Shown one piece after another: positions 1-64,000 of a stretch of 64,000 bases of DNA; positions within the stretch are counted from its first letter, which is position 1; each line of letters opens with the position of its first letter. This DNA comes from Pseudofrankia inefficax. Its GTDB lineage: Bacteria; Actinomycetota; Actinomycetes; Frankiales; Frankiaceae. The notes beneath the pieces were generated by a model, which did not search any database, was not told the origin of the DNA, and saw only the letters and a list, made by a program, of their open reading frames with translations. Both the position numbers and the translations under genes were made by a program. The stretch spans positions 6,634,001 to 6,698,000 of the forward strand of contig NC_014666.1 of assembly GCF_000166135.1 (NCBI RefSeq), given 5' to 3'.

Positions 1-93
1 CAGGTTGTCCGGCCGGTTCAGCGTGATGATCCGGATCGGGCCGTCGGCCCGGACCTGAACTTCGTCCGGGAGGTCGTAAAGGTTGTCGGACAT
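1..93 (-). CDS. Enoyl-CoA hydratase/isomerase family protein, N-terminal fragment
   Basis: Only the first 31 codons are inside the window. They read as a short lead followed by IRIITLNRPDNL, the usual first beta-strand of crotonase-fold enoyl-CoA hydratases, where the NRP motif is typical. The reading frame runs off the left edge. ATG at 93 is preferred because AGGGG lies about 6 bases upstream; an in-frame ATG at 99 would abut it. It starts 9 bases after the stop of the acyl-CoA dehydrogenase at 103-1203, so it is probably the third gene of that operon and would hydrate the enoyl-CoA made by the dehydrogenase pair. The substrate cannot be inferred from this fragment. Confidence 0.75.
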   Translation of the reverse strand, partial: MSDNLYDLPDEVQVRADGPIRIITLNRPDNL

Positions 94-102
94 CCGCATC
101 CC

Positions 103-1203
103 CTAGCTGGCCGGCAGGCCGAGGATGCGGCCCGCGACGATGTTCTTCTGGATCTGCGACGTGCCACCCATGACGCTCTGGGACCGGCTGTACAGATAGG
201 TCGCGAGCATCTCGGCGTCGCGGGTGCCGGTGACCGCGAGGGCCGCGTGGCCGACGGACTGCTCGACCCACGTCATCAGCAGCTTGTCCAGCGAGCCGTC
301 CGAGGTGTGGGTGACCCCGTCGAGCTGCTCGGACAGGCGGCGGCGGACGTGCAGGCGCAGCATCTCGGCCTGCACGGCCCCCCAGCGCAGGTCGTCGGGC
401 ACCGTCTCGCCGGCAGCGGCCGCGGTCTTGGCCAGCGCGCGGACGGTCTTGCCGTAGCGGGCCGAGAAGCCCAGCGTGGACGGCTCCCGCTCGTGGCCGA
501 CCACCGTCATCGCGAGCTTCCAGCCGTCGCCGGGCTTGCCGACCATGTTCGCGGCCGGCACCCGGGCACCGTCGAACAGCACCTGGCCGAACTCGGCCGA
601 GACCCCGTTGATCATCTTCAGCGGGCGCTGCTCGATCCCGGGCTGGTGCATCGAGATGATGAAGCCGGAGATGCCCTTGTGCCGCGGAGCGTCCGGGTCG
701 GTGCGGGCCAGCAGCAGGCACCAGTCGGCGACGTCCGAGTAGCTCGTCCAGATCTTGTGGCCATGGATGACGTACTCGTCGCCGTCCAGCTCGGCCCTGG
801 TGGTCAGGGAGGCGAGGTCGGAGCCGGCGCCGGGCTCGGAGAAGCCCTGGCACCAGCGCTCGGAGCCGTTGATCATGCCGGGGAGGAAGCGTAGCTGCAC
901 CTCGTCGCTGGCGTGCGCGCCGAGTCCGTGCGCCAGGTAGCCCAGGCTCGGCCGCGGCGGCGCGCCGGCGATCGCCAGCTCCTCGTCGAGGATGACGTCG
1001 TAGACCGGCGCCAGGTCCTGCCCGCCGAACCGCTTAGGCCAGCTCAGGCCGAAGAAGCCGCCCTCGTACAGGGCGGTGTGCCAGCGGCCCGCCTGGTGCC
1101 AGTAGTCGTCGCCGGTCGCCTTGAAGTCCGCGACGTTGCCGGCCAGCCATTCCCGCAGCCGCGCGCGGAACGCGGCTTCCTCCGCGGAGTCACGAAAGTC
1201 CAA
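103..1203 (-). CDS. Acyl-CoA dehydrogenase, larger subunit of a two-subunit enzyme
   Basis: 366-residue FAD-dependent acyl-CoA dehydrogenase with the standard N-terminal helical, middle beta-barrel (FSEPGAGSDLA) and C-terminal helical domains. The C-terminal motif is MGGTSQIQKN, where MCAD-type enzymes carry the catalytic Glu (EGTSQI); here the residue is Gly, so the base must come from elsewhere, as in several actinobacterial steroid-type dehydrogenases. The start is TTG at 1203, overlapping the end of the neighbouring dehydrogenase gene by 14 bases, so the two are translationally coupled. A small plus a large dehydrogenase side by side is the arrangement of the mycobacterial ChsE/FadE heterotetramers that oxidise sterol side chains. 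A heteromer is inferred here, not shown. Confidence 0.88.
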   Translation of the reverse strand: MDFRDSAEEAAFRARLREWLAGNVADFKATGDDYWHQAGRWHTALYEGGFFGLSWPKRFGGQDLAPVYDVILDEELAIAGAPPRPSLGYLAHGLGAHASDEVQLRFLPGMINGSERWCQGFSEPGAGSDLASLTTRAELDGDEYVIHGHKIWTSYSDVADWCLLLARTDPDAPRHKGISGFIISMHQPGIEQRPLKMINGVSAEFGQVLFDGARVPAANMVGKPGDGWKLAMTVVGHEREPSTLGFSARYGKTVRALAKTAAAAGETVPDDLRWGAVQAEMLRLHVRRRLSEQLDGVTHTSDGSLDKLLMTWVEQSVGHAALAVTGTRDAEMLATYLYSRSQSVMGGTSQIQKNIVAGRILGLPAS

Positions 1204-2134
1204 GGTCGATCTCCTCCAGCTTCGCGGGGAACAGCTCGGCGGACGTCAGCACCCGCCGCAGGTAGACGTGAGCGAGGCACTCCCAGGTGTTGCCGATGCC
1301 ACCGTGCACCTGGATCGAGGTCTCGCAGATGGTCCGGGCGGCCCGCTCGACGTAGACCTTGGCGATCAGCGCCGCCTGGACCGCCTCGGCGGCCGACAGC
1401 TCGTCGACGGCCCAGGCCGCGTGCCGCAGCACGCTGACCGAGCCCTCGACCAGCGCCAGCGCCTCGGCGAGCAGGTGCGCCACGGCCTGGTAGGAGCCGA
1501 TCGCGTGGCCGTACTGGGACCGCACCTTGCTGTACTCGACGGCGAGCGCCTGCGCGCCGCGGGCCGCCCCCAGCATGTCGGCGGCCGTGACGACCAGGGC
1601 GAGCGCGCGGGCCTTCGCCGCCGCCTCGCCGTCGACCGTGCCGACCGCCGCCAGCGCGGTGGCGGGGCCGCCGACCAGCCTGGTCAGGTCGACACCGAGC
1701 TCGGTCGCGCCGAGCGTGCCGGCCAGCACCGCCGTGCCGTCGAGGCCGAGCAGGCCGTGCATGCCCTTGGCGTCGGGCGCGAGCCCGTCGACGACGACGG
1801 TCGTCAGGCTGGACACGGCGGCGTCGAGTGCGGCGGCGTCGGCCACCTCGCCGTCCGTGGTCAGCCGGCTGTGCAGGTCGTCGGCCAGCACCGGGCCCGA
1901 GAACGGCACGTCGACGAGCCCGCGAGCGAACTCCTCGACGACCAGTGCGACCTCGACGCCGGAGGCGCCGTCGGACCGCAGCGTCCGCCAGCCGGTCGCG
2001 GCGATCGCCTTCTCCAGGCGGGCGGCGCGGTCGTCGTCGGCGAGGTCGAGCACGGAGCCCGGCCCGAGGTCGTCCGCGAGCCGGGCGGCCGCGTCCCGCA
2101 GCTCGCGCTGCTCAGTCGTCAGACGAACGTCCAT
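1190..2134 (-). CDS. Acyl-CoA dehydrogenase, smaller subunit
   Basis: 314-residue acyl-CoA dehydrogenase family protein, shorter than the usual 380-390 residues. It has a reduced N-terminal and middle region, while the C-terminal domain is clear (IQVHGGIGNTWE, then YLRRVLTSAELF). ATG at 2134 is chosen because AAGGAG lies 5 bases upstream; the open frame continues to 2260 but that extension is not dehydrogenase-like. It is the first gene of the operon with the 366-residue dehydrogenase and the enoyl-CoA hydratase fragment. Its promoter region carries a family I operator-like site at 2301-2320. The size asymmetry fits the alpha/beta dehydrogenases of steroid side-chain oxidation, but the substrate is unknown. 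Confidence 0.85.
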   Translation of the reverse strand: MDVRLTTEQRELRDAAARLADDLGPGSVLDLADDDRAARLEKAIAATGWRTLRSDGASGVEVALVVEEFARGLVDVPFSGPVLADDLHSRLTTDGEVADAAALDAAVSSLTTVVVDGLAPDAKGMHGLLGLDGTAVLAGTLGATELGVDLTRLVGGPATALAAVGTVDGEAAAKARALALVVTAADMLGAARGAQALAVEYSKVRSQYGHAIGSYQAVAHLLAEALALVEGSVSVLRHAAWAVDELSAAEAVQAALIAKVYVERAARTICETSIQVHGGIGNTWECLAHVYLRRVLTSAELFPAKLEEIDLGLS

Positions 2135-2300
2135 GCCGCTCCTTGAAGTTTCCAGCGTTCTCTGCAGCCAGCCGCGGGCGTCTGGCAGCGCCCGAACCAC
2201 TCGACGATCACGACGTCGTTCGCCCTGGCGGCCAGGTGGCCGCCAGCCTCGCCGCGGCACCAGCGCGGCGATCGCGTCCGGGCCGCCCCCGCCCGCCCGT

Positions 2301-2320
2301 ATGTCTATATTGACGTCAAG
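2301..2320 (-). promoter_or_regulatory. Family I operator-like site upstream of the dehydrogenase pair
   Basis: On the minus strand it reads CTTGACGTCAATATAGACAT, sharing TGACGTCAAT with the site at 40263-40280. It is an AT-rich island in very GC-rich surroundings, about 170 bases upstream of the dehydrogenase ATG at 2134. TTGACG could also serve as a -35 element. Confidence 0.45.
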
Positions 2321-2405
2321 TCTGGTACCGGTCTACCGCACCCGTCGCGGTCGCGCCGCGCGATGTGAGCAGAAAGTGGCGGGGGCACCGACGGCGGCCC
2401 GGCCG

Positions 2406-3845
2406 TCACCCGGGGGCCGGCGGGTCGACCGCGACGTCCAGTACCTGGTCGCGCAGGAGGCGGCGCAGCACCTTCCCGGAGGGCAGCCGCGGGATCTCGG
2501 GGACGAACACGATCCGCCTCGGCCGCTTGTAGGACGCGAGCCGGTCACCGACCAGCGTGACGAGTTCCTCGGCCAGGCCGGCCGGGTCGGCGCCGCCCGC
2601 GACGGTGACCGCGGCGACGATCGACTCCCCGTCCGCGGGGTCAGGGACCCCGAACACCGCGCAGTCGGCGACCGCCGGATGACCGTGCAGCACCGTCTCG
2701 ACCTCGGCGGGCGCGACCTGGAAGCCGCGCACCTTGATCATCTCCTTGCGCCGGTCGGTGAGCCGCACCCAGCCGTCGGCATCGATGGTCCCGACGTCAC
2801 CGGTGCGGTACCAGCCGTCCTGGAACGCGTCCGCGTTGGCCTCCGTCGGCAGGTAGCCGATCATCAGCGACGGCGAGCGGGCCTGAATCTCCCCGGTCTC
2901 CCCCGGCGGGACGGGAACGCCGGTCTCCAGGTCCACGACCCGCAGCTCGACCCCGGGCGCGGCCAGGCCGACGCTGTCGAGCCTGGCGCCGTCCAGCGGG
3001 TTGCAGGCGATGACCGGCAGCTCGCTCGCCCCGTAGGCGGGAAGCCACGCCACCCCGGCGCGGCGGGTCACGGTCTGCGCGACGCTGGCCGTCACGGGCG
3101 TCGCGCCCCACATGATGTAGCGCAGCGACGACAGGTCGAACGACTCCAGCTTCGGGTGCGCCGCGATCGCGAGCGCGATCGGCGCGACGGCCATCTCGAT
3201 GGTGATCCGGTCGTCCTGGATGCAGGCGAGCACCGTGTCCAGGTCGAACCGGCGGTGCAGCCGCATCCACGCGCCCGTCTCCAGCGCGGTGACGATGTTG
3301 AGGATCCCTAGGATGTGGGACGGCGGGGTGGCGACCTGGATCCGGTCGGCCGACGTCATGCCGAGCACGGCGCGCCAGTCGTCGACGGCGGCGGCGAACG
3401 AGGCGTGCGTGTGCCGGACGGCCTTGGGCAGGCCGGTGGTGCCGGAGCTGAACACGAACACCGCGTCGGCGGCCGGGTCGGGCGCGGGAACCGGCGTGAC
3501 CGGGGAAACACCGGCGTCGACACCCTCCAGGGGCTCGTCCAGGTGCACCATCGGCATCAGGTCGGCGAGAACTGGATGGTCACCGATGGCATGCGCCGGC
3601 TCGCTTACCGCCAGGGCGTGCGCGACGTCAGCGCGCTTCCAGGAGGGGCTGAGCAGGACGACGGCGGCCCCTAGGCGCCAGATGGCCCTAACCGCGATGA
3701 TGAACTCGGGCCGGGTCGACGACATCAGCGCGACGCGGTCACCGGGGCGGACACCGCGGTCCGCGAGCCTGACAGCCAAGGCGCCGGTCAGGGCATCCAG
3801 CCTGGCCAGGCTGTACTCCTGCTCCTCGAAGACGAGGATCGCCAT
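2406..3845 (-). CDS. AMP-forming acyl-CoA ligase
   Basis: 479-residue member of the ANL adenylating superfamily that would activate a carboxylic acid to its CoA thioester using ATP. Visible motifs: phosphate-binding loop FSSGTTGLPKAV, YGASE (adenine pocket), WYRTGDVG with the conserved Asp, hinge DRRKEMIKVRG, and C-terminal PSGKVLRR containing the catalytic Lys. ATG at 3845 has GGGAG 7 bases upstream. It diverges from the KshB-like reductase gene at 3933; the 87-base gap carries a family III site. The substrate pocket cannot be read by eye, so the acid is unknown. Confidence 0.9.
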   Translation of the reverse strand: MAILVFEEQEYSLARLDALTGALAVRLADRGVRPGDRVALMSSTRPEFIIAVRAIWRLGAAVVLLSPSWKRADVAHALAVSEPAHAIGDHPVLADLMPMVHLDEPLEGVDAGVSPVTPVPAPDPAADAVFVFSSGTTGLPKAVRHTHASFAAAVDDWRAVLGMTSADRIQVATPPSHILGILNIVTALETGAWMRLHRRFDLDTVLACIQDDRITIEMAVAPIALAIAAHPKLESFDLSSLRYIMWGATPVTASVAQTVTRRAGVAWLPAYGASELPVIACNPLDGARLDSVGLAAPGVELRVVDLETGVPVPPGETGEIQARSPSLMIGYLPTEANADAFQDGWYRTGDVGTIDADGWVRLTDRRKEMIKVRGFQVAPAEVETVLHGHPAVADCAVFGVPDPADGESIVAAVTVAGGADPAGLAEELVTLVGDRLASYKRPRRIVFVPEIPRLPSGKVLRRLLRDQVLDVAVDPPAPG

Positions 3846-3887
3846 GGGGAGGCTCCCGTCTCAGCTCCTGCCAGGCGCGCGGAAACT

Positions 3888-3917
3888 GTATTCTCACCTG
3901 GATAGAACCTTAATACC
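3888..3917. promoter_or_regulatory. Family III operator-like site in a divergent promoter
   Basis: ATTCTCACCTGGATAGAAC lies between the divergent ligase (3845) and reductase (3933) genes, about 20-40 bases before the reductase ATG. It aligns with ACTCTCGCCAGACGAGAACG at 13870 and ATTCTCACCAGACGGGAAT at 17507. Outer GTATT and AATAC words form an additional inverted repeat. Confidence 0.4.
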
Positions 3918-3932
3918 AGAGGATGCCGTCAC

Positions 3933-4958
3933 ATGCCGAGACCTCCGCTCTTCCAGCGTGCGACCGTGAGCCGGGTGATCGAGGAGACCGCGGACGCCCG
4001 CACGTTCGCCCTCGTACCGCTCGACGGTCCATGGGAATACCGCGCCGGTCAGTTCTGCACGTTCAAGGTCACCATCGGCGGTGAGGAGCTGCTGCGCAGC
4101 TACTCGATGTCCAGCGCGCCGGAGACCGACGGCGAGCTGGCGGTGACCGTCAAGCGGGTGCCCACCGGCGCGGTGTCGAACTGGCTGATCGACAATCTGG
4201 CCAAGGGCGACGAGGTCGAGCTGACCAAGCCGCACGGCGTCTTCTGCCTGCGCGAGACCGACGTCCCGCTCATCGGCTTCTGCGGCGGCAGCGGGATCAC
4301 CCCGGTCATCTCGCTGGCCAAGAGCGCGCTCGCGACGACGAACCGCCAGGTCCGGCTGCTGTGCGCCGACCGCGACCAGTCGGCGGCCATCTTCTGGCAG
4401 GCGCTGACCGAGCTGGCCGAGCAGTACCCCGGCCGGCTCACCGTGACCCGGCATCTGGACGCCGACGCGGGTTTCCTGGACCCGGCCGCGATCCGGGAGT
4501 TCCTCGGTGACGACGTCGGCGCGGACATCTACATCTGCGGGCCGACGCCGTTCATGGATCTCGTCGAGGCCGCCGTGCCCGGGCCGGGGAAGCTGTTCAT
4601 CGAGCGGTTCGGCGGCACCGCGCCGCTGCCGCCCCAGGAGGAGGAGCCCGCGGCCGGCGCCGGCTCCGAGGCCAGCAAGGTCCTCGAAGGCAGCGTGACG
4701 ATCATCCTCGGCCGCAAGAAGGCCACCGTGCCGCGCCGGCCCAACGAGACCCTGCTCGAAAGCGCGCGCCGCGCCGGCCTCACCCCGCCGTTCTCCTGCG
4801 AGTCGGGCACCTGCGCGACCTGCATGGCGCACGTCGAGGAGGGCGAGGTCACCATGCGGGTCAACGACGCGCTCACCGAGGACGAGGTCGCCGACGGCTA
4901 CGTCCTGACCTGCCAGGGCCTCCCCCAGTCCGAGAAGGTCATCGTCAAGTACGAATAG
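3933..4958 (+). CDS. KshB-like FAD/[2Fe-2S] oxygenase reductase
   Basis: 341-residue reductase of the HmpA/PaaE/KshB type that passes electrons from NAD(P)H through FAD and a plant-type [2Fe-2S] cluster to an oxygenase. The FAD-binding motif RSYSMSS is at residues 55-61, the nucleotide-binding GFCGGSGITPV at about 115-125, and ICGPTPFM at 201-208. The C-terminal ferredoxin domain has cluster ligands Cys289, Cys294, Cys297 and Cys327 (C-x4-C-x2-C spacing). The acidic linker at about 232-248 joins the domains. KshB, the 3-ketosteroid 9-alpha-hydroxylase reductase, has this domain order and size. No Rieske oxygenase (KshA) is in the window, so its partner is elsewhere or is another oxygenase. 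Confidence 0.85.
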   Translation: MPRPPLFQRATVSRVIEETADARTFALVPLDGPWEYRAGQFCTFKVTIGGEELLRSYSMSSAPETDGELAVTVKRVPTGAVSNWLIDNLAKGDEVELTKPHGVFCLRETDVPLIGFCGGSGITPVISLAKSALATTNRQVRLLCADRDQSAAIFWQALTELAEQYPGRLTVTRHLDADAGFLDPAAIREFLGDDVGADIYICGPTPFMDLVEAAVPGPGKLFIERFGGTAPLPPQEEEPAAGAGSEASKVLEGSVTIILGRKKATVPRRPNETLLESARRAGLTPPFSCESGTCATCMAHVEEGEVTMRVNDALTEDEVADGYVLTCQGLPQSEKVIVKYE

Positions 4959-4973
4959 CCCCGAGTGCACGAC

Positions 4974-5002
4974 GAGCCCGGCCCCTCGTGGGGGCCGGGC
5001 TC
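4974..5002 (+). terminator. Strong hairpin terminator after the reductase gene
   Basis: A perfect 12-bp stem, GAGCCCGGCCCC with GGGGCCGGGCTC, and a 5-base loop is followed by GTTTCGTT. It lies 16 bases after the reductase stop and 14 before the end of the convergent CoA-transferase gene, so it could serve both. Confidence 0.8.
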
Positions 5003-5015
5003 GTTTCGTTGGGGC

Positions 5016-6086
5016 TCAGGCGGTGCCGTGTTCGCCGAGGGTGGGGGGCGGGCCGTAGGACGTCGTGTGGCCGTCGATGCGGATGGGGTTGGCGACCAGG
5101 CGGTAGCCGGCGGTCTCGATGACGCGGTCCGGGGCCTCGGCGAGCGCCTCGGGCAGGGTGCGGACCGCGGCGACCGGGATGCCCAGGGGGCGCAGCCGGG
5201 CCTCCCAGCCGCGCGCCGTGTCGGCCGCCAGCGCTCTGGTGACGGCTTCCACGACCTTGTCCCGGTTCGCCGACCGGTCGGCCATGGTCGGGAAGGCGGC
5301 GATCTCCGCCTCGGGGACGGCGGCCTCGGTGACGAACGTCCGCCAGTAGCGGTCGTGGGTCAGGAACATCGCGAGAAAGCCGTCGGCGGTAGGGAACAGC
5401 TGGGCCGGCACGTAGAACGGGTGCGCGCCGAACGGGTGGCGGACGGGTGGCGCGCCCTCGTTCAGGTAGGCGGACGCCTTGTAGTTCAGCTGCGAGAGCA
5501 TCACGTCGCGCAGGGACACGTCGATCTGGCCACCCCGGCCGGCGATGATCTGGGCGAGCAGGCCGAGCGCGGCCGTGAGGCCGGCGGAGTTGTCCGCCGC
5601 CGAGTAGCCCGGCAGGGTCGGCGGGCCGTCCGGCTCGCCGGTCATCGCCGCGACGCCGGTGGCCGCCTGGATCACGTAGTCGAACGCCGGGTCGTCGCTG
5701 CCGTAGAGGCCGTAGCCCGTGACGGCGACACAGACGATCTTCTCGTTGTACTGCTTCAGCGCCTCGTAGGTGAGCCCGAGCTTGCGGATCGCCGACGGCT
5801 TCTGGTTGACGATCAGCGCGTGCGCGTCCGTTACCAGCTCGTGCAGCTTCTCCTGCCCCGCCGGCCCGGTCAGGTCGAGACAGACGCTGCGCTTGCCACG
5901 GTTGAGGCTGGCGAAGTAGGCGTCGCTGACCTGCCGGGACATGTCACCGGTCGGCGGCTCGACCTTGGTGACCTCCGCGCCGAGATCCGACAACATCATC
6001 GAGGCATACGGACCGGCCAGAATATGGCCGGCCTCGAGGATCCTGATCCCGGCGAGCGGCCCTTGGCTGCCGGCAGAACTGCTCAT
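5016..6086 (-). CDS. CaiB/BaiF family CoA-transferase
   Basis: 356-residue family III CoA-transferase or racemase-like protein. The N-terminus (RILEAGHILAGPYASMMLSDLGAEVTKVE) is the CaiB signature start, followed by NRGKRSVCLDL. The family catalytic Asp is present in the FDYVIQAATG segment (Asp-x3-Gln-Ala-x2-Gly), so the enzyme is probably a genuine transferase acting on an acyl-CoA. ATG at 6086 begins the recognisable domain; the frame is open to 6137 but the extra residues are not family-like. It is transcribed alone between a terminator and a 190-base gap, with no family I-IV site seen upstream. Confidence 0.87.
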   Translation of the reverse strand: MSSSAGSQGPLAGIRILEAGHILAGPYASMMLSDLGAEVTKVEPPTGDMSRQVSDAYFASLNRGKRSVCLDLTGPAGQEKLHELVTDAHALIVNQKPSAIRKLGLTYEALKQYNEKIVCVAVTGYGLYGSDDPAFDYVIQAATGVAAMTGEPDGPPTLPGYSAADNSAGLTAALGLLAQIIAGRGGQIDVSLRDVMLSQLNYKASAYLNEGAPPVRHPFGAHPFYVPAQLFPTADGFLAMFLTHDRYWRTFVTEAAVPEAEIAAFPTMADRSANRDKVVEAVTRALAADTARGWEARLRPLGIPVAAVRTLPEALAEAPDRVIETAGYRLVANPIRIDGHTTSYGPPPTLGEHGTA

Positions 6087-6241
6087 GGTGTCCCGATTGC
6101 GTTCCACCAGCGCACCCCCTCCGCGCGCGGCACGCACCGCCGTGTGGCGGCAGCGCTCTGGCGCAGCGTCAACTCAGCCACCCCATCGACCCGTGACCAG
6201 CCGGGCCACGCTGATGGACCTCGGCCTCGAACCACGTAGGA

Positions 6242-6280
6242 GGGCGCCTAGCGCCCGACGGCTGGCGCGCAGCGCCAGCC
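6242..6280 (-). terminator. Tandem hairpins at the end of the LLM gene
   Basis: Two adjacent perfect hairpins, GGGCGC-CTA-GCGCCC (6242-6256) and GGCTGGCGC-GCA-GCGCCAGCC (6260-6280), abut the stop of the LLM gene at 6281. They probably form its terminator. No U-tract is present. Confidence 0.6.
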
Positions 6281-7243
6281 TCACTTACGGAGGTCCGCGG
6301 CGATCTGGGCGTAGACCTCGCGGGTGCGGCGCTTCGAGGCGACCAGCTCGTCGCGGTTGTCGCCGATCGGCAGCAGCCGGGCGGAGACGTCGGTGACGCC
6401 GGCGTCGATGAACCGCTGGATGCGGGCGGCGATCATCCCCTCGTCGCCGACGGCCGCGAGGTCGCCGACGTCCTGGGCGTCCCCGGCGTCGAGCAGCCGC
6501 TGGTAGTTCGGGGACACCTCGGCCTCGCCGAGGATCCGGTTCGCGCGGGCCTTGGCCTCCTCGACCTCGTCCGGCCGGCACAGGCAGACCGGGAGGCCCG
6601 CGACGATCCGCGGCGCCGGCTTGCCGGCACCCTCGGCCGCCTTGGTGATCTTCGGCGCGATGTGGTCGCCGACGGCACGCTCGTCGGCGAGCCACAGGAC
6701 GGTGCCGTCGGCCTGCTCGCCGGCGATCCGCAGCATCACCGGGCCGAGCGCGGCCACCAGCACGGGCAGCGGCCCGATCGGGGTCAGGCCCAGCGGGTTG
6801 TGCACCGTGAAGGTGGCGTTCTCGACGTCGGCGCTGCCGGTCCCCGCGAAGGCGGCGTTGAGCACCTCGAGGTAGTCGCGGGTGAAGGCCGCCGGCTTGT
6901 CGTAGGGCAGGCCGAGCATGTCCTTGACGATCCAGTGGTGCGACGGGCCGACGCCGAGCGCGAGCCGGCCGTTCGTCGCGGCGTGCGCCGACATCGCCGA
7001 GCGGGCCAGCGCGATCGGGTGCTGCGGCTGCAGCGGCACCACCGCGGTACCCAGCTCGATCCGCTCGGTCACCGTGCCCATCAGGGCGACCGTGATCAGA
7101 GCGTCGAAGTCCGTCGGGACCTGGGGAATCCAGGCGGTGTCCATGCCCGCGCTCTCGGCCCAGCGGACGTCGTCGAGCATCCGCGCGGCCTTGCGCGCGG
7201 AGTCGCCACGCTCGGGGCCGATCATCACGCCGAACCGCACCAT
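6281..7243 (-). CDS. LLM-class F420-dependent oxidoreductase
   Basis: 320-residue luciferase-like TIM-barrel protein. It begins MVRFGVMIGPERGDS and contains WAESAGMDTAWIPQ and a later GPSHHW segment, typical of actinobacterial F420-dependent oxidoreductases that act on alcohol, enone or related groups. ATG at 7243 is chosen because GGTGGAG precedes it by about 3 bases; the open frame extends to 7297 without family similarity. It lies downstream of the mutase operon on the same strand, separated by a palindromic terminator, so it is probably a separate transcript. F420 use is inferred from the family only. Confidence 0.82.
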   Translation of the reverse strand: MVRFGVMIGPERGDSARKAARMLDDVRWAESAGMDTAWIPQVPTDFDALITVALMGTVTERIELGTAVVPLQPQHPIALARSAMSAHAATNGRLALGVGPSHHWIVKDMLGLPYDKPAAFTRDYLEVLNAAFAGTGSADVENATFTVHNPLGLTPIGPLPVLVAALGPVMLRIAGEQADGTVLWLADERAVGDHIAPKITKAAEGAGKPAPRIVAGLPVCLCRPDEVEEAKARANRILGEAEVSPNYQRLLDAGDAQDVGDLAAVGDEGMIAARIQRFIDAGVTDVSARLLPIGDNRDELVASKRRTREVYAQIAADLRK

Positions 7244-7346
7244 GTCTCCACCTTCACTCTGCGAGCAGCCAAACCTGGCGTGCCTTCTCCCGCCCACGCC
7301 GGCCGAGGCGCGGCTCGGCGACGACGGCGGGAGAGGCTCAGTCTCA

Positions 7347-7364
7347 GCTCACCGGCCGGTGAGC
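7347..7364 (-). terminator. Palindromic terminator after the mutase operon
   Basis: GCTCACCGGCCGGTGAGC is a perfect 18-bp palindrome 6 bases downstream of the B12-subunit stop at 7370. A wider inverted repeat, TCTCCCGCC with GGCGGGAGA, lies just beyond it at about 7286-7334. Confidence 0.55.
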
Positions 7365-7369
7365 GGTAG

Positions 7370-7869
7370 TCACGCGGCGCTGGCCGCGCCGGTGACCGCC
7401 CGGACGCCGGAGACGACGTCGACGAGCGGGGTGCCCGTCGGGAAGACCGCCACGGCGCCGAGCTCGCGCAGCTTCGGGACGTCCGTCAGCGGGATCGTGC
7501 CGCCGACGACGACCGCGATGTCGTCGGCGGACGCGGCCTTCAGGCCCTCGATGACCCGGGTCGTCAGCGCCATGTGCGCGCCGGACAGGATCGACAGGCC
7601 GACCAGCGCGACGTCCTCCTGGACGGCCACCGCGACGATGTCGTCGACCTTCTGCCGAATCCCCGTGAAGATCACCTCGAAGCCGGCGTCCCGCAGCGCC
7701 CGCGACACGATCTTCGCGCCTCGGTCGTGGCCGTCGAGACCGGGCTTGGCGACGAGCACCCGCACGGGAGTGGCCAAAGGAGTCTCGGCCGGGGTCGCCG
7801 CGAATGCCTCGGCCGGGGTCGCCGCGAATGCCTCGGCCGGGGTCGCCGCGGGAATCGGCGCGTCAGTCA

Positions 7870-7870
<1 letters not shown>
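7370..7870 (-). CDS. Cobalamin-binding small subunit of an acyl-CoA mutase
   Basis: 166-residue B12-binding protein. The base-off motif Asp-x-His-x2-Gly is D46-G-H48-D-R-G51, followed by SILSG near residue 93 and GG at 123-124, which hold the nucleotide tail of adenosylcobalamin. Length and domain match the separate small subunits of isobutyryl-CoA and 2-hydroxyisobutyryl-CoA mutases rather than fused methylmalonyl-CoA mutase. The start ATG overlaps the stop of the large-subunit gene by one base, so the two are co-translated. The first 35 residues are a low-complexity Ala/Pro tail with three copies of a TPAE-type repeat, encoded by a 24-bp DNA repeat, before the domain starts at VRVLVAKPG. 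Confidence 0.92.
7784..7850 (-). repeat. 24-bp tandem repeat inside the B12-subunit gene
   Basis: About 2.8 copies of a 24-base unit beginning CTCGGCCGGGGTCGCCGCGA, with starts at 7784, 7808 and 7832. It encodes the repeated AFAATPAE segment of the N-terminal tail and preserves the reading frame. Confidence 0.85.
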
Positions 7871-9443
<1,573 letters not shown>

Positions 9444-9447
<4 letters not shown>

Positions 9448-10964
9448 CGCAGCTGGTCCTTCACGACCTTGCCGGTGGCGTTCAGCGGGAGCGCGTCGAG
9501 GAACTCGACGAACCGGGGCGCCTTGAAGCCGGCCATCCGCTCCTTGGACCAGGCGATGATCTCGTCGGCCGTCACCTCGGCGCCCGACCGCTTCACGAGG
9601 AAGGCCTTGCACACCTCGCCCATCCGCGCGTCGGGCACGCCGATGACGGCCGCCTGGGCGATGGCCGGGTGCTCCAGCAGGTAGCCCTCGATCTCGGCCG
9701 GGTAGGCGTTGAACCCGCCGACGATGAACATGTCCTTCTTGCGGCCGATGATCTTCACGTAGCCGCGGTCGTCCATCGAGCCGAGGTCGCCGGTGTGCAG
9801 CCAGCCGTCGGCGTCGATCGTGTCGGTGGTCGCCGCCGGGTTCTCGAAGTAGCCCTGCATGACGCTGTAGCCGCGGATCAGCACCTCGCTGTCACCCGCG
9901 ATGGCCACCTCGATGCCGTCGCAGGGCGCGCCGACCGTGGTGGCGATGTCCTCGAACGAGTCGCCGGGCCGCGAGGCCGTCGCGGTGCCGGCCTCGGTGA
10001 GGCCGTAGCCGGTCATGATGTGCTGGAACGGCAGCTCCTGCTTCATCCGGCGGATCAGCTCCACCGGGATGTCCGCCGAACCGGTGACCGCGCAGCGCAG
10101 CGACGACAGGTCCCGGCCGGCGATCTGGCCCGAGCCGATCGCCTCCAGCAGCGACTGGTAGACGGTCGGCGCGCCCGGCAGCATCGTGATCTTCTCGCGC
10201 TCCACGATCTCGGCGACCGTGGCGACGTCGAACACGGCCAGCGGGAACATCGTCGCGCCCTTGATCAGGGACGCGATGAGGCCGGCCTTGAGCCCGAACG
10301 TGTGGAAGTACGGGTTGATCATCAGGTACCGGTCGCCCTCGCCGAGCTGGGCCTGGTACGTCCACTCGCTGTAGAGCCGCAGCGTCTGGCGGTGGTTCAT
10401 CATCACGCCCTTGGGGCGCCCGGTCGTGCCGGAGGTGAAGATGATGTCGGCGATGTCGCCGCCGTCCACCTTGCGCTCGAACGGCGAGCCGGACGTGAGG
10501 AAGTCCGACTTCAGGTCGACGCCGGTGACGCCGGCCGGGATCTCGTAGTCGATGCCGAGGAAGCCGGGCTGGGTGAGCACCGCCTTCGCGCCGCTGCGCA
10601 CGATGATGTCCGCGGCCTCGGCGGCCTTGTACCGGGTGTTGACCGGGACCAGCACCCCGCCGGCCGTGAGCAGGCCGAACGCGGCGATGGCCCACTCGGC
10701 CGAGTTCGGCGCCCAGAGGGCCACCCGGTCACCGGCCTCGACACCCAGCTCGGCGAAGGCACCGGCGGCCGCGCGGACCCGCTCGGTGAACTGGACATAG
10801 GTGAGGCGCAGGTCGCCGTCGACGAGCGCCTCCGCGTCGCCGAACCGGGTGGCGGTGCTGAGCACCATCTCCGGGATGGTGTCCCACGGCAGGCCCTGGA
10901 AGGTCGGGCTGTCCGTGGTCCCCGCGATCCGCAGGTCGCCTTCGACCCTGACGTTGTCTGTCAC
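9444..10964 (-). CDS. FadD3-like AMP-forming acyl-CoA ligase
   Basis: 506-residue ANL-superfamily ligase with FTSGTTGRPKGV, YGLTEAGTATAS, WLHTGDLGSMD, the hinge GRKKDMFIVGGFN and C-terminal Lys in NATGKVVKDQ. Size and sequence style resemble FadD3, which activates the HIP side of degraded steroid rings in mycobacteria; that match is by memory and only moderately certain. The start is GTG at 10964, 8 bases after the amidohydrolase stop, and the stop overlaps the mutase ATG. The arrangement suggests that the acid it activates, after CoA ligation, is the substrate or precursor of the mutase. Confidence 0.87.
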
Positions 10965-10972
10965 CGGGCCGG

Positions 10973-12163
10973 TCAGCCGTCGATCAGCTTGGCGAGGTTG
11001 CCACCCATGACCTTGACCTTGTCCTCCTCGCTGAGGTCGCCCAGCTCCGAGACATGGGACACCGGGTCACCGAGGCCCTCGGGGTGCGGGTAGTCCGAAC
11101 CGAACAGGATCCGGTCGATGCCGAGCAGCTCACCGAGGTCCGCGTAGCTCTCCTCCCAGAAGGGGGAGATGTTGACGTTGCGGCGCATCACGTCGAACGG
11201 GTGCTCGTCGAAGCCCTGCGGGTACTTCTTGTACGCGTCCTTGAGCGACTTCATCAGCGGGGCGACCCAGGAGGCGCCGTTCTCGATGACGGCGATCTTC
11301 AGCTCGGGGAACCGGGACAGCGCGCCGTGGCAGACCATCGCCGCGACGGAGTCCTCGATCGGGCGCCACTGGCTGACCATCTTGAACACGTCCGGCTTGA
11401 ACGGCAGGTACTCGCGCTTGTTCGAGTCCCAGTCGCTCTGGTACCGGACGTAGCCGCTGTCCGAGGAGTGCATGCCGACCAGCACGCCGTGCTCGACGAC
11501 CTTCGCCCAGAACGGGTCGAACTCCGGCAGGCCGAACGAGCGCGAGCCGCCGAGGCCGGGGACCGGCGCGGGCCGGACCAGGATGACGCGGGCGCCGCGG
11601 GCGACGACCCACTCCAGCTCCTCGATCGCCTTCTCGACGATCGGCAGCGTGATGACCGGGGTGGAGTAGATCCGGTCGGCGTAGTTGAACTGCCAGGTCT
11701 CGTACATCCACTCGTTCAGCGCGTGGACGACGGCGTGGGTCAGCTCGGGGTCGTCGCGCATCCGCTCCTCGAGCAGGCTCGCGAGCGTCGGGAACATCAG
11801 GGTCCGGTCCAGGCCCTGCTCGTTCATCAGCTCCAGGCGGGCGGCCGGCTCACGGAACGCGGGGATCGCGCGCATCGGCTTGCCGACGATCTCGCGGTAG
11901 GACTTGCCCTCCGGGTTGCCGACGCGGAAGTAGTCCTCCTGGGCGCCCGGCCGCGCCACGACGTCGAACGTCGGGTTCGGGATGTACTCGCTGATCTGGC
12001 CCCGAATGGCGATCTTGGTGCGACCCTCGACCTCCACGTACCGGATCGCGCCCTCGAACTCCTTCGGCAGGTACTTGGTGAAGGCGTCCTTGGTCTCGTA
12101 CATGTGGTTGTCCGCGTCGAAGACCGCGTACGGCGAGCGCGGCGTCACCGAGTTCGTGGACAT
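10973..12163 (-). CDS. Amidohydrolase-2 family (ACMSD-like) protein
   Basis: 396-residue metal-dependent TIM-barrel protein of the amidohydrolase-2 family, whose members decarboxylate or hydrolyse ring-cleavage products. The first metal motif is FDADNHMYE, with Asp-Asn-His in place of the usual His-x-His. Later ligand regions are HSSDSGY, an ENGASW segment and the terminal GSDYPHPEG with the conserved Asp. ATG at 12163 has AAGGAGG 5-7 bases upstream. It is closely related to the protein at 17650-18870 (shared DADNH, ISEYIPNPTF and SLLEERMRDDPELTHA blocks). It sits in the mutase operon, so it may supply or cleave a pathway intermediate. The substrate is unknown. Confidence 0.85.
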   Translation of the reverse strand: MSTNSVTPRSPYAVFDADNHMYETKDAFTKYLPKEFEGAIRYVEVEGRTKIAIRGQISEYIPNPTFDVVARPGAQEDYFRVGNPEGKSYREIVGKPMRAIPAFREPAARLELMNEQGLDRTLMFPTLASLLEERMRDDPELTHAVVHALNEWMYETWQFNYADRIYSTPVITLPIVEKAIEELEWVVARGARVILVRPAPVPGLGGSRSFGLPEFDPFWAKVVEHGVLVGMHSSDSGYVRYQSDWDSNKREYLPFKPDVFKMVSQWRPIEDSVAAMVCHGALSRFPELKIAVIENGASWVAPLMKSLKDAYKKYPQGFDEHPFDVMRRNVNISPFWEESYADLGELLGIDRILFGSDYPHPEGLGDPVSHVSELGDLSEEDKVKVMGGNLAKLIDG

Positions 12164-12185
12164 GAGACCCCTCCTTGCTGAATGC

Positions 12186-12200
12186 GAGAATCCTATTCTC
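12186..12200. promoter_or_regulatory. Family III palindrome upstream of the amidohydrolase-mutase genes
   Basis: GAGAAT-CCT-ATTCTC is a perfect 6-bp inverted repeat with a 3-base spacer, 23 bases before the amidohydrolase ATG. It overlaps the stop codon of the upstream ligase gene. It has the same layout as GGGAAT-CAC-ATTCCC at 32406. Confidence 0.55.
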
Positions 12201-13752
12201 TGGTCTGTCCGGTCGCAATGTCCCGCCGGAGCAGCGCCTTCTGGATCTTGCCACTGGGGGTGCGCGGGAAGTCCTCGACGGTGTGGATCTCCTCCGGCCA
12301 CTTCTGCCTGGCCAGGCCCACGCCCTGCAGGTGCGCCCGCAGCTCCTCCAGCGTCGGAACCGCGTGCCCCGGCAGCAGCCGCAGGACGGCGGCGGCGTGC
12401 TCCCCCAGCCGCGGGTCCGGGGCCGCGACCACGGCGACCTCCGCGATCGCGGGGAGCGTGAGCAGTGCCTCCTCGACCTCCAGGGCGCTGATGTTCTCGC
12501 CACCGCGGATGATGAAGTCCGCCTTGCGGTCCACGATCGTCAGATACCCGTCGGCGTCAAGGGCTCCGACGTCGCCGGTGTGGTACCAGCCCTCGTCGTC
12601 GAAGGCCCGCGCGGTCAGCTCGTCGTCGAGGTAGCCCAGGCACAGGTCCGGGCCGCGGCTGAGGATCTCGCCGTCCTCGGCGAGCCTGATCTCGACGCCC
12701 TCCATCGGGTCGCCGTCGGTGAACAGCCGCTTGTCCCGCGGGGCGACGTACCGGGAGCCGGTGATCGACGGGTGCTCCGTGCTGCCGTAGGACCGGAAGA
12801 CGGTCACGCCGAGGTCGGACAGGCGGGTGGTGACCGCCGCCGGCACCGACGATCCGCCCAGGCCCGCGTAGCGCATCCCGTCGAGGTGCTTCGCCACCTC
12901 GAAGTCGGGGTGGTCGATCAGGCTCGTGACGAAGTACGTCGCGCCGCCGCCGATGGTGAGGCCGTCGGCCAGCAGGGCCAGCACCTTGCCCGGGTCCCAG
13001 ACGTCGAGCAGGTTGATCGGCATCCCGTCGAGCACCGGGATCAGCAGCGCGTTGAGCATGCCGATGAAGTGGCCGACCGGCGCTCCGGTGACCTGCGCGC
13101 CCCGGTCTGCCGGCATCAGGCCGGCGAGCTGGCGGGTCTCGAACCCGAGCGTCTGGTGGCTGTGCACCACGCCCTTCGGGTCCTTGGTCGTCCCGGAGGT
13201 GAACGCGATCACCGCGGGTGTGGCCGGGTCGGCCGCCACGACGCCGGCCAGCGGCTCGTCGGCCAGCAGCGCGTCGAAGTGACGGCCATCGAGGTCACGG
13301 CCGACGACGCCGACGACCGGGATGTCGGCGCACAGGTCCGGCTGGAACTCCAGCCGGCCGAACCGCTCCGCGGTCAGGAAGACCTTCGGCTTCGCCGTCC
13401 GCAGGATGTAGCCGAGCTCCTTGCGGCCGTAGAAGTGCACGATCGGCACCGTGACCGCGCCGAGCAGCGCCGACGCCCAGAAGCCGGCCGCCGCCTCGAC
13501 CCAGTTCGGCAGCTGGAGCGCGACGACGTCACCGGGGCCGATCCCGCGGGCGCGCAGCCCGGCGGCGAGGCGGCGGGCGAGCAGTTCCACGTCACGGAAG
13601 GTGCCCTCGTAGGGCCGGACCGCCGAGTGCACCCGGAACTGGGCGTCGGGCGCGGCAGCCAAGCCGGTGGCGAGCAGGTCGCCGAGGGTCTCGGGCTTCC
13701 ACCACCCGGCCGCCTCGTACCGCTTCGCCAGCTCCTCGGGGATCGTCCGCAT
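12193..13752 (-). CDS. AMP-forming acyl-CoA ligase (cyclohexanecarboxylate/fatty-acid type)
   Basis: 519-residue ANL-superfamily ligase. Motifs: FTSGTTKDPKGV, RSYGSTEHPSITGS, WYHTGDVGALD, hinge DRKADFIIRGGEN and C-terminal Lys in PSGKIQKALLRR. ATG at 13752 is used, with GGAG about 11 bases upstream; a TTG at 13773 is an alternative that adds seven residues. It lies 29 bases upstream of the amidohydrolase gene on the same strand, but the palindrome at 12186 in that gap suggests the downstream operon also has its own promoter. The acid substrate is unknown. Confidence 0.88.
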   Translation of the reverse strand: MRTIPEELAKRYEAAGWWKPETLGDLLATGLAAAPDAQFRVHSAVRPYEGTFRDVELLARRLAAGLRARGIGPGDVVALQLPNWVEAAAGFWASALLGAVTVPIVHFYGRKELGYILRTAKPKVFLTAERFGRLEFQPDLCADIPVVGVVGRDLDGRHFDALLADEPLAGVVAADPATPAVIAFTSGTTKDPKGVVHSHQTLGFETRQLAGLMPADRGAQVTGAPVGHFIGMLNALLIPVLDGMPINLLDVWDPGKVLALLADGLTIGGGATYFVTSLIDHPDFEVAKHLDGMRYAGLGGSSVPAAVTTRLSDLGVTVFRSYGSTEHPSITGSRYVAPRDKRLFTDGDPMEGVEIRLAEDGEILSRGPDLCLGYLDDELTARAFDDEGWYHTGDVGALDADGYLTIVDRKADFIIRGGENISALEVEEALLTLPAIAEVAVVAAPDPRLGEHAAAVLRLLPGHAVPTLEELRAHLQGVGLARQKWPEEIHTVEDFPRTPSGKIQKALLRRDIATGQTRE

Positions 13753-13866
13753 GCCGGGACACGCTCCGTTCAATCAACAACGATGTTCGATCAACAGCGA
13801 GGTCGTGCGGTGGTGTCAGCCGGTCGGCATTCGCTCGGTACGCGCCCGCCTCGGCGGCAGTGAGAC

Positions 13867-13897
13867 GGTACTCTCGCCAGACGAGAACGTTAGTCCC
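13867..13897 (+). promoter_or_regulatory. Family III operator-like site before the enoyl-CoA hydratase
   Basis: ACTCTCGCCAGACGAGAACG starts at 13870, 46 bases before the GTG start of the hydratase gene. CTCG and CGAG form the inner inverted repeat. It aligns with the sites at 3891 and 17507. Confidence 0.45.
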
Positions 13898-13915
13898 AAT
13901 GGCGGAGAAGGCACA

Positions 13916-14647
13916 GTGATCGATCTCGAACTCGAGGCAGGCCTCGCGGTTGTCACGATCAACCGGCCCGAGGCGCGCAACGCCATCTCGCGGGACACCA
14001 TGGACGAGCTGGAGAAGGTGCTCGACGCCGTCGACTCGTCCGGAGCGCACGCCCTGGCGATCACCGGAGCCGGCGAGCGGGCCTTCATCTCTGGTGGCGA
14101 CCTCAAGGAACTGGCCGCGATCCGCACCTTCGAGGGCGCGGTCGACATGGCGCTGCGGATGCGCGGCCTGTGCGACCGGATCGCGAACTTCCCCGGCCCG
14201 ACGATCGCGGCGGTCAACGGCCACGCCCTGGGCGGCGGCGCCGAGGTCGCGGTGGCCGCCGACATCCGGATCGCCGCGGAAGGCATCCAGATCGGCTTCA
14301 CCCAGGTGATGCTCGCGATCATGCCGGCCTGGGGCGGCTCGGAACGGCTCGCCGCGATGGTCGGCAAGGGCAAGGCGCTCATGCTCGCCGGCGGCGGCCT
14401 GGTCGTCGACGCCCCCGAGGCCGCCCGCCTGGGGCTGGTCGACAAGGTGCTCCCCCGGGCCGAGTTCGACGCCGGGTGGCGGGCGATCGCGCGGTCGCTG
14501 GCGCATCAGCCGGCCGTCGAGATCAAGCGGATCATGTCGGGCGCGACCACCGCGCAGGAGGCCGCCGAGGCCTTCGGCCGGCTCTGGGTCGCGGACGAGC
14601 ACTGGGCCGAGGTCGACAAGGTCTTCAGCCGCATGAAGAACAAGTAA
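13916..14647 (+). CDS. Enoyl-CoA hydratase/isomerase family protein
   Basis: 243-residue crotonase-fold protein. It has the NRPEARNAIS strand, the oxyanion-hole segment ISGGDLKEL and GHALGGGAEVAVAADIRIA, and a Gly-rich WGGSERLA loop. The start is GTG at 13916, with GGAGAAGG 5 bases upstream; the frame is open to 13667 but the extension lacks family similarity. It diverges from the ligase gene at 13752 and ends at a strong terminator, so it is monocistronic under the family III site. It would hydrate or isomerise an enoyl-CoA. The residue usually acting as second catalytic Glu is not obvious by eye, so isomerase or other crotonase chemistry is possible. Confidence 0.85.
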   Translation: MIDLELEAGLAVVTINRPEARNAISRDTMDELEKVLDAVDSSGAHALAITGAGERAFISGGDLKELAAIRTFEGAVDMALRMRGLCDRIANFPGPTIAAVNGHALGGGAEVAVAADIRIAAEGIQIGFTQVMLAIMPAWGGSERLAAMVGKGKALMLAGGGLVVDAPEAARLGLVDKVLPRAEFDAGWRAIARSLAHQPAVEIKRIMSGATTAQEAAEAFGRLWVADEHWAEVDKVFSRMKNK

Positions 14648-14700
14648 GCCTTCCCGGAACCACAGCCGTTCCAGAATCACAGCCGTTCCAGAATCACAGC

Positions 14701-14732
14701 AAAGGGGGCCGCCCGGTGGGGCGGCCCCCTTT
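14701..14732 (+). terminator. Hairpin terminator after the hydratase gene
   Basis: A perfect 14-bp stem, AAAGGGGGCCGCCC with GGGCGGCCCCCTTT, surrounds a GGTG loop. Just before it lies a short direct repeat containing CAGCCGTTCCAGAATCA twice (about 14664-14698). The gene on the other side converges, so the terminator probably works both ways. Confidence 0.85.
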
Positions 14733-14754
14733 GTCGTGTCCGGCCGGCGCCAGA

Positions 14755-15969
14755 TCAGGTGATGGCGCCGGCTTCCTTCAGTTCGATGATCTTCTCCCAG
14801 TCGTAGCCGAGCTCGAGGAGGACCTCCTCGGTCTGGGCCGCGAAGTCCGGCGCCGGGGCCGCCGCGGGGGCGGTGACGTCGAACTGGACCGGGTTGGCGA
14901 CCAGCTCCATCTCGCCGGCGTCGATGATGTACTCGTTCGCCCTGACCTGCGGGTCGTAGCTGACCTGCAGGGAGTCCTGCACCGGGGCCCACGGCCCGGA
15001 CAGGGTCGCGAGCCGCTCGGTCCACTCCGCCAGCGTGCGCTTGCCGAAGGCCTCACGCAGCAGCGCGACGCCTTCCTCGGTGTGCTGGCCGATCAGCTCC
15101 GCGGTCGCGAACCGGGGGTCGTCGATCAGGTCCGGGCGCTCCACGTGGCGGCACACGTCGGCCCAGAAGCGGGCCGGCTGGAGCATGACCAGCGAGATGT
15201 AGCGGCCGTCCGCGGTCCGGTAGAGCCCGGACAGCGGATTGGTCGGCGCGCCGTGCTGCCCCGGCATGACCGCCTCGATCGGCATGTCGACGAACTTCGA
15301 CAGCGCGACGCCGTGGCCCATCGACCACACCCCGCTGCCCAGCAGCGAGACGTCGACGATCGACGGCTCGCCGGTGCGCTCGCGGCTGAACAGCGCCGCC
15401 GCGATGCCACCGGCGAGGTTCGTGCCGGAGATCGTGTCGCCGTAGGCCGGGCCGGGCGGGTTGATGATGCCCTCCAGGCCGGCGGGAGTCAGGCTCTGCG
15501 CCGTCGACCCGCGCGACCAGAAGGCGGTCATGTCGAACCCGCCCCGGTCCGACTCCAGCCCGCGCGGGCCCAGGGCGCTGCCCCGCGCGTAGATGATCTT
15601 CGGGTTGACGGCGCGGATGTCCTCGACGTCGACACGGAGCTTCTTGCGGACCTTCGGCAGGTGGTTCGTCAGGTAGACGTCGGCCTGCTTCGCCAGCTCC
15701 AGCAGGATCTCCCGGCCCAGCGGGTTGGCGATGTCCAGGCCGACGCTGCGCTTGCCCCGGTTGCTGTGCCAGATGTTGGGGTTCGGGCCGGCCGGGTCGA
15801 CCTTCATCTTGCCGATCTGGGTGAGCCCACGCTGCGGGTCACCCGTCACGGCGTGCTCGATCTTGATGACCTGAGCGCCCCACTCCCCGAGGACCGCGCC
15901 ACCCGACGGCACGAAGCCGTACATCGCGACCTCGAGGACGCGGACGCCCTCCAGCGGCCGAGCACTCAC
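14755..15969 (-). CDS. CaiB/BaiF family CoA-transferase
   Basis: 404-residue family III CoA-transferase. It opens VRVLEVAMYGFVPSGG and has SNRGKRSVGLDI. The catalytic Asp is in GFDMTAFWSRGS, a variant of the usual Asp-x3-Gln-Ala motif shared with the paralogue at 47288-48502 (AYDYLAFWMRSG). The start is GTG at 15969, overlapping the aldehyde dehydrogenase stop by 4 bases (GTGA), so the two are co-translated. The pairing suggests the dehydrogenase makes a carboxylic acid that this protein converts to a CoA thioester, which is an inference from context. Confidence 0.87.
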   Translation of the reverse strand: MSARPLEGVRVLEVAMYGFVPSGGAVLGEWGAQVIKIEHAVTGDPQRGLTQIGKMKVDPAGPNPNIWHSNRGKRSVGLDIANPLGREILLELAKQADVYLTNHLPKVRKKLRVDVEDIRAVNPKIIYARGSALGPRGLESDRGGFDMTAFWSRGSTAQSLTPAGLEGIINPPGPAYGDTISGTNLAGGIAAALFSRERTGEPSIVDVSLLGSGVWSMGHGVALSKFVDMPIEAVMPGQHGAPTNPLSGLYRTADGRYISLVMLQPARFWADVCRHVERPDLIDDPRFATAELIGQHTEEGVALLREAFGKRTLAEWTERLATLSGPWAPVQDSLQVSYDPQVRANEYIIDAGEMELVANPVQFDVTAPAAAPAPDFAAQTEEVLLELGYDWEKIIELKEAGAIT

Positions 15970-17405
15970 TTGACCGGCACCGCCAACGTCTTGCGCTCGA
16001 GGAACTCCTCCAGTCCGGCGACGCCCATCTCACGGCCGATACCGGACTGCTTGTACCCGCCGAACGGCGAGTCGGGAGCGAACCAGTTGCCGCCGTTGAC
16101 GCTGACGGTTCCGGTCCGGATCCGCCGCGCGATCGCGATCGCCCGGTCGTCGTCGGCGCCGAAGACGGAACCGGAGAGACCGAAGATCGAGTTGTTGGCG
16201 ATCGCGACGGCCTCGTCGTCACCGTCGTAGGCGATGATGGCCAGCACGGGGCCGAAGACCTCGTCCTGGGCGATCTCGCTTTCCGGGTCGACGTCGGCCA
16301 GCACCGTCGGGGCGTAGAAGTAGCCGGGGCCGTCGATCTTCTCGCCGCCGGCGACGAGGGTGGCGCCGGCCGCGACGGCCCGCTGCACCATCGCGTCGAC
16401 CTTCTCGCGCTGGTCCGCGCTGATCAGCGGGCCGACGTAGGTCTCCTCCAGCGCCGGGTCGCCGATCTTGACGTTGCCGATCGCGTCCTTGACCTTCGCG
16501 ACGAACTCGTCCTTGCGCGCGGCCGGGACGAGCAGGCGCGAGGTGACGGCGCAGCCCTGCCCCGCGTGCGAGCAGATCGTCATCGTCGCGATGAGCGCCA
16601 GGAAGTCGGCGTCCGCGTCGTCGACGGCGATGAGCGCCGACTTGCCGCCGAGCTCCAGGAAGACCTTCTTGACGGTCTTCGAGGCCACTTCCATGATCCG
16701 CCGACCGACCGGCGTCGAGCCGGTGAAGGTGATCATGTCCACGTCGGGGTCGCTGGTGAGCACCTCGGCGACCTCGACCGACGGCGAGGTGATCACGTTG
16801 ACCACGCCGGCCGGGATGTCGGTCTCGTTGGCGATGATCTCACCGAGCGCCAGGGTGATCAGCGGGGTCTGCGGCGCGCCCTTGAGGATCACGGTGCAGC
16901 CGGCCGCGAGCGCGGGAGCGACCTTCGCGATCGCGATCTGGGTCGGGTAGTTGTAAGGAATGATCGCGGAGACGACGCCCGCGGCTTCCTTCTCCACCCA
17001 GCGCCGGTTCTTGATCCCGTAGGACTCGACCTCCGGCAGCTCCTCGGTGAACGAGTAGCCCTCCAGCAGGTCCGTGTAGTACTTGACGATGTCGATCGGG
17101 ACGTCCAGCGCGGCGCCGTACGTCATCTGGCGCGGGTGGCCGACCTCGGCGATCGTCAGCTCGCGCAGCTCCTCGCGGTGCTTGACCAGGCCGTCGTAGA
17201 ACTGCCGGAGACACCGGACCCGGAACTCGACGTTCGTGGACCAGTCCGTGGTGTCGAACGCGCGCCGGGCCGCCGCGACGGCGGCCTTCGCCTGCTCGAC
17301 GCTGGCGTCGGGCGCCTCGCCCAGCACCTCACCGGTCGTGGGGTTGTACGACACGGTGGTCCGGGGCGCCTCGACCAGCTGCCCGTCGATCAGTAAGCCC
17401 TTCAA
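15966..17405 (-). CDS. Aldehyde dehydrogenase
   Basis: 479-residue NAD(P)-dependent aldehyde dehydrogenase. The catalytic Cys is in HAGQGCAVTSR, the general-base Glu in FLELGGKSA, the cofactor loop in FTGSTPVGRRI, and the C-terminal FGGYKQSGIGRE segment is typical. TTG at 17405 is preferred, with GAGGGG about 5 bases upstream and the usual N-terminus (KGLLIDGQLVEA); GTG at 17435 is an alternative adding 10 residues. It is followed by a co-translated CoA-transferase and preceded by a family III site. It probably oxidises an aldehyde intermediate to an acid before CoA activation. Confidence 0.92.
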   Translation of the reverse strand: MKGLLIDGQLVEAPRTTVSYNPTTGEVLGEAPDASVEQAKAAVAAARRAFDTTDWSTNVEFRVRCLRQFYDGLVKHREELRELTIAEVGHPRQMTYGAALDVPIDIVKYYTDLLEGYSFTEELPEVESYGIKNRRWVEKEAAGVVSAIIPYNYPTQIAIAKVAPALAAGCTVILKGAPQTPLITLALGEIIANETDIPAGVVNVITSPSVEVAEVLTSDPDVDMITFTGSTPVGRRIMEVASKTVKKVFLELGGKSALIAVDDADADFLALIATMTICSHAGQGCAVTSRLLVPAARKDEFVAKVKDAIGNVKIGDPALEETYVGPLISADQREKVDAMVQRAVAAGATLVAGGEKIDGPGYFYAPTVLADVDPESEIAQDEVFGPVLAIIAYDGDDEAVAIANNSIFGLSGSVFGADDDRAIAIARRIRTGTVSVNGGNWFAPDSPFGGYKQSGIGREMGVAGLEEFLERKTLAVPVK

Positions 17406-17503
17406 GGGAACCCCTCGCCCTCGTATGTGTTTCACCTGTGCTGGCGGGTGCGGGACCTGCGCCGCCGACGTGCGGCACGCCAGGTACTTCCCGTTCTGGA
17501 AGC

Positions 17504-17526
17504 TACATTCTCACCAGACGGGAATC
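17504..17526 (-). promoter_or_regulatory. Family III operator-like site before the aldehyde dehydrogenase
   Basis: ATTCTCACCAGACGGGAAT carries an inverted repeat, ATTCtC with GgGAAT, separated by 7 bases. It lies about 100 bases upstream of the TTG start at 17405 and matches the sites at 3891 and 13870. Confidence 0.5.
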
Positions 17527-17599
17527 AAAGTTTCGGAACTGTGGCACCTTGCTGGACGCTACCCCGCTACGGGCGGCGGTGCCCGGTTTGAGCGGGGCG

Positions 17600-17635
17600 G
17601 ACGCCCGCGGCCGACAGGGGCCGGCCGCGGGCGTC
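17600..17635 (-). terminator. Hairpin terminator after the second amidohydrolase
   Basis: A perfect 13-bp stem, GACGCCCGCGGCC with GGCCGCGGGCGTC, and a 10-base loop lie 14 bases beyond the stop at 17650. Confidence 0.75.
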
Positions 17636-17649
17636 GCGCGGGCCGGGCG

Positions 17650-18870
17650 TCAGACCGTCGCGGGCAGCGCGACCGGGACGTTCATCAGCTTGGCCAGGTT
17701 CTCGCCCATGACCTTGCGGATGAACGGCTCGGGCTGGCCCTTCAGGTCGTCGATGTAGCTGACCGGGTTGGCCAGGCCCTCCGGGTGCGGGTAGTCGGAG
17801 CCGAACAGGATGTGCTCCTCGCCGAGCAGCTCGGCCAGGTCGGCGAAGTTCTCCTCCCAGAAGGGGCTGATGTAGATGTTGCGGCGCAGCCCCTCCAGCG
17901 GGTTCTCGAGGAAGTCCTGCGGCATCTTCTTGTAGAGGTCCTTGAAGGTCTTGATCAGCGGCGCGAGCCACGAGGCGCCGTTCTCGACCACGGCGATCTT
18001 CAGGCGCGGGAAGCGCGTCACGGCGCCGTGGATGACCAGCGACGCCACCGCGTCCTCGATCGGCCGCCACGAGTGCAACATCCGGAACGCGTTCGGCTGG
18101 AACGGCAGGTGCTCGGTCGCCGAGCCCGACCACTCACCGGTGAAGCGGGAGTAGCCCGAGTCGGAGGAGTGCAGGGCGACGAGGATGTCGGCCTCCTGGA
18201 CCCGAGCCCAGAACGGGTCGAACTCCGGCAGGGCGAAGGAGCGCGGGCCCTTGTAGCCGGGCACCGGCGCCGGGCGGACCAGGATCACCTTCGCGCCGCG
18301 CTCCAGCACCCAGTCCAGCTCCTTGATCGCCTCGTCGACGATCGGCAGAGTGATCACGGGCGTGGTGAAGATCCGGTCGAGACCGTTGTAGTTGAACTGC
18401 CAGGTCTCGTAGAGCCACTCGTTGAGCGCGTGGATGGCCGCGTGGGTCAGCTCCGGGTCGTCGCGCATCCGCTCCTCGAGCAGGCTGGCGAGCGTGGGGA
18501 ACAGCAGCGTGCGGCCGAGGCCCTGCTCCTCGTCCATCAGCTTCAGCCGGGCCGCCGGCTCCCGCCAGGCCGGGATGCTGGGCACCGGCTTGCCGAAGAT
18601 CTCCCGGCGGGACTTCCCGTCCGGGTTGCCCTTGCGGTAGTACTCCTCCTGCGCGCCCGGGCGAGCGACCACGTTGAAGGTCGGGTTCGGGATGTACTCG
18701 CTGATCGTCCCGCGCACCATGATCTTCGTGCGGCCGTGCACGTCGACGTAGTCGATCGCCTTCTTGTACCGCTCCGGCAGGTACTTCGTGAACGCGTCCG
18801 TGGTCTCGTAGAGATGGTTGTCCGCGTCGAACACCGGGATCGCGGTGTCACCTGGGCCAGTTGCGGTCAT
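17650..18870 (-). CDS. Amidohydrolase-2 family protein, paralogue of 10973-12163
   Basis: 406-residue ACMSD-like amidohydrolase, closely similar along its length to the protein at 10973-12163. Shared blocks include FDADNHLYETTDAFTKYLP, ISEYIPNPTF and the terminal FGSDYPHPEG with the conserved Asp. As in the paralogue, the first metal motif is Asp-Asn-His instead of His-x-His. ATG at 18870 has AGGAGG 7 bases upstream. It is a single-gene unit between a terminator and a promoter with a family II AT-rich site, so although paralogous it appears to be under a different regulator from the copy in the mutase operon. Function is probably decarboxylation or C-C/C-N hydrolysis; the substrate is unknown. 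Confidence 0.85.
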   Translation of the reverse strand: MTATGPGDTAIPVFDADNHLYETTDAFTKYLPERYKKAIDYVDVHGRTKIMVRGTISEYIPNPTFNVVARPGAQEEYYRKGNPDGKSRREIFGKPVPSIPAWREPAARLKLMDEEQGLGRTLLFPTLASLLEERMRDDPELTHAAIHALNEWLYETWQFNYNGLDRIFTTPVITLPIVDEAIKELDWVLERGAKVILVRPAPVPGYKGPRSFALPEFDPFWARVQEADILVALHSSDSGYSRFTGEWSGSATEHLPFQPNAFRMLHSWRPIEDAVASLVIHGAVTRFPRLKIAVVENGASWLAPLIKTFKDLYKKMPQDFLENPLEGLRRNIYISPFWEENFADLAELLGEEHILFGSDYPHPEGLANPVSYIDDLKGQPEPFIRKVMGENLAKLMNVPVALPATV

Positions 18871-18923
18871 CGTCGCGCCTCCTGCTGCTCTGGCCGCCGG
18901 CTGTCTGCTCTGGCTGCCGCTCC

Positions 18924-18942
18924 AGTTAATTCATAATGCATC
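18924..18942 (-). promoter_or_regulatory. Family II AT-rich operator-like site
   Basis: On the minus strand it reads ATGCATTATGAATTAACTG, about 55 bases upstream of the amidohydrolase ATG. The core ATTATGAAT is shared with 26702. It is one of the most AT-rich stretches in the region. Confidence 0.45.
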
Positions 18943-19058
18943 TTCGCTGGCCGGCGCTCGGGGGCCGGGCGAGTGGCGGCCGTCACTCGGGATTCGCGGA
19001 AGCCTCGGCCGGAGCCGGCAGCGCGGCGCTCCTGGCTGCTCAGCCTGCGCGGCGAGCG

Positions 19059-19072
19059 CGTGAACGCTTACT
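19059..19072. promoter_or_regulatory. Family IV operator-like site, distal copy
   Basis: CGTGAACGCTTACT; on the minus strand AGTAAGCGTTCACG. Its flank GATAAGTAAGCG is identical to that of the site at 56673. It lies in the 468-base gap between the amidohydrolase (18870) and the ABC transporter (19339), which contains no gene that I can support. Confidence 0.45.
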
Positions 19073-19197
19073 TATCAAAACTAACGACCAGAACGGCGCC
19101 TTGCCTCGTTCCGAGCCTGCGCCCATCCCCCGTTTGCGCAGGTCACGGCCGCTCCGGTGACCAGCGGCGCCTGACCGGCGTTGACGTTCCCAGGGCG

Positions 19198-19211
19198 AGC
19201 GTGTATTCACT
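19198..19211 (+). promoter_or_regulatory. Family IV operator-like site, proximal copy
   Basis: AGCGTGTATTCACT, 12 of 14 bases identical to AGCGTGCGTTCACT at 63654. It lies about 128 bases upstream of the transporter ATG at 19339 and suggests the importer belongs to the same regulon as the 46-63 kb genes. Confidence 0.5.
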
Positions 19212-19338
19212 AGCCACGGGCCGAGCCGCTGTGACGCTCGACACATGGTGTCACGAAACGCCCGAACGCGCGGCACCCCGCCCGCCCATTCCGTCATCCG
19301 GGCACCAGGTGGCCGTTGGACGACGTCGGGAGATCCGG

Positions 19339-22305
19339 ATGAGTCATCTCGCCTCGCTTCTGCTCGGGCTCGGCAACGGCGCGGTGTTCGCCGCCCTCGC
19401 GCTCGCCCTCGTGCTGACCTACCGCAGCTCAGGAGTGATCAACTTTGCGACCGGCGCGATCGCGCTCTACGTCGCCTACACCTACGCAGACCTGCGCGAC
19501 GGGCAGTTACTCGTCCCGATTCCCGGGTTACCGACCACCGTCGGGCTGGGAACCGACTCCCTCGGTTTCTTCCCGGCGGCGCTGGGAGCGCTCCTCATCG
19601 GCGCCTTGTTGGGCGCACTGCTCTACGCGGTGGTGTTCCGCAAACTCCTGGACGCGCCACCACTGGCGAAGGCCGTCGCCTCCCTCGGTGTCCTGGTGGT
19701 CATCCAGTCCGTCATGGTCATCCGCGTCGGCGTCGCCCCCGTCAGCGTTGAGGCGATCTTCCCGGCTGACCGGTGGAAACTCGGCTCGCTGCTGGTCCTG
19801 TCCGACCGCTTCTACCTCGCCGTCGCCGTCATCGTCCTGACGCTGGTCCTCACCGCGGTCTTCCGCTTCACCCGGTTCGGCCTGCTCACCAGGGCCACGG
19901 CCTCGTCGCAGACAGGCGCCTACGTCTCCGGCGTCTCGGCGAACCGCGTCGCGCTGACCAACTGGATGATCAGCTGTGCCGTCGCGGGTGCCGCCGGCAT
20001 CCTGATCGCGCCGGTCAGCCCCCTGGCGCCGACGACCTACACCCTGTTCGTCGTCCCCGCCCTCGCCGCGGCGGTCGTCGGCGGGTTCCAGAACCTCGTC
20101 CCCGCCGTCATCGCCGGACTCGTGATCGGCATGGTCCAGGCCGAGGCGCTCTCGCTGGCGGCCCAGCACTCCTGGATGCCGAGGACCGGGTCCGCCGAGC
20201 TGGTGCCCCTGATCGTCATCGTGGTCGCGCTGCTGGCGACCGGGAGGGCGATGCCGGTCCGCGGTGGCCTCGTCCGCCAGTCCCTGGGCCTCGCGCCCCG
20301 GCCGCGCGCGCTCACCCTGCCGACCGTCACCGGCACCGTGATCGGCGTGCTGGCGCTGCTGCTCACCCACGGCTCGTGGCGGGCCGCCGTGATCGGCACG
20401 TTCATCGCCGCGATCATCGGGCTGTCGCTCGTCGTCGTGACCGGCTACGCCGGCCAGGTCTCGCTGGCCCAGCTCGCGCTCGCCGGCGCGGGCGCGTTCC
20501 TGCTCTCGGGCCTCACCCAGAGCTGGCACGTCCCGTTCCCGTTCGCGCCGCTGCTCGCCGCCCTCGGCGCGACCGTCCTCGGCGTGGTCATCGGCCTGCC
20601 CGCGCTACGGCTACGCGGACTCACGCTCGGCGTCGTCACGCTCGCCCTCGCCTACGCCATCGAGGCCGTCTGGTTCCGCAACACCCAGATCGTGTCCACC
20701 GAGGGCGGCAAGGTCACCCAGCCGAAGCTCTTCGGCCTCGACCTTCAGATCGGCTCCGGGCACGCGTTCCCCCGGCTCGCGTTCGGGCTGCTCGTGCTCG
20801 TCGTCCTGGTCGCGGTGGCGTTCGGCGTCGCCAGGCTGCGGATGAGCGCGCTCGGCTCCGCGATGCTGGCCGTCCGGGCGAACGAACGCTCCGCGGCCGG
20901 CATCGGCATCAACGTCGTGCGGATCAAGGTGATCAGCTTCGCCATCGGGTCGTTCATCGCGGGCCTCGGCGGCGCGCTGCTCGCCTACCGGTTCGGGGTC
21001 GTCACGTTCGACTCGTACTCCGCGGTCGGCGGCCTGTCCCTGCTGACCGTCGCCTACCTCGCGGGCGTCACCTCGGTCTGGGGCGGCGTCAACGCCGGCA
21101 TCCTGTCCAGCAGCGGCATCATCTTCATCGCCATGGACCGCTGGGTCCACCTCGGCACCTGGTTCTCCGTCATCACCGGCATCGGCCTGCTGGCCGCCAT
21201 CGTCGGGCACCCCGAGGGCATCGCCAGCGACGGCCACAAGCTCGCCGCGCGCCTCACCGGCTGGCTTGGGAAGCTGCGCCCCGCCTCGGCGGGACCGGCG
21301 GGCGTGCCGGCACTGGCCGGCGCCGCGGCGGGCGGGCCAGCACTGGCCCCCGGGCCGGCGTCGGACGTGGCCGCGTCGGAGGGGTCCGGGGTGGCCGTGC
21401 CGGCGCAGGGTGTCCCGACATCCGCGCCGGGGGCGGAGGCCGGCACCTCGCGCACGCCGCGTGCCGAGGTCCTGGAGGTCGAGGGACTCACCGTGCGCTA
21501 CGGCGGCGTCGTCGCCGTCGACGACGTCCGGTTGCGGGTCGAGCCCGGCAAGATCGTCGGTCTGATCGGCCCGAACGGCGCGGGCAAGACCAGCGCCCTC
21601 GACGCGATCACCGGTTTCGCCCGCGCCACCGGAACGGTCACCCTCGGCGGGAAGCGGATCGACGGCCTGCCACCGCACGCCCGGGTGCACCGCGGTCTGG
21701 CCCGGACCTTCCAGTCCCTGGAGCTCTACGACGAGCTGACCGTCGAGGAGAACGTCTCCGCCGCGCTCACCGGCGTGCGGGGGGCCGAACGCCACCGCCG
21801 GCTGCACACCGCGCTGGAACTGACCGGCATCACCGACCGGGCCGGCCGCAACGCCGGCGAGCTCAGCCAGGGCGAACGCCAGCTCGTCTCCATCGCCCGC
21901 GCCTGCGCGAACAACCCCGGCGTGCTCCTGCTCGACGAACCGGCCGCCGGCCTCGACAGCACCGAGTCCGCCTGGCTCGGCGAACGCATCCGCGGGATCG
22001 CCGCGAACGGCACCGGCGTCCTGCTCGTCGACCACGACGTCGCCCTCGTCCTCGGCGTCTGCGACCACATCTACGTCCTGGAATTCGGCAAGCTCATCGC
22101 CGAAGGCGACCCCGCCGCGATCCGCGCCAACCGCGCCGTCGCCGACGCCTACCTCGGCAACACCCACACGGCCGAGCCCCCGGCGCCCACCACCACCGAA
22201 CCGCCGCCAGGTCCCACGGCGGAGCGGCCGGCAGACCCGGCAGACCCGGCGGGCGCCGCGCCGGCCGACGAGCCAGCCCACGAGACTCCGGCGGTGACGG
22301 CATGA
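19339..22305 (+). CDS. LivH-LivM-LivG fusion: ABC importer permease/permease/ATPase
   Basis: 988-residue triple fusion of a branched-chain-amino-acid-type importer. Residues 1 to about 300 are a LivH-like permease (LTYRSSGVINFATGAIALY), about 320-640 a LivM-like permease (VVTGYAGQVSLAQLALAG), and about 710-960 a LivG-like ATPase. The ATPase has Walker A GPNGAGKTSA, signature LSQGERQL, Walker B VLLLDEP and the switch His in LLVDHD. A Pro/Ala/Gly linker of about 60 residues precedes the ATPase and a low-complexity Pro/Thr tail ends the protein. ATG at 19339 has GGGAG 6 bases upstream. It overlaps LivF by ATGA. No periplasmic binding protein (LivK) is nearby. Such importers can carry aromatic or cyclic acids; the substrate is inferred only from context. 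Confidence 0.9.
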   Translation: MSHLASLLLGLGNGAVFAALALALVLTYRSSGVINFATGAIALYVAYTYADLRDGQLLVPIPGLPTTVGLGTDSLGFFPAALGALLIGALLGALLYAVVFRKLLDAPPLAKAVASLGVLVVIQSVMVIRVGVAPVSVEAIFPADRWKLGSLLVLSDRFYLAVAVIVLTLVLTAVFRFTRFGLLTRATASSQTGAYVSGVSANRVALTNWMISCAVAGAAGILIAPVSPLAPTTYTLFVVPALAAAVVGGFQNLVPAVIAGLVIGMVQAEALSLAAQHSWMPRTGSAELVPLIVIVVALLATGRAMPVRGGLVRQSLGLAPRPRALTLPTVTGTVIGVLALLLTHGSWRAAVIGTFIAAIIGLSLVVVTGYAGQVSLAQLALAGAGAFLLSGLTQSWHVPFPFAPLLAALGATVLGVVIGLPALRLRGLTLGVVTLALAYAIEAVWFRNTQIVSTEGGKVTQPKLFGLDLQIGSGHAFPRLAFGLLVLVVLVAVAFGVARLRMSALGSAMLAVRANERSAAGIGINVVRIKVISFAIGSFIAGLGGALLAYRFGVVTFDSYSAVGGLSLLTVAYLAGVTSVWGGVNAGILSSSGIIFIAMDRWVHLGTWFSVITGIGLLAAIVGHPEGIASDGHKLAARLTGWLGKLRPASAGPAGVPALAGAAAGGPALAPGPASDVAASEGSGVAVPAQGVPTSAPGAEAGTSRTPRAEVLEVEGLTVRYGGVVAVDDVRLRVEPGKIVGLIGPNGAGKTSALDAITGFARATGTVTLGGKRIDGLPPHARVHRGLARTFQSLELYDELTVEENVSAALTGVRGAERHRRLHTALELTGITDRAGRNAGELSQGERQLVSIARACANNPGVLLLDEPAAGLDSTESAWLGERIRGIAANGTGVLLVDHDVALVLGVCDHIYVLEFGKLIAEGDPAAIRANRAVADAYLGNTHTAEPPAPTTTEPPPGPTAERPADPADPAGAAPADEPAHETPAVTA

Positions 22306-23057
22306 CCACGGCCCTCGACCCGACCACGACCCAGACCGCCACCGCGCGGCTGGAATGCGTCGGCCTCACCGGCGGGCGCGGCACGGCGACGGCGTTCCGC
22401 GACGTCGACCTGTCCCTCGCGCCCGGCCGGGTGCTCGCCCTGCTGGGCCCGAACGGCGCAGGCAAGACCACGATGCTGCTCACGCTCGCCGGCCTGCTGC
22501 CACCGCGGGCCGGCGCGATCCTGGTCGACGGCACGAAGCTGCGGACCGGCCGGCCGGCGACGGCGAACCGGGCCGGGATCGTGCTCGTCCCGGACAACCG
22601 CTCGCTGTTCACCACCCTGTCCGTCGAGGAGAACCTGAAGGTCGCGGCCCGCCGCGGCGGGCCGAAGCCCCGGGACATGCTGGAGATCTTCCCCGCGCTC
22701 GCCGACCGGTGGAGGCTCGCGGCCGGGGCCCTGTCCGGCGGCGAGCAGCAGATGCTCGCGATGGCCCGGGCGCTCATCCAGCAGCCTCGGGTGCTGCTCA
22801 TCGACGAGCTCAGCCTCGGCCTCGCCCCGCTCATCGTCGAAAGCCTGTTCCAGGCGGTCCGGCGGATCGCCGCCGACCACGGCTGCGCCGTCGTGCTCGT
22901 CGAGCAGTACGCGAAGCTCGCGATCGCGGCCGCCGATGACGTCGTCGTGCTCTCCCGCGGCCGCATCGTGCTGCGTGGACCGGCCAGCGAGCTCGGCGAC
23001 CAGGTCGACCGCCTGGAGACGCTCTACTTCGACACGGCGGCGCCGACCGAGGCCTGA
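22302..23057 (+). CDS. LivF-like ABC transporter ATPase
   Basis: 251-residue ABC ATPase of the LivF type, the second nucleotide-binding subunit of the importer encoded by the preceding gene. Walker A is LLGPNGAGKTTM, signature LSGGEQQML, Walker B VLLIDELSLGL, and the C-terminal VLVEQYAKLA segment is typical of LivF. The start overlaps the fusion gene's stop (ATGA), so the subunits are made in fixed ratio. An LLM-class enzyme follows 32 bases later, probably in the same operon. Confidence 0.92.
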   Translation: MTTALDPTTTQTATARLECVGLTGGRGTATAFRDVDLSLAPGRVLALLGPNGAGKTTMLLTLAGLLPPRAGAILVDGTKLRTGRPATANRAGIVLVPDNRSLFTTLSVEENLKVAARRGGPKPRDMLEIFPALADRWRLAAGALSGGEQQMLAMARALIQQPRVLLIDELSLGLAPLIVESLFQAVRRIAADHGCAVVLVEQYAKLAIAAADDVVVLSRGRIVLRGPASELGDQVDRLETLYFDTAAPTEA

Positions 23058-23089
23058 CTGGGACTCCGAGACACCCGACTGGGGAGAGC

Positions 23090-24010
23090 GTGAAGCTGTC
23101 ATTCCCGATGCCGCACCTGGTCCGGCTCAAGGCCAACCACCAGCCGTGGGAAGCCGCGGTGACGGGCGCGGACCAGACCCGCCTGGCGAAATGGGCCGAC
23201 AAGCTCGGCTACGCGATGATCAGCGTTCCGGAACACCACATCATCCCGAGCGCGCACGTCGAGCTCTCCGGCGCGCACTACCTGAGCGCCTACCCGAGCA
23301 TGGCCTACTTCGCCGGGGCCACCGAGACGATCCGGGTCAACTCCTGCATCGCCATCCTGCCCGTGCAGCACCCGATCGTGACCGCGAAGTCCCTGGCCTC
23401 GATCGACTGGCTGTCCGGCGGCCGGGTCACCGTCACCTTCGGCGTCGGCTGGCTGGAGGACGAGTTCAACCTGCTCGGCGTGCCCTTCCACGAACGCGGC
23501 GCCCGCAGCGAGGAGTACATCCAGGCGATTCTGGAGCTGTGGACGAAGGACTCCCCCGAGTTCACGGGCCGGTTCGTGTCCTTCAAGGACGTCGCGTTCG
23601 AGCCGAAGCCGGTCCAGAAGCCGCATCCACCCGTCTGGTTCGGCGGCGACGCGCCCGCCGTCCTGCGCCGCGTCGCGCGCTACGCCAGCGGCTGGTGGCC
23701 GTTCCTCACCAGGCCCGAGGACATCCCCTCGAAGATCGACTACATCAGGTCCCAGCCGGACTACAACGGGGCGCTCACCGACGTGTTCTACGGCCTCGGC
23801 ACCGCCCGCGTCGGCGAGGGCCACACCGTCCAGAAGGACCCGCACGCCCGCCCCGGCATGACCAAGGACGAGCTCGTCGACCGCCTAGGCTGGTTCCAGG
23901 AGCTGGGCGTCACGATGAGCGCCGTTCCCCTGCCCAGCCTGGCGAGCATCGAGGAGTACTTCGACTATGCCCAGTGGGTAGCCGAGGAGATCATGCCCGC
24001 CGTCGCCTGA
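23090..24010 (+). CDS. LLM-class F420-dependent oxidoreductase
   Basis: 306-residue luciferase-like TIM-barrel oxidoreductase. Visible family segments are WADKLGYAMISVPEHH, the GGRVTVTFGVGWLEDEF loop that follows the flavin or F420 pocket, and a C-terminal GVTMSAVPLP region. The start is GTG at 23090 with GGGGAG 3-4 bases upstream. It is the last gene of the transporter operon, so it probably acts early on the imported compound. Whether it uses F420 or FMN cannot be told by eye, but actinobacterial members of this size usually use F420. Confidence 0.85.
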   Translation: MKLSFPMPHLVRLKANHQPWEAAVTGADQTRLAKWADKLGYAMISVPEHHIIPSAHVELSGAHYLSAYPSMAYFAGATETIRVNSCIAILPVQHPIVTAKSLASIDWLSGGRVTVTFGVGWLEDEFNLLGVPFHERGARSEEYIQAILELWTKDSPEFTGRFVSFKDVAFEPKPVQKPHPPVWFGGDAPAVLRRVARYASGWWPFLTRPEDIPSKIDYIRSQPDYNGALTDVFYGLGTARVGEGHTVQKDPHARPGMTKDELVDRLGWFQELGVTMSAVPLPSLASIEEYFDYAQWVAEEIMPAVA

Positions 24011-24020
24011 CCGGCGCCGC

Positions 24021-24037
24021 GTTGGGATTTTCCCAAC
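24021..24037 (+). promoter_or_regulatory. Perfect inverted repeat in the IrrE/PIN promoter
   Basis: GTTGGGA-TTT-TCCCAAC is a perfect 7-bp inverted repeat 20 bases before the ATG of the HTH-protease gene. It is a candidate autoregulatory operator for that HTH protein. It lies only 11 bases after the upstream stop, so a terminator role is also possible. Confidence 0.55.
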
Positions 24038-24057
24038 CGATCTAGTAGCATCGGGGC

Positions 24058-25146
24058 ATGCAACGCATCGGCGCGCGGGCGCTGGAACAGATCCAGCGGG
24101 TCCACCCGGGTTCCCTGCAACGGGACCTCGCGGTGGCCATCGACATGACACCAGACGCGTTCTCCCGTGCCCTGAACGACAAGCGCGCCTTCTCCTCGCT
24201 CGAGCTGGCCCGGCTGGCCGACCTCCTGGGCGCCGACATCCACTGGCTGATCACCGGCGAGCCCGACCCCTACCGGATCGTGGTCGCGGCCCGTCATGAG
24301 TTCGACCACGCGACGAGGCGGCGGGATGTGCCCGGCCGCGAGACCGACGACCAGGCCCTGCGCGACATCGCCCTCGCCTACCGGCAGACCGATCCGAACC
24401 CGCGCGCGGCCGTTGCCCTTCCCGGCAGTCCTGACGCCGTCCGCGCCGCGCTGGGTGACGATTTCGTGCGCCCGTTCGCCGACCGGCTGGAACACCGGCT
24501 CGGGGTCGACGTCGTGCGGGTGGCCGACCTGTCCACCGCCTACTCGATCGTCGTCGGCGGGCGGCGGGTGATCGCGCTGCCCGCGACCGGCAACTGGTTC
24601 TGGGAGAACTGGTCGCTGGCCCACGAGCTGGGCCACCTCGTGCTGGGCCACCATGACGAGCCGATCACCGAGGCCGAACGGGATCCGCGCGAGGCCGCCG
24701 CGAACGGATTCGCCGCCGACCTGCTCCTGCCCAAGGACGCGATGGCCGCCGTCGACTGGGACCAGATCGACCTGGCCGGCCTGGCCGATCTCGTCTGGCG
24801 CTGGGGAGTCTCCACCGACGCACTCGCCCGCAGGATTGCCGCCGTGACCGGATACCTGCCCGAGCTGGTCAGGACGTGGGCCGCGCAGCCCACCCAACGC
24901 CTGCTGCGCCGACACCGGCCGGGCGACGGCGGCGTCGACGAGATCACCGCCAGGATGGACGCCGCGGCCCAGCGCCGGTTCCCCCGCGCCCTCCAGGAGG
25001 AGCATCTCGAACGGATCGCGGCCGGCGCGCTGGGTAAGGGGACACTGGCCTGGATGCTCGGCATCGACCCCGACTCGCTGGAGGTCGACACCCCCGCGGT
25101 CCCCGAGGTCCCCATCGACGATCTCGCCAGGGCTCTCGGCCTCTAG
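24058..25146 (+). CDS. HTH (XRE) - ImmA/IrrE family metallopeptidase, putative antitoxin
   Basis: 362-residue two-domain protein. Residues about 12-66 form an XRE-type helix-turn-helix (DLAVAIDMTPDAFSRALNDKR), and residues about 130-260 an IrrE/M78 zinc peptidase with HELGH at 189-193 and the likely third ligand Glu212 in REAAANGFAADLLLP. The C-terminal 100 residues are less conserved. COG2856-type HTH-protease proteins are known as antitoxins paired with PIN-like or other toxins, and the next gene 3 bases away encodes a PIN-like protein. The promoter carries a perfect inverted repeat that could be its own operator. It is unrelated to the surrounding catabolic genes. Confidence 0.85.
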   Translation: MQRIGARALEQIQRVHPGSLQRDLAVAIDMTPDAFSRALNDKRAFSSLELARLADLLGADIHWLITGEPDPYRIVVAARHEFDHATRRRDVPGRETDDQALRDIALAYRQTDPNPRAAVALPGSPDAVRAALGDDFVRPFADRLEHRLGVDVVRVADLSTAYSIVVGGRRVIALPATGNWFWENWSLAHELGHLVLGHHDEPITEAERDPREAAANGFAADLLLPKDAMAAVDWDQIDLAGLADLVWRWGVSTDALARRIAAVTGYLPELVRTWAAQPTQRLLRRHRPGDGGVDEITARMDAAAQRRFPRALQEEHLERIAAGALGKGTLAWMLGIDPDSLEVDTPAVPEVPIDDLARALGL

Positions 25147-25149
25147 CCG

Positions 25150-25692
25150 GTGGCCGTCCTCCTGTTCCCGGACAACACCGTCCTGATCAACTTCGCGGTC
25201 ATCGACCGTATGGACCTGCTCGGCCGGCTGGCGAACGACAATGGCCGGTGGTGTCCGACAGTCGCCGCCGAATGCGCGGCCTCCGGACGTCTGCCCGACC
25301 TCGGTGCGCTCGCCCACGCGAGAGAGATCTTCGGCGCTCCACTGGCTCCCACCCCCGCCGAGCTGCGGGATGCCCAGCTCCTGCGAGCCCAGCTGGCGAA
25401 ACCGGGTGACCACCCGCACAAGCACCTGGGTGAGGCCGAGACCGTCGCCATCATGACCCGACGCGACGTCGACGGCTTCTTCGTCACCGATGACAACGAA
25501 GCCGCACGGCTGGCGACCCGGCACGGCATCCCGGTGATCCGCACCTGGCAGCTGCTCCGGCTCACGGTCAGGGCAGGCTGGGCCGAAGCGGACACCGTCT
25601 GGAGCTATGTCCAGCTCCTGCGGGCTCGCCAGCGCGGCGGACCGCCGGGCGTCACCGACCGGCCGTCGTTCGACAAGTGGCTGCAGTCCTGA
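25150..25692 (+). CDS. PIN-like domain protein, putative toxin of the pair
   Basis: 180-residue protein with a PIN-nuclease-like pattern of acidic residues: Asp8 in LFPDNTVLINF, Glu41 in AAECAASG, Glu95 and Glu97 in LGEAETVAI, and Asp114-Asp115 in FVTDDNEA, followed by the usual short GIPVI strand. These would bind Mg or Mn and cleave RNA. The start is GTG at 25150, 3 bases after the antitoxin stop, so the pair is tightly coupled. A repair or regulatory nuclease is an alternative role. Toxicity is inferred from the pairing alone. Confidence 0.72.
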   Translation: MAVLLFPDNTVLINFAVIDRMDLLGRLANDNGRWCPTVAAECAASGRLPDLGALAHAREIFGAPLAPTPAELRDAQLLRAQLAKPGDHPHKHLGEAETVAIMTRRDVDGFFVTDDNEAARLATRHGIPVIRTWQLLRLTVRAGWAEADTVWSYVQLLRARQRGGPPGVTDRPSFDKWLQS

Positions 25693-25727
25693 CCGGGTGT
25701 CGGCCGCGGTCCTGGGCGGGTGCGCGG

Positions 25728-26384
25728 CTAGAGGACGCCGCGGGCGGTGAGCTCGGAGATGACGCGCTCGCCGGCGACGCGGAAATCGGCGGTCCGCTGG
25801 CGGGCGGCGCCATCGCCGTCGCCCGCGATGATCAGGGCCAGCACCCGTTCCTGCTCAGCGATGATCTCTTCGCGGGTCAGCCCGCTCTCGACACGGAAGA
25901 CCCACGGCAGGAAGCCCGCGAAGGCGCGCAGCTCGGCCCGTAGCCGCCTGGAGCCCCCGGCCCGGTGCTGCGTACGCAGGATCTCCGGGACGATCTCGCC
26001 GATTCGGTCGATCGAGCCGGCGGACCTCAGCTCCTCCACCAGCCGCTCCAGCTCCGCGACCACGGCGGGGTCCCGCCGCGCCGCGAGCCGCGCCACCGCG
26101 ACGCCGCTGAGCAGGCCCATGACCTCGAAGTCGTCCATCACCGACTCGGCGTCGAACGGCTCGACGAACACCCCTCGGTGGTGGCGGATCGAGACGATCC
26201 CGTCCCGTTCCAGCATGACCAGGCCCTCCCGGACCGGGCTGCGGGACAGGCCGAGGGTCTCGCCGACCTCGACGAGGTCGACGCGCTGGCCGGAGCGCAG
26301 CCGTCCCTCGAAGATCTCCTCCATCAGGTAGTCGACGACGGCGTTGCTCGCCTTCGCGAGCTTGACGGTTCTACTGGGCGACAC
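25728..26384 (-). CDS. GntR family transcriptional regulator (FCD/FadR subfamily)
   Basis: 218-residue regulator. Residues about 8-75 are a winged helix-turn-helix with the GntR signature (LRSGQRVDLVEVGETLGLSR then SPVREGLVMLERDGI). The remainder is an all-helical FCD-type effector domain. The start is GTG at 26384. It is convergent with the PIN gene and divergent from the double acyl-CoA dehydrogenase gene at 26754, with 369 bases between them, so it may control that gene in response to an acyl-CoA or organic acid. The AT-rich site at 26701 is a possible target, but it does not look like the known FadR sequence. Confidence 0.87.
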   Translation of the reverse strand: MSPSRTVKLAKASNAVVDYLMEEIFEGRLRSGQRVDLVEVGETLGLSRSPVREGLVMLERDGIVSIRHHRGVFVEPFDAESVMDDFEVMGLLSGVAVARLAARRDPAVVAELERLVEELRSAGSIDRIGEIVPEILRTQHRAGGSRRLRAELRAFAGFLPWVFRVESGLTREEIIAEQERVLALIIAGDGDGAARQRTADFRVAGERVISELTARGVL

Positions 26385-26700
26385 GGCGGCGGTCCTAGGG
26401 CGATCGGCCGGAACCGGCGCTGCGCGCCTTCGGCCACTCCGCCTGGTTCGGGCGCTGAGCGCCCTCTCCTGTGTGGTTCTCGGCTGGGGCGGCAGATGCG
26501 GGTGGGCGCTGGTCCAGGGTTCGGATCTTGGTTACGTCTCGTCTTCAACCCCTCAGTGGAACTGCGCTGTTGCGCCTGACGAGGTGGTGTGAGGTCTGAG
26601 GGCAACAAGTGTACGGGGCAGGATCTTGACGGGGTCGTGGCCGAGGCCGGGGAGCAACCTCACCCATGACCTGGGTCTGGATGCTTAGATGAGGTAAGTG
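26385..26700. other. Intergenic stretch without a supported gene
   Basis: I see no credible coding sequence here. The short open frames lack ribosome sites and family features. The only structure noted is a small perfect hairpin, GGGCGC-TGA-GCGCCC, at 26450-26464. Confidence 0.5.
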
Positions 26701-26715
26701 AATTATGAATCAAAG
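26701..26715 (+). promoter_or_regulatory. Family II AT-rich operator-like site
   Basis: AATTATGAATCAAAG lies about 40 bases upstream of the double-dehydrogenase ATG. It shares TATGAATCA with the minus strand of 30891 and ATTATGAAT with 18924. Confidence 0.45.
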
Positions 26716-26753
26716 TTGACGGGCAAGCGCCCCCGAGTCGGAGCGTCACGCAC

Positions 26754-29240
26754 ATGCTGATCGAGCTGAGCCCTGACCAGGAGATCCTCCGGGACACCAC
26801 CGCGCGCTATCTGGACCGCGAGGTGCCACCGGAGGTGCTGCGCCAGCTGCGCGACGACGCCGACGGGTACCGCCCCGGCTACTGGAGCGCCGGCGCCGAG
26901 CTCGGCTGGGCCGCGCTGCTCGTCGACGACGAGCTCGGCGGCGGCAGCGTCAGTGGCGCGCCGCTCGTCGACCTCAGCCTGATCGCCTACGAGTTCGGCC
27001 TGCACGCGGCCCCCGGCCCGCTGATCGGCACGAACCTCGTCGCCGCCGCGCTCTCGGCGGCGATCAGCGCCGGCGGCGCGGACTCCAGCCTCACCGAGGC
27101 CCTCGACGCGCTGCTCGCCGGCGAGGCCACCGGCGCCTGGGCGCTCGCCGAGCCGCCGCCGCACGACGCCTACGGCACGGTGACGCTCACCGTCCGGGCC
27201 GATGGCGACGAGGTGGTTCTCGACGGGGTGAAGCGTCCGGTCGAGGGTGCCGCGCTGGCCGGCTACCTGCTGGTCACCGGGCGCACCGGCGACGGGCTCA
27301 CCCAGGTGCTGGTCCCGGCCGACGCCGCCGGTCTGACCATCGCGCCCATGCAGACCGTCGAGCTGACCCGCCGGTACTCGGTGGTCACCTTCGACGGCGT
27401 CCGGCTGCCACGCACGGCGGTCGTCGGCGCGCTGGGCGGGGCCGACGAGGCCGTGCGCCGCCAGCTCCAGCTGGCGCTCGTCATCCTCGCCGCCGAGTCC
27501 GTGGGCACGATGCAGAAGGCCTTCGACATGACCGTCGCGTGGGCCTTCGACCGGTACTCGTTCGGCCGCCCGCTGGCGAGCTACCAGGAGATCAAGCACC
27601 GGTTCGCCGACATGAAGCTGTGGCTGGAGGCCTCGCACGCCGCGGCCGACGCGGCCGCGGCGGCCGTCGACGCCGGCCTGCCGGAGGCCGACGAGCTGGT
27701 CAGCGTCGCCAAGGCGCTGACCGGCAAGTACGGCTCCGAGCTGATCCAGGACTGCATCCAGATCCACGGCGGCATCGGGGTCACGTTCGAGCACGACCTG
27801 CACCTGTACCTGCGCCGGCACACGGTCAACCGGTCCCTGTTCGGCCTGCCCGAGGAGCACCAGCGCCGGATCACCGACTTCGTCGTCGCCCAGGCCAACG
27901 CACAGGCGGCGCAGACGCGGGCAGCCGAGCTGGAGCCGGCCGAGGTGTCGGCGCCGGCCGGCCCGGTGGCCGTCGAGCGCCCCGCCGGCGCCGAGCTGGA
28001 GGACGTCGAGAGCTTCCGCGAGCGGGCAAGGGCCTGGATCCGGTCGAACCTGAAGCCGGACCACCGGTTCCGGTCCCTGCGCATCCTGAAGAGCGACGAG
28101 GAGGAGTTGGCCGAGGTCACCCGCAGCCGCGAGGTGCAGCGGATGTTCTTCGACGCGGGTTTCGCCGGGATCACGTTCCCCAGGGAGTACGGCGGCGCGG
28201 GCCTCACCGACGCGCACCAGGAAGCCTGGAACATCGAGATCGCCGGCTTCGAGTACCCGCGTGTCCTCCAGGTGCCGACGCTGGTGCCGTGCGCCGCCAC
28301 CATCCTCGAGTTCGGCACCCACGAGCAGAAGCTGCGCCACCTGCCGGCGATCCTGCGCGGCGACGAGATCTGGATCCAGTTCCTCTCCGAGCCGTCCGGT
28401 GGCTCCGACGTCGCCGGCGCGCTGATGTCCGCCGTCCGCGAGGGCGACGAGTGGCTGCTGAACGGTTCCAAGGTCTGGAGCACCGGAGCCTGGTGGTCGG
28501 ACTGGGCGCTGTGCCTGGCCCGCACCAACTGGGACGTGCCGAAGCACCGCGGCCTGTCGGTCTTCATGCTGCCGGTGCACCAGGACGGCCTGGAGATCAA
28601 CCGGATCGAGATGCTGAACGGGTCGCGGGAGTTCTGCCAGGAGTTCCTGACCGACGTCCGGGTGCCGGACAGCGAGCGCCTCGGCGAGGTCGACGGCGGC
28701 TGGACCGTCGGTACCCGCTGGATGATGCACGAGCGGATGGCCGGCAACTCGCCGCTGGCGACGCACCCCCGCCGGTCGCAGCGGTCGGGCGAGACCTTCG
28801 CCGTGCCGCTGGTCGCGATCGCCGAGGGGGTCGGCAAGCTGGACGACCCGCGGGTGCGTGAGCTGATCGGCGAGATGCGGATGCTCGCCGTCACCATGGA
28901 ACGGCTCGGCCAGCGGCTCGGCGCCGGCATGGCGAGCGGCAAGATGCACCCGCAGTCGTCGGCCATCGGCCGGCTGATCTCCGGCATCGCCGGCGTCCGC
29001 CGCGACACGATCGCCTACGAGATCGCCGGCGCCACGGCCGCCGCGTGGACCGACGAGGACGGCGCCGCCGGCGGCAAGGGCCTGGACTTCCTGATCCGGC
29101 AGGTCTCCGAGCTCGGCGGCGGGACCACCGAGATCGCCCGCAACGTCATCAGCGAGCGGGTCCTCGGCATGCCCCGCGAGGCCGCCCCCGACCACGGCGT
29201 CGCCTTCCGCGACGTCCCCCGTGGCGCCCGCTCACGCTGA
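26754..29240 (+). CDS. Fused double acyl-CoA dehydrogenase (FadE34/ChsE3-like)
   Basis: 828-residue protein made of two acyl-CoA dehydrogenase units. Residues 1 to about 385 form one unit, ending IQIHGGIGVTFEHDLHLYLRR; a linker at about 385-420 is rich in Ala, Pro and Glu; residues about 420-828 form the second (QFLSEPSGGSDVA, LGGGTTEIARNV). It corresponds to the two-subunit enzyme at 103-2134 joined into one chain, the layout of mycobacterial FadE34 (ChsE3), although FadE34 is shorter by about 115 residues. In the second unit the EGT-type catalytic Glu position is Gly, as in the larger separate subunit. ATG at 26754 is used, with GGAG 10 bases upstream. The gene is monocistronic. Confidence 0.9.
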   Translation: MLIELSPDQEILRDTTARYLDREVPPEVLRQLRDDADGYRPGYWSAGAELGWAALLVDDELGGGSVSGAPLVDLSLIAYEFGLHAAPGPLIGTNLVAAALSAAISAGGADSSLTEALDALLAGEATGAWALAEPPPHDAYGTVTLTVRADGDEVVLDGVKRPVEGAALAGYLLVTGRTGDGLTQVLVPADAAGLTIAPMQTVELTRRYSVVTFDGVRLPRTAVVGALGGADEAVRRQLQLALVILAAESVGTMQKAFDMTVAWAFDRYSFGRPLASYQEIKHRFADMKLWLEASHAAADAAAAAVDAGLPEADELVSVAKALTGKYGSELIQDCIQIHGGIGVTFEHDLHLYLRRHTVNRSLFGLPEEHQRRITDFVVAQANAQAAQTRAAELEPAEVSAPAGPVAVERPAGAELEDVESFRERARAWIRSNLKPDHRFRSLRILKSDEEELAEVTRSREVQRMFFDAGFAGITFPREYGGAGLTDAHQEAWNIEIAGFEYPRVLQVPTLVPCAATILEFGTHEQKLRHLPAILRGDEIWIQFLSEPSGGSDVAGALMSAVREGDEWLLNGSKVWSTGAWWSDWALCLARTNWDVPKHRGLSVFMLPVHQDGLEINRIEMLNGSREFCQEFLTDVRVPDSERLGEVDGGWTVGTRWMMHERMAGNSPLATHPRRSQRSGETFAVPLVAIAEGVGKLDDPRVRELIGEMRMLAVTMERLGQRLGAGMASGKMHPQSSAIGRLISGIAGVRRDTIAYEIAGATAAAWTDEDGAAGGKGLDFLIRQVSELGGGTTEIARNVISERVLGMPREAAPDHGVAFRDVPRGARSR

Positions 29241-29250
29241 GGCCGAGCAC

Positions 29251-29284
29251 CCGTCGCGGAGCACCCACCCGTGCTCCGCGACGG
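29251..29284. terminator. Hairpin terminator between convergent genes
   Basis: A perfect 14-bp stem, CCGTCGCGGAGCAC with GTGCTCCGCGACGG, and a 6-base loop lie 10 bases after the dehydrogenase stop and 11 before the end of the convergent TIM-barrel gene. Confidence 0.85.
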
Positions 29285-29295
29285 CTGGCCCGCCG

Positions 29296-30054
29296 TCAGC
29301 GCCAGTAGCGGGCGGTGGAGTCGTAGGCCCGGCGGGCGAACTCGGGCACCGGGAGCTGGCGTAGCTCGGCGTTGAGGACCTCCACGCTCACCAGGCCGTC
29401 GAAGCCCCGCTCCAGCAGCGTCGTCGCGAAGCGGTCCAGGTCGAGTTCGCCGTCGCCCGGCATGACGCGACGATGCAGCGTCTCCGAGGTCGGGCTGCCG
29501 ACCGGCGGTGGGGCGTCGTCGAACTGCAGGTAGGCGATCTCCTCCAGCGGGATCGCCGCGAGCTCGTCCCAGGTGCTGGCGCCGCGGAAGAAGTGCCAGG
29601 TGTCGATCAGCACCCCCGCCCGGCCGGGGCCGGCCGCCGCCACGACGTCACGGGCTGCCGTGATCGTCGGCACGAAGCCCAGCGGGCTGAACTCGACCGC
29701 CAGCCCCGAGCCGGCCTCGGCGAGGATCTCGGCGCAGCGGCGGATCAGCGGCGCCGACCGCGCGTCCAGCTTCAGCCGGAAGGCGGTCAGCACCCAGCGG
29801 GCGCCGATGGCCGCGGCGGCCCGGGCCAGCTCGCCCGCCTGGCGGAGGGTGGTCTCCTCGTCCTCGCCGACAAGGAGCGCCAGCAGCTCGTGGCAGCGAA
29901 GGCCGGCGGTCGCGAGCGCCTGTGCGCAGTCGGCGTCGGCGTGCGCGGCGGCGATGCCGACGGAGGTGAACCCGGCGCCGCCGGCGGCGGCCACCAGCCC
30001 GGGAGCGTCGATGTCCCAGCGGGAGTCCGGAGTCAGCGCGATCTCGACCGTCAT
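29296..30054 (-). CDS. Sugar phosphate isomerase/epimerase-like TIM barrel
   Basis: 252-residue protein of the AP-endonuclease-2 TIM-barrel fold. Candidate metal ligands are Glu in GLAVEFSPLG, Asp and His in VLIDTWHFFRG, Asp in LQFDD, and the terminal Glu in LVSVEVLN, the usual set for xylose-isomerase-like epimerases. It follows the SDR gene by 37 bases on the same strand and is probably in its operon. In such catabolic clusters the fold also serves as hydroxy-acid or inosose isomerase, so only the fold and metal site are claimed. Confidence 0.8.
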   Translation of the reverse strand: MTVEIALTPDSRWDIDAPGLVAAAGGAGFTSVGIAAAHADADCAQALATAGLRCHELLALLVGEDEETTLRQAGELARAAAAIGARWVLTAFRLKLDARSAPLIRRCAEILAEAGSGLAVEFSPLGFVPTITAARDVVAAAGPGRAGVLIDTWHFFRGASTWDELAAIPLEEIAYLQFDDAPPPVGSPTSETLHRRVMPGDGELDLDRFATTLLERGFDGLVSVEVLNAELRQLPVPEFARRAYDSTARYWR

Positions 30055-30091
30055 CCGCGCCCCGGCCTTCTCTCTCCGTGCGCGCTCACGG

Positions 30092-30826
30092 TCAGGCCCG
30101 CGGCATCACGGTCACCGACGGGACCGTCCCGCCGCACCGCAGCACGCTGTCCAGAACGCGTACCAGCTCCTCGACGTCGAGGAGGGCGCCGCTCTGGTAA
30201 CCGCGGCTTACCCACACCGGCCGGACCTCGGCCAGGTAGGTCCAGTCCCAGTCGGTCGGGAACCCGCTGACCGCGTCGCCCTCGCCGCCGGCGCAGTCGC
30301 CGACGACGACCCGGGTGAAGCCGACGTCCGGGTGCTCGGCACGGTAGGCCTCGACCAGCTTGTCGAGCGCGGCCTTGCTCACGGCGTAGGCGCCGAACCC
30401 GGGCCAGACCGGGGTCAGCGAGGCGCTGATCGAGGACAGGTAGGCCGCCGTGCCGCCGGTGGCCTTCAGGTACGGGAGCGCGGCGGCGGTGACGAGCGCC
30501 GCCCCGGTGACGTTGGTGTCGAAGGCGCGCCGCCAGGTGGCCGCGTCGATCTTCTCGATCGGGGACAGCGGGCCGATGCCGGCGCTGTAGACGATGGCGT
30601 CGATGCCGCCCAGCCCCGTCGCGGCCTCCTCGACCGCCGCCTGGCAGCTCGCCTCGTCGGTGACGTCGCACGCGATCGCGAGTGTGCCGGGGCCGGCCTC
30701 CTTGGCCGCGTCGACTAACCGCTCGCGCCGGCGGGCCAGCAGCGCGACCTGGTCGCCGCGGCGGCCCAGGTCGACTCCGATGCATCGGCCGAGTCCGCTC
30801 GAGGCGCCGACCACCACGATCTTCAT
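30092..30826 (-). CDS. SDR family oxidoreductase, paralogue of 36469-37242
   Basis: 244-residue short-chain dehydrogenase. The cofactor motif is GASSGLGRCIG, the Asp of ACDVTD binds the adenine side, and the catalytic Ser-Tyr-Lys are in YLSSISAS and GAYAVSKAAL. It is closely similar to the SDR at 36469-37242 (shared GASSGLGR, RLVDAA, VSKAALDKL). It probably oxidises or reduces a hydroxy or keto group of a pathway intermediate. The promoter has a family II AT-rich site and a 75-bp palindrome lies further upstream, whereas the paralogue is under a family I site. Confidence 0.88.
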   Translation of the reverse strand: MKIVVVGASSGLGRCIGVDLGRRGDQVALLARRRERLVDAAKEAGPGTLAIACDVTDEASCQAAVEEAATGLGGIDAIVYSAGIGPLSPIEKIDAATWRRAFDTNVTGAALVTAAALPYLKATGGTAAYLSSISASLTPVWPGFGAYAVSKAALDKLVEAYRAEHPDVGFTRVVVGDCAGGEGDAVSGFPTDWDWTYLAEVRPVWVSRGYQSGALLDVEELVRVLDSVLRCGGTVPSVTVMPRA

Positions 30827-30890
30827 GGGTTTCCTTCCGACCGCGAGCCGCGCCTGCCCAGCGAGCCGGCGGGCACTTCCACCGCAAAAT

Positions 30891-30908
30891 GGATTAATGA
30901 TTCATACC
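30891..30908 (-). promoter_or_regulatory. Family II AT-rich operator-like site
   Basis: On the minus strand it reads GGTATGAATCATTAATCC, about 65 bases upstream of the SDR start. TATGAATCA is identical to the site at 26704-26712. The flanking AATGATTCAT gives it an internal inverted repeat. Confidence 0.45.
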
Positions 30909-31007
30909 GTCTGTGCACGGAAATGGCCACCGTCGTTCTGGCCGAAATGGATCATTGGCGGGCCCTGCGATCGCCTCAGACGCCGCCGACTCTGACTGCC
31001 GGCCCGG

Positions 31008-31082
31008 TGATCGCCGATTTGGCCCTCGCGTGGTCGTGGCCAGCGCGTTCCCACGACCACGCGAGGGCGCAAACAGCGATCA
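31008..31082. repeat. 75-bp palindromic repeat, copy 1
   Basis: The left arm begins TGATCGCCGATTTGGCCCTC and the right arm ends GAGGGCGCAAACAGCGATCA. The arms are about 32 bp around an 11-base loop, and the inner stem CGCGTGGTCGTGG is perfect. It lies between the P450 stop (31110) and the SDR promoter, both genes running on the minus strand. Confidence 0.85.
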
Positions 31083-31109
31083 CCGGCACCAAGGTGGCCG
31101 GAGGCCTCG

Positions 31110-32309
31110 CTAGAGAAGGAAGGGGAGCTTCTCGTAGCCGCGGACGGTGCTGGTGTGCAGCCGCACCGCGTTGTCGTGGTCGACCTGCCAGGCCGGGAAG
31201 CGGCGCAGCGTCTCCTCGATGGCGATCCGCCCCTCCAGCCGGGCCAGGCCCGCGCCGAGGCAGAAGTGGATGCCGTGGCCGAAGGTGACGTGACTGTCGA
31301 ACTTGCGGTGGATGTCGAACTGGTCGGCGTTCGGGTACTTGCGCTCGTCGCGACCAGCGGAGCCGGTCAGCAGCAGCACCTTCGACCCGGCCGGGATCTC
31401 GACGTCGTGGATCACGACGTCGCGGGTGGTGGTGCGGCCCTGGACCGGCGACGGCGGCTCGTAGCGCAGCAGCTCCTCGACCGCGTTCGGGATCAGCGAC
31501 GCGTCGGCGGCGAGCTCGGCGCGCTGGTCGGGGTTGGCAGCGAGCACCACGCCGAACCAGCCGAGCAGCCGGGCGACGGTCTCGGTGCCGGCGCTGACGA
31601 TCTCGTTCGTCACGGCCGCGGCCTGCTCGGTGGACAGCCGGCGCGGCCCGTCCTCGGTCGCGACCTCGGCCTCGGCGAGGCCGGTGATCATGTCGTCGCG
31701 GGGCGTCTTGCGGCGGGCGTCGATCTGCTCGCGGAAGTAGCCGTTCAGCCGGCCGACGGCCTCCCGGGCGACGTCGTTGACCATGCCGGCGCTCTCGTCA
31801 TGGTGGAACGTCAGGTCGATCAGCTGGCGAACGTGCTCGCGGTCGGCCGGGTCGACGCCGATCAGCTCGGAGATGACCTTCGACGGCAGCTGCGCGGCGA
31901 AGTCCTGCACGTAGTCGAACCCGGACCCGCCGACCTGGGGGTCGAGCATCTCGGCGCACAGGTCCCGGATGGCGCCCTCGAGCCGCGCGACCCTGCGCGG
32001 GGTGAACGCCCGCGAGACCAGCGTGCGCAGCGTGTTGTGCAGCGGCGGGTCGGTGAAGATCATGAACGCGGGCGGCATCGGCTCCGACGTCATGATCTCC
32101 AGCACGGTGCCGTAGGCGGAGCTGTAGGTCGCGGCGTCGCGGTGCGCCTCGTCGATGTCGGCGTGCCGGGAGTAGGCGTAGAAGCCGTGCCGCTCGTTGC
32201 GGTAGACCGGCGAGGAGTCCCGCAGCCGCCGCCAGATCGGGTACGGGTTGGTGTCGATCACCTTGTCGAACGGGTCCCAGTACAGGTCGGCCTCGGCCAG
32301 CTGGCTCAT
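31110..32309 (-). CDS. Cytochrome P450
   Basis: 399-residue soluble bacterial P450. The I-helix oxygen-activation motif is AGTET at 240-244, the ExxR pair Glu279 and Arg282, and the haem ligand Cys350 in FGHGIHFCLGAG. ATG at 32309 places every motif at the same residue number as in the paralogue at 41673-42872, which supports both starts; the open frame continues to 32492 without similarity. It would hydroxylate a hydrophobic substrate with electrons from a ferredoxin that is not encoded next to it. Upstream lie a family III palindrome (32406) and a family II site (32447), so two regulators may act. Confidence 0.9.
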   Translation of the reverse strand: MSQLAEADLYWDPFDKVIDTNPYPIWRRLRDSSPVYRNERHGFYAYSRHADIDEAHRDAATYSSAYGTVLEIMTSEPMPPAFMIFTDPPLHNTLRTLVSRAFTPRRVARLEGAIRDLCAEMLDPQVGGSGFDYVQDFAAQLPSKVISELIGVDPADREHVRQLIDLTFHHDESAGMVNDVAREAVGRLNGYFREQIDARRKTPRDDMITGLAEAEVATEDGPRRLSTEQAAAVTNEIVSAGTETVARLLGWFGVVLAANPDQRAELAADASLIPNAVEELLRYEPPSPVQGRTTTRDVVIHDVEIPAGSKVLLLTGSAGRDERKYPNADQFDIHRKFDSHVTFGHGIHFCLGAGLARLEGRIAIEETLRRFPAWQVDHDNAVRLHTSTVRGYEKLPFLL

Positions 32310-32405
32310 CTCAGTCCTCGCATCGGGGTCGCGCGGGAAGTCTGCGGGATCGTTCGCACCTCGTGGCCGTCGCTCCACCCGTCGAGAACGCGTGCCCTCC
32401 AGCGA

Positions 32406-32420
32406 GGGAATCACATTCCC
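32406..32420. promoter_or_regulatory. Family III palindrome upstream of the P450 gene
   Basis: GGGAAT-CAC-ATTCCC is a perfect 6-bp inverted repeat with a 3-base spacer, about 97 bases before the P450 ATG. Same design as GAGAAT-CCT-ATTCTC at 12186. Confidence 0.5.
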
Positions 32421-32446
32421 GAACCAGAGACGACCAGTCCGCCAAA

Positions 32447-32463
32447 TTTGATTCTTAATGAAA
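32447..32463 (-). promoter_or_regulatory. Family II AT-rich operator-like site
   Basis: TTTGATTCTTAATGAAA has dyad symmetry (TTTnATTnnnAATnAAA, 12 of 17 positions). It is 26 bases beyond the family III palindrome and about 140 bases before the P450 ATG. Confidence 0.4.
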
Positions 32464-32491
32464 GCGAGTGACCGCCGAGAGTCAGCGGCCA

Positions 32492-32522
32492 ACCCGGGCC
32501 GCGCCGATGACGCGACCCGGGT
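32492..32522 (-). terminator. Hairpin terminator after the DapB-like gene
   Basis: The stem ACCCGGGCCGCG pairs with CGCGACCCGGGT (one mismatch) around a 7-base loop, 18 bases beyond the stop at 32540. Confidence 0.7.
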
Positions 32523-32539
32523 ACCTCAGGAAGAGGCGC

Positions 32540-33619
32540 TTAGACGAGGTCCGTGCCGATGATGAACGGCAGGTCGAGGGTGGTGCGGATGCCGGGAGCC
32601 GCGGCGACGAGGGCCGCGACGGCGTTGACGGCACGGTTGGCGGTGAAGTTGGGGGACGTCTCCGCCATCTTCTCCAGCGGCACCGTGAAGGTCAGCGCGA
32701 TGTCCATCGGGGAGTCGCCCTCCACGGTGATCCGCCAGCCACTGTCCAGGAGGTCATCCCAGGCGGGCTCCAGGTCCTTGGTGCAGTACCAGTTGGCGTG
32801 GAACTCGAGGAACGGCTTCCCGCCTCGCATGCCGACCACGCTGACGCGCTGCGCGGCGATCGAGCCCTTCGGCAGCAGACCGGCGGCGATCTCGATGTCG
32901 TCAGCGGCGGCCGCCAGCTCGCCGCCGCTGACGAACTCGTCGATCGGCATCCCGAGGGCGTCCGCGAGCAGCGACAGCGACGGGCCGAACGCCCCGGCCA
33001 GGTACTCGGCGCGGACGGCGTCGAACGGGCCGATCGGCTTCCCGTAGCCCATGACGTCGAACAACAGACCGGGCGAGTCCCGCTTCGACATGTCGGCGTA
33101 CTCGTTGATGACGATCCGGTCGAGCCGGCGCTGGAGCGACGAGAGCACGAGCGGCACGGCCTCGGAGATGAACCCCGGGCTGCTGCCGGTCGAGTGGACC
33201 GAGGTGCCGCCCTCAGCGCAGGCCTTCTCGATCTGGGCCCGCAGCCCGGGCTCGATGCTGGCCGGGCGGTGGAACTCACCGCGGGTAGTGACGATGTTGG
33301 CGCCGGAGGCGAGAATCCGGGCGACCTCGTCGCCGTCGAAGTACCGCGGCATGTAGAGCACGCAGTCCGCGCCGAGGGCGAGGATCTCGGCCACGTCCCT
33401 GGTCGCCGCGACGCCGGTGGCCACGTCGAGCCCGGCGAGCTCGCCCGCGTCCTTGCCGGCCTTGGCCTCGTCATAGACGTACAGGCCGACCAGCTCAAGC
33501 CGTGGATGGTTGATCACGTGCATGAGCGACCGGGTACCGATGTTGCCGGTCGCCCACTGCACGACGCGTAACGGGGCGCCGGTCGGCCCGGATTCGGACA
33601 AGGTGGCCTCCGATGTCAT
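32540..33619 (-). CDS. DapB-like NAD(P)-binding oxidoreductase
   Basis: 359-residue protein with an N-terminal Rossmann fold (RVVQWATGNIGTRSL at about 18-32, then LVGLYVYDE) and a C-terminal domain like dihydrodipicolinate reductase or 2,4-diaminopentanoate dehydrogenase family proteins. Such proteins are common in actinobacterial sterol and terpenoid clusters but their reaction is unsettled. ATG at 33619 overlaps the stop of the DUF35-aldolase gene by 4 bases (ATGA), so the two are co-translated and it probably acts on the aldolase product or substrate. It ends at a hairpin terminator. Confidence 0.75.
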   Translation of the reverse strand: MTSEATLSESGPTGAPLRVVQWATGNIGTRSLMHVINHPRLELVGLYVYDEAKAGKDAGELAGLDVATGVAATRDVAEILALGADCVLYMPRYFDGDEVARILASGANIVTTRGEFHRPASIEPGLRAQIEKACAEGGTSVHSTGSSPGFISEAVPLVLSSLQRRLDRIVINEYADMSKRDSPGLLFDVMGYGKPIGPFDAVRAEYLAGAFGPSLSLLADALGMPIDEFVSGGELAAAADDIEIAAGLLPKGSIAAQRVSVVGMRGGKPFLEFHANWYCTKDLEPAWDDLLDSGWRITVEGDSPMDIALTFTVPLEKMAETSPNFTANRAVNAVAALVAAAPGIRTTLDLPFIIGTDLV

Positions 33620-35244
33620 GAGTCTGCCCTCCGTAGCAGGAACACGCCGCCGGGCGCGCCGCCCCCGGTGGAGACGACGGCGGTACGGGCATGGGCGACC
33701 TGGCGGTCGCCGGCCTCGTGGCGCAGTTGCTTGATCGCTTCATGGACGAAGCCGAAACCGTGCAGCCGGCCCTCGGAGAGCTGGCCGCCGTGCGGGTTGA
33801 GCGGCAGGTCGCCGTCGAGCGCGATCCGCCGGCCCTTGTCGAGCCAGTCCTGCGCCTCGCCGAAGCCGCAGAATCCGAGCGCCTCCAGCCAGGAGATCGC
33901 GTTGAACGTGAACCCGTCGTAGAGGCAGGCGAGGTCGACGTCGGCCGGGGTCAGGTCGGTCCGAGTCCACAGGTGCTTGGCCGGGCCCATGACCAGGGGC
34001 TCGTGGGTCATCGTGTCCTGGTCCCAGGAGACCCGTTCGAGGATCTGGGTGCCGACGGCCTCGACCTTGATCGCCGGGTGCGGCAGGTCGCCCGCGACGT
34101 CGACGGCCGAGACGATCACGGCGACGGCGCCGTCGCAGGGGACGTCGCAGTCGTAGAGGCCGAACGGCGTCGAGACGAGCCGGGCCGACATGTAGTCGTC
34201 CATCGTCATCGGCGCGCGGTAGATCGCGTCCGGGTTGCGCCCGGCGTTCGCCCGGCCGTTGAGGGCGATCGCGGCGAGCATCTCCCGGTCGGCGCCGTAA
34301 CGGTGCATGTACTGGCTGGCCTGCATGGCGATCCAGCTGGCCGCCGAGATGGCGCCGAACGGGTGGCGCCACTCGCTGTTGAGGCCGGTGACCCGGCTGG
34401 GCATCCCGCCGAGGCGCAGCTCGCGGTGGGTCGACTCCCAGACCGTGCGGAAGCACAGCACGTGGCGGCACAGGCCGGCGGAGACGGCGAGCATGGCCTG
34501 GGCGATGGCACCGGCCTGGCCCGGGAGGTCGCCGCCGCCGTTGATCCAGGTCGGGTGGATGCGCAGCGCCTCCTCGACCGAGGCGACGCCACCCTCGCTC
34601 ATGCCCATGGGCGCCATGCCCGGGTAGGTCGAGAGGCCGTCGATGTCCTCGACCGTCAGGCCCGCGTCCGCGATCGCGTTCAGGCAGGCCTCGGTCGTCA
34701 GCGACAGCGGGTCGACCATCAGGCGGCGGCCGATCTTCGAGCGGCCGATCCCGGACAGGACCACGTCGTGCTCGAAGCGGCGGGACGACAGCGGCGGCCG
34801 GGGAGCCGGCAGGTTCGGCTCGCCGACCAGGTCACGGGTCTCGTCCGGCTCGCCGGTAGGGCTGAACACCGGCAGCCAGACGTCCTCGTGGTGCTCGAAG
34901 CTCACCTGGACCCGCTGGCCGATGTGGACCTCGGCGGGCTCGACGCCGACGATGTTCGTCGTCAGCCGGACGTCGTCGCTCTCGTCGATCGTCACGACGG
35001 CGATCACGTACGGCGGGGTCATGTCCGGCAGCCACTGCTGGATGTTGACCGTGAAGCCGACGACGGTGGCCCGGCCGGAGACCTCGCGCGGTGCCGAGGC
35101 GGAGCTCCGGCACTTCGGACAGACCGGTACCGGCGGGTGCACCAGCGTGCCGCAGTCGTCGCAGCCCTGGATCCGCAGCTTCCCGTCGGCACCTGACGTC
35201 CAGAACCACTCGCTGGCCGGGGTCAGCGCGGGGAGAGGCCGCAT
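33616..35244 (-). CDS. DUF35 OB-fold / Ltp2-like aldolase fusion
   Basis: 542-residue fusion. Residues 1 to about 145 are a DUF35 protein with a rubredoxin-like zinc ribbon (Cys28, Cys31, Cys42, Cys45) and OB fold; residues about 158-542 are a thiolase-fold lipid-transfer protein. The thiolase nucleophilic Cys region reads NGGGDLPGQAGA, with no Cys, so it is not a thiolase. It resembles Ltp2, the steroid side-chain retro-aldolase that needs a separate DUF35 partner (ChsH2 C-domain); conserved YDCDVP (Tyr364) and LYDGFT (Tyr442) segments are shared with the aldolase at 51019. The fusion makes the obligate complex one chain. Upstream is a nearly perfect family I operator. Confidence 0.87.
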   Translation of the reverse strand: MRPLPALTPASEWFWTSGADGKLRIQGCDDCGTLVHPPVPVCPKCRSSASAPREVSGRATVVGFTVNIQQWLPDMTPPYVIAVVTIDESDDVRLTTNIVGVEPAEVHIGQRVQVSFEHHEDVWLPVFSPTGEPDETRDLVGEPNLPAPRPPLSSRRFEHDVVLSGIGRSKIGRRLMVDPLSLTTEACLNAIADAGLTVEDIDGLSTYPGMAPMGMSEGGVASVEEALRIHPTWINGGGDLPGQAGAIAQAMLAVSAGLCRHVLCFRTVWESTHRELRLGGMPSRVTGLNSEWRHPFGAISAASWIAMQASQYMHRYGADREMLAAIALNGRANAGRNPDAIYRAPMTMDDYMSARLVSTPFGLYDCDVPCDGAVAVIVSAVDVAGDLPHPAIKVEAVGTQILERVSWDQDTMTHEPLVMGPAKHLWTRTDLTPADVDLACLYDGFTFNAISWLEALGFCGFGEAQDWLDKGRRIALDGDLPLNPHGGQLSEGRLHGFGFVHEAIKQLRHEAGDRQVAHARTAVVSTGGGAPGGVFLLRRADS

Positions 35245-35386
35245 CGCAGCTCCTTGTCGCTTCGTGGGTGACCGCGCGGTCGGTCGCCGGGCGACCAGGG
35301 CCTGGTCCGTCGCCGCGCTGGGACCTGGCAGGGCCCGCGGCCTGCGACGGAACGGGCTACTTGTCGCCCAGTGAGTCGTACCACGG

Positions 35387-35406
35387 TTTCTACGTCGACG
35401 TCGAAA
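35387..35406. promoter_or_regulatory. Family I operator, best palindrome, upstream of the TetR gene
   Basis: TTTCTACGTCGACGTCGAAA is a 20-bp inverted repeat with a single mismatched pair. It lies between the divergent DUF35-aldolase (35244) and TetR (35621) genes and is the natural candidate for autoregulation by that TetR protein. Confidence 0.6.
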
Positions 35407-35450
35407 TACGCTGGCGGCCGAGATCGACCGTCACGGCCCAATCACATAGC

Positions 35451-35480
35451 ACCGACGATGACTGCCAGTACACTCGGTGC
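35451..35480 (+). promoter_or_regulatory. Probable promoter -10 region of the TetR gene
   Basis: AGTACACTC contains a TACACT hexamer (35469-35474), the same -10 word found at 36401 and 40280. It is preceded by CACCGACG, also found next to the 40263 operator. CACCGA and TCGGTG form an outer inverted repeat. Confidence 0.4.
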
Positions 35481-35620
35481 GGGTGACCCTACTCACTGAA
35501 CACCGACCCCCTGGGCCACACCACGCGGTCACGCAACGTAGGACTTTCGTGGCGCGAGGGCTGACATCGCGTGAGCCGTCGCCCAACGTCACCTCGACCT
35601 CCGGTGAACAGGAGCAGGCA

Positions 35621-36292
35621 TTGGCGACGGTGGTGCCAGTCGACCGGGACAAGCCCAACGGGCCCCGCTCACGCAAGGGCGCGGCGACCAGGGCCCGGCT
35701 ACTGGAGGCGGCGAAGGCGGTGTTCGAGGAGGACGGCTTCCTGGAGGCGCGGATCTCGGACATCGCCGAGCGCGCGGGCCTCTCCCACGGCTCCTTCTAC
35801 CACTACTTCGACTCGAAGGAGCAGATCTTCCGCGAGGTCGCCATGGCCCTCTCGGACCTGCTGCACGCGCCGCTGAGCACGATCATCTTCGACCCGGCCT
35901 CGATCGCGTCCCCGCAGGAACGGATCCGCGCCGGCAACCGCCGCTTCCTGGAGAGCTACCGGCAGGAAGCCCGGATCATCGGCGTCATCGAGCAGGTCTC
36001 CCGCTATGACACGCTGCTGAACACCATCCGGTTCGAGCACCAGCAACGCGACCGCGACCGGATCTCGAACTCGATCGCCCAGCTCCAGCAGCGCGGCCGG
36101 ATCGACCCCACCCTCAACCCGACGGTCGCCGCCTCGGCGCTCGGCGCGATGGTCACCCGGTTCGCCGAGATGTGGCTCGTCCAGGGCCTGTTCGACACGG
36201 ACTTCGAGGAAGGCGTCGAGCAGCTCACCCGCCTGTTCCTGAACGCCCTGGGCCTGCGTCACAAGCCGGCCGGCCTCGACGGCGACTCCTAG
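35621..36292 (+). CDS. TetR family transcriptional regulator
   Basis: 223-residue repressor-type regulator. The helix-turn-helix is at about residues 25-70 (ARLLEAAKAVFEEDGF, then ISDIAERAGLSHGSFYHYFDSKEQIF), followed by an all-helical ligand domain. TTG at 35621 is chosen because AGGAG lies 6 bases upstream. The frame is open to 35477, and a leaderless GTG at 35477 or 35483, just after the TACACT box, would add a 46-48 residue low-complexity extension. The operator at 35387 is the most symmetric member of family I, so it probably controls the family I regulon; the ligand is likely an acyl-CoA or steroid-like intermediate, which is inference. Confidence 0.87.
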   Translation: MATVVPVDRDKPNGPRSRKGAATRARLLEAAKAVFEEDGFLEARISDIAERAGLSHGSFYHYFDSKEQIFREVAMALSDLLHAPLSTIIFDPASIASPQERIRAGNRRFLESYRQEARIIGVIEQVSRYDTLLNTIRFEHQQRDRDRISNSIAQLQQRGRIDPTLNPTVAASALGAMVTRFAEMWLVQGLFDTDFEEGVEQLTRLFLNALGLRHKPAGLDGDS

Positions 36293-36377
36293 GACCGCGG
36301 CCGTGCCGCACGCCGGACGACCGGCCGGTCCCAGCCGAGGCTGCCCTGCGGTTCCCGTCACCAGGCGTTCCGGGTAA

Positions 36378-36406
36378 TTCCGACTCTGACGTCAACGTCG
36401 TACACT
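36378..36406 (+). promoter_or_regulatory. Family I operator inside a promoter
   Basis: A possible -35 (TTCCGA, 36378-36383) and -10 (TACACT, 36401-36406) are 17 bases apart. The operator-like TGACGTCAACGTCG (36387-36400) fills the spacer, a typical place for a repressor. It precedes the SDR gene at 36469. Confidence 0.5.
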
Positions 36407-36468
36407 TCTCGTGCTCCGGACCTGGGCGCTTTCGACGCTCCGGTATCGACACGGAAAGTGAGCCCACG

Positions 36469-37242
36469 ATGCGAACGGTTGTGGTCGGCGCCTCCAGCGG
36501 GTTAGGACGTGCCATCGGGATCGGCCTCGGCCAGCGGGGTGCCCAGGTGGCGCTGCTGGCCCGGCGCAAGGACCGGCTGGTCGACGCGGCGCGGGAGGCC
36601 GGCGACAGCGCGATCGCCGTCGCCTGCGACGTCACCGACGAGGCCTCGGTCCGGTCGGCCGTCGAGGAGGCGGCGACGACCCTCGGCGGGATCGACGCGC
36701 TCGTCTACGCCACCGGGATCGGGGTGCTGCGCCGTCTGGTCGACGTCGACGCGAGCACCTGGCGCACGGTCTTCGAGACCAACGTGATCGGCGCGTCGCT
36801 GGTCACCGCGGCTGCCATCCCCTACCTGCTCGAGTCCGGCGGGGTGGCCGCCTACCTGTCGTCGATCACCGGCTCGGTCACCGAGCCGTGGCCGGCGCTC
36901 GGTTCCTACGCGGTCAGCAAGGCCGCGCTCGACAAGCTGATCGAGGCCTACCGGGTCGAGTACCCGACGCTCGGCTTCACCCGGGTCACCGTCGGCAACT
37001 CGGCCGGTGGCGCGGGCGAGTCGGCGACCGAGTTCATCACGAGCTGGGACCCGGCGCTCGCCGGCGCGGTGCACCCGATCTGGATCGGCCGCGACTACGT
37101 GCACTCGGACTTCGTCGACGTCGAGGACCTGACGAACGTCGTGCACACCGTCATCACGAACGGCGCCGCGATCAAGTCCGTCGTCGTGGACGCCCGCCGC
37201 ACCGTCCCGCTGCCGCTGAACATCCCCGCGCAGACCTCCTGA
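36469..37242 (+). CDS. SDR family oxidoreductase, paralogue of 30092-30826
   Basis: 257-residue short-chain dehydrogenase with GASSGLGRAIG, ACDVTD and the catalytic Ser-Tyr-Lys in YLSSITGS and GSYAVSKAAL. ATG at 36469 opens the Rossmann strand directly (MRTVVVGASSG); the frame is open further upstream through the promoter but that part is not coding. It is highly similar to the SDR at 30092-30826, but is driven by a family I promoter, so the two copies appear to be induced by different signals. It ends at a strong hairpin shared with a convergent thiolase. The substrate is unknown. Confidence 0.88.
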   Translation: MRTVVVGASSGLGRAIGIGLGQRGAQVALLARRKDRLVDAAREAGDSAIAVACDVTDEASVRSAVEEAATTLGGIDALVYATGIGVLRRLVDVDASTWRTVFETNVIGASLVTAAAIPYLLESGGVAAYLSSITGSVTEPWPALGSYAVSKAALDKLIEAYRVEYPTLGFTRVTVGNSAGGAGESATEFITSWDPALAGAVHPIWIGRDYVHSDFVDVEDLTNVVHTVITNGAAIKSVVVDARRTVPLPLNIPAQTS

Positions 37243-37270
37243 GCATCCCCTCCGCTCAGGACACGCCATA

Positions 37271-37309
37271 CGAGAACGGCCGCCAGGTTGAACCTGGCGG
37301 CCGTTCTCG
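37271..37309. terminator. Strong hairpin terminator between convergent genes
   Basis: A perfect 19-bp arm, CGAGAACGGCCGCCAGGTT, pairs with its complement almost without a loop. It lies between the SDR (ends 37242) and thiolase (ends 37334) genes. Confidence 0.9.
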
Positions 37310-37333
37310 TGTTCTCGGCTGTCTACCCGCAGG

Positions 37334-38512
37334 TCAGGGAGCGGGGACCTCGATCACGGTGGCGCTGGCCATGCCGCCGCCGGCGCACATCGCGGACAGC
37401 GCGAGCCCGCCGCCACGACGGCGCAACTCGTGGGTCAGCGTGATGATCTGCCGGGCGCCCGTCATCGCGATCGGGTGGCCCAGGCTGCAGCCGCTGCCCA
37501 GGAAGTTGACGATCGAGTCGTCGATGCCGAGCAGCTTGCACGCGGCGGCCGGCACCGAGGCGAACGCCTCGTTGATCTCCCACAGCGCGATGTCGCCGAC
37601 GCTGAGCCCCGCGCGCTCCAGGGCCTTCGGGATCGCCTTGACCGGCGCGAGGCCAGTCTCGGCCGGCGGGACACCGGCCGACGCCCAGGACCTGATCACC
37701 GCGAGCGGCTCGAGGCCGTTCGCCTCGGCGAACGCCCGGGAGGTCAGCACGACCGCGCCCGCGCCGTCGTTCACTCCGGAGGAGTTGCCCGCCGTGACGC
37801 TGAAGCCCTCGATCTCCGGGTGCAGCACCTTGAGCCCGGCCAGCCGCTCCAGGCTCGTGTCGCGGCGCGGGTGCTCGTCGGTGTCGAAGGTGAAGGTGGT
37901 GCCGTCCCGCCGGGTGACCTCGACCGGGACGATCTCCTCCTTGAAGGCGCCCGCGTCGATGCCGGCGACGGCGCGCTGGTGCGAGCGCAGCGCCCAGGCG
38001 TCCAGGTCCGCGCGCGACAGCCCGGCGGCCTTGGCCGCGTTCCAGCCGACCGTGATCGACATGTCGAAGTTCGGTGCCTCGGGGGTGTTGCGGTGCGACG
38101 GCGAGTACCAGTCGACGACGTCGTCGGTGCCGGGCTTGCGCCGCTGGGAGCGCGGCGAGGTGGACGAGGAGTTCGTGCCGCCGGCGACGACGACCTTGTC
38201 CATCCCCGCGATGATCGACGCGGCGGCCGACTGGATGGCGGCCATGCCGGAGGCGCAGTGCCGGTTCTGCGCCACGCCGGGCGCGTTGACCAGCCCGGCC
38301 TCGATCGCCGCGTACCGGGCGATGTCGCCACCGCCGTACAGCGCCTCGCCGAGCACTACGTCGTCGACCAGCTCCGGGTCGATCCCGGCCCGCCGGACGA
38401 CCTCGCCGACCGCGAGCGTGGCCAGCTCGAAGGCGTCGACGTCGGCCAGGGATCCCTTGCGCGCGGTACCCACCGGCGTCCGGGCGGTAGCAACAATCAC
38501 CGCTTCATTCAC
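37334..38512 (-). CDS. Thiolase (acetyl-CoA acetyltransferase family)
   Basis: 392-residue thiolase. The acyl-accepting Cys86 is in NRHCASGM, then ALWEINEAFASV, the Gly-rich GSGCSLGHPIAMTGAR and the second catalytic Cys in CAGGGMASA. It would cleave a 3-ketoacyl-CoA with free CoA. The start is GTG at 38512. It is the last gene of a three-gene operon (SDR 40207, thioesterase 39423, thiolase 38512) whose promoter region carries a family I operator. The fragment at the right edge of the window (63737-64000) is a close paralogue (WEINEAFASV, VSGSGCSLGHPVAMSGSR). Confidence 0.92.
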   Translation of the reverse strand: MNEAVIVATARTPVGTARKGSLADVDAFELATLAVGEVVRRAGIDPELVDDVVLGEALYGGGDIARYAAIEAGLVNAPGVAQNRHCASGMAAIQSAAASIIAGMDKVVVAGGTNSSSTSPRSQRRKPGTDDVVDWYSPSHRNTPEAPNFDMSITVGWNAAKAAGLSRADLDAWALRSHQRAVAGIDAGAFKEEIVPVEVTRRDGTTFTFDTDEHPRRDTSLERLAGLKVLHPEIEGFSVTAGNSSGVNDGAGAVVLTSRAFAEANGLEPLAVIRSWASAGVPPAETGLAPVKAIPKALERAGLSVGDIALWEINEAFASVPAAACKLLGIDDSIVNFLGSGCSLGHPIAMTGARQIITLTHELRRRGGGLALSAMCAGGGMASATVIEVPAP

Positions 38513-38565
38513 GTCAGCTGCGCTCCTTCATGGCCCAAAGGTAAATGTCGATCTCGCTCTGCTCG

Positions 38566-39423
38566 TCAGAGCCGGTGACTGCCCGCCGCCGCCGGAGCCA
38601 TCGCGCGGATCATGCTGTCCTGGACGTACGACGCGACCAGCGCGCCGTCGGCCGCGAAGATGTCGCCCCGGCCGTAGCCCCGGCCGTGCCCGGTGTACGG
38701 GACCCGGGTCGAGAGCAGCAGCCAGTCCCCGGCGGCCACCGGCTCGTGGAACGTGATCGTGTGCGACAGCACGCTGGTGGAGATGGTCCGGTGCGACAGC
38801 GCCTGGCCGACGCCGGGGTGCGGCCGCATCGCCGTGCCGATCGAGAAGCCGTCGGTCACGAACGCGACCAGCGCCTGGCTGATTCCGCGGTCCTCGGGCG
38901 CGCCCGGCCAGCGCGTCCAGACGTCGAGCTCGGCCGGGCCGATCGCGTCCGGGTCGTTGAGGTCGACGGCGCCGACGATCGACGCCTCCCAGTCACCGGG
39001 AGAGTCGGGCCGCCCGTGGCCACCGTTGAGCTGCTCGCCCGGCTTCGGCGGCTCCAGGCCGACGCGGCTGTCCTCGTGCCGGATGAAGTCCGGCTCGTCC
39101 ACCGACAGCAGCACGGTCGACTGGCTGACCACCTTGCCGTTCTGGCTGATGGTGACCGCGCTGCTCGCCATCGTGCGGCCCGAGCTGAGCCGCTGGACGG
39201 TGACATCGAGCGGCAGATCCGGCCGGCCGGCGCGGGCGAAGACGGTGTGCAGCGTCTTGACCGCCTTGCCGTCCTGGCCGGCGAGCCCCGCGGCGATCGA
39301 CTGGGCGAGCAGCTGCCCGCCGTAGACGACCGGGCCCGGCGAGGGGACGTTGCTCGCCCGATAGCTGTCCTCGCCGACCGGCTCTAACGCGAGCGAGCCG
39401 ACGACGGCGTCGACGTTGAACAC
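38566..39423 (-). CDS. TesB-like acyl-CoA thioesterase
   Basis: 285-residue double-hotdog thioesterase of the TesB type. N-terminal VVYGGQLLAQSIAAG and C-terminal FHEPVAAGDWLLLST and SYVQDSMIR segments are clear. In E. coli TesB the catalytic triad is Asp204, Thr228 and Gln278; here the Gln (in YVQD) and a Thr (in YTGHGRG) are kept but the Asp of LDHSMWFH is Ser (LSHTITFH), so activity may be altered. The start is GTG at 39423, 7 bases after the SDR stop, in an operon with SDR and thiolase. It may release CoA from dead-end intermediates. Confidence 0.85.
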   Translation of the reverse strand: MFNVDAVVGSLALEPVGEDSYRASNVPSPGPVVYGGQLLAQSIAAGLAGQDGKAVKTLHTVFARAGRPDLPLDVTVQRLSSGRTMASSAVTISQNGKVVSQSTVLLSVDEPDFIRHEDSRVGLEPPKPGEQLNGGHGRPDSPGDWEASIVGAVDLNDPDAIGPAELDVWTRWPGAPEDRGISQALVAFVTDGFSIGTAMRPHPGVGQALSHRTISTSVLSHTITFHEPVAAGDWLLLSTRVPYTGHGRGYGRGDIFAADGALVASYVQDSMIRAMAPAAAGSHRL

Positions 39424-39430
39424 GACCGGG

Positions 39431-40207
39431 CTACTTCGCCGGGAAGCGCAGCGCGCCGTCGAGCCGGATGTTCTCGCCGTTGAGGTACGGGTTGCGCGCG
39501 ATCGACTCGACGAGCAGCGCGAACTCCTCCGGGCGCCCGAGCCGCTTCGGGAAGACGATGTCCTTGGTGAGCGCCGCCAGCATCTCCGGCCGGATGCTCT
39601 CCATCTTGGGGGTGCCCATGGTGCCGGGAGCGATCCCGCAGACCCGGACGCCGAGCACCGAGAGGTCGCGGGCCATCGGCAGCGTCATGCCGAGGACGGC
39701 GGCCTTGGCCGAGCCGTAGGCGATCTGCCCGGTCTGGCCCTCGAGGCCGGCGAGCGAGCCGACGTTGACGATCACGCCGCGCTGGCCGAACTCGTCCGGC
39801 TCGTTGTCGGCGAAGGCGCCCGCCGCGACGAGACGGCTGAAGTTGAAGGTGCCGGTCACGTTCATCGCGAGGGTCGTGACGAACACGTCCTTGTCGTGCG
39901 GGGTGTTGCCCTTGCCGACGGTGCGCCCGCCGCCCGTGGCGCCGCCCGCGACGTTGACCAGCAGCGACACCGTGCCGAGCGCCTTGCCCGCCGCGATCGC
40001 GGCGGCCACGTCGTCGTCGTCGGTGGTGTCACCGGCGACCGCGACCGCGACGCTCTCGTCGAACTCCTTGGCGACCGCCTCGGCGGCATCGCCGAACTTG
40101 TCGACGACCACGACCTTCATGCCGACACCGATCAGGTGGCGCACTGTCGCCGCACCAAGACCGCCGCCGCCGCCGGTCACGATCGCCACGCGTCCGTTCA
40201 GGTCCAA
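39431..40207 (-). CDS. SDR family, 3-hydroxyacyl-CoA dehydrogenase type
   Basis: About 258-residue short-chain dehydrogenase like the HSD17B10 / 3-hydroxyacyl-CoA dehydrogenase type-2 group. The cofactor motif is GGGGGLGAATV, catalytic Ser in VNVGSLAGLEGQTG, and Tyr-Lys in IAYGSAKAAV. Being followed by a thioesterase and thiolase, it probably performs the beta-oxidation dehydrogenation that feeds the thiolase. Two in-frame TTG codons are possible starts; 40207 is preferred because GAGGGG lies about 9 bases upstream, while it abuts the one at 40216. The operon diverges from the LLM gene at 40339 across a family I promoter. Confidence 0.87.
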   Translation of the reverse strand: MDLNGRVAIVTGGGGGLGAATVRHLIGVGMKVVVVDKFGDAAEAVAKEFDESVAVAVAGDTTDDDDVAAAIAAGKALGTVSLLVNVAGGATGGGRTVGKGNTPHDKDVFVTTLAMNVTGTFNFSRLVAAGAFADNEPDEFGQRGVIVNVGSLAGLEGQTGQIAYGSAKAAVLGMTLPMARDLSVLGVRVCGIAPGTMGTPKMESIRPEMLAALTKDIVFPKRLGRPEEFALLVESIARNPYLNGENIRLDGALRFPAK

Positions 40208-40257
40208 CGTCCCCAACCCCTCTGTTCGCTTGCCAACGCGCTAACACACCGACATTA

Positions 40258-40285
40258 CTGACACCGACGTCAATGTTGGTACACT
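40258..40285 (+). promoter_or_regulatory. Family I operator in a divergent promoter
   Basis: Possible -35 CTGACA (40258-40263) and -10 TACACT (40280-40285) surround ACCGACGTCAATGTTGGT (40263-40280), an imperfect 18-bp palindrome. It lies between the SDR operon and the LLM gene. Confidence 0.55.
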
Positions 40286-40338
40286 CACACCCTGTGACGG
40301 TTGCCGGATGTGACGGCCGCCACGGAGGGAGCAGCCAG

Positions 40339-41352
40339 GTGGCGATCTTTTTAATGCGGTTCGACTTCCGCAATCCGCCTATAGCCCAGACGAGTATGTC
40401 CGAACGCTACGGTGCCGCGCTTGACATGGCCGAGTGGGCCGACCGGCTGGGCTTCTACGCCTTCGGCCTCTCCGAGCACCACGGCTCCGACGACGGGTAC
40501 CTACCCAGTCCGCTCGCGATGGCCGCAGCCGTCGCCGCCCGGACCAAGAACGTCCGGATCATGATCGCCGCACTGATCACCCCGTTCCACGACCCGCTGC
40601 GCCTCGCCGAGGACACCGCGGTCATCGACCACATCTCCGCGGGCCGGCTCGATCTGGTGCTCGCCGCCGGCTACGTGCCCGCCGAGTTCGAGATGTTCGG
40701 CGTCCCCGTCAAGGAGCGCGCCAAGCGCGTCACCGAGACCGTGCACACGCTGCGCGCGGCGTGGACCGGCGAGCCGTTCGAGTACCGCGGCCGCACCGTC
40801 CGGGTCACGCCGGCCGCCTACTCCCCCAAGGGCCCCGGCATCACCCTGGGTGGCAGCTCCGAGGCCGCCGCCCGGCGCGCCGCCCGCCTGGACATCGGCT
40901 TCACCCCGACCGACGGGGACACCTGGGAGTTCTACCGCGACGAGACGATCAAGCTCGGACGGCCGGACCCGGGGCCGCACTTCGGCCGCACCGCGACCTT
41001 CATCCACGTGGCGCACGACGTCGACGCCGGCTGGGAGAAGATCGCGCCCTACGCGCTGCACGAGTCGAACGCCTACGGCGCCTGGCTCACCGCCGGGGGC
41101 AGCGGCACCGCGAGCGTCTACCAGGCAGCCGAGTCGGCCGAGGCGCTGCGCGAGACCGGCCAGTACCGGGTGCTGACCCCCGCCGAGCTCGTCAACGAGC
41201 TTCGCGAACAGGGCCCATTCGCACTGTGCAACCTCACGCCGATGATGGGCGGCATCCCGCCGGAGATCGCCTGGGAGAGCCTGCGCCTGATCGAGAGCGA
41301 GGTCATTCCCGCGCTCGCGGCGGAACAGACGGCGCAGCCGGCGGGCGGGTAA
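40339..41352 (+). CDS. LLM-class F420-dependent oxidoreductase
   Basis: 337-residue luciferase-like oxidoreductase. Family segments include EWADRLGFYAFGLSEHHGSD, the IDHISAGRLDLVLAAGYVPAEFEMFG loop and ITLGGSSEAAARRAARL. The start is GTG at 40339, with GGAGGGAG about 10 bases upstream; the frame is open to 40273 across the promoter. It is transcribed from the family I divergent promoter, so it is likely co-regulated with the SDR-thioesterase-thiolase operon. The substrate is unknown. Confidence 0.85.
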   Translation: MAIFLMRFDFRNPPIAQTSMSERYGAALDMAEWADRLGFYAFGLSEHHGSDDGYLPSPLAMAAAVAARTKNVRIMIAALITPFHDPLRLAEDTAVIDHISAGRLDLVLAAGYVPAEFEMFGVPVKERAKRVTETVHTLRAAWTGEPFEYRGRTVRVTPAAYSPKGPGITLGGSSEAAARRAARLDIGFTPTDGDTWEFYRDETIKLGRPDPGPHFGRTATFIHVAHDVDAGWEKIAPYALHESNAYGAWLTAGGSGTASVYQAAESAEALRETGQYRVLTPAELVNELREQGPFALCNLTPMMGGIPPEIAWESLRLIESEVIPALAAEQTAQPAGG

Positions 41353-41672
41353 CGTTTATCCATCACGGTCACTTGAGTCGCGTTCGAGAGGAATGTAGTT
41401 TCCGCTTCGTACCGGGCGTAGCGCGGCTTAGGCGGCGGGACGACGCGTCCACCCCGTCCGCTTCTCCGCCGGCCGCGACGTGCCGGTGCGTTCGTCCATG
41501 GCTCACGAGTCCGTGGCACAACTGAAGGTCCCGGACCCGGATCGACGCCGCTCCCGCCTGGTGAGACGCCCGGCCACGGCCGTCGCTCGGCCGGGCGCCG
41601 CCGTGGCGCCGGCAGGCACCTACCGCGGCCGGGGGCACCCGCCCACCGGCATCATTCGTTTCGACCCGAGGA
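41353..41672. other. Intergenic stretch without a supported gene
   Basis: This 320-base gap between the LLM gene and the second P450 gene has no ferredoxin-like or other credible coding sequence in either strand, and no match to operator families I-IV was seen. Confidence 0.5.
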
Positions 41673-42872
41673 ATGAAGGTCACGGCCGTGACGGAACTGT
41701 ACTGGGACCCGTTCGACAAGACGATCGACGTGGACCCGTACCCGGTGTGGCGCCAGATGCGCGACGAGACACCGGTCTACCGCAACGAGAAGTTCGACTT
41801 TTACGCGCTCTCGCGGCACAAGGACGTCGACGACGCCCACCTGGACCCGGACACGTTCAGCTCCGCACACGGAACAGTGCTGGAGATCATGGGTCCGGAC
41901 GCCCTGGACACGGGCCTCATCATCTTCATGGACCCGCCCGCGCACACGATGATGCGCGTGCTCGTCTCGCGCGGCTTCACGCCGCGGCGGATCGCGGCGC
42001 TCGAAGAGCACATCCGCAAGCTGTCCGCCGAGATGCTCGACCCGCAGATCGGCGGGTCCGGTTTCGACTACGTCCAGGACTTCGCCGCGCAGCTGCCCTC
42101 GAAGGTCATCTCCGAGCTGATCGGCGTCGACCCGGCGGACCGCGAGGAGGTTCGCGAGGCGATCGACGCGTCCTTCCACCTGGACCCGGAGAAGGGGATG
42201 ATCAACGACATCTCCTTCATGGCCCAGATCAAGCTGCACGAGTACTTCTCGGAGCAGATCGACGCGCGCCGGAAGAACCCGCGCGACGACGTGATGACCG
42301 CGCTCACCGAGGCCGAGATCGGCGTCGGCGCCGAGGCCCGCCGGCTCACCACCAAGGAGGCGGCGGACTTCACCAACCTGCTCGTCTCCGCCGGCACCGA
42401 GACCGTCGCCCGGCTGCTCGGCTGGGCCTGCTCGCTGTTCGCCCAGCACCCCGACACCCGCGCCGAGCTCGTCGCCGACCCGTCGCTGCTGCGCGGCGCC
42501 GTCGAGGAGACGCTGCGCTACGAGGCGCCGTCGCCCGTGCAGGGCCGCTGGACCACCCGCGACGTCGAGCTGTACGGCGAGACGATCCCGGCGAACTCGA
42601 AGGTGCTGCTGCTGACCGCGTCGGCGAACCGCGACGCGCGCAAGTACCCGGACGCCGACACCTACGACATCCGGCGCTCGTTCGACAGCCACGTGGCCTT
42701 CGGGCACGGCCCGCACTTCTGCCTCGGCGCGTCGCTCGCCCGGATGGAGGGCCGGGTCGCCCTGGAGGAGACGCTCAAGCGGTTCCCGACGTGGGAGATC
42801 GACACCCCGAACGTCGAGCGCCTGCACACCAGCACCGTCCGAGGCTTCGCGAAGCTCCCCATCCTGCTGTAG
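41673..42872 (+). CDS. Cytochrome P450, paralogue of 31110-32309
   Basis: 399-residue P450 with AGTET at 240-244, Glu279-x2-Arg282 and haem ligand Cys350 in FGHGPHFCLGAS, all at the same positions as in the 31110-32309 paralogue. Long stretches are identical, for example FDYVQDFAAQLPSKVISELI. ATG at 41673 gives equal lengths; a GTG at 41688 with GAAGG upstream is an alternative. No ferredoxin gene is adjacent, so electrons probably come from a shared ferredoxin elsewhere. Differences cluster near residues 72-90 and 160-190, which in P450s border the substrate pocket, so the two may act on related but different intermediates. Confidence 0.9.
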   Translation: MKVTAVTELYWDPFDKTIDVDPYPVWRQMRDETPVYRNEKFDFYALSRHKDVDDAHLDPDTFSSAHGTVLEIMGPDALDTGLIIFMDPPAHTMMRVLVSRGFTPRRIAALEEHIRKLSAEMLDPQIGGSGFDYVQDFAAQLPSKVISELIGVDPADREEVREAIDASFHLDPEKGMINDISFMAQIKLHEYFSEQIDARRKNPRDDVMTALTEAEIGVGAEARRLTTKEAADFTNLLVSAGTETVARLLGWACSLFAQHPDTRAELVADPSLLRGAVEETLRYEAPSPVQGRWTTRDVELYGETIPANSKVLLLTASANRDARKYPDADTYDIRRSFDSHVAFGHGPHFCLGASLARMEGRVALEETLKRFPTWEIDTPNVERLHTSTVRGFAKLPILL

Positions 42873-42921
42873 CTCGCCCTGGGCGCGCGGTGGCCGACCG
42901 GGCCGCCGCGCAGTGGCGACT

Positions 42922-42996
42922 TGATCGCCGTTTGAGCCCTCGGGTGGTCCTAATTCGGTCCCGGTGACAGCCACTGGAGGGCGTAAACGGCGATCA
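42922..42996. repeat. 75-bp palindromic repeat, copy 2
   Basis: The left arm begins TGATCGCCGTTTGAGCCCTC and the right arm ends GAGGGCGTAAACGGCGATCA. It is between the convergent P450 and thiolase genes and is followed 25 bases later by a second, unrelated hairpin. Confidence 0.85.
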
Positions 42997-43020
42997 CCAC
43001 AGGGCTCGACGGCAGGATTC

Positions 43021-43055
43021 GAAGGCCGCGCGATCAATTCGATCGCGCGGCCTTC
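43021..43055. terminator. Strong hairpin terminator between convergent genes
   Basis: A perfect 15-bp stem, GAAGGCCGCGCGATC with GATCGCGCGGCCTTC, and a 5-base AATTC loop lie 30 bases before the end of the thiolase-fold gene. Confidence 0.85.
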
Positions 43056-43084
43056 GTCATGCGGTGCCTAGTGGCGGATCTTCC

Positions 43085-44230
43085 CTAGACCGAGAGGATG
43101 GCGACGCCGGCGGTGCCGGGGGCGCCGTAGAGCTGGCCGTAGCCGACGCGGGGGCTGCCGGGGACCTGGCGGTCGCCGGCGGTGCCGCGCAGCTGCTGGG
43201 TCAGCTCGTAGACCTGACGCAGGCCCGAGGCGCCGATCGGCTCCCCGTTGGCGATCAGGCCGCCGTCGGTGTTGACCGGGAGGCTGCCGCCGATCTCGGT
43301 CGCGCCCTCGGCGTAGAGGCGTTCCTGCTCGCCGTCCTTGCACAGGCCGTTCTCGGCGAGGTGGATGACCTCGGCACCGGCGTCGGTGTCCTGGAGCTGG
43401 GCGACGTCGACGTCCTCGGGGCCGAGACCGGCCATCTCGTAGGCGGCCCGGGAGGCGTAGACCGTCGGGGCGTCGTCCTGCTCGATCGGCAGCCACGGGC
43501 TGTGGACCTCGAACGCCCCGAGCTTGCGGGTCCGCACCACCGAGGCCTTCAGGTAGATCGGCCGGCTGGTGTACTTGTGCGCCTCGCTGGCCTTGCACAG
43601 GATCACGGCCGCCGCGCCCTCGTCGGGCGAGCAGAACATGTACTGCGTCAGCGGGTCGTTGACCATCCGCGCGCCCAGGATCTGCTCCTCGGCCATCGGG
43701 GTGCGCCGGAACGCGTCCGGGTTGATCGAGCCGTTGCGGTAGTTCTTCGCCGCGACCTTGGCGAGGGTCTGCGGGGAGATCCCGTGGTCGTGCATGTACC
43801 GCTGGATCTTCATCGCGAAGAACTTCGGCGTCAGGAACAGGCCGGTCTCGCCGTACCAGGCCGGCAGGCCGTATTCCTCCGAGTAGGAGGCGAACGCCCC
43901 GGTCGGGTGCTTGTCCATGCCGATCGCGATGCCCAGGTCGTACTCACCGAGGCGGATCGTGTTCGCGGCCTGGGTCAGCGCGCTGGCTGCGGTGGCGCAG
44001 CCGTTGTAGACGTCGGTGATCGGGATCCCGGTCAGGCCCAGGAAGTTGATCACAGCGTCGGGGTTGTCGACCTCGAAGCTGCCGGCGAAGCCGAACTGGA
44101 TCTGCTTCCACTCCAGGCCCGCGTCACCCAGCGCGTTACGCACCGCCTGGGCGCCGAGCTGGATCGCGGTCTGGCCGGGGAAACGACCGAACGGGGTCCT
44201 ACCTACGCCGATGATGGCGACATCGTCCAT
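43085..44230 (-). CDS. SCP-x/thiolase-like lipid-transfer protein
   Basis: 381-residue thiolase-fold protein of the nonspecific lipid-transfer (SCP-x) group. Unlike the two aldolase-type proteins in this window it keeps the nucleophilic Cys (Cys78 in VYNGCATAAS), so thiolytic cleavage of a beta-ketoacyl-CoA is plausible. Other family blocks are CSPDEGAAAVIL and the terminal GGLIANGEPIGASGLRQVYE. ATG at 44230 has GAGGGG upstream. It starts 10 bases after the DUF35 gene, the usual order for DUF35-thiolase complexes, and probably needs that partner. Confidence 0.87.
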   Translation of the reverse strand: MDDVAIIGVGRTPFGRFPGQTAIQLGAQAVRNALGDAGLEWKQIQFGFAGSFEVDNPDAVINFLGLTGIPITDVYNGCATAASALTQAANTIRLGEYDLGIAIGMDKHPTGAFASYSEEYGLPAWYGETGLFLTPKFFAMKIQRYMHDHGISPQTLAKVAAKNYRNGSINPDAFRRTPMAEEQILGARMVNDPLTQYMFCSPDEGAAAVILCKASEAHKYTSRPIYLKASVVRTRKLGAFEVHSPWLPIEQDDAPTVYASRAAYEMAGLGPEDVDVAQLQDTDAGAEVIHLAENGLCKDGEQERLYAEGATEIGGSLPVNTDGGLIANGEPIGASGLRQVYELTQQLRGTAGDRQVPGSPRVGYGQLYGAPGTAGVAILSV

Positions 44231-44240
44231 GGCGGGCCCC

Positions 44241-44684
44241 TCAGTTCTTCTCGACGGGACGGAAGGCGAAGGTCAGCACCTCGGTACCGTCGGCGTCCGT
44301 AGCGAACGGGACGACGACCAGCTCCATCTCCTGGCCGATCTCCAGCGGCTCGTCGACGCCGACCGCGAGCCGGGCCTCGATCCGAGCCTCCGGAAGCTCC
44401 ACGTAGCCGACGCCGTAGCCGACGAAATCCGCCGCCGGCTCGGTGCCGAGGTAGGGCGGGTTCTTCGGCTGGAACCGCTGGCGGGTCCACGTCCACAGGG
44501 TGCCCCGGGTGGACAGCCGCGTCTGCGCGGTGTCCAGGGAGCCGCACCGCGGACAGTTCGGGTATGCCGGGAACGCGACCAGGCCGCAGACCTGGCACTT
44601 CGATCCGATGAGCCGGGGCTCGTCCGACGGCCAGTCGAACAGGCCCTCCGCGACGACGCGCTGAGCGACCACCTGCTGGGCCAC
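44241..44684 (-). CDS. DUF35 OB-fold zinc-ribbon protein, partner of the SCP-x-like protein
   Basis: 147-residue DUF35 protein with a zinc ribbon (Cys-x2-Cys in CQVCG and CPRCG) and a C-terminal OB fold, which in characterised examples binds to and is required by an adjacent thiolase or aldolase. GTG at 44684 is preferred over the ATG codons at 44711 and 44723 because GGAGGGGG lies 6 bases upstream, and because those ATGs fall inside a family I operator-like site. The following gene, 10 bases away, is the SCP-x-like protein. Confidence 0.85.
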   Translation of the reverse strand: MAQQVVAQRVVAEGLFDWPSDEPRLIGSKCQVCGLVAFPAYPNCPRCGSLDTAQTRLSTRGTLWTWTRQRFQPKNPPYLGTEPAADFVGYGVGYVELPEARIEARLAVGVDEPLEIGQEMELVVVPFATDADGTEVLTFAFRPVEKN

Positions 44685-44704
44685 GGCTGCCCCCTCCTCC
44701 GAAT

Positions 44705-44720
44705 TTGACATCAGCGTCAG
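44705..44720 (-). promoter_or_regulatory. Family I operator-like site before the DUF35 gene
   Basis: On the minus strand it reads CTGACGCTGATGTCAA, with TGAC and GTCA half-sites 6 bases apart. It is 20 bases upstream of the preferred GTG start. Confidence 0.45.
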
Positions 44721-44758
44721 CATAGAGGGGCCGGTCGGACGTCACCACCGTTCGGAAT

Positions 44759-44833
44759 TGATCGCCGATTTCGCCCTCCGGTGGCTGCGATCAGGGCTCG
44801 CTCGCGACCACCAGAGGGCTGAAACGACGATCA
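44759..44833. repeat. 75-bp palindromic repeat, copy 3
   Basis: The left arm begins TGATCGCCGATTTCGCCCTC and the right arm ends GAGGGCTGAAACGACGATCA. It lies between two minus-strand genes, 45 bases after the thiolase stop at 44878. Confidence 0.85.
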
Positions 44834-44877
44834 TGGCGCCCAGCGGCGGGAGCCGCGACGTGGGGCCGGCTAGCGGG

Positions 44878-46032
44878 TCAGAGCAGCTCGAGGATGGTGG
44901 CGTTGGCCTGGCCGCCGCCCTCGCACATGGTCTGCAGGCCGTAGCGGATGCCGTTGTCGCGCATGTGGTTGACGAGCGTCGTCATGATCCGGGCGCCGGA
45001 GCCGCCGAGCGGGTGGCCGAGCGCGATCGCGCCGCCGTTCGGGTTGAGGGCCTTCACGTCCGCGCCGATGTCGGCCAGCCAGGCCAGCGGCACCGGGGCG
45101 AACGCCTCGTTGACCTCGAACGCGCCGATGTCGTCGAGCTTGAGCCCGGACCTGGCGAGCACCTTCTGGGTCGCCGGGATCGGCGCGGTCAGCATCATGA
45201 TCGGGTCGGCGCCGGCGAGGACGGCGGTGTGAATCCGGGCGAGGGGGGTGAGGCCCAGCTCGGCGGCCTTCTCGCTGGTCATGATCAGCAGGGCGGCCGA
45301 GCCGTCGGAGATCTGCGAGGAGTTGGCGGCCGTGATCACGCCACCCTCCTCGACCTTCTTGAACACCGTCTTCAGGTTGGCCAGGCCCTCGACCGTGCCG
45401 CCGCGGCGGATGCCCTCGTCCTTGCTGATGACCGTGCCGTCGGCGAGGGTGACGGGCGCGATCTGGGCGTCGAACCGGCCGTCGTCCTGGGCCGCGGCGG
45501 CCTTCTCGTGCGAACCGATCGAGAACTCGTCGCACTGCGTGCGGGAGAAGCCCCACTTCGCGGCGATCAGCTCGGCGCCGATGCCCTGGTCGGGGAAGAC
45601 GTTGTTGTAGCGGGCGAGGTAGCGCTCGCCAAACGGGATCTGGCCCATCAGCGACGTGCCCATCGGCACCCGGGACATCGACTCGACGCCACCCGCGATG
45701 ACGACGTCGTACTGCCCGGCGACCACGCCGGCGGCGGCGAAGTGCACCGCCTGCTGGGAGGACCCGCACTGCCGGTCGACGGTCACCCCCGTGACGGTCT
45801 CCGGAAAACCGGCGCCGAGCGCCGCGTTGCGGGCGATGTCGAAGGTCTGCTCGCCGACCTGGCCGACGCAGCCCCAGATGACGTCCTCCACCAGAGCCGG
45901 GTCGACGCCCGCCCGGGCCACCAGGGTGGCGAGCACATGCGCCGACAGGTCCGTCGGGTGTACCCCCGACAACCCGCCGTTCCGCTTGCCGACCGGCGTC
46001 CGAACCGCCTCGACGATCACCGCATCACGCAT
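44878..46032 (-). CDS. Thiolase (acetyl-CoA C-acyltransferase), FadA5-like
   Basis: 384-residue thiolase with Cys89 in DRQCGSSQQA, VNEAFAPVPLAW, the Gly-rich IALGHPLGGSGAR with the catalytic His, and the second Cys in MCEGGGQANA. All features of an active degradative thiolase are present. Its sequence style is close to FadA5, the steroid side-chain thiolase, but the assignment is by eye. ATG at 46032 has GAGGGG upstream. It diverges from the dehydrogenase-like gene at 46114 across a family IV palindrome and ends at a 75-bp repeat. Confidence 0.92.
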   Translation of the reverse strand: MRDAVIVEAVRTPVGKRNGGLSGVHPTDLSAHVLATLVARAGVDPALVEDVIWGCVGQVGEQTFDIARNAALGAGFPETVTGVTVDRQCGSSQQAVHFAAAGVVAGQYDVVIAGGVESMSRVPMGTSLMGQIPFGERYLARYNNVFPDQGIGAELIAAKWGFSRTQCDEFSIGSHEKAAAAQDDGRFDAQIAPVTLADGTVISKDEGIRRGGTVEGLANLKTVFKKVEEGGVITAANSSQISDGSAALLIMTSEKAAELGLTPLARIHTAVLAGADPIMMLTAPIPATQKVLARSGLKLDDIGAFEVNEAFAPVPLAWLADIGADVKALNPNGGAIALGHPLGGSGARIMTTLVNHMRDNGIRYGLQTMCEGGGQANATILELL

Positions 46033-46063
46033 GTCGACGTCCCCTCAGAGAGCAGCGTTACTG

Positions 46064-46077
46064 AGTATGCATTCACT
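46064..46077. promoter_or_regulatory. Family IV operator-like site in a divergent promoter
   Basis: AGTATGCATTCACT, centred on the palindrome ATGCAT, lies 32 bases before the thiolase start and 37 before the divergent GTG start at 46114. Confidence 0.5.
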
Positions 46078-46113
46078 CGGGCCGCCGGCACCACCGACGA
46101 CTAGTGTTGCAAC

Positions 46114-47112
<999 letters not shown>

Positions 47113-47220
47113 CCGGCCGCTCCGGCCTGGCGCCGCCGTACTCGGCCTGGCCGCCGTCGCGGCGCGGCTGGCCAGGGCGGTCGTCTCTTGCACCGCGCGG
47201 GGCATCGCGGGGACTATGAG

Positions 47221-47240
47221 TTTTGACGTCGATGTTGAAA
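47221..47240 (+). promoter_or_regulatory. Family I operator-like site before the CoA-transferase gene
   Basis: TTTTGACGTCGATGTTGAAA, with symmetric TTT/AAA ends and a TCGA core. It lies 48 bases upstream of the CoA-transferase ATG at 47288. Confidence 0.5.
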
Positions 47241-47287
47241 CCCCGGCCCGGCGGGCTCCCCGGGCGAGGTGGGCTGGGAGGCTCTCG

Positions 47288-48502
47288 ATGACCGCGGTGA
47301 TGCAAGGTGTACGCGTCCTGGAGGTCGCCGAGCATACGTTCGTACCCGCCGCGTCGGCCCTGTTAGCCGACTGGGGCGCGGACGTCATCAAGATCGAACA
47401 TGTCGAGCGCGGCGACGCGATGCGCGGCCTGGCCGCCTCCGGCACCGTGGACATCCCGTCGGACGTCCACGTGCTGTTCGAGCACTCGAACCGCGGCAAG
47501 CGCAGCCTCGCCCTCGACCTCACCTCGCCCGAGGGCCTCGACATCGTCTACAAGCTCGCGGCCACCGCGGACGTCTTCCTGACCAACAAGCTGCCCCTGG
47601 TGCGCACCAAGCTGAAGGTCACCCTTGACGACATCCGGGCGCAGAACCCGAACATCATCTACGTCCGCGGCACCGGCCAGGGCGAGCGTGGCCCCGAGGC
47701 CGACCGCGGTGCCTACGACTACCTGGCATTCTGGATGCGCAGCGGCGCCGCCCTGGGGGCCACCGCCGCCGACGCGGCCGTCGTCAACGGGCCGCCCGGG
47801 CCGGGCTTCGGCGACTCGATCGGGGCCCTGACGATCGCGGGCGGGATCATGGGCGCCCTGTTCCACCGGGAGCGCACCGGCGAGGCGACCACGGTCGACG
47901 TCTCGCTGCTCAGCGCCGGCCTCTACACGATGGGCCAGGCGGTGGCACTGTCGATGCTGACGAAGAAGCCCTGGCAGGGGCCGCCGTCCGGCCACCGCAG
48001 CAACCCGCTCGTCGGCAGCTACCAGACGAAGGACGGCCGGTCGCTGGCCTTCTCCTGCCTGCAGGCTGGCCTCTACTGGGGCCCGGCGTGCGCCGCGATC
48101 GGCCGCCCGGAGCTGGCCACCGACCCGCGCTTCGCCGACCACGGCGCGCTGATGGCCAACAAGATGGAAGCCTCCGAGATCCTGGCGGCCGAGTTCGCCT
48201 CCCGAGACCTGGACGAGTGGAAGGAACGGCTCGCCGACTTCCCGGGCCAGTGGACCGTCGTCCAGCACACCCTCGAGGCCGCCGCAGACGCGCAGAGCAT
48301 CGCCAACGGCTACGTCCAGGAGCTGGAGAACGCCGCCGGGGTGCCGTTCCACCTCAGCGCCGCACCGGTGCAGTTCAACGAGGAGGCGCACCACCCGAGG
48401 CGGGCGCCGGACTTCAACGAGCACGCCGAGGAGATCCTCGGGGAGCTCGGCCTGGACTTCGACGCGGTCCTGGACCTCAAGGTCCGCGGCATCGTCGCCT
48501 GA
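47288..48502 (+). CDS. CaiB/BaiF family CoA-transferase, paralogue of 14755-15969
   Basis: 404-residue family III CoA-transferase. It starts VRVLEVAEHTFVPAASALLADWGADVIKIE, has SNRGKRSLALDL, and keeps the catalytic Asp in AYDYLAFWMRSG. This unusual form of the active-site motif and the overall length are shared with the protein at 14755-15969. ATG at 47288 has GGGAGG 5 bases upstream; the frame is open to 47216 through the operator. It is followed after 52 bases by an acyl-CoA ligase, giving two alternative routes to a CoA thioester in one operon. Confidence 0.88.
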   Translation: MTAVMQGVRVLEVAEHTFVPAASALLADWGADVIKIEHVERGDAMRGLAASGTVDIPSDVHVLFEHSNRGKRSLALDLTSPEGLDIVYKLAATADVFLTNKLPLVRTKLKVTLDDIRAQNPNIIYVRGTGQGERGPEADRGAYDYLAFWMRSGAALGATAADAAVVNGPPGPGFGDSIGALTIAGGIMGALFHRERTGEATTVDVSLLSAGLYTMGQAVALSMLTKKPWQGPPSGHRSNPLVGSYQTKDGRSLAFSCLQAGLYWGPACAAIGRPELATDPRFADHGALMANKMEASEILAAEFASRDLDEWKERLADFPGQWTVVQHTLEAAADAQSIANGYVQELENAAGVPFHLSAAPVQFNEEAHHPRRAPDFNEHAEEILGELGLDFDAVLDLKVRGIVA

Positions 48503-48554
48503 GCAGGGGTTTCCGAAACGGTTCACCCTTCGAGACGCCCGGAGGCAGTGCGTC

Positions 48555-50021
48555 ATGGATGCCGAGGTCACGCCGGTCAGCATCGGCGCCCGGATTCGCC
48601 AGCTCGGCGCCGAGCAGCCGGAGACCACCGCGTTGTGGTCCGTCGCGCTCGACGGCACCGAGTCGTCGTTCACCTGGGCCTGGCTGGACCGGCGGTCCAG
48701 CCAGCTCGCCGGCGCGCTGGCCGCCCGCGGGGTGCGGTTCGGGGATCGCGTCGGGCTCGGGCTGCGGAACTCGCCGCAGTTCGTGCTCGCCGCCTTCGCC
48801 GCCTGGAAGCTCGGCGCGATCCCGGTCCCGGTGCGCTGGGACGTACCGGAGTGGGAGCTCGCCCGCGTCCTGGAGGTCATCGCCCCCCGGGTCCACCTGG
48901 GCGCGGGCGACCTGGGCTGGATCGACGCCACCGACACGGGCGAGGCCCCGGACCTGCCCGACGTGACCGCGCCCCACCTGCAGGGCATCTGCTCGTCGGG
49001 CTCGACCGGCCTGCCGAAGGTGATCGTCGCCGAGCGGCCGGCCCTGTACGACTACCGGATGGCCACCCCGATGGTCGCCGCCTGGCGCGAGGTGGCCCGG
49101 CCCCAGAAGATCCTCGTGCTGGCCCCGATGTACCACGCCAACGGGTTCACCACCCTGTACAACCTGCTCGCCGGCGAGACCCTCGTCGTGCTGACCAAGT
49201 TCCAAGCGGCCCAGGCCGTCGACGCGATCGAACGCCACCGCGTCACCCACTTCACCGGCGCCCCGACGATGCTGCAACGGATCGCCGACCTTCCGGGGGT
49301 CGACGACCGTGACCTGAGCTCGGTCGAATGGATCATGCAGGGGGCCGCGCCGATGCCACCGTCGCTGGTCCACCGCTGGGCGAAGCTCATCGGCCCCGAG
49401 AAGATCTTCATGATCTACGGGATGACGGAGGGGCTCGGCTGGACCGCCCTGTTCGGGGACGAGTGGATGAGCCACGAAGGCAGCGTCGGACGCGGTATCC
49501 GGGGCACCGAGATCCGCATTCTCGACCCGGCCGGCGACGCGCTCCCGGTCGGGCAGATCGGCGACGTGTACCTGCGCAGCGCCCACATGGGCGGGTACCA
49601 GTACCTCGGCAACGCACCCCGGCTCCGCGCCACCGACGACGGCTTCATCACCGCGGGCGACATGGGCCACCTCGACGAGGACGGCTACCTCTACCTCGCC
49701 GACCGCCGCGTCGATCTGATCATCACTGGCGGGGCGAACGTGTTCCCGGCCGAGGTCGAGGCCGCGCTCATCGACCACCCCGCGATCGCCGACGTCGTCG
49801 TCATCGGACTGCGCGACGAGGAGTGGGGCCGGCGGGTGCACGCGCTGGTCGAGCCGGCCGATCCGGCCACCCCGCCGACAACGGCCGAGATCGTCGCCTA
49901 TGCCAAGACCAAGCTCGCCGCCTACAAGGTCCCCAAGACCGTCGAGTTCCTCGACCGCATCCCCCGCAGCGAGGCCACCAAGATCAACCGAGGCGCCCTC
50001 ATCGCCGCCCGCGAGAGCTGA
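48555..50021 (+). CDS. AMP-forming acyl-CoA ligase
   Basis: 488-residue ANL-superfamily ligase with CSSGSTGLPKVI (a Ser replaces the usual second Thr), YGMTEGLGWT, FITAGDMGHLDEDG, the hinge DRRVDLIITGGAN and the C-terminal Lys in RSEATKINRG. ATG at 48555 has GGAGG 9 bases upstream. The compact size and sequence are like bile-acid and steroid CoA ligases of actinobacteria, although that is a resemblance judged by eye. It is in an operon with the CoA-transferase at 47288 and ends just before a 75-bp palindrome. Confidence 0.88.
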   Translation: MDAEVTPVSIGARIRQLGAEQPETTALWSVALDGTESSFTWAWLDRRSSQLAGALAARGVRFGDRVGLGLRNSPQFVLAAFAAWKLGAIPVPVRWDVPEWELARVLEVIAPRVHLGAGDLGWIDATDTGEAPDLPDVTAPHLQGICSSGSTGLPKVIVAERPALYDYRMATPMVAAWREVARPQKILVLAPMYHANGFTTLYNLLAGETLVVLTKFQAAQAVDAIERHRVTHFTGAPTMLQRIADLPGVDDRDLSSVEWIMQGAAPMPPSLVHRWAKLIGPEKIFMIYGMTEGLGWTALFGDEWMSHEGSVGRGIRGTEIRILDPAGDALPVGQIGDVYLRSAHMGGYQYLGNAPRLRATDDGFITAGDMGHLDEDGYLYLADRRVDLIITGGANVFPAEVEAALIDHPAIADVVVIGLRDEEWGRRVHALVEPADPATPPTTAEIVAYAKTKLAAYKVPKTVEFLDRIPRSEATKINRGALIAARES

Positions 50022-50041
50022 CCAGGCCGCCCCCTGCGGAA

Positions 50042-50116
50042 TGATCGCCGTTTCGGCCCTTCAGCGGTCGCTATCCGGTGCGGATCGCGACCAGCTGAGG
50101 GCCAAAACGGTGATCA
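50042..50116. repeat. 75-bp palindromic repeat, copy 4
   Basis: The left arm begins TGATCGCCGTTTCGGCCCTT and the right arm ends GAGGGCCAAAACGGTGATCA. It occupies almost the entire 103-base gap between the convergent ligase and SDR genes. Confidence 0.88.
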
Positions 50117-50124
50117 TGCAGCGG

Positions 50125-50961
50125 CTAGTCGGGGATGGCGCGGAGGTACTTCGCCATGGCCAGGGGGGTGACGGTCAGCACGCCGGAGTCGACGGGCAGG
50201 GTGACGCCGGTGACCCAGCGGGCGGCATCGCTGGCCAGGAAGGCGACCGACTCGGCGACGTCCCAGCCGTCGCCGGGCGTGCCGAGCAGGCCGGCCTCGT
50301 TGCGCAGCGTCGTGACGTACTGGCTGTCCTGCCCGGGGATCGACCGGACCATAGGGGTGACGATGTGCCCCGGGGCGATGGCGTTGACCCGGATGCCCTG
50401 GCGTCCGTGCGTGTACGCCATCTCGACGGTCATGGCCAGCATCGCGCCCTTGGCGGCCGAGTAGGCGATCGTGCCGTCGCCGCGCAGCGCCGAGATCGAC
50501 GAGATGTTGACGATCGAGCCCGAGCCCTGCGCCGCCATCACAGGCACCGTGTACTTGCAGGCCAGGAACATCGTCCGCAGGTTGATGTCGAGGGCCCGGT
50601 CCCACTCCTGCTCGGTGATGTCGACGACGTCGCCGACCGAGGCCATGCCGATGTTGTTCACCAGGATGTCGACGGTCCCGAACGCCTCGACGGCGGCGGC
50701 GACCATCGCCTCGCAGGCCGCGGCCTTGGTGCAGTCGCCGGCGAACACCTCGGCCCGGCCGCCGTCGGCCTCGATCAGCTTGCGGGTCTCCTCGGCCCGC
50801 TCGGCGTGCAGGTCGACGAGCAGCACGCTCGCGCCCTCCCGCGCCAGCACGGCCGCGCTGGCCTTCCCGGTCCCGACGCCCTCCCCCGGTGTCGAACCAG
50901 CCCCCGTCACGATCGCGACCTTGTTAGCCAGTCGCCCGTCGGTCCGTCCGCCCATGGTCAC
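50125..50961 (-). CDS. SDR family oxidoreductase
   Basis: 278-residue classical short-chain dehydrogenase. The cofactor loop GAGSTPGEGVGTGKAS is longer than usual, NNIGMAS follows, and the catalytic Ser-Tyr-Lys are in ISSISALRG and IAYSAAKGAM. The start is GTG at 50961, with AGGAAAG a few bases upstream; ATG at 50955 is an alternative. It lies 57 bases downstream of the aldolase gene on the same strand and is probably the third gene of the DUF35-aldolase operon. It may act on the aldehyde or ketone released by that aldolase. Confidence 0.87.
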   Translation of the reverse strand: MTMGGRTDGRLANKVAIVTGAGSTPGEGVGTGKASAAVLAREGASVLLVDLHAERAEETRKLIEADGGRAEVFAGDCTKAAACEAMVAAAVEAFGTVDILVNNIGMASVGDVVDITEQEWDRALDINLRTMFLACKYTVPVMAAQGSGSIVNISSISALRGDGTIAYSAAKGAMLAMTVEMAYTHGRQGIRVNAIAPGHIVTPMVRSIPGQDSQYVTTLRNEAGLLGTPGDGWDVAESVAFLASDAARWVTGVTLPVDSGVLTVTPLAMAKYLRAIPD

Positions 50962-51000
50962 CGCTTTCCTGTCGTCGTCGTTTCCGCGTCGTTCCGTCCG

Positions 51001-51040
51001 GTCAGCGCGGCCAGCTGGTCAGCGCGGCCAGCTGGTCAGC
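51001..51040. repeat. 17-bp tandem duplication at the 3' end of the aldolase gene
   Basis: GTCAGCGCGGCCAGCTG occurs twice in a row (51001 and 51018) with a partial third copy. The duplication spans the stop codon of the aldolase gene at 51019-51021 and so may have arisen by slippage. Confidence 0.8.
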
Positions 51041-52215
51041 AGCGCCGCCCCGGCCTCGTAGCCGCCGACGCTGGTCACGGCCGCGACCCGCGCGCCCGCG
51101 ACCTGCCGCTCGCCGGCCTCACCGCGCACCTGGCGGACCGCCTCGGCCGTGTGGCCGAAGGCGGCGTGCAGCCGCCCGCCGGACAGCTGCCCGCCCCACG
51201 TGTTCAGCGGCAGCTCGCCGCCGAGGCTGATCCGCTTGCCGCCCTCGACGAACGCCCCCGCCTCGCCAGGCCCGCAGAAGCCCATCGCCTCCAGCCACCA
51301 GACGGCCTCGATGGTGAAGCCGTCGTAGAGCTCGGCGACGTCGACGTCTCCCGGACGCAGGTCGGTGCGGGCCCACATCGCGGCGGCGGTGGCGTAGCCG
51401 ACCCGGCCGAAGTCCTCCCACTGCTCCCAGCTCGGCCGGCCGTCCACCACGCCGGCCATCGTCTCGATGCCGACCGGCGCCCGCAGGTCGGCGGCGGCCT
51501 CGGCCGCCGAGACGACGATCGCGGTGGCGCCGTCGAGCGGGACGTCGCAGTCGTACAGGCAGATCGGCGACGAGATCATCCGGGAGGCGAGGTAGTCGTC
51601 CAGCGTGAGCGGCGAGCGGTAGACGGCGTCCGGGTTCAGCGCCGCGTGCGCCCGCTGCGTCACCGGGATCCAGCCGAGCTGCTCGCGGGTCACGCCGTAC
51701 TCGTGCATGTACCGGGCGGCGTACGGCGCGAGCTGGCAGACCGGGGACAGCGCGCCGACCGGCAGCAGCCAGGCGAGCGGCCCCTCCGCGGTCGGGTTCG
51801 TCGAGCCGTACGCGGGCCGGCCGCCGGCGTTGCGCGCGGCGCTGCCCTCCTTGACGGTCCGCCAGATGACGACGTGCCGGGCCTGGCCGGTCGCGACCGC
51901 CATCGCCGGACCGTAGAACGGCAGGCACATCCCTTCGATGATCCCCTGCCGCCAGCTGGTCGTGATCCGCAGCGCGTCCTGGATCTCGTAGAGGTTGCCG
52001 TTCGCGTAGCCGGGCACGTTGGCCTTGCCCCCGCCGGGGAACATGGCCAGCCCGTCGATGTCGTCGACGGTCAGGCCCGCGTCGGCGATGGCGGCCAGGA
52101 TCGCGTCGATCGTCAGCTGGAACCCGGAGCGGTCGAGCTGGCGCCCGATGGCCGACTGGCCGATCCCGGAGATCACCGCGCGCCGCTCGAACAGCTCGCT
52201 GCCCACGGCGCTCAC
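51019..52215 (-). CDS. Ltp2-like aldolase (thiolase-fold lipid-transfer protein)
   Basis: 398-residue thiolase-fold protein related to the C-terminal part of the fusion at 33616-35244. It shares LYDCDVPLDGA, ELYDGFT, LNTWGGQLSGGRLH and GEAGERQVAGA blocks. The thiolase Cys position reads QGIIEGMCLPFYGPA, with no CASG-type motif, so retro-aldol cleavage as in Ltp2 is more likely than thiolysis. The start is GTG at 52215, overlapping the DUF35 gene by 4 bases (GTGA), the coupling expected for an obligate DUF35-aldolase complex. The frame is open to 52521 but that part belongs to the DUF35 gene. Confidence 0.85.
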   Translation of the reverse strand: MSAVGSELFERRAVISGIGQSAIGRQLDRSGFQLTIDAILAAIADAGLTVDDIDGLAMFPGGGKANVPGYANGNLYEIQDALRITTSWRQGIIEGMCLPFYGPAMAVATGQARHVVIWRTVKEGSAARNAGGRPAYGSTNPTAEGPLAWLLPVGALSPVCQLAPYAARYMHEYGVTREQLGWIPVTQRAHAALNPDAVYRSPLTLDDYLASRMISSPICLYDCDVPLDGATAIVVSAAEAAADLRAPVGIETMAGVVDGRPSWEQWEDFGRVGYATAAAMWARTDLRPGDVDVAELYDGFTIEAVWWLEAMGFCGPGEAGAFVEGGKRISLGGELPLNTWGGQLSGGRLHAAFGHTAEAVRQVRGEAGERQVAGARVAAVTSVGGYEAGAALLTSWPR

Positions 52216-52688
52216 GCCCCGGCCACGGCGACGAAGCTGGGGACCGAGTAGGCCCGCTCCTGGCCGTCGAGGAAGCAGGTGCCCGGTCCGGGCTCGAAGC
52301 CCACGTCGACGCTCATCCCGATCGTCGCCTCCTCTGGTGGGCAACCGCGCAGCCGCCCGAGGACCCGGACGCCCGGGTGGCCGTCGAACTCGACCAGGAC
52401 CAGCGCGTAGGGCACCTCGAGCCCCGGCAGCCAGCGCTGGTAGTTGACCGTCAGGCTGTAGACCTGGCCGCGCCCGGTGATCTCGACCGGTTCGGTCGAC
52501 CGGCTCCGGCAGGTCCTGCACACTCCGTACGGCGGGAACGACTCGGCGCCGCAGTCCTGGCAGCGCTCGACCAGCAGCCGCCCCTCGGCCGCCCCCGCCC
52601 AGAACACCGCGGTCTCCTCGGTGACGGACGGTGGGATGCCGGGAACCACCGCGGCCGAGTCCGGGCTGGTAGGGCCGTTGGCGGTCAT
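52212..52688 (-). CDS. DUF35 OB-fold zinc-ribbon protein, partner of the Ltp2-like aldolase
   Basis: 158-residue DUF35 protein with zinc-ribbon pairs CQDCG and CRTCR and a C-terminal OB fold. It resembles the N-terminal part of the 33616 fusion (for example VNYQRWLPG against VNIQQWLPD), so this pair is the unfused version of that protein. ATG at 52688 has GAAGGG 6 bases upstream. It is the first gene of a DUF35-aldolase-SDR operon transcribed from a divergent promoter with a family IV palindrome. Confidence 0.87.
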   Translation of the reverse strand: MTANGPTSPDSAAVVPGIPPSVTEETAVFWAGAAEGRLLVERCQDCGAESFPPYGVCRTCRSRSTEPVEITGRGQVYSLTVNYQRWLPGLEVPYALVLVEFDGHPGVRVLGRLRGCPPEEATIGMSVDVGFEPGPGTCFLDGQERAYSVPSFVAVAGA

Positions 52689-52725
52689 GGGCACCCTTCG
52701 AGCCGGTGACAGCGAAGACTTACGG

Positions 52726-52739
52726 AGTGTACGCTCACT
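52726..52739. promoter_or_regulatory. Family IV operator-like site in a divergent promoter
   Basis: AGTGTACGCTCACT, a palindrome of the form AGTGnnCGnnCACT with perfect half-sites. It is 38 bases before the DUF35 ATG and about 140 before the divergent LLM gene. Confidence 0.55.
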
Positions 52740-52879
52740 TAGCAATCTAGCGCCTCGACGCCCCGGGTACACCGTTCGTCGTGCAGTGCCTGTTTGACCT
52801 GCACAGCCCTGGTCGTCGTGCACAGTCTGTCCGTCCTGAGCGCGGCGCCCGTGCCGCGCTCGACGTGAAGGAGCTCCGG

Positions 52880-53884
52880 TTGCCTGATCGCATCGTCTTC
52901 GGCGCGGCCGCGCTCCCCGAGCCGGAGCGCCACTGGCTCGCCGCCGTCGAGCGCCTGCCCATCGAGTCGGTCTGGCAGGGCGGCCACGTGCTGCCGCCGA
53001 CCGGCACCGGCGAGGCCATCACCCGGCTGGCCCTGATGACCGCGTGGACGGAACGGGTCCGGGTGGGCACCGCGATCCTGCTGCTGCCGCTGTACCAGCC
53101 GGTGATCGTCGCGAAGCAGCTCGCCGACCTGGACGCCCGCTCCGGCGGTCGGGTCTCGGTCGGGCTGGGCGTCGGCGGCGAGTTCAAGCACGAGTTCGAC
53201 TCGGTCGGCGTCCCGATCACCGAGCGGGGCGCGCGCACCGACGAGGCGATGGTGCTGCTGCGCGAGCTGTGGCGCGGCGAGCCGGTCACCCACCACGGGA
53301 AGTACTTCGACGTCGAGGACGTGACGCTGCGCCCGGTCACTCCTCCGCCGCCACCGGGCTCGACCAGTGGTCCCGCAGGCGGCCAGCCCGGCGGCCCGCC
53401 GCTGCTGGTCTCCGGGCGCAAGGCCCCGGCGATGCGGCGCGCGGCGCGGCTGGGCGACGGCTGGATGCCCTACCTGATGTCGCCGAGCGCCTATGCCCGC
53501 TCGGTCGAGACGATCAGCGCCGAGGCCGCGGCCACCGGCCGGGACCTCGGCGGGTTCGAGTGGATGATGTACGTCTACTGCTCGGTCCGGGCCGACGGCG
53601 ACCGGGCCCGCGCCGACGTGGCCAGCTTCCTCGGGGGTGCCTACGGCGACAAGCCCGCGTCGATGCTCGACAAGATCGCGCCGTCCGGGACGCCGGAACA
53701 GGTCGCGGCCCGCCTGCAGGAGTACGTCGACGCGGGCGTGCGGCACTTCGTCATCTCGCCGGCCGCGCACGAGGACACCCTCGAGGTCGTCCAGCTCGCC
53801 GCCGAGGAGGTCCTCCCCCGGCTGACCCTGCCGGCCGGGGGCGCCGCTGGACCGGTGATCACTACCGCCGGGGCCGCGTCATGA
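52880..53884 (+). CDS. LLM-class F420-dependent oxidoreductase
   Basis: 334-residue luciferase-like oxidoreductase with GTAILLLPLYQPVIVAKQLA, the SGGRVSVGLGVGGEFKHEF loop and a C-terminal GVRHFVISPA segment. TTG at 52880 is chosen because AAGGAG lies 6 bases upstream; the frame is open to 52781. An insert of Pro, Gly and Ser at about residues 156-172 is unusual and probably a surface loop. Its stop overlaps the ATG of the double CoA-transferase gene (ATGA), so the two proteins are co-translated. Confidence 0.85.
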   Translation: MPDRIVFGAAALPEPERHWLAAVERLPIESVWQGGHVLPPTGTGEAITRLALMTAWTERVRVGTAILLLPLYQPVIVAKQLADLDARSGGRVSVGLGVGGEFKHEFDSVGVPITERGARTDEAMVLLRELWRGEPVTHHGKYFDVEDVTLRPVTPPPPPGSTSGPAGGQPGGPPLLVSGRKAPAMRRAARLGDGWMPYLMSPSAYARSVETISAEAAATGRDLGGFEWMMYVYCSVRADGDRARADVASFLGGAYGDKPASMLDKIAPSGTPEQVAARLQEYVDAGVRHFVISPAAHEDTLEVVQLAAEEVLPRLTLPAGGAAGPVITTAGAAS

Positions 53885-56313
53885 CCCCGGCGGCACCCGG
53901 TCCGCTCGCGGGGCTGCGGGTCATCGAGATCGCCGTCGGTGCCAGCGACCTCGGGCTGGGCCTCGCGGGCGGGGTGCCCGGGATGCTGCTGGCCGGGCTC
54001 GGCGCGCAGGTCACCCGCGTCGTCGGGACCGCGCCCCTCGCCATCGACGCGGGGCTGCCGTGGGGCGAGGCCTGGCACCGGGACAAGCGGATCGTCACGA
54101 CCGACGACGCCGAACCGGTCCGCACCCTGCTCGCGGACGCCGACGTCGCGCTCGCCTACGGGCCCGAGGACCTGGTCGAGGGCCGCGGCCTGGGCTTTCG
54201 GGACCTGACCGGCGTCAACCCGCGCCTGGTCTACGCCCGCTGCCGGCCGAGCCGGACGTCGCTCGGCGCCGTCGAGGACTACGGGCTGCTCGTCGAGGCG
54301 CGGTCCGGATTCTGCACGCAGCTCACCGGCCATCGACCGGGCCCGATCTTCGTCGACGTCCGGGCGCCCGGCACCGGCACGGCGGGCCTGCTGACCGCGT
54401 CGGTCCTCGCGCTGCTGCGCCGCCGGGTCCTGACCGGCGCGGGTGGCTGGGCCGAGACGTCGCTCTACGACGGCATGCTCGCCACCCTCGGCTGCATGAT
54501 CGGACGCTCCGAGCGGGCCAGGCCCGAGGTCGAGGGGTACTGGGAGTTCGGCTCGACCTTCCCGAACTTCCTGTACCGCTGCGCCGACGGCGAGCTGCTC
54601 CAGGTCTGGTTCGGCGGCAAGGGCATGTACGCCAAGCTCATCGACGTCCTCGGCGACGAACCGTCGACCGAGGGCTACTACGCCGACCAGTCCTCCGGGA
54701 AGCTGCAGGATCGCGCCCTGCGGTGGCGGGCCCCGTTCGCCCTGCGTCCCCGCGACATCTGGCTGCGCCGGCTGCGCGACGCCGGAATCGCCTGCGAGCC
54801 CGTCCTCAACCCGGGCGACGCGTTGACCGACCCGCACCTGGCCGAGACCGGCCTCGCCGTCACCCGCGACCGCGACGGCCACCGCGAGACCTTCGTGGGC
54901 TCGCCCCTCTCCGTCGGCCCGCTGCCCTCGGCGACCCCCGCCGACCAGCCACCGGCTCCCGCCGGCCCGGCGCAGATTCCCGCCGACCCGGCGCCGGTGA
55001 CCGAGGCGCCAGCGGGCGGCTCGGGCGGCACCGCGGTGGGTGGACTGCTCGCCGGGGTACGCGTGCTGGACTTCTCCGCGTTCGTGGCCGGTCCGCTGGC
55101 CGCGCAGGTGCTCGCCGATCTCGGCGCGGAGGTCGTGAAGGTCGAACCGCCGGAGGGTGAGGCGATGCGCGCCGCGGCCTACGCCGTCGCGGCCTGCCAG
55201 CGCGGCAAACGCAGCCTGGCGATCGACATCACCGCGCCCGAGGCCCGGCCCGTGGTGGAGAGCCTGGTTCGCTGGGCCGACGTCGTGCTCCACAACTTCC
55301 GGGTCGGCGTCGCCGAGCGCCTCGGCATCGGCGCGGCGGACGTCGCCGCGCTCAACCCGTCCGCCGTCTACTGCCACGCCAGCGCGTTCGGCGCGCACGG
55401 GCCGCGGGCGAAGCAGCCGGGCAACGACGCGCTGATGCAGGCGGTCACCGGGCTGGAACAGGCGATCGGCGGCGACGGCAACGAGCCGATCGCGGCGACC
55501 TGGATCCCGATCGACGTCGCCGGTGGCTGGCTCGCGGCCACCGGCATCCTCGCCGGCCTGTACGCCCGTGCGACGACGGGCACCGGCCAGCAGGTGGGCA
55601 GCAGCCTGCTCGGCGCCGGGATGCTCATGCAGTCCGGCTCGTTCCAGCGCGACGGCGAGCTTGTCCGAGGCCCAGCCCTGGACGCGGCCCAGACCGGCTA
55701 CGGTCCCGGCTACCGCCTCTACCAGGCCGGCGACGGGGAATGGTTCGCGCTGGTCCTTCCGGACGAGCGCTCCTGGGCCACGCTGCGCGGGCTGCTCGCT
55801 GCCAGCGGGCCAAGCGCTGGCGAACCTGCTTCGCCGGCCGGTCCGGAATCCCGTGCCGACGACGTCCTGGCGACCTGCGCGCCACTGCGCGGGGGCATTC
55901 TCGACCAGGAGGCTCGCGAGGCGGAAAGCCTCCTGGAGAAGGCCTTCTCCACCGGTACCGCCGCCGAGTGGGTGGCACGGCTACGTGCCGCGGGCCTTCT
56001 GTCCGAGCTGATCGCGCCGGCGACCAGGGACGACTTCCGCCGTGGCATCCTGGACGATCCGCTGAACCGCCAGCTCGGCCGGGTCGCGGCGTACGACGTG
56101 GCCGACTGGGGTCATTTCGAACAGATCGGCCCGCTCCCCCGGCACGACCAGAGCCCTGCACGGCCTTCCCAAGCGGGTCGCGCCGAAGCGCGGGGCCCAG
56201 GGCTGGGGCTGCCCAGCATCGGCGAACACTCCGTCCAGGTCCTGGCCGAGCTCGGCCGTCCCGCCGACGAGATCGACGCCCTCCTCGCCAACAAGATCGC
56301 CCGCCAGCTCTAG
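53881..56313 (+). CDS. Double-domain CaiB/BaiF CoA-transferase fusion
   Basis: 810-residue protein with two CaiB-like units. Residues 1 to about 350 start LRVIEIAVGASDLG, and residues about 385-810 start VRVLDFSAFVAGPLAAQVLADLGAEVVKVE, joined by a Pro/Ala-rich linker. In the second unit the catalytic Asp is present (GNDALMQAVTG). In the first the equivalent position is Gly (DYGLLVEARSG), and the CoA-binding RGKRS block is altered to RDKRI, so the first unit is probably structural. CaiB enzymes are interlocked dimers, so the fusion could form a pseudo-heterodimer with one active site. The start overlaps the LLM gene stop (ATGA). Confidence 0.85.
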   Translation: MTPAAPGPLAGLRVIEIAVGASDLGLGLAGGVPGMLLAGLGAQVTRVVGTAPLAIDAGLPWGEAWHRDKRIVTTDDAEPVRTLLADADVALAYGPEDLVEGRGLGFRDLTGVNPRLVYARCRPSRTSLGAVEDYGLLVEARSGFCTQLTGHRPGPIFVDVRAPGTGTAGLLTASVLALLRRRVLTGAGGWAETSLYDGMLATLGCMIGRSERARPEVEGYWEFGSTFPNFLYRCADGELLQVWFGGKGMYAKLIDVLGDEPSTEGYYADQSSGKLQDRALRWRAPFALRPRDIWLRRLRDAGIACEPVLNPGDALTDPHLAETGLAVTRDRDGHRETFVGSPLSVGPLPSATPADQPPAPAGPAQIPADPAPVTEAPAGGSGGTAVGGLLAGVRVLDFSAFVAGPLAAQVLADLGAEVVKVEPPEGEAMRAAAYAVAACQRGKRSLAIDITAPEARPVVESLVRWADVVLHNFRVGVAERLGIGAADVAALNPSAVYCHASAFGAHGPRAKQPGNDALMQAVTGLEQAIGGDGNEPIAATWIPIDVAGGWLAATGILAGLYARATTGTGQQVGSSLLGAGMLMQSGSFQRDGELVRGPALDAAQTGYGPGYRLYQAGDGEWFALVLPDERSWATLRGLLAASGPSAGEPASPAGPESRADDVLATCAPLRGGILDQEAREAESLLEKAFSTGTAAEWVARLRAAGLLSELIAPATRDDFRRGILDDPLNRQLGRVAAYDVADWGHFEQIGPLPRHDQSPARPSQAGRAEARGPGLGLPSIGEHSVQVLAELGRPADEIDALLANKIARQL

Positions 56314-56344
56314 GAAGCCGTGATCGCCAAGGTCCGTCCGTCGC

Positions 56345-56612
56345 CTTGATCGCCGTTCCGCCCGCCGATGGACTCTGCTGGCCGTGCGGCACGCCTCCAG
56401 TGGATCTTCAGGTCGGCTGCGGCGTCAATTTCCATACCCGATCGCGGATCTTCGACCGGCCTCCGGGCGGCGTAACCGGCAAGATCGCCAGCCTGGTATG
56501 GATAAAAGGCGCATATCTGGCGGGGAGCGACCGTTTCGATACCGGACTGGCGATCATCGCAGGTGAACGCGCCACTGACCGCCGATGATCGCCGCTCTGG
56601 TATGGAAATCGG
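56345..56612. repeat. Cluster of degenerate palindromic repeats
   Basis: This gene-free stretch holds several related words. A 73-bp palindrome at 56483-56555 has arms GATCGCCAGCCTGGTATGG and CGATACCGGACTGGCGATC. There are also half-copies near 56427 (TTTCCATACCCGATCGCGG) and 56586 (TGATCGCCGCTCTGGTATGG), and TGATCGCCGTTCCGCCCG at 56347. They look like decayed relatives of the 75-bp family. Confidence 0.65.
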
Positions 56613-56672
56613 CGTGGGGCCGAACGTCGAGAGGCGCCTGGCCAGTGACGACCGCCGGGCCAACGGTCGATA

Positions 56673-56686
56673 AGTAAGCGAGTGTT
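56673..56686 (+). promoter_or_regulatory. Family IV operator-like site
   Basis: AGTAAGCGAGTGTT within GATAAGTAAGCG, which is repeated exactly on the minus strand at 19067-19078. It lies 48 bases before the amidohydrolase ATG. The second half-site is poor. Confidence 0.4.
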
Positions 56687-56734
56687 TGCTAATTTGTTGG
56701 AGGCTCGGTTCGCCGTCTGACCGTGGGAGCGTTG

Positions 56735-58375
56735 ATGGACCTGTTGCTGCGCAACGCCACGCTGATCGACGGGACGGGAGCACCCGCCCGTCCAGCCGAG
56801 ATCGCCGTCACCGGTGACCGGATCGCCGCCGTCGGTGAGCCGGGGTCGCTGACGCCCGACGCCGCCACCGTCGTCGTCGACCTCGGCGGGCTCACGCTCG
56901 CGCCCGGGTTCGTCGACGTGCACACCCACTACGACGCGCAGATCCTCTGGGACGGCGACCTCACGCCGTCGAGCTGGCACGGCGTGACCAGCGTCGTCAT
57001 GGGCAACTGCGGGTTCGGCGTCGCGCCCACCCGGCCCGAGCACCGCGACCTGATCGTGCGGCTGCTCGAGAACGTCGAAGGCATGTCGATGGACGCGCTG
57101 AACGCGGGGATCGACTGGTGCTTCGAGACGTTCCCGGAGTACCTCGCGGCGCTGGACGCCCGGGCCAAGCGGCTGAACGTCGGCGCGTTCCTCGGCCACT
57201 CGCCGCTGCGGCTGTTCGTCACCGGCGGCGAGGAGCGGGCCGCCACCGACGAGGAGCTGGCCACGATGCGCCGGCTGCTGCGCGAGGCGCTGGACGCCGG
57301 CGCGATCGGTTTCTCCACCTCCCGCCAGCCCGCCCACCAGGGCGCCTACGGCCGGCCGGTGCCGAGCCGGTTCGCCGAGGTCTCCGAGGTCTACGAGCTG
57401 GCCGGGGTGATGGGCGAGGCGGGCAAGGGCGTGCTCGCCGTGTCGATCGGGCCCGGGCTCTTCCTCGACCAGTTCTCCGAGATCGCCACCCGCTACGACA
57501 TCCCCGTCACGTGGACCGCGCTCGTCACCCGGGCCGAGAAGCCGGGCTCCGCCCTGCGGACGGTCGAGCGGGGCGCGGCGCTGTCGGGCGAGGTCTACCC
57601 GCAGATCGCCTGCCGGCCCATCGTCATGCAGGTCACCATGGACGACCCGTCGCCGCTCGGCCAGGTGGACGAGTGGAAAGAGGTCCTCGCCGTCCCGCGC
57701 GAGCAGCGCCCGGCCCTCTACCGGGATGACGCCTGGCGCGACCGGGCCAGGGAGACGACCCTCGCGGCCTGGAGCCACCGCTGGCACAAGGTCGACGTCG
57801 AGGAGACCGTCACCCACGGCGCGCTCACCGGCATCCCCCTCGACCAGCTGGCCCGCGACCGCGGCACCACCCCGTTCGACCTGATGCTCGACCTGGCCCT
57901 CTCCGACGCGGGAACGACGCGCTTCCGGGTCGTGCTGGAGAACGACGGCGACGCGGAACTCGCGGACCTGCTCGCGGACAAGCGCACCCTGCTGGGCCTC
58001 TCCGACGCCGGCGCGCACGCGACCCAGCTCTGCGACGCCTGCTACTCGACCCACCTGCTCGGCCACTGGGTCCGCGAACGCAAGGCGATCTCGCTGGAGG
58101 ACGCCGTCTGGCGGCTGACCGGCCAGCCGGCCAAGGCGTTCCGCCTCGCCGAGCGCGGCCAGGTCAAGCCCGGCTTCTTCGCCGACCTTGTCGCCTTCGA
58201 CCCGGACACCGTCGGCACGACCGCGGTCGAACGGGTCGACGACCAGCCCGGCGGCACGGAGCGTCTCGTCGTGCGCAGCACCGGCGTCGCCCACACCTGG
58301 GTCAACGGCGTCGCCACCCGCTTCGACGGCGAGGACCTCCCCGCCGCCACCCCGGGCCGCCTCCTGCGCGCCTGA
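56735..58375 (+). CDS. Amidohydrolase of the D-aminoacylase / N-acyl-D-amino-acid deacylase type
   Basis: 546-residue metal-dependent amidohydrolase. His63 and His65 in FVDVHTHYDAQ form the first metal motif, Cys92 in MGNCGFGVAP corresponds to the zinc-ligand Cys of D-aminoacylase, and the catalytic Asp is in LLGLSDAGAH. N- and C-terminal beta-sandwich segments (LLLRNATLIDGTG and TWVNGVATRF) are typical. ATG at 56735 has GGGAG 5 bases upstream; GTG at 56723 is an alternative. The family hydrolyses amide bonds of N-acyl amino acids, but catabolic members act on lactams and other rings, and the setting favours the latter. Confidence 0.87.
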   Translation: MDLLLRNATLIDGTGAPARPAEIAVTGDRIAAVGEPGSLTPDAATVVVDLGGLTLAPGFVDVHTHYDAQILWDGDLTPSSWHGVTSVVMGNCGFGVAPTRPEHRDLIVRLLENVEGMSMDALNAGIDWCFETFPEYLAALDARAKRLNVGAFLGHSPLRLFVTGGEERAATDEELATMRRLLREALDAGAIGFSTSRQPAHQGAYGRPVPSRFAEVSEVYELAGVMGEAGKGVLAVSIGPGLFLDQFSEIATRYDIPVTWTALVTRAEKPGSALRTVERGAALSGEVYPQIACRPIVMQVTMDDPSPLGQVDEWKEVLAVPREQRPALYRDDAWRDRARETTLAAWSHRWHKVDVEETVTHGALTGIPLDQLARDRGTTPFDLMLDLALSDAGTTRFRVVLENDGDAELADLLADKRTLLGLSDAGAHATQLCDACYSTHLLGHWVRERKAISLEDAVWRLTGQPAKAFRLAERGQVKPGFFADLVAFDPDTVGTTAVERVDDQPGGTERLVVRSTGVAHTWVNGVATRFDGEDLPAATPGRLLRA

Positions 58376-58389
58376 CCAACCAGCCCTGT

Positions 58390-58436
58390 CATACCTGGCG
58401 GTCGCAAAGGTCCAGAACCCGCGACCGCCAGGTATG
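58390..58436. terminator. Hairpin after the amidohydrolase gene
   Basis: A perfect 16-bp stem, CATACCTGGCGGTCGC with GCGACCGCCAGGTATG, and a 15-base loop begin 14 bases after the stop. There is no U-tract. Its CATACCTGG word resembles the repeats at 56345-56612, so it may be a related element. Confidence 0.7.
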
Positions 58437-58528
58437 AAGCCAGCCGTCCGGCCCGCGGCCGGTACGGCACAAGAGCCTGCCCTGACGACGAGATGCCCCC
58501 GCCGCCGGCAGAGGCCCATTGGTGCTGG

Positions 58529-58603
58529 TGATCGCGGTTTTGGCCCTCGGGTGGTCGCAGAAACGGCCTGGTCACGACCAGGGGAGGGCCAAAACGGCGA
58601 TCA
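58529..58603. repeat. 75-bp palindromic repeat, copy 5
   Basis: The left arm begins TGATCGCGGTTTTGGCCCTC and the right arm ends GAGGGCCAAAACGGCGATCA. It is between convergent amidohydrolase genes, after the 58390 hairpin. Confidence 0.88.
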
Positions 58604-58634
58604 AGGACCGGCCGGCCGGCCGACCGACCGCCGC

Positions 58635-59843
58635 CTACAGGGCGATTGCCGGCCAGTCGGCGCCGTGTGGGAGGGGCTGGCGGAAGAGCCTGGCGGCGTT
58701 GCCGCCGGCGATCATGACGGCCTCGTGCTGGGGGAGGTCGGCGAAGCGCTTGCGCAGCAGGTCCTGGGAGCCCGGCCAGGTCGAGTCGGCGTGCGGGAAG
58801 TCGGTCTCGAACAGGATGTGGTCGATGCCGATCATGTGGCGCTGGTCGAGCGTGCCGGGGTCGTCGAGCATGCAGAAGTAGAAGTTCCGGCGCAGCGCCT
58901 CGCTCGGCGTCACGTCGTACGTCCACGGAGTGCCGCCGGTACCGGAATGCGCCAGCACATAGTCGAGGCGGTTGATCGCCATCGGCACCCAGCCGATCCC
59001 ACCCTCGCTCAGCGCGATCTTCAGGTTCGGGTAGAGCGCCGGGATGCCCGCCCACACCCAGTCGACGGCGGCGCAGAACGCGGTGGCCGGGAAAAGCGAC
59101 GTCTGCACGTTCAGGCCGGCGCCGGGCGAGCCCTGAAGGACGAAGCCGCTCGCGCCGCAGTGCAGCGAGATGACCGTGTCGGTTTCCTCGCACGCCTTGA
59201 AGAACGGCTCCCAGTGCTTGTGGTTCGTGATCGGCGGCAGCTTCAGCAGGTGCGGCGACTCAAGGAACGAGACCGACGTGAAACCCAGCTCGGCGTTGCG
59301 GCGCACCTCGTCGCCGGCGACCTTCGGGTCCTTGAACCACGGGAGCTGCATCGGGATGAAGCGCTCCGGGTAGGCGCCGTGCCATTCTTCGAGCATCCAG
59401 CTGTTCCACGCCCGGACCGCGGCGAGCCCGATCTCCTGGTCGTCGTTCATCGACAGCACCCGGCCGGTGAAGCCCCACGCTCCGGAGGGGAAGCACAACG
59501 ACGCCCAGATGCCGTCGAGATCCATGTCCTTCACCCGGGCGTGCACGTCCCACGCGGACCGGCGCATCTCGCCGAAGTTCAGCGGGTCGAGCGTCCACTC
59601 GGACTTCGGGCGGCCGGCGACCACACTCATGCCGTTGTCCCGGTAAAGCCGGTCGCGGTAGACCCACGCCTCGGAACCATCCGGGGTCGTGATCACCTGC
59701 GGCGCCTTGTCCCGCAGCTTCGCCGGAAAACGCTTGACGAAGAGGTCGGCGGGCTCGGTGAGATGGTCGTCCACCGAGATGATGGAGTAGCTGCGCTCCT
59801 GGGGCTCGGGGTCCGCCAGCAGCTTCCAGTCAGGCCTCGGCAT
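58635..59843 (-). CDS. Amidohydrolase-2 family protein
   Basis: 402-residue ACMSD-like amidohydrolase, more distant from the 10973 and 17650 pair. The first metal motif is SVDDHLTEP (Asp-Asp-His), followed by ISLHCGASGF, LSEGGIGW and the terminal FETDFPHADSTWP with the conserved Asp. ATG at 59843 overlaps the flavin-reductase stop by one base (TAATG), so both belong to one operon of LLM enzyme, SDR, flavin reductase and amidohydrolase. The chemistry may be decarboxylation or ring hydrolysis of an oxygenated intermediate. The substrate is unknown. Confidence 0.85.
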   Translation of the reverse strand: MPRPDWKLLADPEPQERSYSIISVDDHLTEPADLFVKRFPAKLRDKAPQVITTPDGSEAWVYRDRLYRDNGMSVVAGRPKSEWTLDPLNFGEMRRSAWDVHARVKDMDLDGIWASLCFPSGAWGFTGRVLSMNDDQEIGLAAVRAWNSWMLEEWHGAYPERFIPMQLPWFKDPKVAGDEVRRNAELGFTSVSFLESPHLLKLPPITNHKHWEPFFKACEETDTVISLHCGASGFVLQGSPGAGLNVQTSLFPATAFCAAVDWVWAGIPALYPNLKIALSEGGIGWVPMAINRLDYVLAHSGTGGTPWTYDVTPSEALRRNFYFCMLDDPGTLDQRHMIGIDHILFETDFPHADSTWPGSQDLLRKRFADLPQHEAVMIAGGNAARLFRQPLPHGADWPAIAL

Positions 59844-60403
59844 TACGCGCTCCTCGTTCCGGTCGAGCCGTTGGGCAGGACCTTCTGGTCGAGACGGCCC
59901 GGCAGACCGTAGCCACCGCGGAAGTACAGCAGCGGCCCGTGGTCGCGCAGCACCCGCATCTCGCGAACCGCGCCGACGACGATCTGGTGGTCGCCGCCGT
60001 CGTGCGCCGCGTCGATCTCGCAGTCGACCCAGGCGAGGACGTTGTCCAGGACCACAGCGCCACGGTCGGTGACATGCCAGGGAGCGGCGTCGAACTTCGC
60101 CCCGGTCCTGGCGCCGAAGGCCACCGACACGTCCTGCTGATCCTCGGCCAGCACGTTGACGGTAAACCGTCCGGCCCGCTCGATGCGTGGCCAGCTCGTC
60201 GAGTTCCGGCCAGGGCAGATGAGCACCAGGGGCGGGTCGAGGGAAAGCGAGGTGAACGACTGGCAGGCGAGCCCGGCCGGAGCGCCGGACTCGTCCATAC
60301 CGGTCACGATCGTCACGCCGGTGCAGAAATGGCCCAGCACCTGGCGGAAGACGACCGGGTCGACGCCTTCGAGCTCCGTACCGCGCGCGGCGACGTCGGT
60401 CAT
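59843..60403 (-). CDS. Flavin reductase family protein (HsaB-like)
   Basis: 186-residue FMN-binding flavin reductase domain protein. The start PVVFRQVLGHFCTGVTIVTG, then GLACQSFTSLSLDPPLVLICPG, is the signature of two-component monooxygenase reductases such as HsaB, which supplies FADH2 or FMNH2 for ring hydroxylation in steroid degradation. ATG at 60403 has GGGGAA upstream; the frame is open to 60577 without similarity. No HsaA-type flavin monooxygenase is next to it, so the LLM enzyme at 61350, whose fold also includes flavin monooxygenases, could be its partner. Confidence 0.85.
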   Translation of the reverse strand: MTDVAARGTELEGVDPVVFRQVLGHFCTGVTIVTGMDESGAPAGLACQSFTSLSLDPPLVLICPGRNSTSWPRIERAGRFTVNVLAEDQQDVSVAFGARTGAKFDAAPWHVTDRGAVVLDNVLAWVDCEIDAAHDGGDHQIVVGAVREMRVLRDHGPLLYFRGGYGLPGRLDQKVLPNGSTGTRSA

Positions 60404-60446
60404 CGCGTTCCCCGTCCAGGACCGGAACGCGCGACGGCGGCCTTCC

Positions 60447-61337
60447 TCAGGAAAGTGCGCTCGACCATCGTGGGATGTCTCCTTGGACGTCGGCGTTCGG
60501 TGCGGCGGCCGCCAGCAGCGGCCGGATGGCCGCCTCGACGGCGGCGGGGTCGTCGACCGCCGGCCCGGTGGGCCCACGGTGCCAGCCTTCGGCGATGGCC
60601 AGGCGCACGCCCGAGCTGACGATCACCCTGCCGGTGACGTCGGCCGAGAGCGGCGAGACGAGCCACGCCAGCGTGGCCGCGACCCACTTGGGGTCGTACT
60701 GGCCGGCGCGGGCCGCGTCGCTCTCGCCCAGCCCGACGGCCTCGGTCATCGGCGTCAGCGCCGTCGGGCACACCGCGTTGACGGTCGCCCCGTAGCGGGC
60801 GAGCTCCATCGCGGCGATCACCGTGAACGAGGCGATCGCGCCCTTGGCCGCGCCGTAGTTGGCCTGGCCGACGTGGCCGTACAGGCCCACCGACGACACC
60901 GTGTTCACGACGCGGGCGTCGACGCTGTCGCCCGCCTTCGACCGTGCACGCCAGTGGTTGGCGGCCCGCTGGGTGACGAGGAACGTGCTCTTGAGGTGCA
61001 CGCGCAGCACGTCGTCCCAGTCCGACTCGGACATGTTCACCAGCATCTTGTCGCGCGCGATGCCGGCGTTGTTCACCACCGCGTCGAGGCGGCCCCAGGT
61101 GTCCGTGGCAGTGGCGATCAGGCTGTCGGCGCCCGCCGCCGTCGACACGTCGCCGGTGTGGCCGGTGGCCTCGCCGCCCAGGGCGCGCACCCCGGCGACC
61201 ACGGACGCGACGGCGTCGGCGTTGACGTCGTTCACCACGACGCGCGCGCCCTGCGCCGCGAGCGCCTCGACGTAGGCGCGGCCGATTCCCTGGCCGGCAC
61301 CGGTGACCAGGCAGACCCGTCCGTCACACAAGCCCAT
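60447..61337 (-). CDS. SDR family oxidoreductase (FabG/MFE-2-like)
   Basis: 296-residue short-chain dehydrogenase with GAGQGIGRAY, NNAGIARDKML and the catalytic Ser-Tyr-Lys in VSSVGLYG and ANYGAAKGAI. The LYGHVGQANYGAAK block resembles the 3-hydroxyacyl-CoA dehydrogenase unit of peroxisomal MFE-2, suggesting a beta-oxidation-like role. ATG at 61337 is 12 bases after the LLM gene. The C-terminal 40 residues form an Ala/Pro-rich extension ending PRWSSALS. It is the second gene of the operon starting at 62465. Confidence 0.87.
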   Translation of the reverse strand: MGLCDGRVCLVTGAGQGIGRAYVEALAAQGARVVVNDVNADAVASVVAGVRALGGEATGHTGDVSTAAGADSLIATATDTWGRLDAVVNNAGIARDKMLVNMSESDWDDVLRVHLKSTFLVTQRAANHWRARSKAGDSVDARVVNTVSSVGLYGHVGQANYGAAKGAIASFTVIAAMELARYGATVNAVCPTALTPMTEAVGLGESDAARAGQYDPKWVAATLAWLVSPLSADVTGRVIVSSGVRLAIAEGWHRGPTGPAVDDPAAVEAAIRPLLAAAAPNADVQGDIPRWSSALS

Positions 61338-61349
61338 GAGAACGCGCTT

Positions 61350-62465
61350 TCAGGAGACGGCTGTCGGGGTGGCGGCATAGGTCACGCCGATGTCGCCACC
61401 GGCGTCGTAGCCCTTGAGCTTGGGAAGCACCTCGGCCGAGAACAGGTCGAAGCAGTCCTTGGCCTCCTCGGCGGGCATGCCGCCGAAGCAGAGCGGCAGG
61501 ACGATGCCACCGGCGTCGGTCATCTCGGCGTACTCGAGCAGCTTCTCGGTGACCTCCGCGGGCTTGCCCCAGACCTGGAGGTCGGCGAGGAAGCCGTTGA
61601 ACTTCTCGAGGCCGTGCTTCTGGATGTTCTTGGCCAGGCCGGCGTAGTACTCGTAGCCCTCGATCTCGGCGAAGCCGATGTTGTCGAACTCGTAGTGCTC
61701 GACGGTCGAGCGGGCCCAGCGCTGGAGGTAGACGTTGCGGATCTTGTCGATCTGGGCCTGGTTGTCGGCGACGCCGGCCACGATCACGAGGACCGGCTTC
61801 GGCGCCTCGGTGCCGTTCAGCTCGAAGTAGCGCTCGCGGTACTTCTTGAGCTCCTCGATGGCCGTCGGCCACGGCTTCTGGGCGATGACCATCAGCCCGA
61901 CGCCCATGCCGGCCATGATCTCCATCGACTCGGGCGAGACCGCCGAGGCGAAGGTCCGGCCCTTGAAGCTGGCCACCGGACGAGGCCGGATCTCGACCCG
62001 CGGCTGCTTGTAGAGCTCGCCGTCGTACTCCAGCACCCCGGTCTCCAGGGCGTTCAGGAGGGCGGCGCTGTACTCCTTGAACCGGCGGCGGGACTCGCCC
62101 ATCGGGACGCGGAAGCCGACGAACTCCTTCTGGCCGAGGCCACGGCCGAGGCCGAGGATCGCGCGGCCGTCGGAGAGGTGGTCGAGCACCGAGAAGCTCT
62201 CGGCCACCCGCGCCGGGTCGTTCCACGGCAGGACGGTGACCATCGTGCCGAGCTTCAGCTTCGTGGTCCTGCTCGCCAGCCAGGCCAGCACCATCGACTG
62301 CTGCGAGGTGAGCTGGTAGTCGGAGAAGTGGTGCTCCGAGAGCCAGACCGAATCGAAACCAACCTCTTCGGCCCGTGCTGCGAGGGCCATCTCCGACCGG
62401 TAGACGTCCGCGTCGGTGACGTTGGGATCAAGATTGGCGAGTTGGAGGCCGAATCCGATGTGCAT
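61350..62465 (-). CDS. LLM-class flavin- or F420-dependent oxidoreductase
   Basis: 371-residue luciferase-like protein. It starts MHIGFGLQLANLDPN, and contains EEVGFDSVWLSEHHFSDY, LDHLSDGRAILGLGRGLGQKEF and GIVLPLCFGGM. Length and the EHHFSDY block are closer to bacterial luciferase-type FMN monooxygenases than to short F420 enzymes, and an HsaB-like flavin reductase is two genes downstream, so a two-component monooxygenase is possible. It heads the operon LLM-SDR-flavin reductase-amidohydrolase. A family IV palindrome overlaps its start codon, implying a very short or absent leader. Confidence 0.85.
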   Translation of the reverse strand: MHIGFGLQLANLDPNVTDADVYRSEMALAARAEEVGFDSVWLSEHHFSDYQLTSQQSMVLAWLASRTTKLKLGTMVTVLPWNDPARVAESFSVLDHLSDGRAILGLGRGLGQKEFVGFRVPMGESRRRFKEYSAALLNALETGVLEYDGELYKQPRVEIRPRPVASFKGRTFASAVSPESMEIMAGMGVGLMVIAQKPWPTAIEELKKYRERYFELNGTEAPKPVLVIVAGVADNQAQIDKIRNVYLQRWARSTVEHYEFDNIGFAEIEGYEYYAGLAKNIQKHGLEKFNGFLADLQVWGKPAEVTEKLLEYAEMTDAGGIVLPLCFGGMPAEEAKDCFDLFSAEVLPKLKGYDAGGDIGVTYAATPTAVS

Positions 62466-62477
62466 GAGCGCTCACTT
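62464..62477. promoter_or_regulatory. Family IV operator-like site overlapping a start codon
   Basis: ATGAGCGCTCACTT; on the minus strand AAGTGAGCGCTCAT, centred on GAGCGCTC. It begins inside the ATG of the LLM gene at 62465, so a bound repressor would block initiation of a leaderless or short-leader transcript. Confidence 0.5.
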
Positions 62478-62515
62478 TATACGTTGAGGACGGTGGGAGC
62501 CAGCCCCGCTGCGGG

Positions 62516-63634
62516 CTACCGGACGGCGCCGGCAGCCCGCAGGCTGGTTACTTCTTCGGCCGAGAACCCCCAGTCGGACAGGGCCTCGTCGGTGTGCTGC
62601 CCGGGGGCGGGCGGCGGGCCGGCAACCGCCGGCGGGGTCCGGCTGAACCGCGGGGCCGGAGCCGGCTGGACCACTCCGGCGACCTCCGTGAAGGTGCCGC
62701 GGTGGCGGATGTGGGGATGGTCCGGAGCCTCGCCCGGGTCGAGAACCGGGGCGAAGCAGACGCTGGTGCCGTCGAACGTGGCGCACCACTCGTCGCGGGT
62801 CCTGGTCCGGATCACCGCGGCGAGGCGCTCCTTCGTGGCCGGCCAGGACGACCGGTCGTCGGCGCCGGGATCGACGTCGGTCAGCTCCGCGAGCTGCCGG
62901 CGGGCCTTGGGGTCGATCGCCCCGAGCGAGAGGTACCGGCCGTCGGCCGTCTCGTAGGCGTCGTAGAACCAGGCGCCGCCGTCGAGGAGGTTGGTGCCCC
63001 GCTCCCCCCAGTCGCCGGCCGCCCGCAGGCCGTGGATCATCCCGGACAGCAGCGCGGCACCGTCGACCATGGCGGCGTCGACGACCTGCCCCTGGCCGGA
63101 GCGGGCGGACTCGAGCAGGGCGCACACGATGCCGAAGGCGAGCAGCAGCCCGCCCCCACCGAAGTCGCCCACGATGTTGACCGGCGGCACCGGCGGGACG
63201 CCCGGCCGCCCGACCATGGCCAGGGTGCCGGCGAGAGCGACGTAGTTGATGTCGCGCCCCGGCGCCTGCGCGTACGGGCCGTCCTGGCCCCACCCGGTCA
63301 TCCGCCCGTAGACGAGTCCCGGCCGGCGGGCCAGGCAGTCGTCGGGCCCGAGCCCGAGCCGCTCGGTGACACCCGGGCGGAACCCCTCGATGAGCACCTC
63401 GGCGTGCTCGACCAGCCTGAGCACGGCCTCCCGCCCGTCGGCGTGCTTGAGGTCGATGCCCACCGACCGACGGCCGCGGGCGTTCACGTCCCAGGAGGGC
63501 GCCTCGGCACCGACGCTGTCGGCCCGGTCGACGCGGAGCACCTCGGCGCCCATGTCGGACAGCATCATGGCGGCGAACGGCCCGGGGCCGATGCCAGCCA
63601 GCTCGACGACGCGGTAGCCGCGCAGCACGCTCAT
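62516..63634 (-). CDS. Alpha-methylacyl-CoA racemase-like CaiB family protein lacking the catalytic His
   Basis: 372-residue protein very similar to alpha-methylacyl-CoA racemase, the enzyme that inverts the 2-methyl centre of branched acyl-CoAs before beta-oxidation. Diagnostic blocks are RDINYVALAGTL, NIVGDFGGGGLLL and QGQVVDAAMVDGAA. Mycobacterial racemase uses His126, Asp156 and Glu241; here Asp157 is kept, but the His in GHDINY is Arg127 (codon CGC, one base from CAC), and Glu241 appears to be Asp. It may therefore be inactive as a racemase or have changed function. ATG at 63634 is used; the frame is open to 63673. The promoter has a family IV site. Confidence 0.87.
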   Translation of the reverse strand: MSVLRGYRVVELAGIGPGPFAAMMLSDMGAEVLRVDRADSVGAEAPSWDVNARGRRSVGIDLKHADGREAVLRLVEHAEVLIEGFRPGVTERLGLGPDDCLARRPGLVYGRMTGWGQDGPYAQAPGRDINYVALAGTLAMVGRPGVPPVPPVNIVGDFGGGGLLLAFGIVCALLESARSGQGQVVDAAMVDGAALLSGMIHGLRAAGDWGERGTNLLDGGAWFYDAYETADGRYLSLGAIDPKARRQLAELTDVDPGADDRSSWPATKERLAAVIRTRTRDEWCATFDGTSVCFAPVLDPGEAPDHPHIRHRGTFTEVAGVVQPAPAPRFSRTPPAVAGPPPAPGQHTDEALSDWGFSAEEVTSLRAAGAVR

Positions 63635-63653
63635 ACCGCCGCCGCCTCTGATA

Positions 63654-63667
63654 AGCGTGCGTTCACT
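63654..63667 (-). promoter_or_regulatory. Family IV operator-like site
   Basis: AGCGTGCGTTCACT, 20 bases upstream of the racemase-like gene's ATG. It is nearly identical to AGCGTGTATTCACT at 19198. Confidence 0.5.
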
Positions 63668-63736
63668 CTGCAAGCCCTTCGATGCTCCGCCTCACGGGTC
63701 CCGACCTGGTCCTCGCCGGTGGGCCGACGCCCGGCC

Positions 63737-64000
63737 TCAGCTGCCCGCGGGCGCGGGGACGTCGAGGACGACGGCGGTGGCCATGCCGCCACCGGCGCAC
63801 ATCGCGGCGATCCCGATGCCGCCGCCGCGCCGGCGCAGCTCGTGGGTCATCGTGATGATCATCCGGGAGCCGCTCATGGCGACCGGGTGGCCGAGGCTGC
63901 ACCCGCTGCCGGAGACGTTCACGATCGTGTCGTCGAGGCCGAGGATGCGGGTCGTGCCCACGGCGACCGAGGCGAACGCCTCGTTGATCTCCCACAGCGC
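63737..64000 (-). CDS. Thiolase, C-terminal fragment
   Basis: The last 87 residues of a thiolase running off the right edge. The frame reads ALWEINEAFASVAVGTTRIL, then SGSGCSLGHPVAMSGSRM and CAGGGMATAVVLDVPAP. These are the C-terminal NEAFA, Gly-rich His and second Cys motifs. It is closely related to the thiolase at 37334-38512 (ALWEINEAFASV, GSGCSLGHPIAMTGAR). It lies 69 bases upstream of the family IV site of the racemase-like gene on the same strand. Confidence 0.88.
   Translation of the reverse strand, partial: ALWEINEAFASVAVGTTRILGLDDTIVNVSGSGCSLGHPVAMSGSRMIITMTHELRRRGGGIGIAAMCAGGGMATAVVLDVPAPAGS

Follow-up and report, generated by a model that had tools for sequence, protein, structure and literature searches.

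A fused double class III CoA-transferase of Pseudofrankia inefficax with the canonical catalytic aspartate in one of its two halves

Introduction

The stretch of Pseudofrankia inefficax DNA analysed here (64,000 nucleotides; the window) encodes a protein in which two CaiB-like halves are joined in one chain, and a first-pass annotation had proposed that it is an asymmetric CoA-transferase with one dead half. Class III active sites draw residues from both subunits, as with Asp173 and His233 of YfdE in the accessible part of PMC3720670. The question raised by this locus is what a half with Gly in the place of the catalytic Asp contributes to such an enzyme.

Methods

Counts refer to distinct sequences: eight contigs matching the orthologs L001-L008 in length and taken as duplicates (L067, L069-L072, L074, L079/L093 and L094) and an incomplete sister-clade copy (L081) were dropped, and L012-L023 were left out of the fused-double counts. 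Among the distant places listed, four long frames were aligned (L038, L039, L041 and L047). Six plasmid records reached a cover of 77% or more, and three of them (H1, H2 and H4) were examined. Some genome searches scored four candidates per genome, and absences there are weak. The tree carried long-branch warnings for own-genome paralogs and distant doubles; only its two ingroup clades are relied on.

Results

Protein and domain layout

The protein and its parts are as follows.

53881 to 56313, plus strand: fused double class III (CaiB/Frc-type) CoA-transferase, 810 residues, ATG start, two CoA_transf_3 stretches
53902 to 54930, plus strand: N-half, approximately residues 8-350, with Gly in place of the catalytic Asp, CaiB/racemase superfamily fold (low-confidence model)
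54931 to 55041, plus strand: Pro/Ala-rich linker, residues 351-387, variable in the ortholog alignment, pLDDT below 50 at 355-386
55042 to 56310, plus strand: C-half, residues 388-810, the catalytic half by its sequence and fold matches to class III CoA-transferases

That both halves are CaiB-like was borne out by the two CoA_transf_3 domains (whole-protein E 8e-118), and the PF02515 score of 394.1 bits, against a cut-off of 23.3, places the protein in the class III CoA-transferase superfamily; Pfam gave no domain beyond these two stretches. None of the seven NCBIfam equivalog models listed (succinate-glutarate, mesaconate, formyl-CoA, oxalate and carnitine CoA-transferases) reached its cut-off, the best score being 152.9 bits against 750. 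The C-half is closest in sequence to formyl-CoA transferase and other CoA-transferases, and the solved sequences closest to the N-half are alpha-methylacyl-CoA racemases. Eleven orthologs were found over essentially the whole length, with further ones in a later search, and all 19 distinct sequences compared, the window's own included, are single open frames rather than two subunits of the BbsEF type, which rules out an assembly or frameshift artefact.

Asymmetry of the catalytic positions

Four codons mark the positions at issue.

54283 to 54285, plus strand: Gly135 (in DYGLLVEA), aligned with the canonical catalytic Asp
54370 to 54372, plus strand: Gly164, the N-half position matching Asp545 in the alignment of doubles
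55426 to 55428, plus strand: Asp516 (in GNDALMQA), canonical catalytic Asp, aligned with the catalytic-Asp motif of formyl-CoA transferase
55513 to 55515, plus strand: Asp545, the second conserved Asp, which corresponds to residue 178 in chain B of BbsEF

At the canonical position the C-half has the catalytic Asp and the N-half does not, as the first-pass annotation had read it, and the survey of homologues that it suggested found both states fixed: Asp516 and Gly135 are each present in 19 of 19 sequences of the clade, the window's counted, so the Asp/Gly split is not chance. A sister clade of fused doubles from the same bacterial family, with a copy in the same genome (G000:C1:6599473, L084), shares the layout and the C-half Asp (11/11), and its N-halves are 44-48% identical to that of the window (12 rows); it differs in having Glu (10/11) or Asp (1/11) in place of the Gly, and in another N-half loop. 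An alignment slip at Gly135 is thought unlikely, since D[YF]G-LLVEA aligns without gaps to the sister-clade motif, in which DLE or GLE precedes LLxxA or ILLAA; against canonical sequences, however, a three-residue gap falls directly before D[YF]G-LLVEA.

The second Asp is present in the C-half of all 46 aligned fused doubles (43/43 and 3/3) and in the N-half of none (0/43 and 0/3); the genome's single-domain CaiBs have it as well in 33 of 36 cases, the adjacent pair L034 being left out of this set. The canonical Asp occurs in 33 of 43 C-halves, and the others may have Glu, Ala or Gly. The N-half residues further differ at the stretches paired by hand with VEP and NFR of the C-half. Its RGKRS block, at first described as lacking, is altered to WHRDKR rather than absent, with R67, D68 and K69 each kept in 19/19; Asp133 and Asp159 are likewise invariant (19/19). 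As read from these alignments, the asymmetry is wider than one residue, with both family Asps and the putative CoA-binding motifs lost from the N-half.

Selection on the two halves

The N-half is 65-96% and the C-half 68-92% identical to those of the 11 orthologs, and the N-half is under purifying selection, with dN/dS of 0.07-0.26 against 0.21-0.39 for the C-half in four ortholog pairs; identities equal to those of the C-half, together with low dN/dS, rule out decay of the N-half. In two sister-clade pairs the N-half values (0.26 and 0.34) lie slightly above those of the C-half (0.20 and 0.25).

With domain boundaries of our own choice and a bootstrap that resamples columns and ignores the kinship of sequences, the conservation ratio of small to Rossmann domain was 1.06 (0.98-1.16) in the N-half versus 0.81 (0.74-0.89) in the C-half. 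Among control sets, which mix paralogs with orthologs, the ratio was 0.81-0.83 in three single-domain sets (24-29 sequences each) and 0.96, nearer the N-half value, in a fourth of 6 close AMACR sequences. The small domain of the N-half is thus unusually conserved, as would be expected if it completes the active site of the C-half. That of the C-half is no less conserved than in CaiB controls (0.664 versus 0.642 and 0.682).

Loops expected to face the two sites

54550 to 54570, plus strand: N-half small-domain loop GSTFPNF, residues 224-230, predicted from a hand alignment to face the C-half active site
55690 to 55716, plus strand: loop QTGYGPGYR in the small domain of the C-half, residues 604-612, invariant (19/19) and expected to point at the N-half site

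By hand alignment, GSTFPNF is the counterpart of the GNxH loop of YfdE, as given in the accessible part of PMC3720670. It is nearly invariant in this clade (G224, S225, F227, P228 and F230 in 19/19, N229 in 18/19, T226 in 17/19) and different in the sister clade. The suggestion of a regulatory or substrate-specific site in the fused pair must be divided: substrate specificity is plausible in another sense, through a clade-specific N-half loop expected to face Asp516, and a regulatory role found no positive support, its one hint being the invariant QTGYGPGYR. This invariance would argue against a wholly idle N-half site, and since the small domain of the C-half is also no less conserved than in controls, the N-half site may still bind something.

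Structure models

The full-length model reached a pTM of 0.86 (20-row alignment); folded alone (12-row alignment), the N-half reached 0.53, and its central segments lost confidence. In VIA-align comparisons, the C-half fold matched Frc, SUGCT, BbsEF chain A and CaiB with Z of 24-27 and racemases with 19-20. C-half matches filled the search with the full model, and the low-confidence model of the N-half alone gave matches with Z of 15-18.6 at rmsd 12-14 A, which speak to the superfamily level, not to domain arrangement. Indirectly, the models suggest that the halves fit within one chain.

Conserved neighbouring genes

50125 to 50961, minus strand: short-chain dehydrogenase (SDR), part of a conserved divergent module, in 14/15 ortholog loci
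51019 to 52191, minus strand: lipid-transfer-type thiolase (Thiolase_C_1, PRK07855-like), 82-99% identical in 14/15 ortholog loci
52212 to 52700, minus strand: DUF35/OB-fold protein (zf-ChsH2 and OB_ChsH2_C), divergent, start uncertain, in 14/15 ortholog loci
52841 to 53884, plus strand: LLM-class oxidoreductase, probably F420-dependent, upstream of the double, start uncertain (longest ORF from 52781)

The LLM gene overlaps the double by 4 bp (ATGA) in the window, and the start codon of the double is available at the same position in 10 of 11 orthologs, the exception being L006. It lies upstream of the double in all 15 ortholog loci examined, and its TIGR03619 score of 160.5 bits falls just under the cut-off of 166.9. 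The synteny of SDR, thiolase and DUF35 genes is kept in 14 of the 15 loci. The DUF35 neighbour scored 31.7 of 250 bits with the BbsA model and the thiolase 105.3 of 750 bits with the BbsB model, far below the cut-off in both cases.

Discussion

Proteins of this kind are already known, the Asp/Gly split being seen in BbsEF and the fusion of two CaiB domains in DddD; no paper on the asymmetry of fused doubles was found in the open-licence literature. The catalytic Asp of DddD is presumably D602, in its C-half. In the accessible part of PMC7174347, DddD of Endozoicomonas carries its CaiB domains at positions 1-416 and 439-821, and according to that of PMC4437653 it requires the catalytic Asp; the window protein likewise has two CaiB domains in one chain, but the substrate differs, and the likeness is one of domain layout. 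Frc, YfdE, CaiB, SUGCT and Rv3272 share the fold and catalytic motif of the C-half, whereas each of their subunits has a single domain and a catalytic Asp of its own.

BbsEF is also an asymmetric class III CoA-transferase, with Asp in chain A and Gly149 at the canonical position of chain B, but it consists of two separate chains; in our own reading, chain A supplies its canonical Asp and chain B its second one (residue 178), whereas in the window protein the C-half carries both and the Gly-bearing half, unlike that of BbsEF, has no second Asp. The title of PDB entry 9fol names a 'D178-CoA adduct'. By residue count, position 178 is the second Asp of chain B, the chain with Gly, and the adduct seems to sit on that chain, the chain and numbering being our own deduction. 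Gly alone therefore does not prove a half dead. Of the first proposal, the asymmetry and a half without the catalytic residue stand, given the conservation and the loss of both Asps and the CoA motifs, and the step from Gly to a dead half is weaker than was supposed. The window N-half is itself without that second Asp too.

We consider it likely that the protein works as an asymmetric class III CoA-transferase whose single chain forms one composite working centre, with the N-half serving as a built-in partner. The large domain of the C-half would bind CoA and carry the nucleophile Asp516 with Asp545 as a second acid, and the N-half, without both Asps and most CoA-binding motifs, would have been retained as the partner in an interlocked dimer, its small domain closing the C-half active site and offering the clade-specific GSTFPNF loop to the substrate. 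The enzyme would most likely transfer CoA to a carboxylic acid, with a cellular acyl-CoA as donor. This acid may then be handled by the enzymes of the conserved neighbourhood, namely the SDR, the thiolase/DUF35 pair and the LLM oxidoreductase, by analogy with BbsEF, for which the accessible part of PMC10818641 names BbsAB, a thiolase, and BbsCD, a dehydrogenase, as pathway partners.

The invariance of QTGYGPGYR, of R67, D68 and K69 and of Asp133 and Asp159 would also be accounted for if the N-half site still bound a ligand (CoA, an acyl-CoA or a pathway acid) and regulated or gated that of the C-half. We regard this as rather unlikely, given that the N-half has neither of the family Asps nor the VEP and NFR residues, that Pfam finds no further domain, and that the conservation may be structural. 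Another chemistry of the superfamily, that of a racemase, an isomerase or a DddD-like CoA-transferase/lyase, is suggested by the racemases nearest to the N-half and by DddD, a two-CaiB transferase/lyase in the accessible parts of PMC4437653 and PMC7174347; yet the C-half is nearest to CoA-transferases in both sequence and fold, and this reading too seems somewhat improbable.

Which Asp is the nucleophile, and which halves interlock, could also be read differently. The second Asp is more constant than the canonical one in C-halves (43/43 versus 33/43), and the adduct named in 9fol would fit a view of fused doubles, this one included, in which Asp545 is the true nucleophile and Asp516 is auxiliary. 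We hold this to be very unlikely: the assignment of D178 is our deduction, the accessible part of PMC3720670 gives the canonical Asp as the site established for YfdE/UctC, and the second Asp may be structural, being family-wide. A domain-swapped homodimer, with halves interlocked between two chains, would follow the normal two-chain build of class III dimers, but with some 37 residues of variable linker the halves could pair within a chain, and the predicted single-chain structure is confident overall; interlocking between chains is given little probability. Members of this enzyme class normally form rings with two sites; under the preferred reading, with interlocking within the chain, the protein would be a natural variant with one chain and one site, in which point mutations in a single gene could address half-site and interface questions.

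A far broader claim, which we think distinctly unlikely, is that all fused double CaiBs are obligately asymmetric, with the C-half alone catalytic, the second Asp as the essential acid and the N-half as a substrate-selecting cap diversified into many specificities. Across the 22 halves of 11 fused doubles in one genome, the canonical position is occupied by D, E, G, A, P or H, and annotation by one catalytic Asp is therefore unreliable.

Results

The forward-strand frame at 53881-56313 encodes an 810-aa product (the double), and a profile search returned two CoA_transf_3 matches in it, in agreement with the first-pass annotation that both halves are CaiB-like. In phmmer alignments, GNDALMQA of the C-half (residues 388-810) coincides with the motif that carries the catalytic Asp in formyl-CoA transferase and Rv3272, which identifies Asp516 as the canonical residue; Gly135 occupies this place in the N-half (residues about 8-350), and the earlier assignment of the catalytic Asp to the C-half and a Gly to the N-half was thus borne out by alignment. 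The RGKRS block, described as lacking in the N-half, is indeed altered there, to WHRDKR, but is not missing. Matches of the N-half to alpha-methylacyl-CoA racemases and CoA-transferases were weaker than those of the C-half (best E 1e-12).

A second Asp, Asp545, lies 29 residues past Asp516. Among the aligned fused doubles it is present in 43/43 C-halves and 0/43 N-halves, and three doubles on Rhodococcus plasmids show the same pattern. An Asp of the N-half placed in the active site would contradict the first-pass reading; judged by sequence, neither known Asp position of the N-half is acidic. In the double's clade, E422, P423, N472 and F473 of the C-half are each found in 19/19 sequences, and hand pairing of the two halves sets V48, G49, Y93 and G94 of the N-half opposite them. 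As the alignments read, the asymmetry of the halves is wider than a single residue.

Scanning genomes turned up 23 loci. Eleven hold relatives of full length (best-segment identity 62-90%), from Frankia, Pseudofrankia, Parafrankia, Thermomonospora, Amycolatopsis, Actinomadura and a single actinomycete MAG. Searches with the N-half sequence gave matches at E <= 1e-40 in 14/35 genomes of the family and, when four candidates per genome were scored, in 15/393 of the class; the phylum scan, scored likewise, gave matches at 1e-12 in 82/396 genomes, the best outside the window's own genome being 2e-25. Removal of repeats left 19 distinct sequences of the double's clade, which form one clade in the tree (SH-aLRT 100), joined at 100 to a sister clade of 11 similar doubles (support 100). 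Gly135 is kept in 19/19 sequences, the sister clade carries Glu (10/11) or Asp (1/11) at this position, and the canonical Asp of the C-half is found in 30/30 across both clades. Since two more distant doubles, L047 and L032, carry Asp in both halves, Gly135 is probably a derived state, with the deep tree unsure and its branches long. One genome holds two Gly-type doubles, with N-halves 96% and 68% identical (the latter L080, G428:C100:7329-8393).

An LLM oxidoreductase (72-95% identical) lies directly upstream of the double in all 15 ortholog loci examined; the genes overlap by 4 bp in the window, and 10 of 11 orthologs could have such an overlap. In 14/15 loci (all but L008) the double is accompanied by an SDR, a lipid-transfer-type thiolase and a DUF35 protein, which lie upstream on the opposite strand in 13 and downstream in one (L010); in L009 there is an extra racemase-like gene in between. 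Loci L008 and L009 also contain a sister-type relative with about 43-44% identity to the double.

Neighbouring and related features
Window 41673-42872: cytochrome-P450-like gene, named by eye
Window 47216-48502: single-domain CaiB
Window 62516-63673: racemase-like CaiB
L008 locus 2790-5237 and 8001-10319, and L009 locus 1-822: Gly-type and sister-type doubles sharing a locus

Relatives of the P450-like gene (46-50% identity) adjoin sister-clade doubles in four loci (L095, L098, L104, L105), and the window looks like a portion of a catabolic island for lipid- or steroid-type compounds. One Rhodococcus plasmid double adjoins a thiolase and an OB-fold protein. Against BbsA and BbsB models, the DUF35 and thiolase proteins gave matches far below the cut-off, and the thiolase was closer to lipid-transfer models than to BbsB, again below the cut-off.

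The full-length AlphaFold2 model (mean pLDDT 77.5, pTM 0.86) has a disordered linker at 355-386, and its C-half fold matches Frc, SUGCT, BbsEF chain A and CaiB (Z 24-27). The N-half folded alone reached pLDDT 61 and pTM 0.53, with blocks 121-170 and 191-220 dropping 30 to 54 points from the full-length model; this loss matches folding against the C-half, and is only suggestive because the alignments of the two models differed.

Discussion

The double is, by its sequence, a real, conserved and asymmetric fused CoA-transferase. This asymmetric fused design is already known in outline. One report (PMC7174347) describes DddD as a single fused chain that has two CaiB domains, as the double does, in its case at positions 1-416 and 439-821, and another (PMC4437653) states that DddD requires its catalytic Asp. 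Our literature search found no earlier account of a second Asp restricted to the C-half in fused doubles; as far as the searches go, its confinement to the C-half in 46/46 sequences would be new. These 46 (43 encoded in genomes belonging to the window's phylum, three on Rhodococcus plasmids) were picked by similarity to the double or from one genome, not by a survey of all bacteria.

The nearest design precedent having a structure is BbsEF. In the sequence alignment, chain A has Asp within the canonical motif and chain B has Gly149 in its place, with residue 178, by counting, as the second Asp. PDB entry 9fol is titled 'D178-CoA adduct'; if its numbering is that of the sequence, the adduct is on the chain that bears Gly, at its second Asp, and by this analogy a Gly at the canonical place is by itself no proof of a dead half. 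Unlike that chain, which keeps the second Asp, the N-half of the double is without both acids. An adjacent gene pair in the window's genome (L034, G000:C1:7868300-7871500) has the two BbsEF chains as best matches, its first gene chain B, with Gly, and its second chain A, with Asp.

That the N-half is a relic is rejected by its identity to 11 orthologs (65-96%; C-half 68-92%) and by dN/dS, which was 0.07-0.26 in the N-half and 0.21-0.39 in the C-half for four pairs of the double's clade; two sister-clade pairs gave 0.26 and 0.34 (N-half) and 0.20 and 0.25 (C-half). With module limits set by us, mean pairwise identity among the 19 sequences was 0.743 (N-Rossmann), 0.789 (N-small), 0.819 (C-Rossmann) and 0.664 (C-small). 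For the N-half the small/Rossmann ratio came to 1.06 (0.98-1.16), against 0.81 (0.74-0.89) for the C-half; the sister clade gave 1.02 and 0.84, respectively. As controls we took two genes in the window for single-domain CaiB proteins, together with their homologs within this bacterial family; these gave 0.82 (28 sequences) and 0.81 or 0.83 (29 or 24 sequences), and a tight set (n=6) gave 0.96. Compared with the Rossmann domain of its own half, the small domain of the N-half is therefore under unusual constraint. This would fit a composite active site, because in YfdE, according to PMC3720670, two subunits contribute to each site, one with the Asp and the other with His233 of the GNxH loop. Across the double's clade the N-half loop GSTFPNF hardly varies, and the sister clade has a different one (QGP type); the C-half loop QTGYGPGYR, predicted to face the N-half site, is invariant in the double's clade, and the C-half small domain is conserved to the same degree as the CaiB controls. 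These last two observations would argue against an N-half site that is completely idle.

The bbs pathway comprises the CoA-transferase BbsEF, the dehydrogenase BbsCD and the thiolase BbsAB, as outlined in PMC10818641. Because the neighbourhood of the double parallels it, the analogy suggests a putative role in which an acid is activated through CoA transfer and then undergoes beta-oxidation-like cleavage. Gly-type and sister-type doubles occurring together may reflect one pathway with two CoA transfers.

The window's genome has 63 CoA_transf_3 matches, 11 fused doubles among them, with D, E, G, A, P and H as canonical residues. Of 36 single-domain CaiB proteins in this genome, 33 carry the second Asp and 30 the canonical one; four single-domain proteins (L170, L171, L172, L200) keep the second Asp but show Gly or Ala in place of the catalytic one, and three of these four are within the six best scores of the 36. 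A further fused double, L038 (G366:C23), has Ala at the canonical position of both halves and keeps the second Asp in its C-half.
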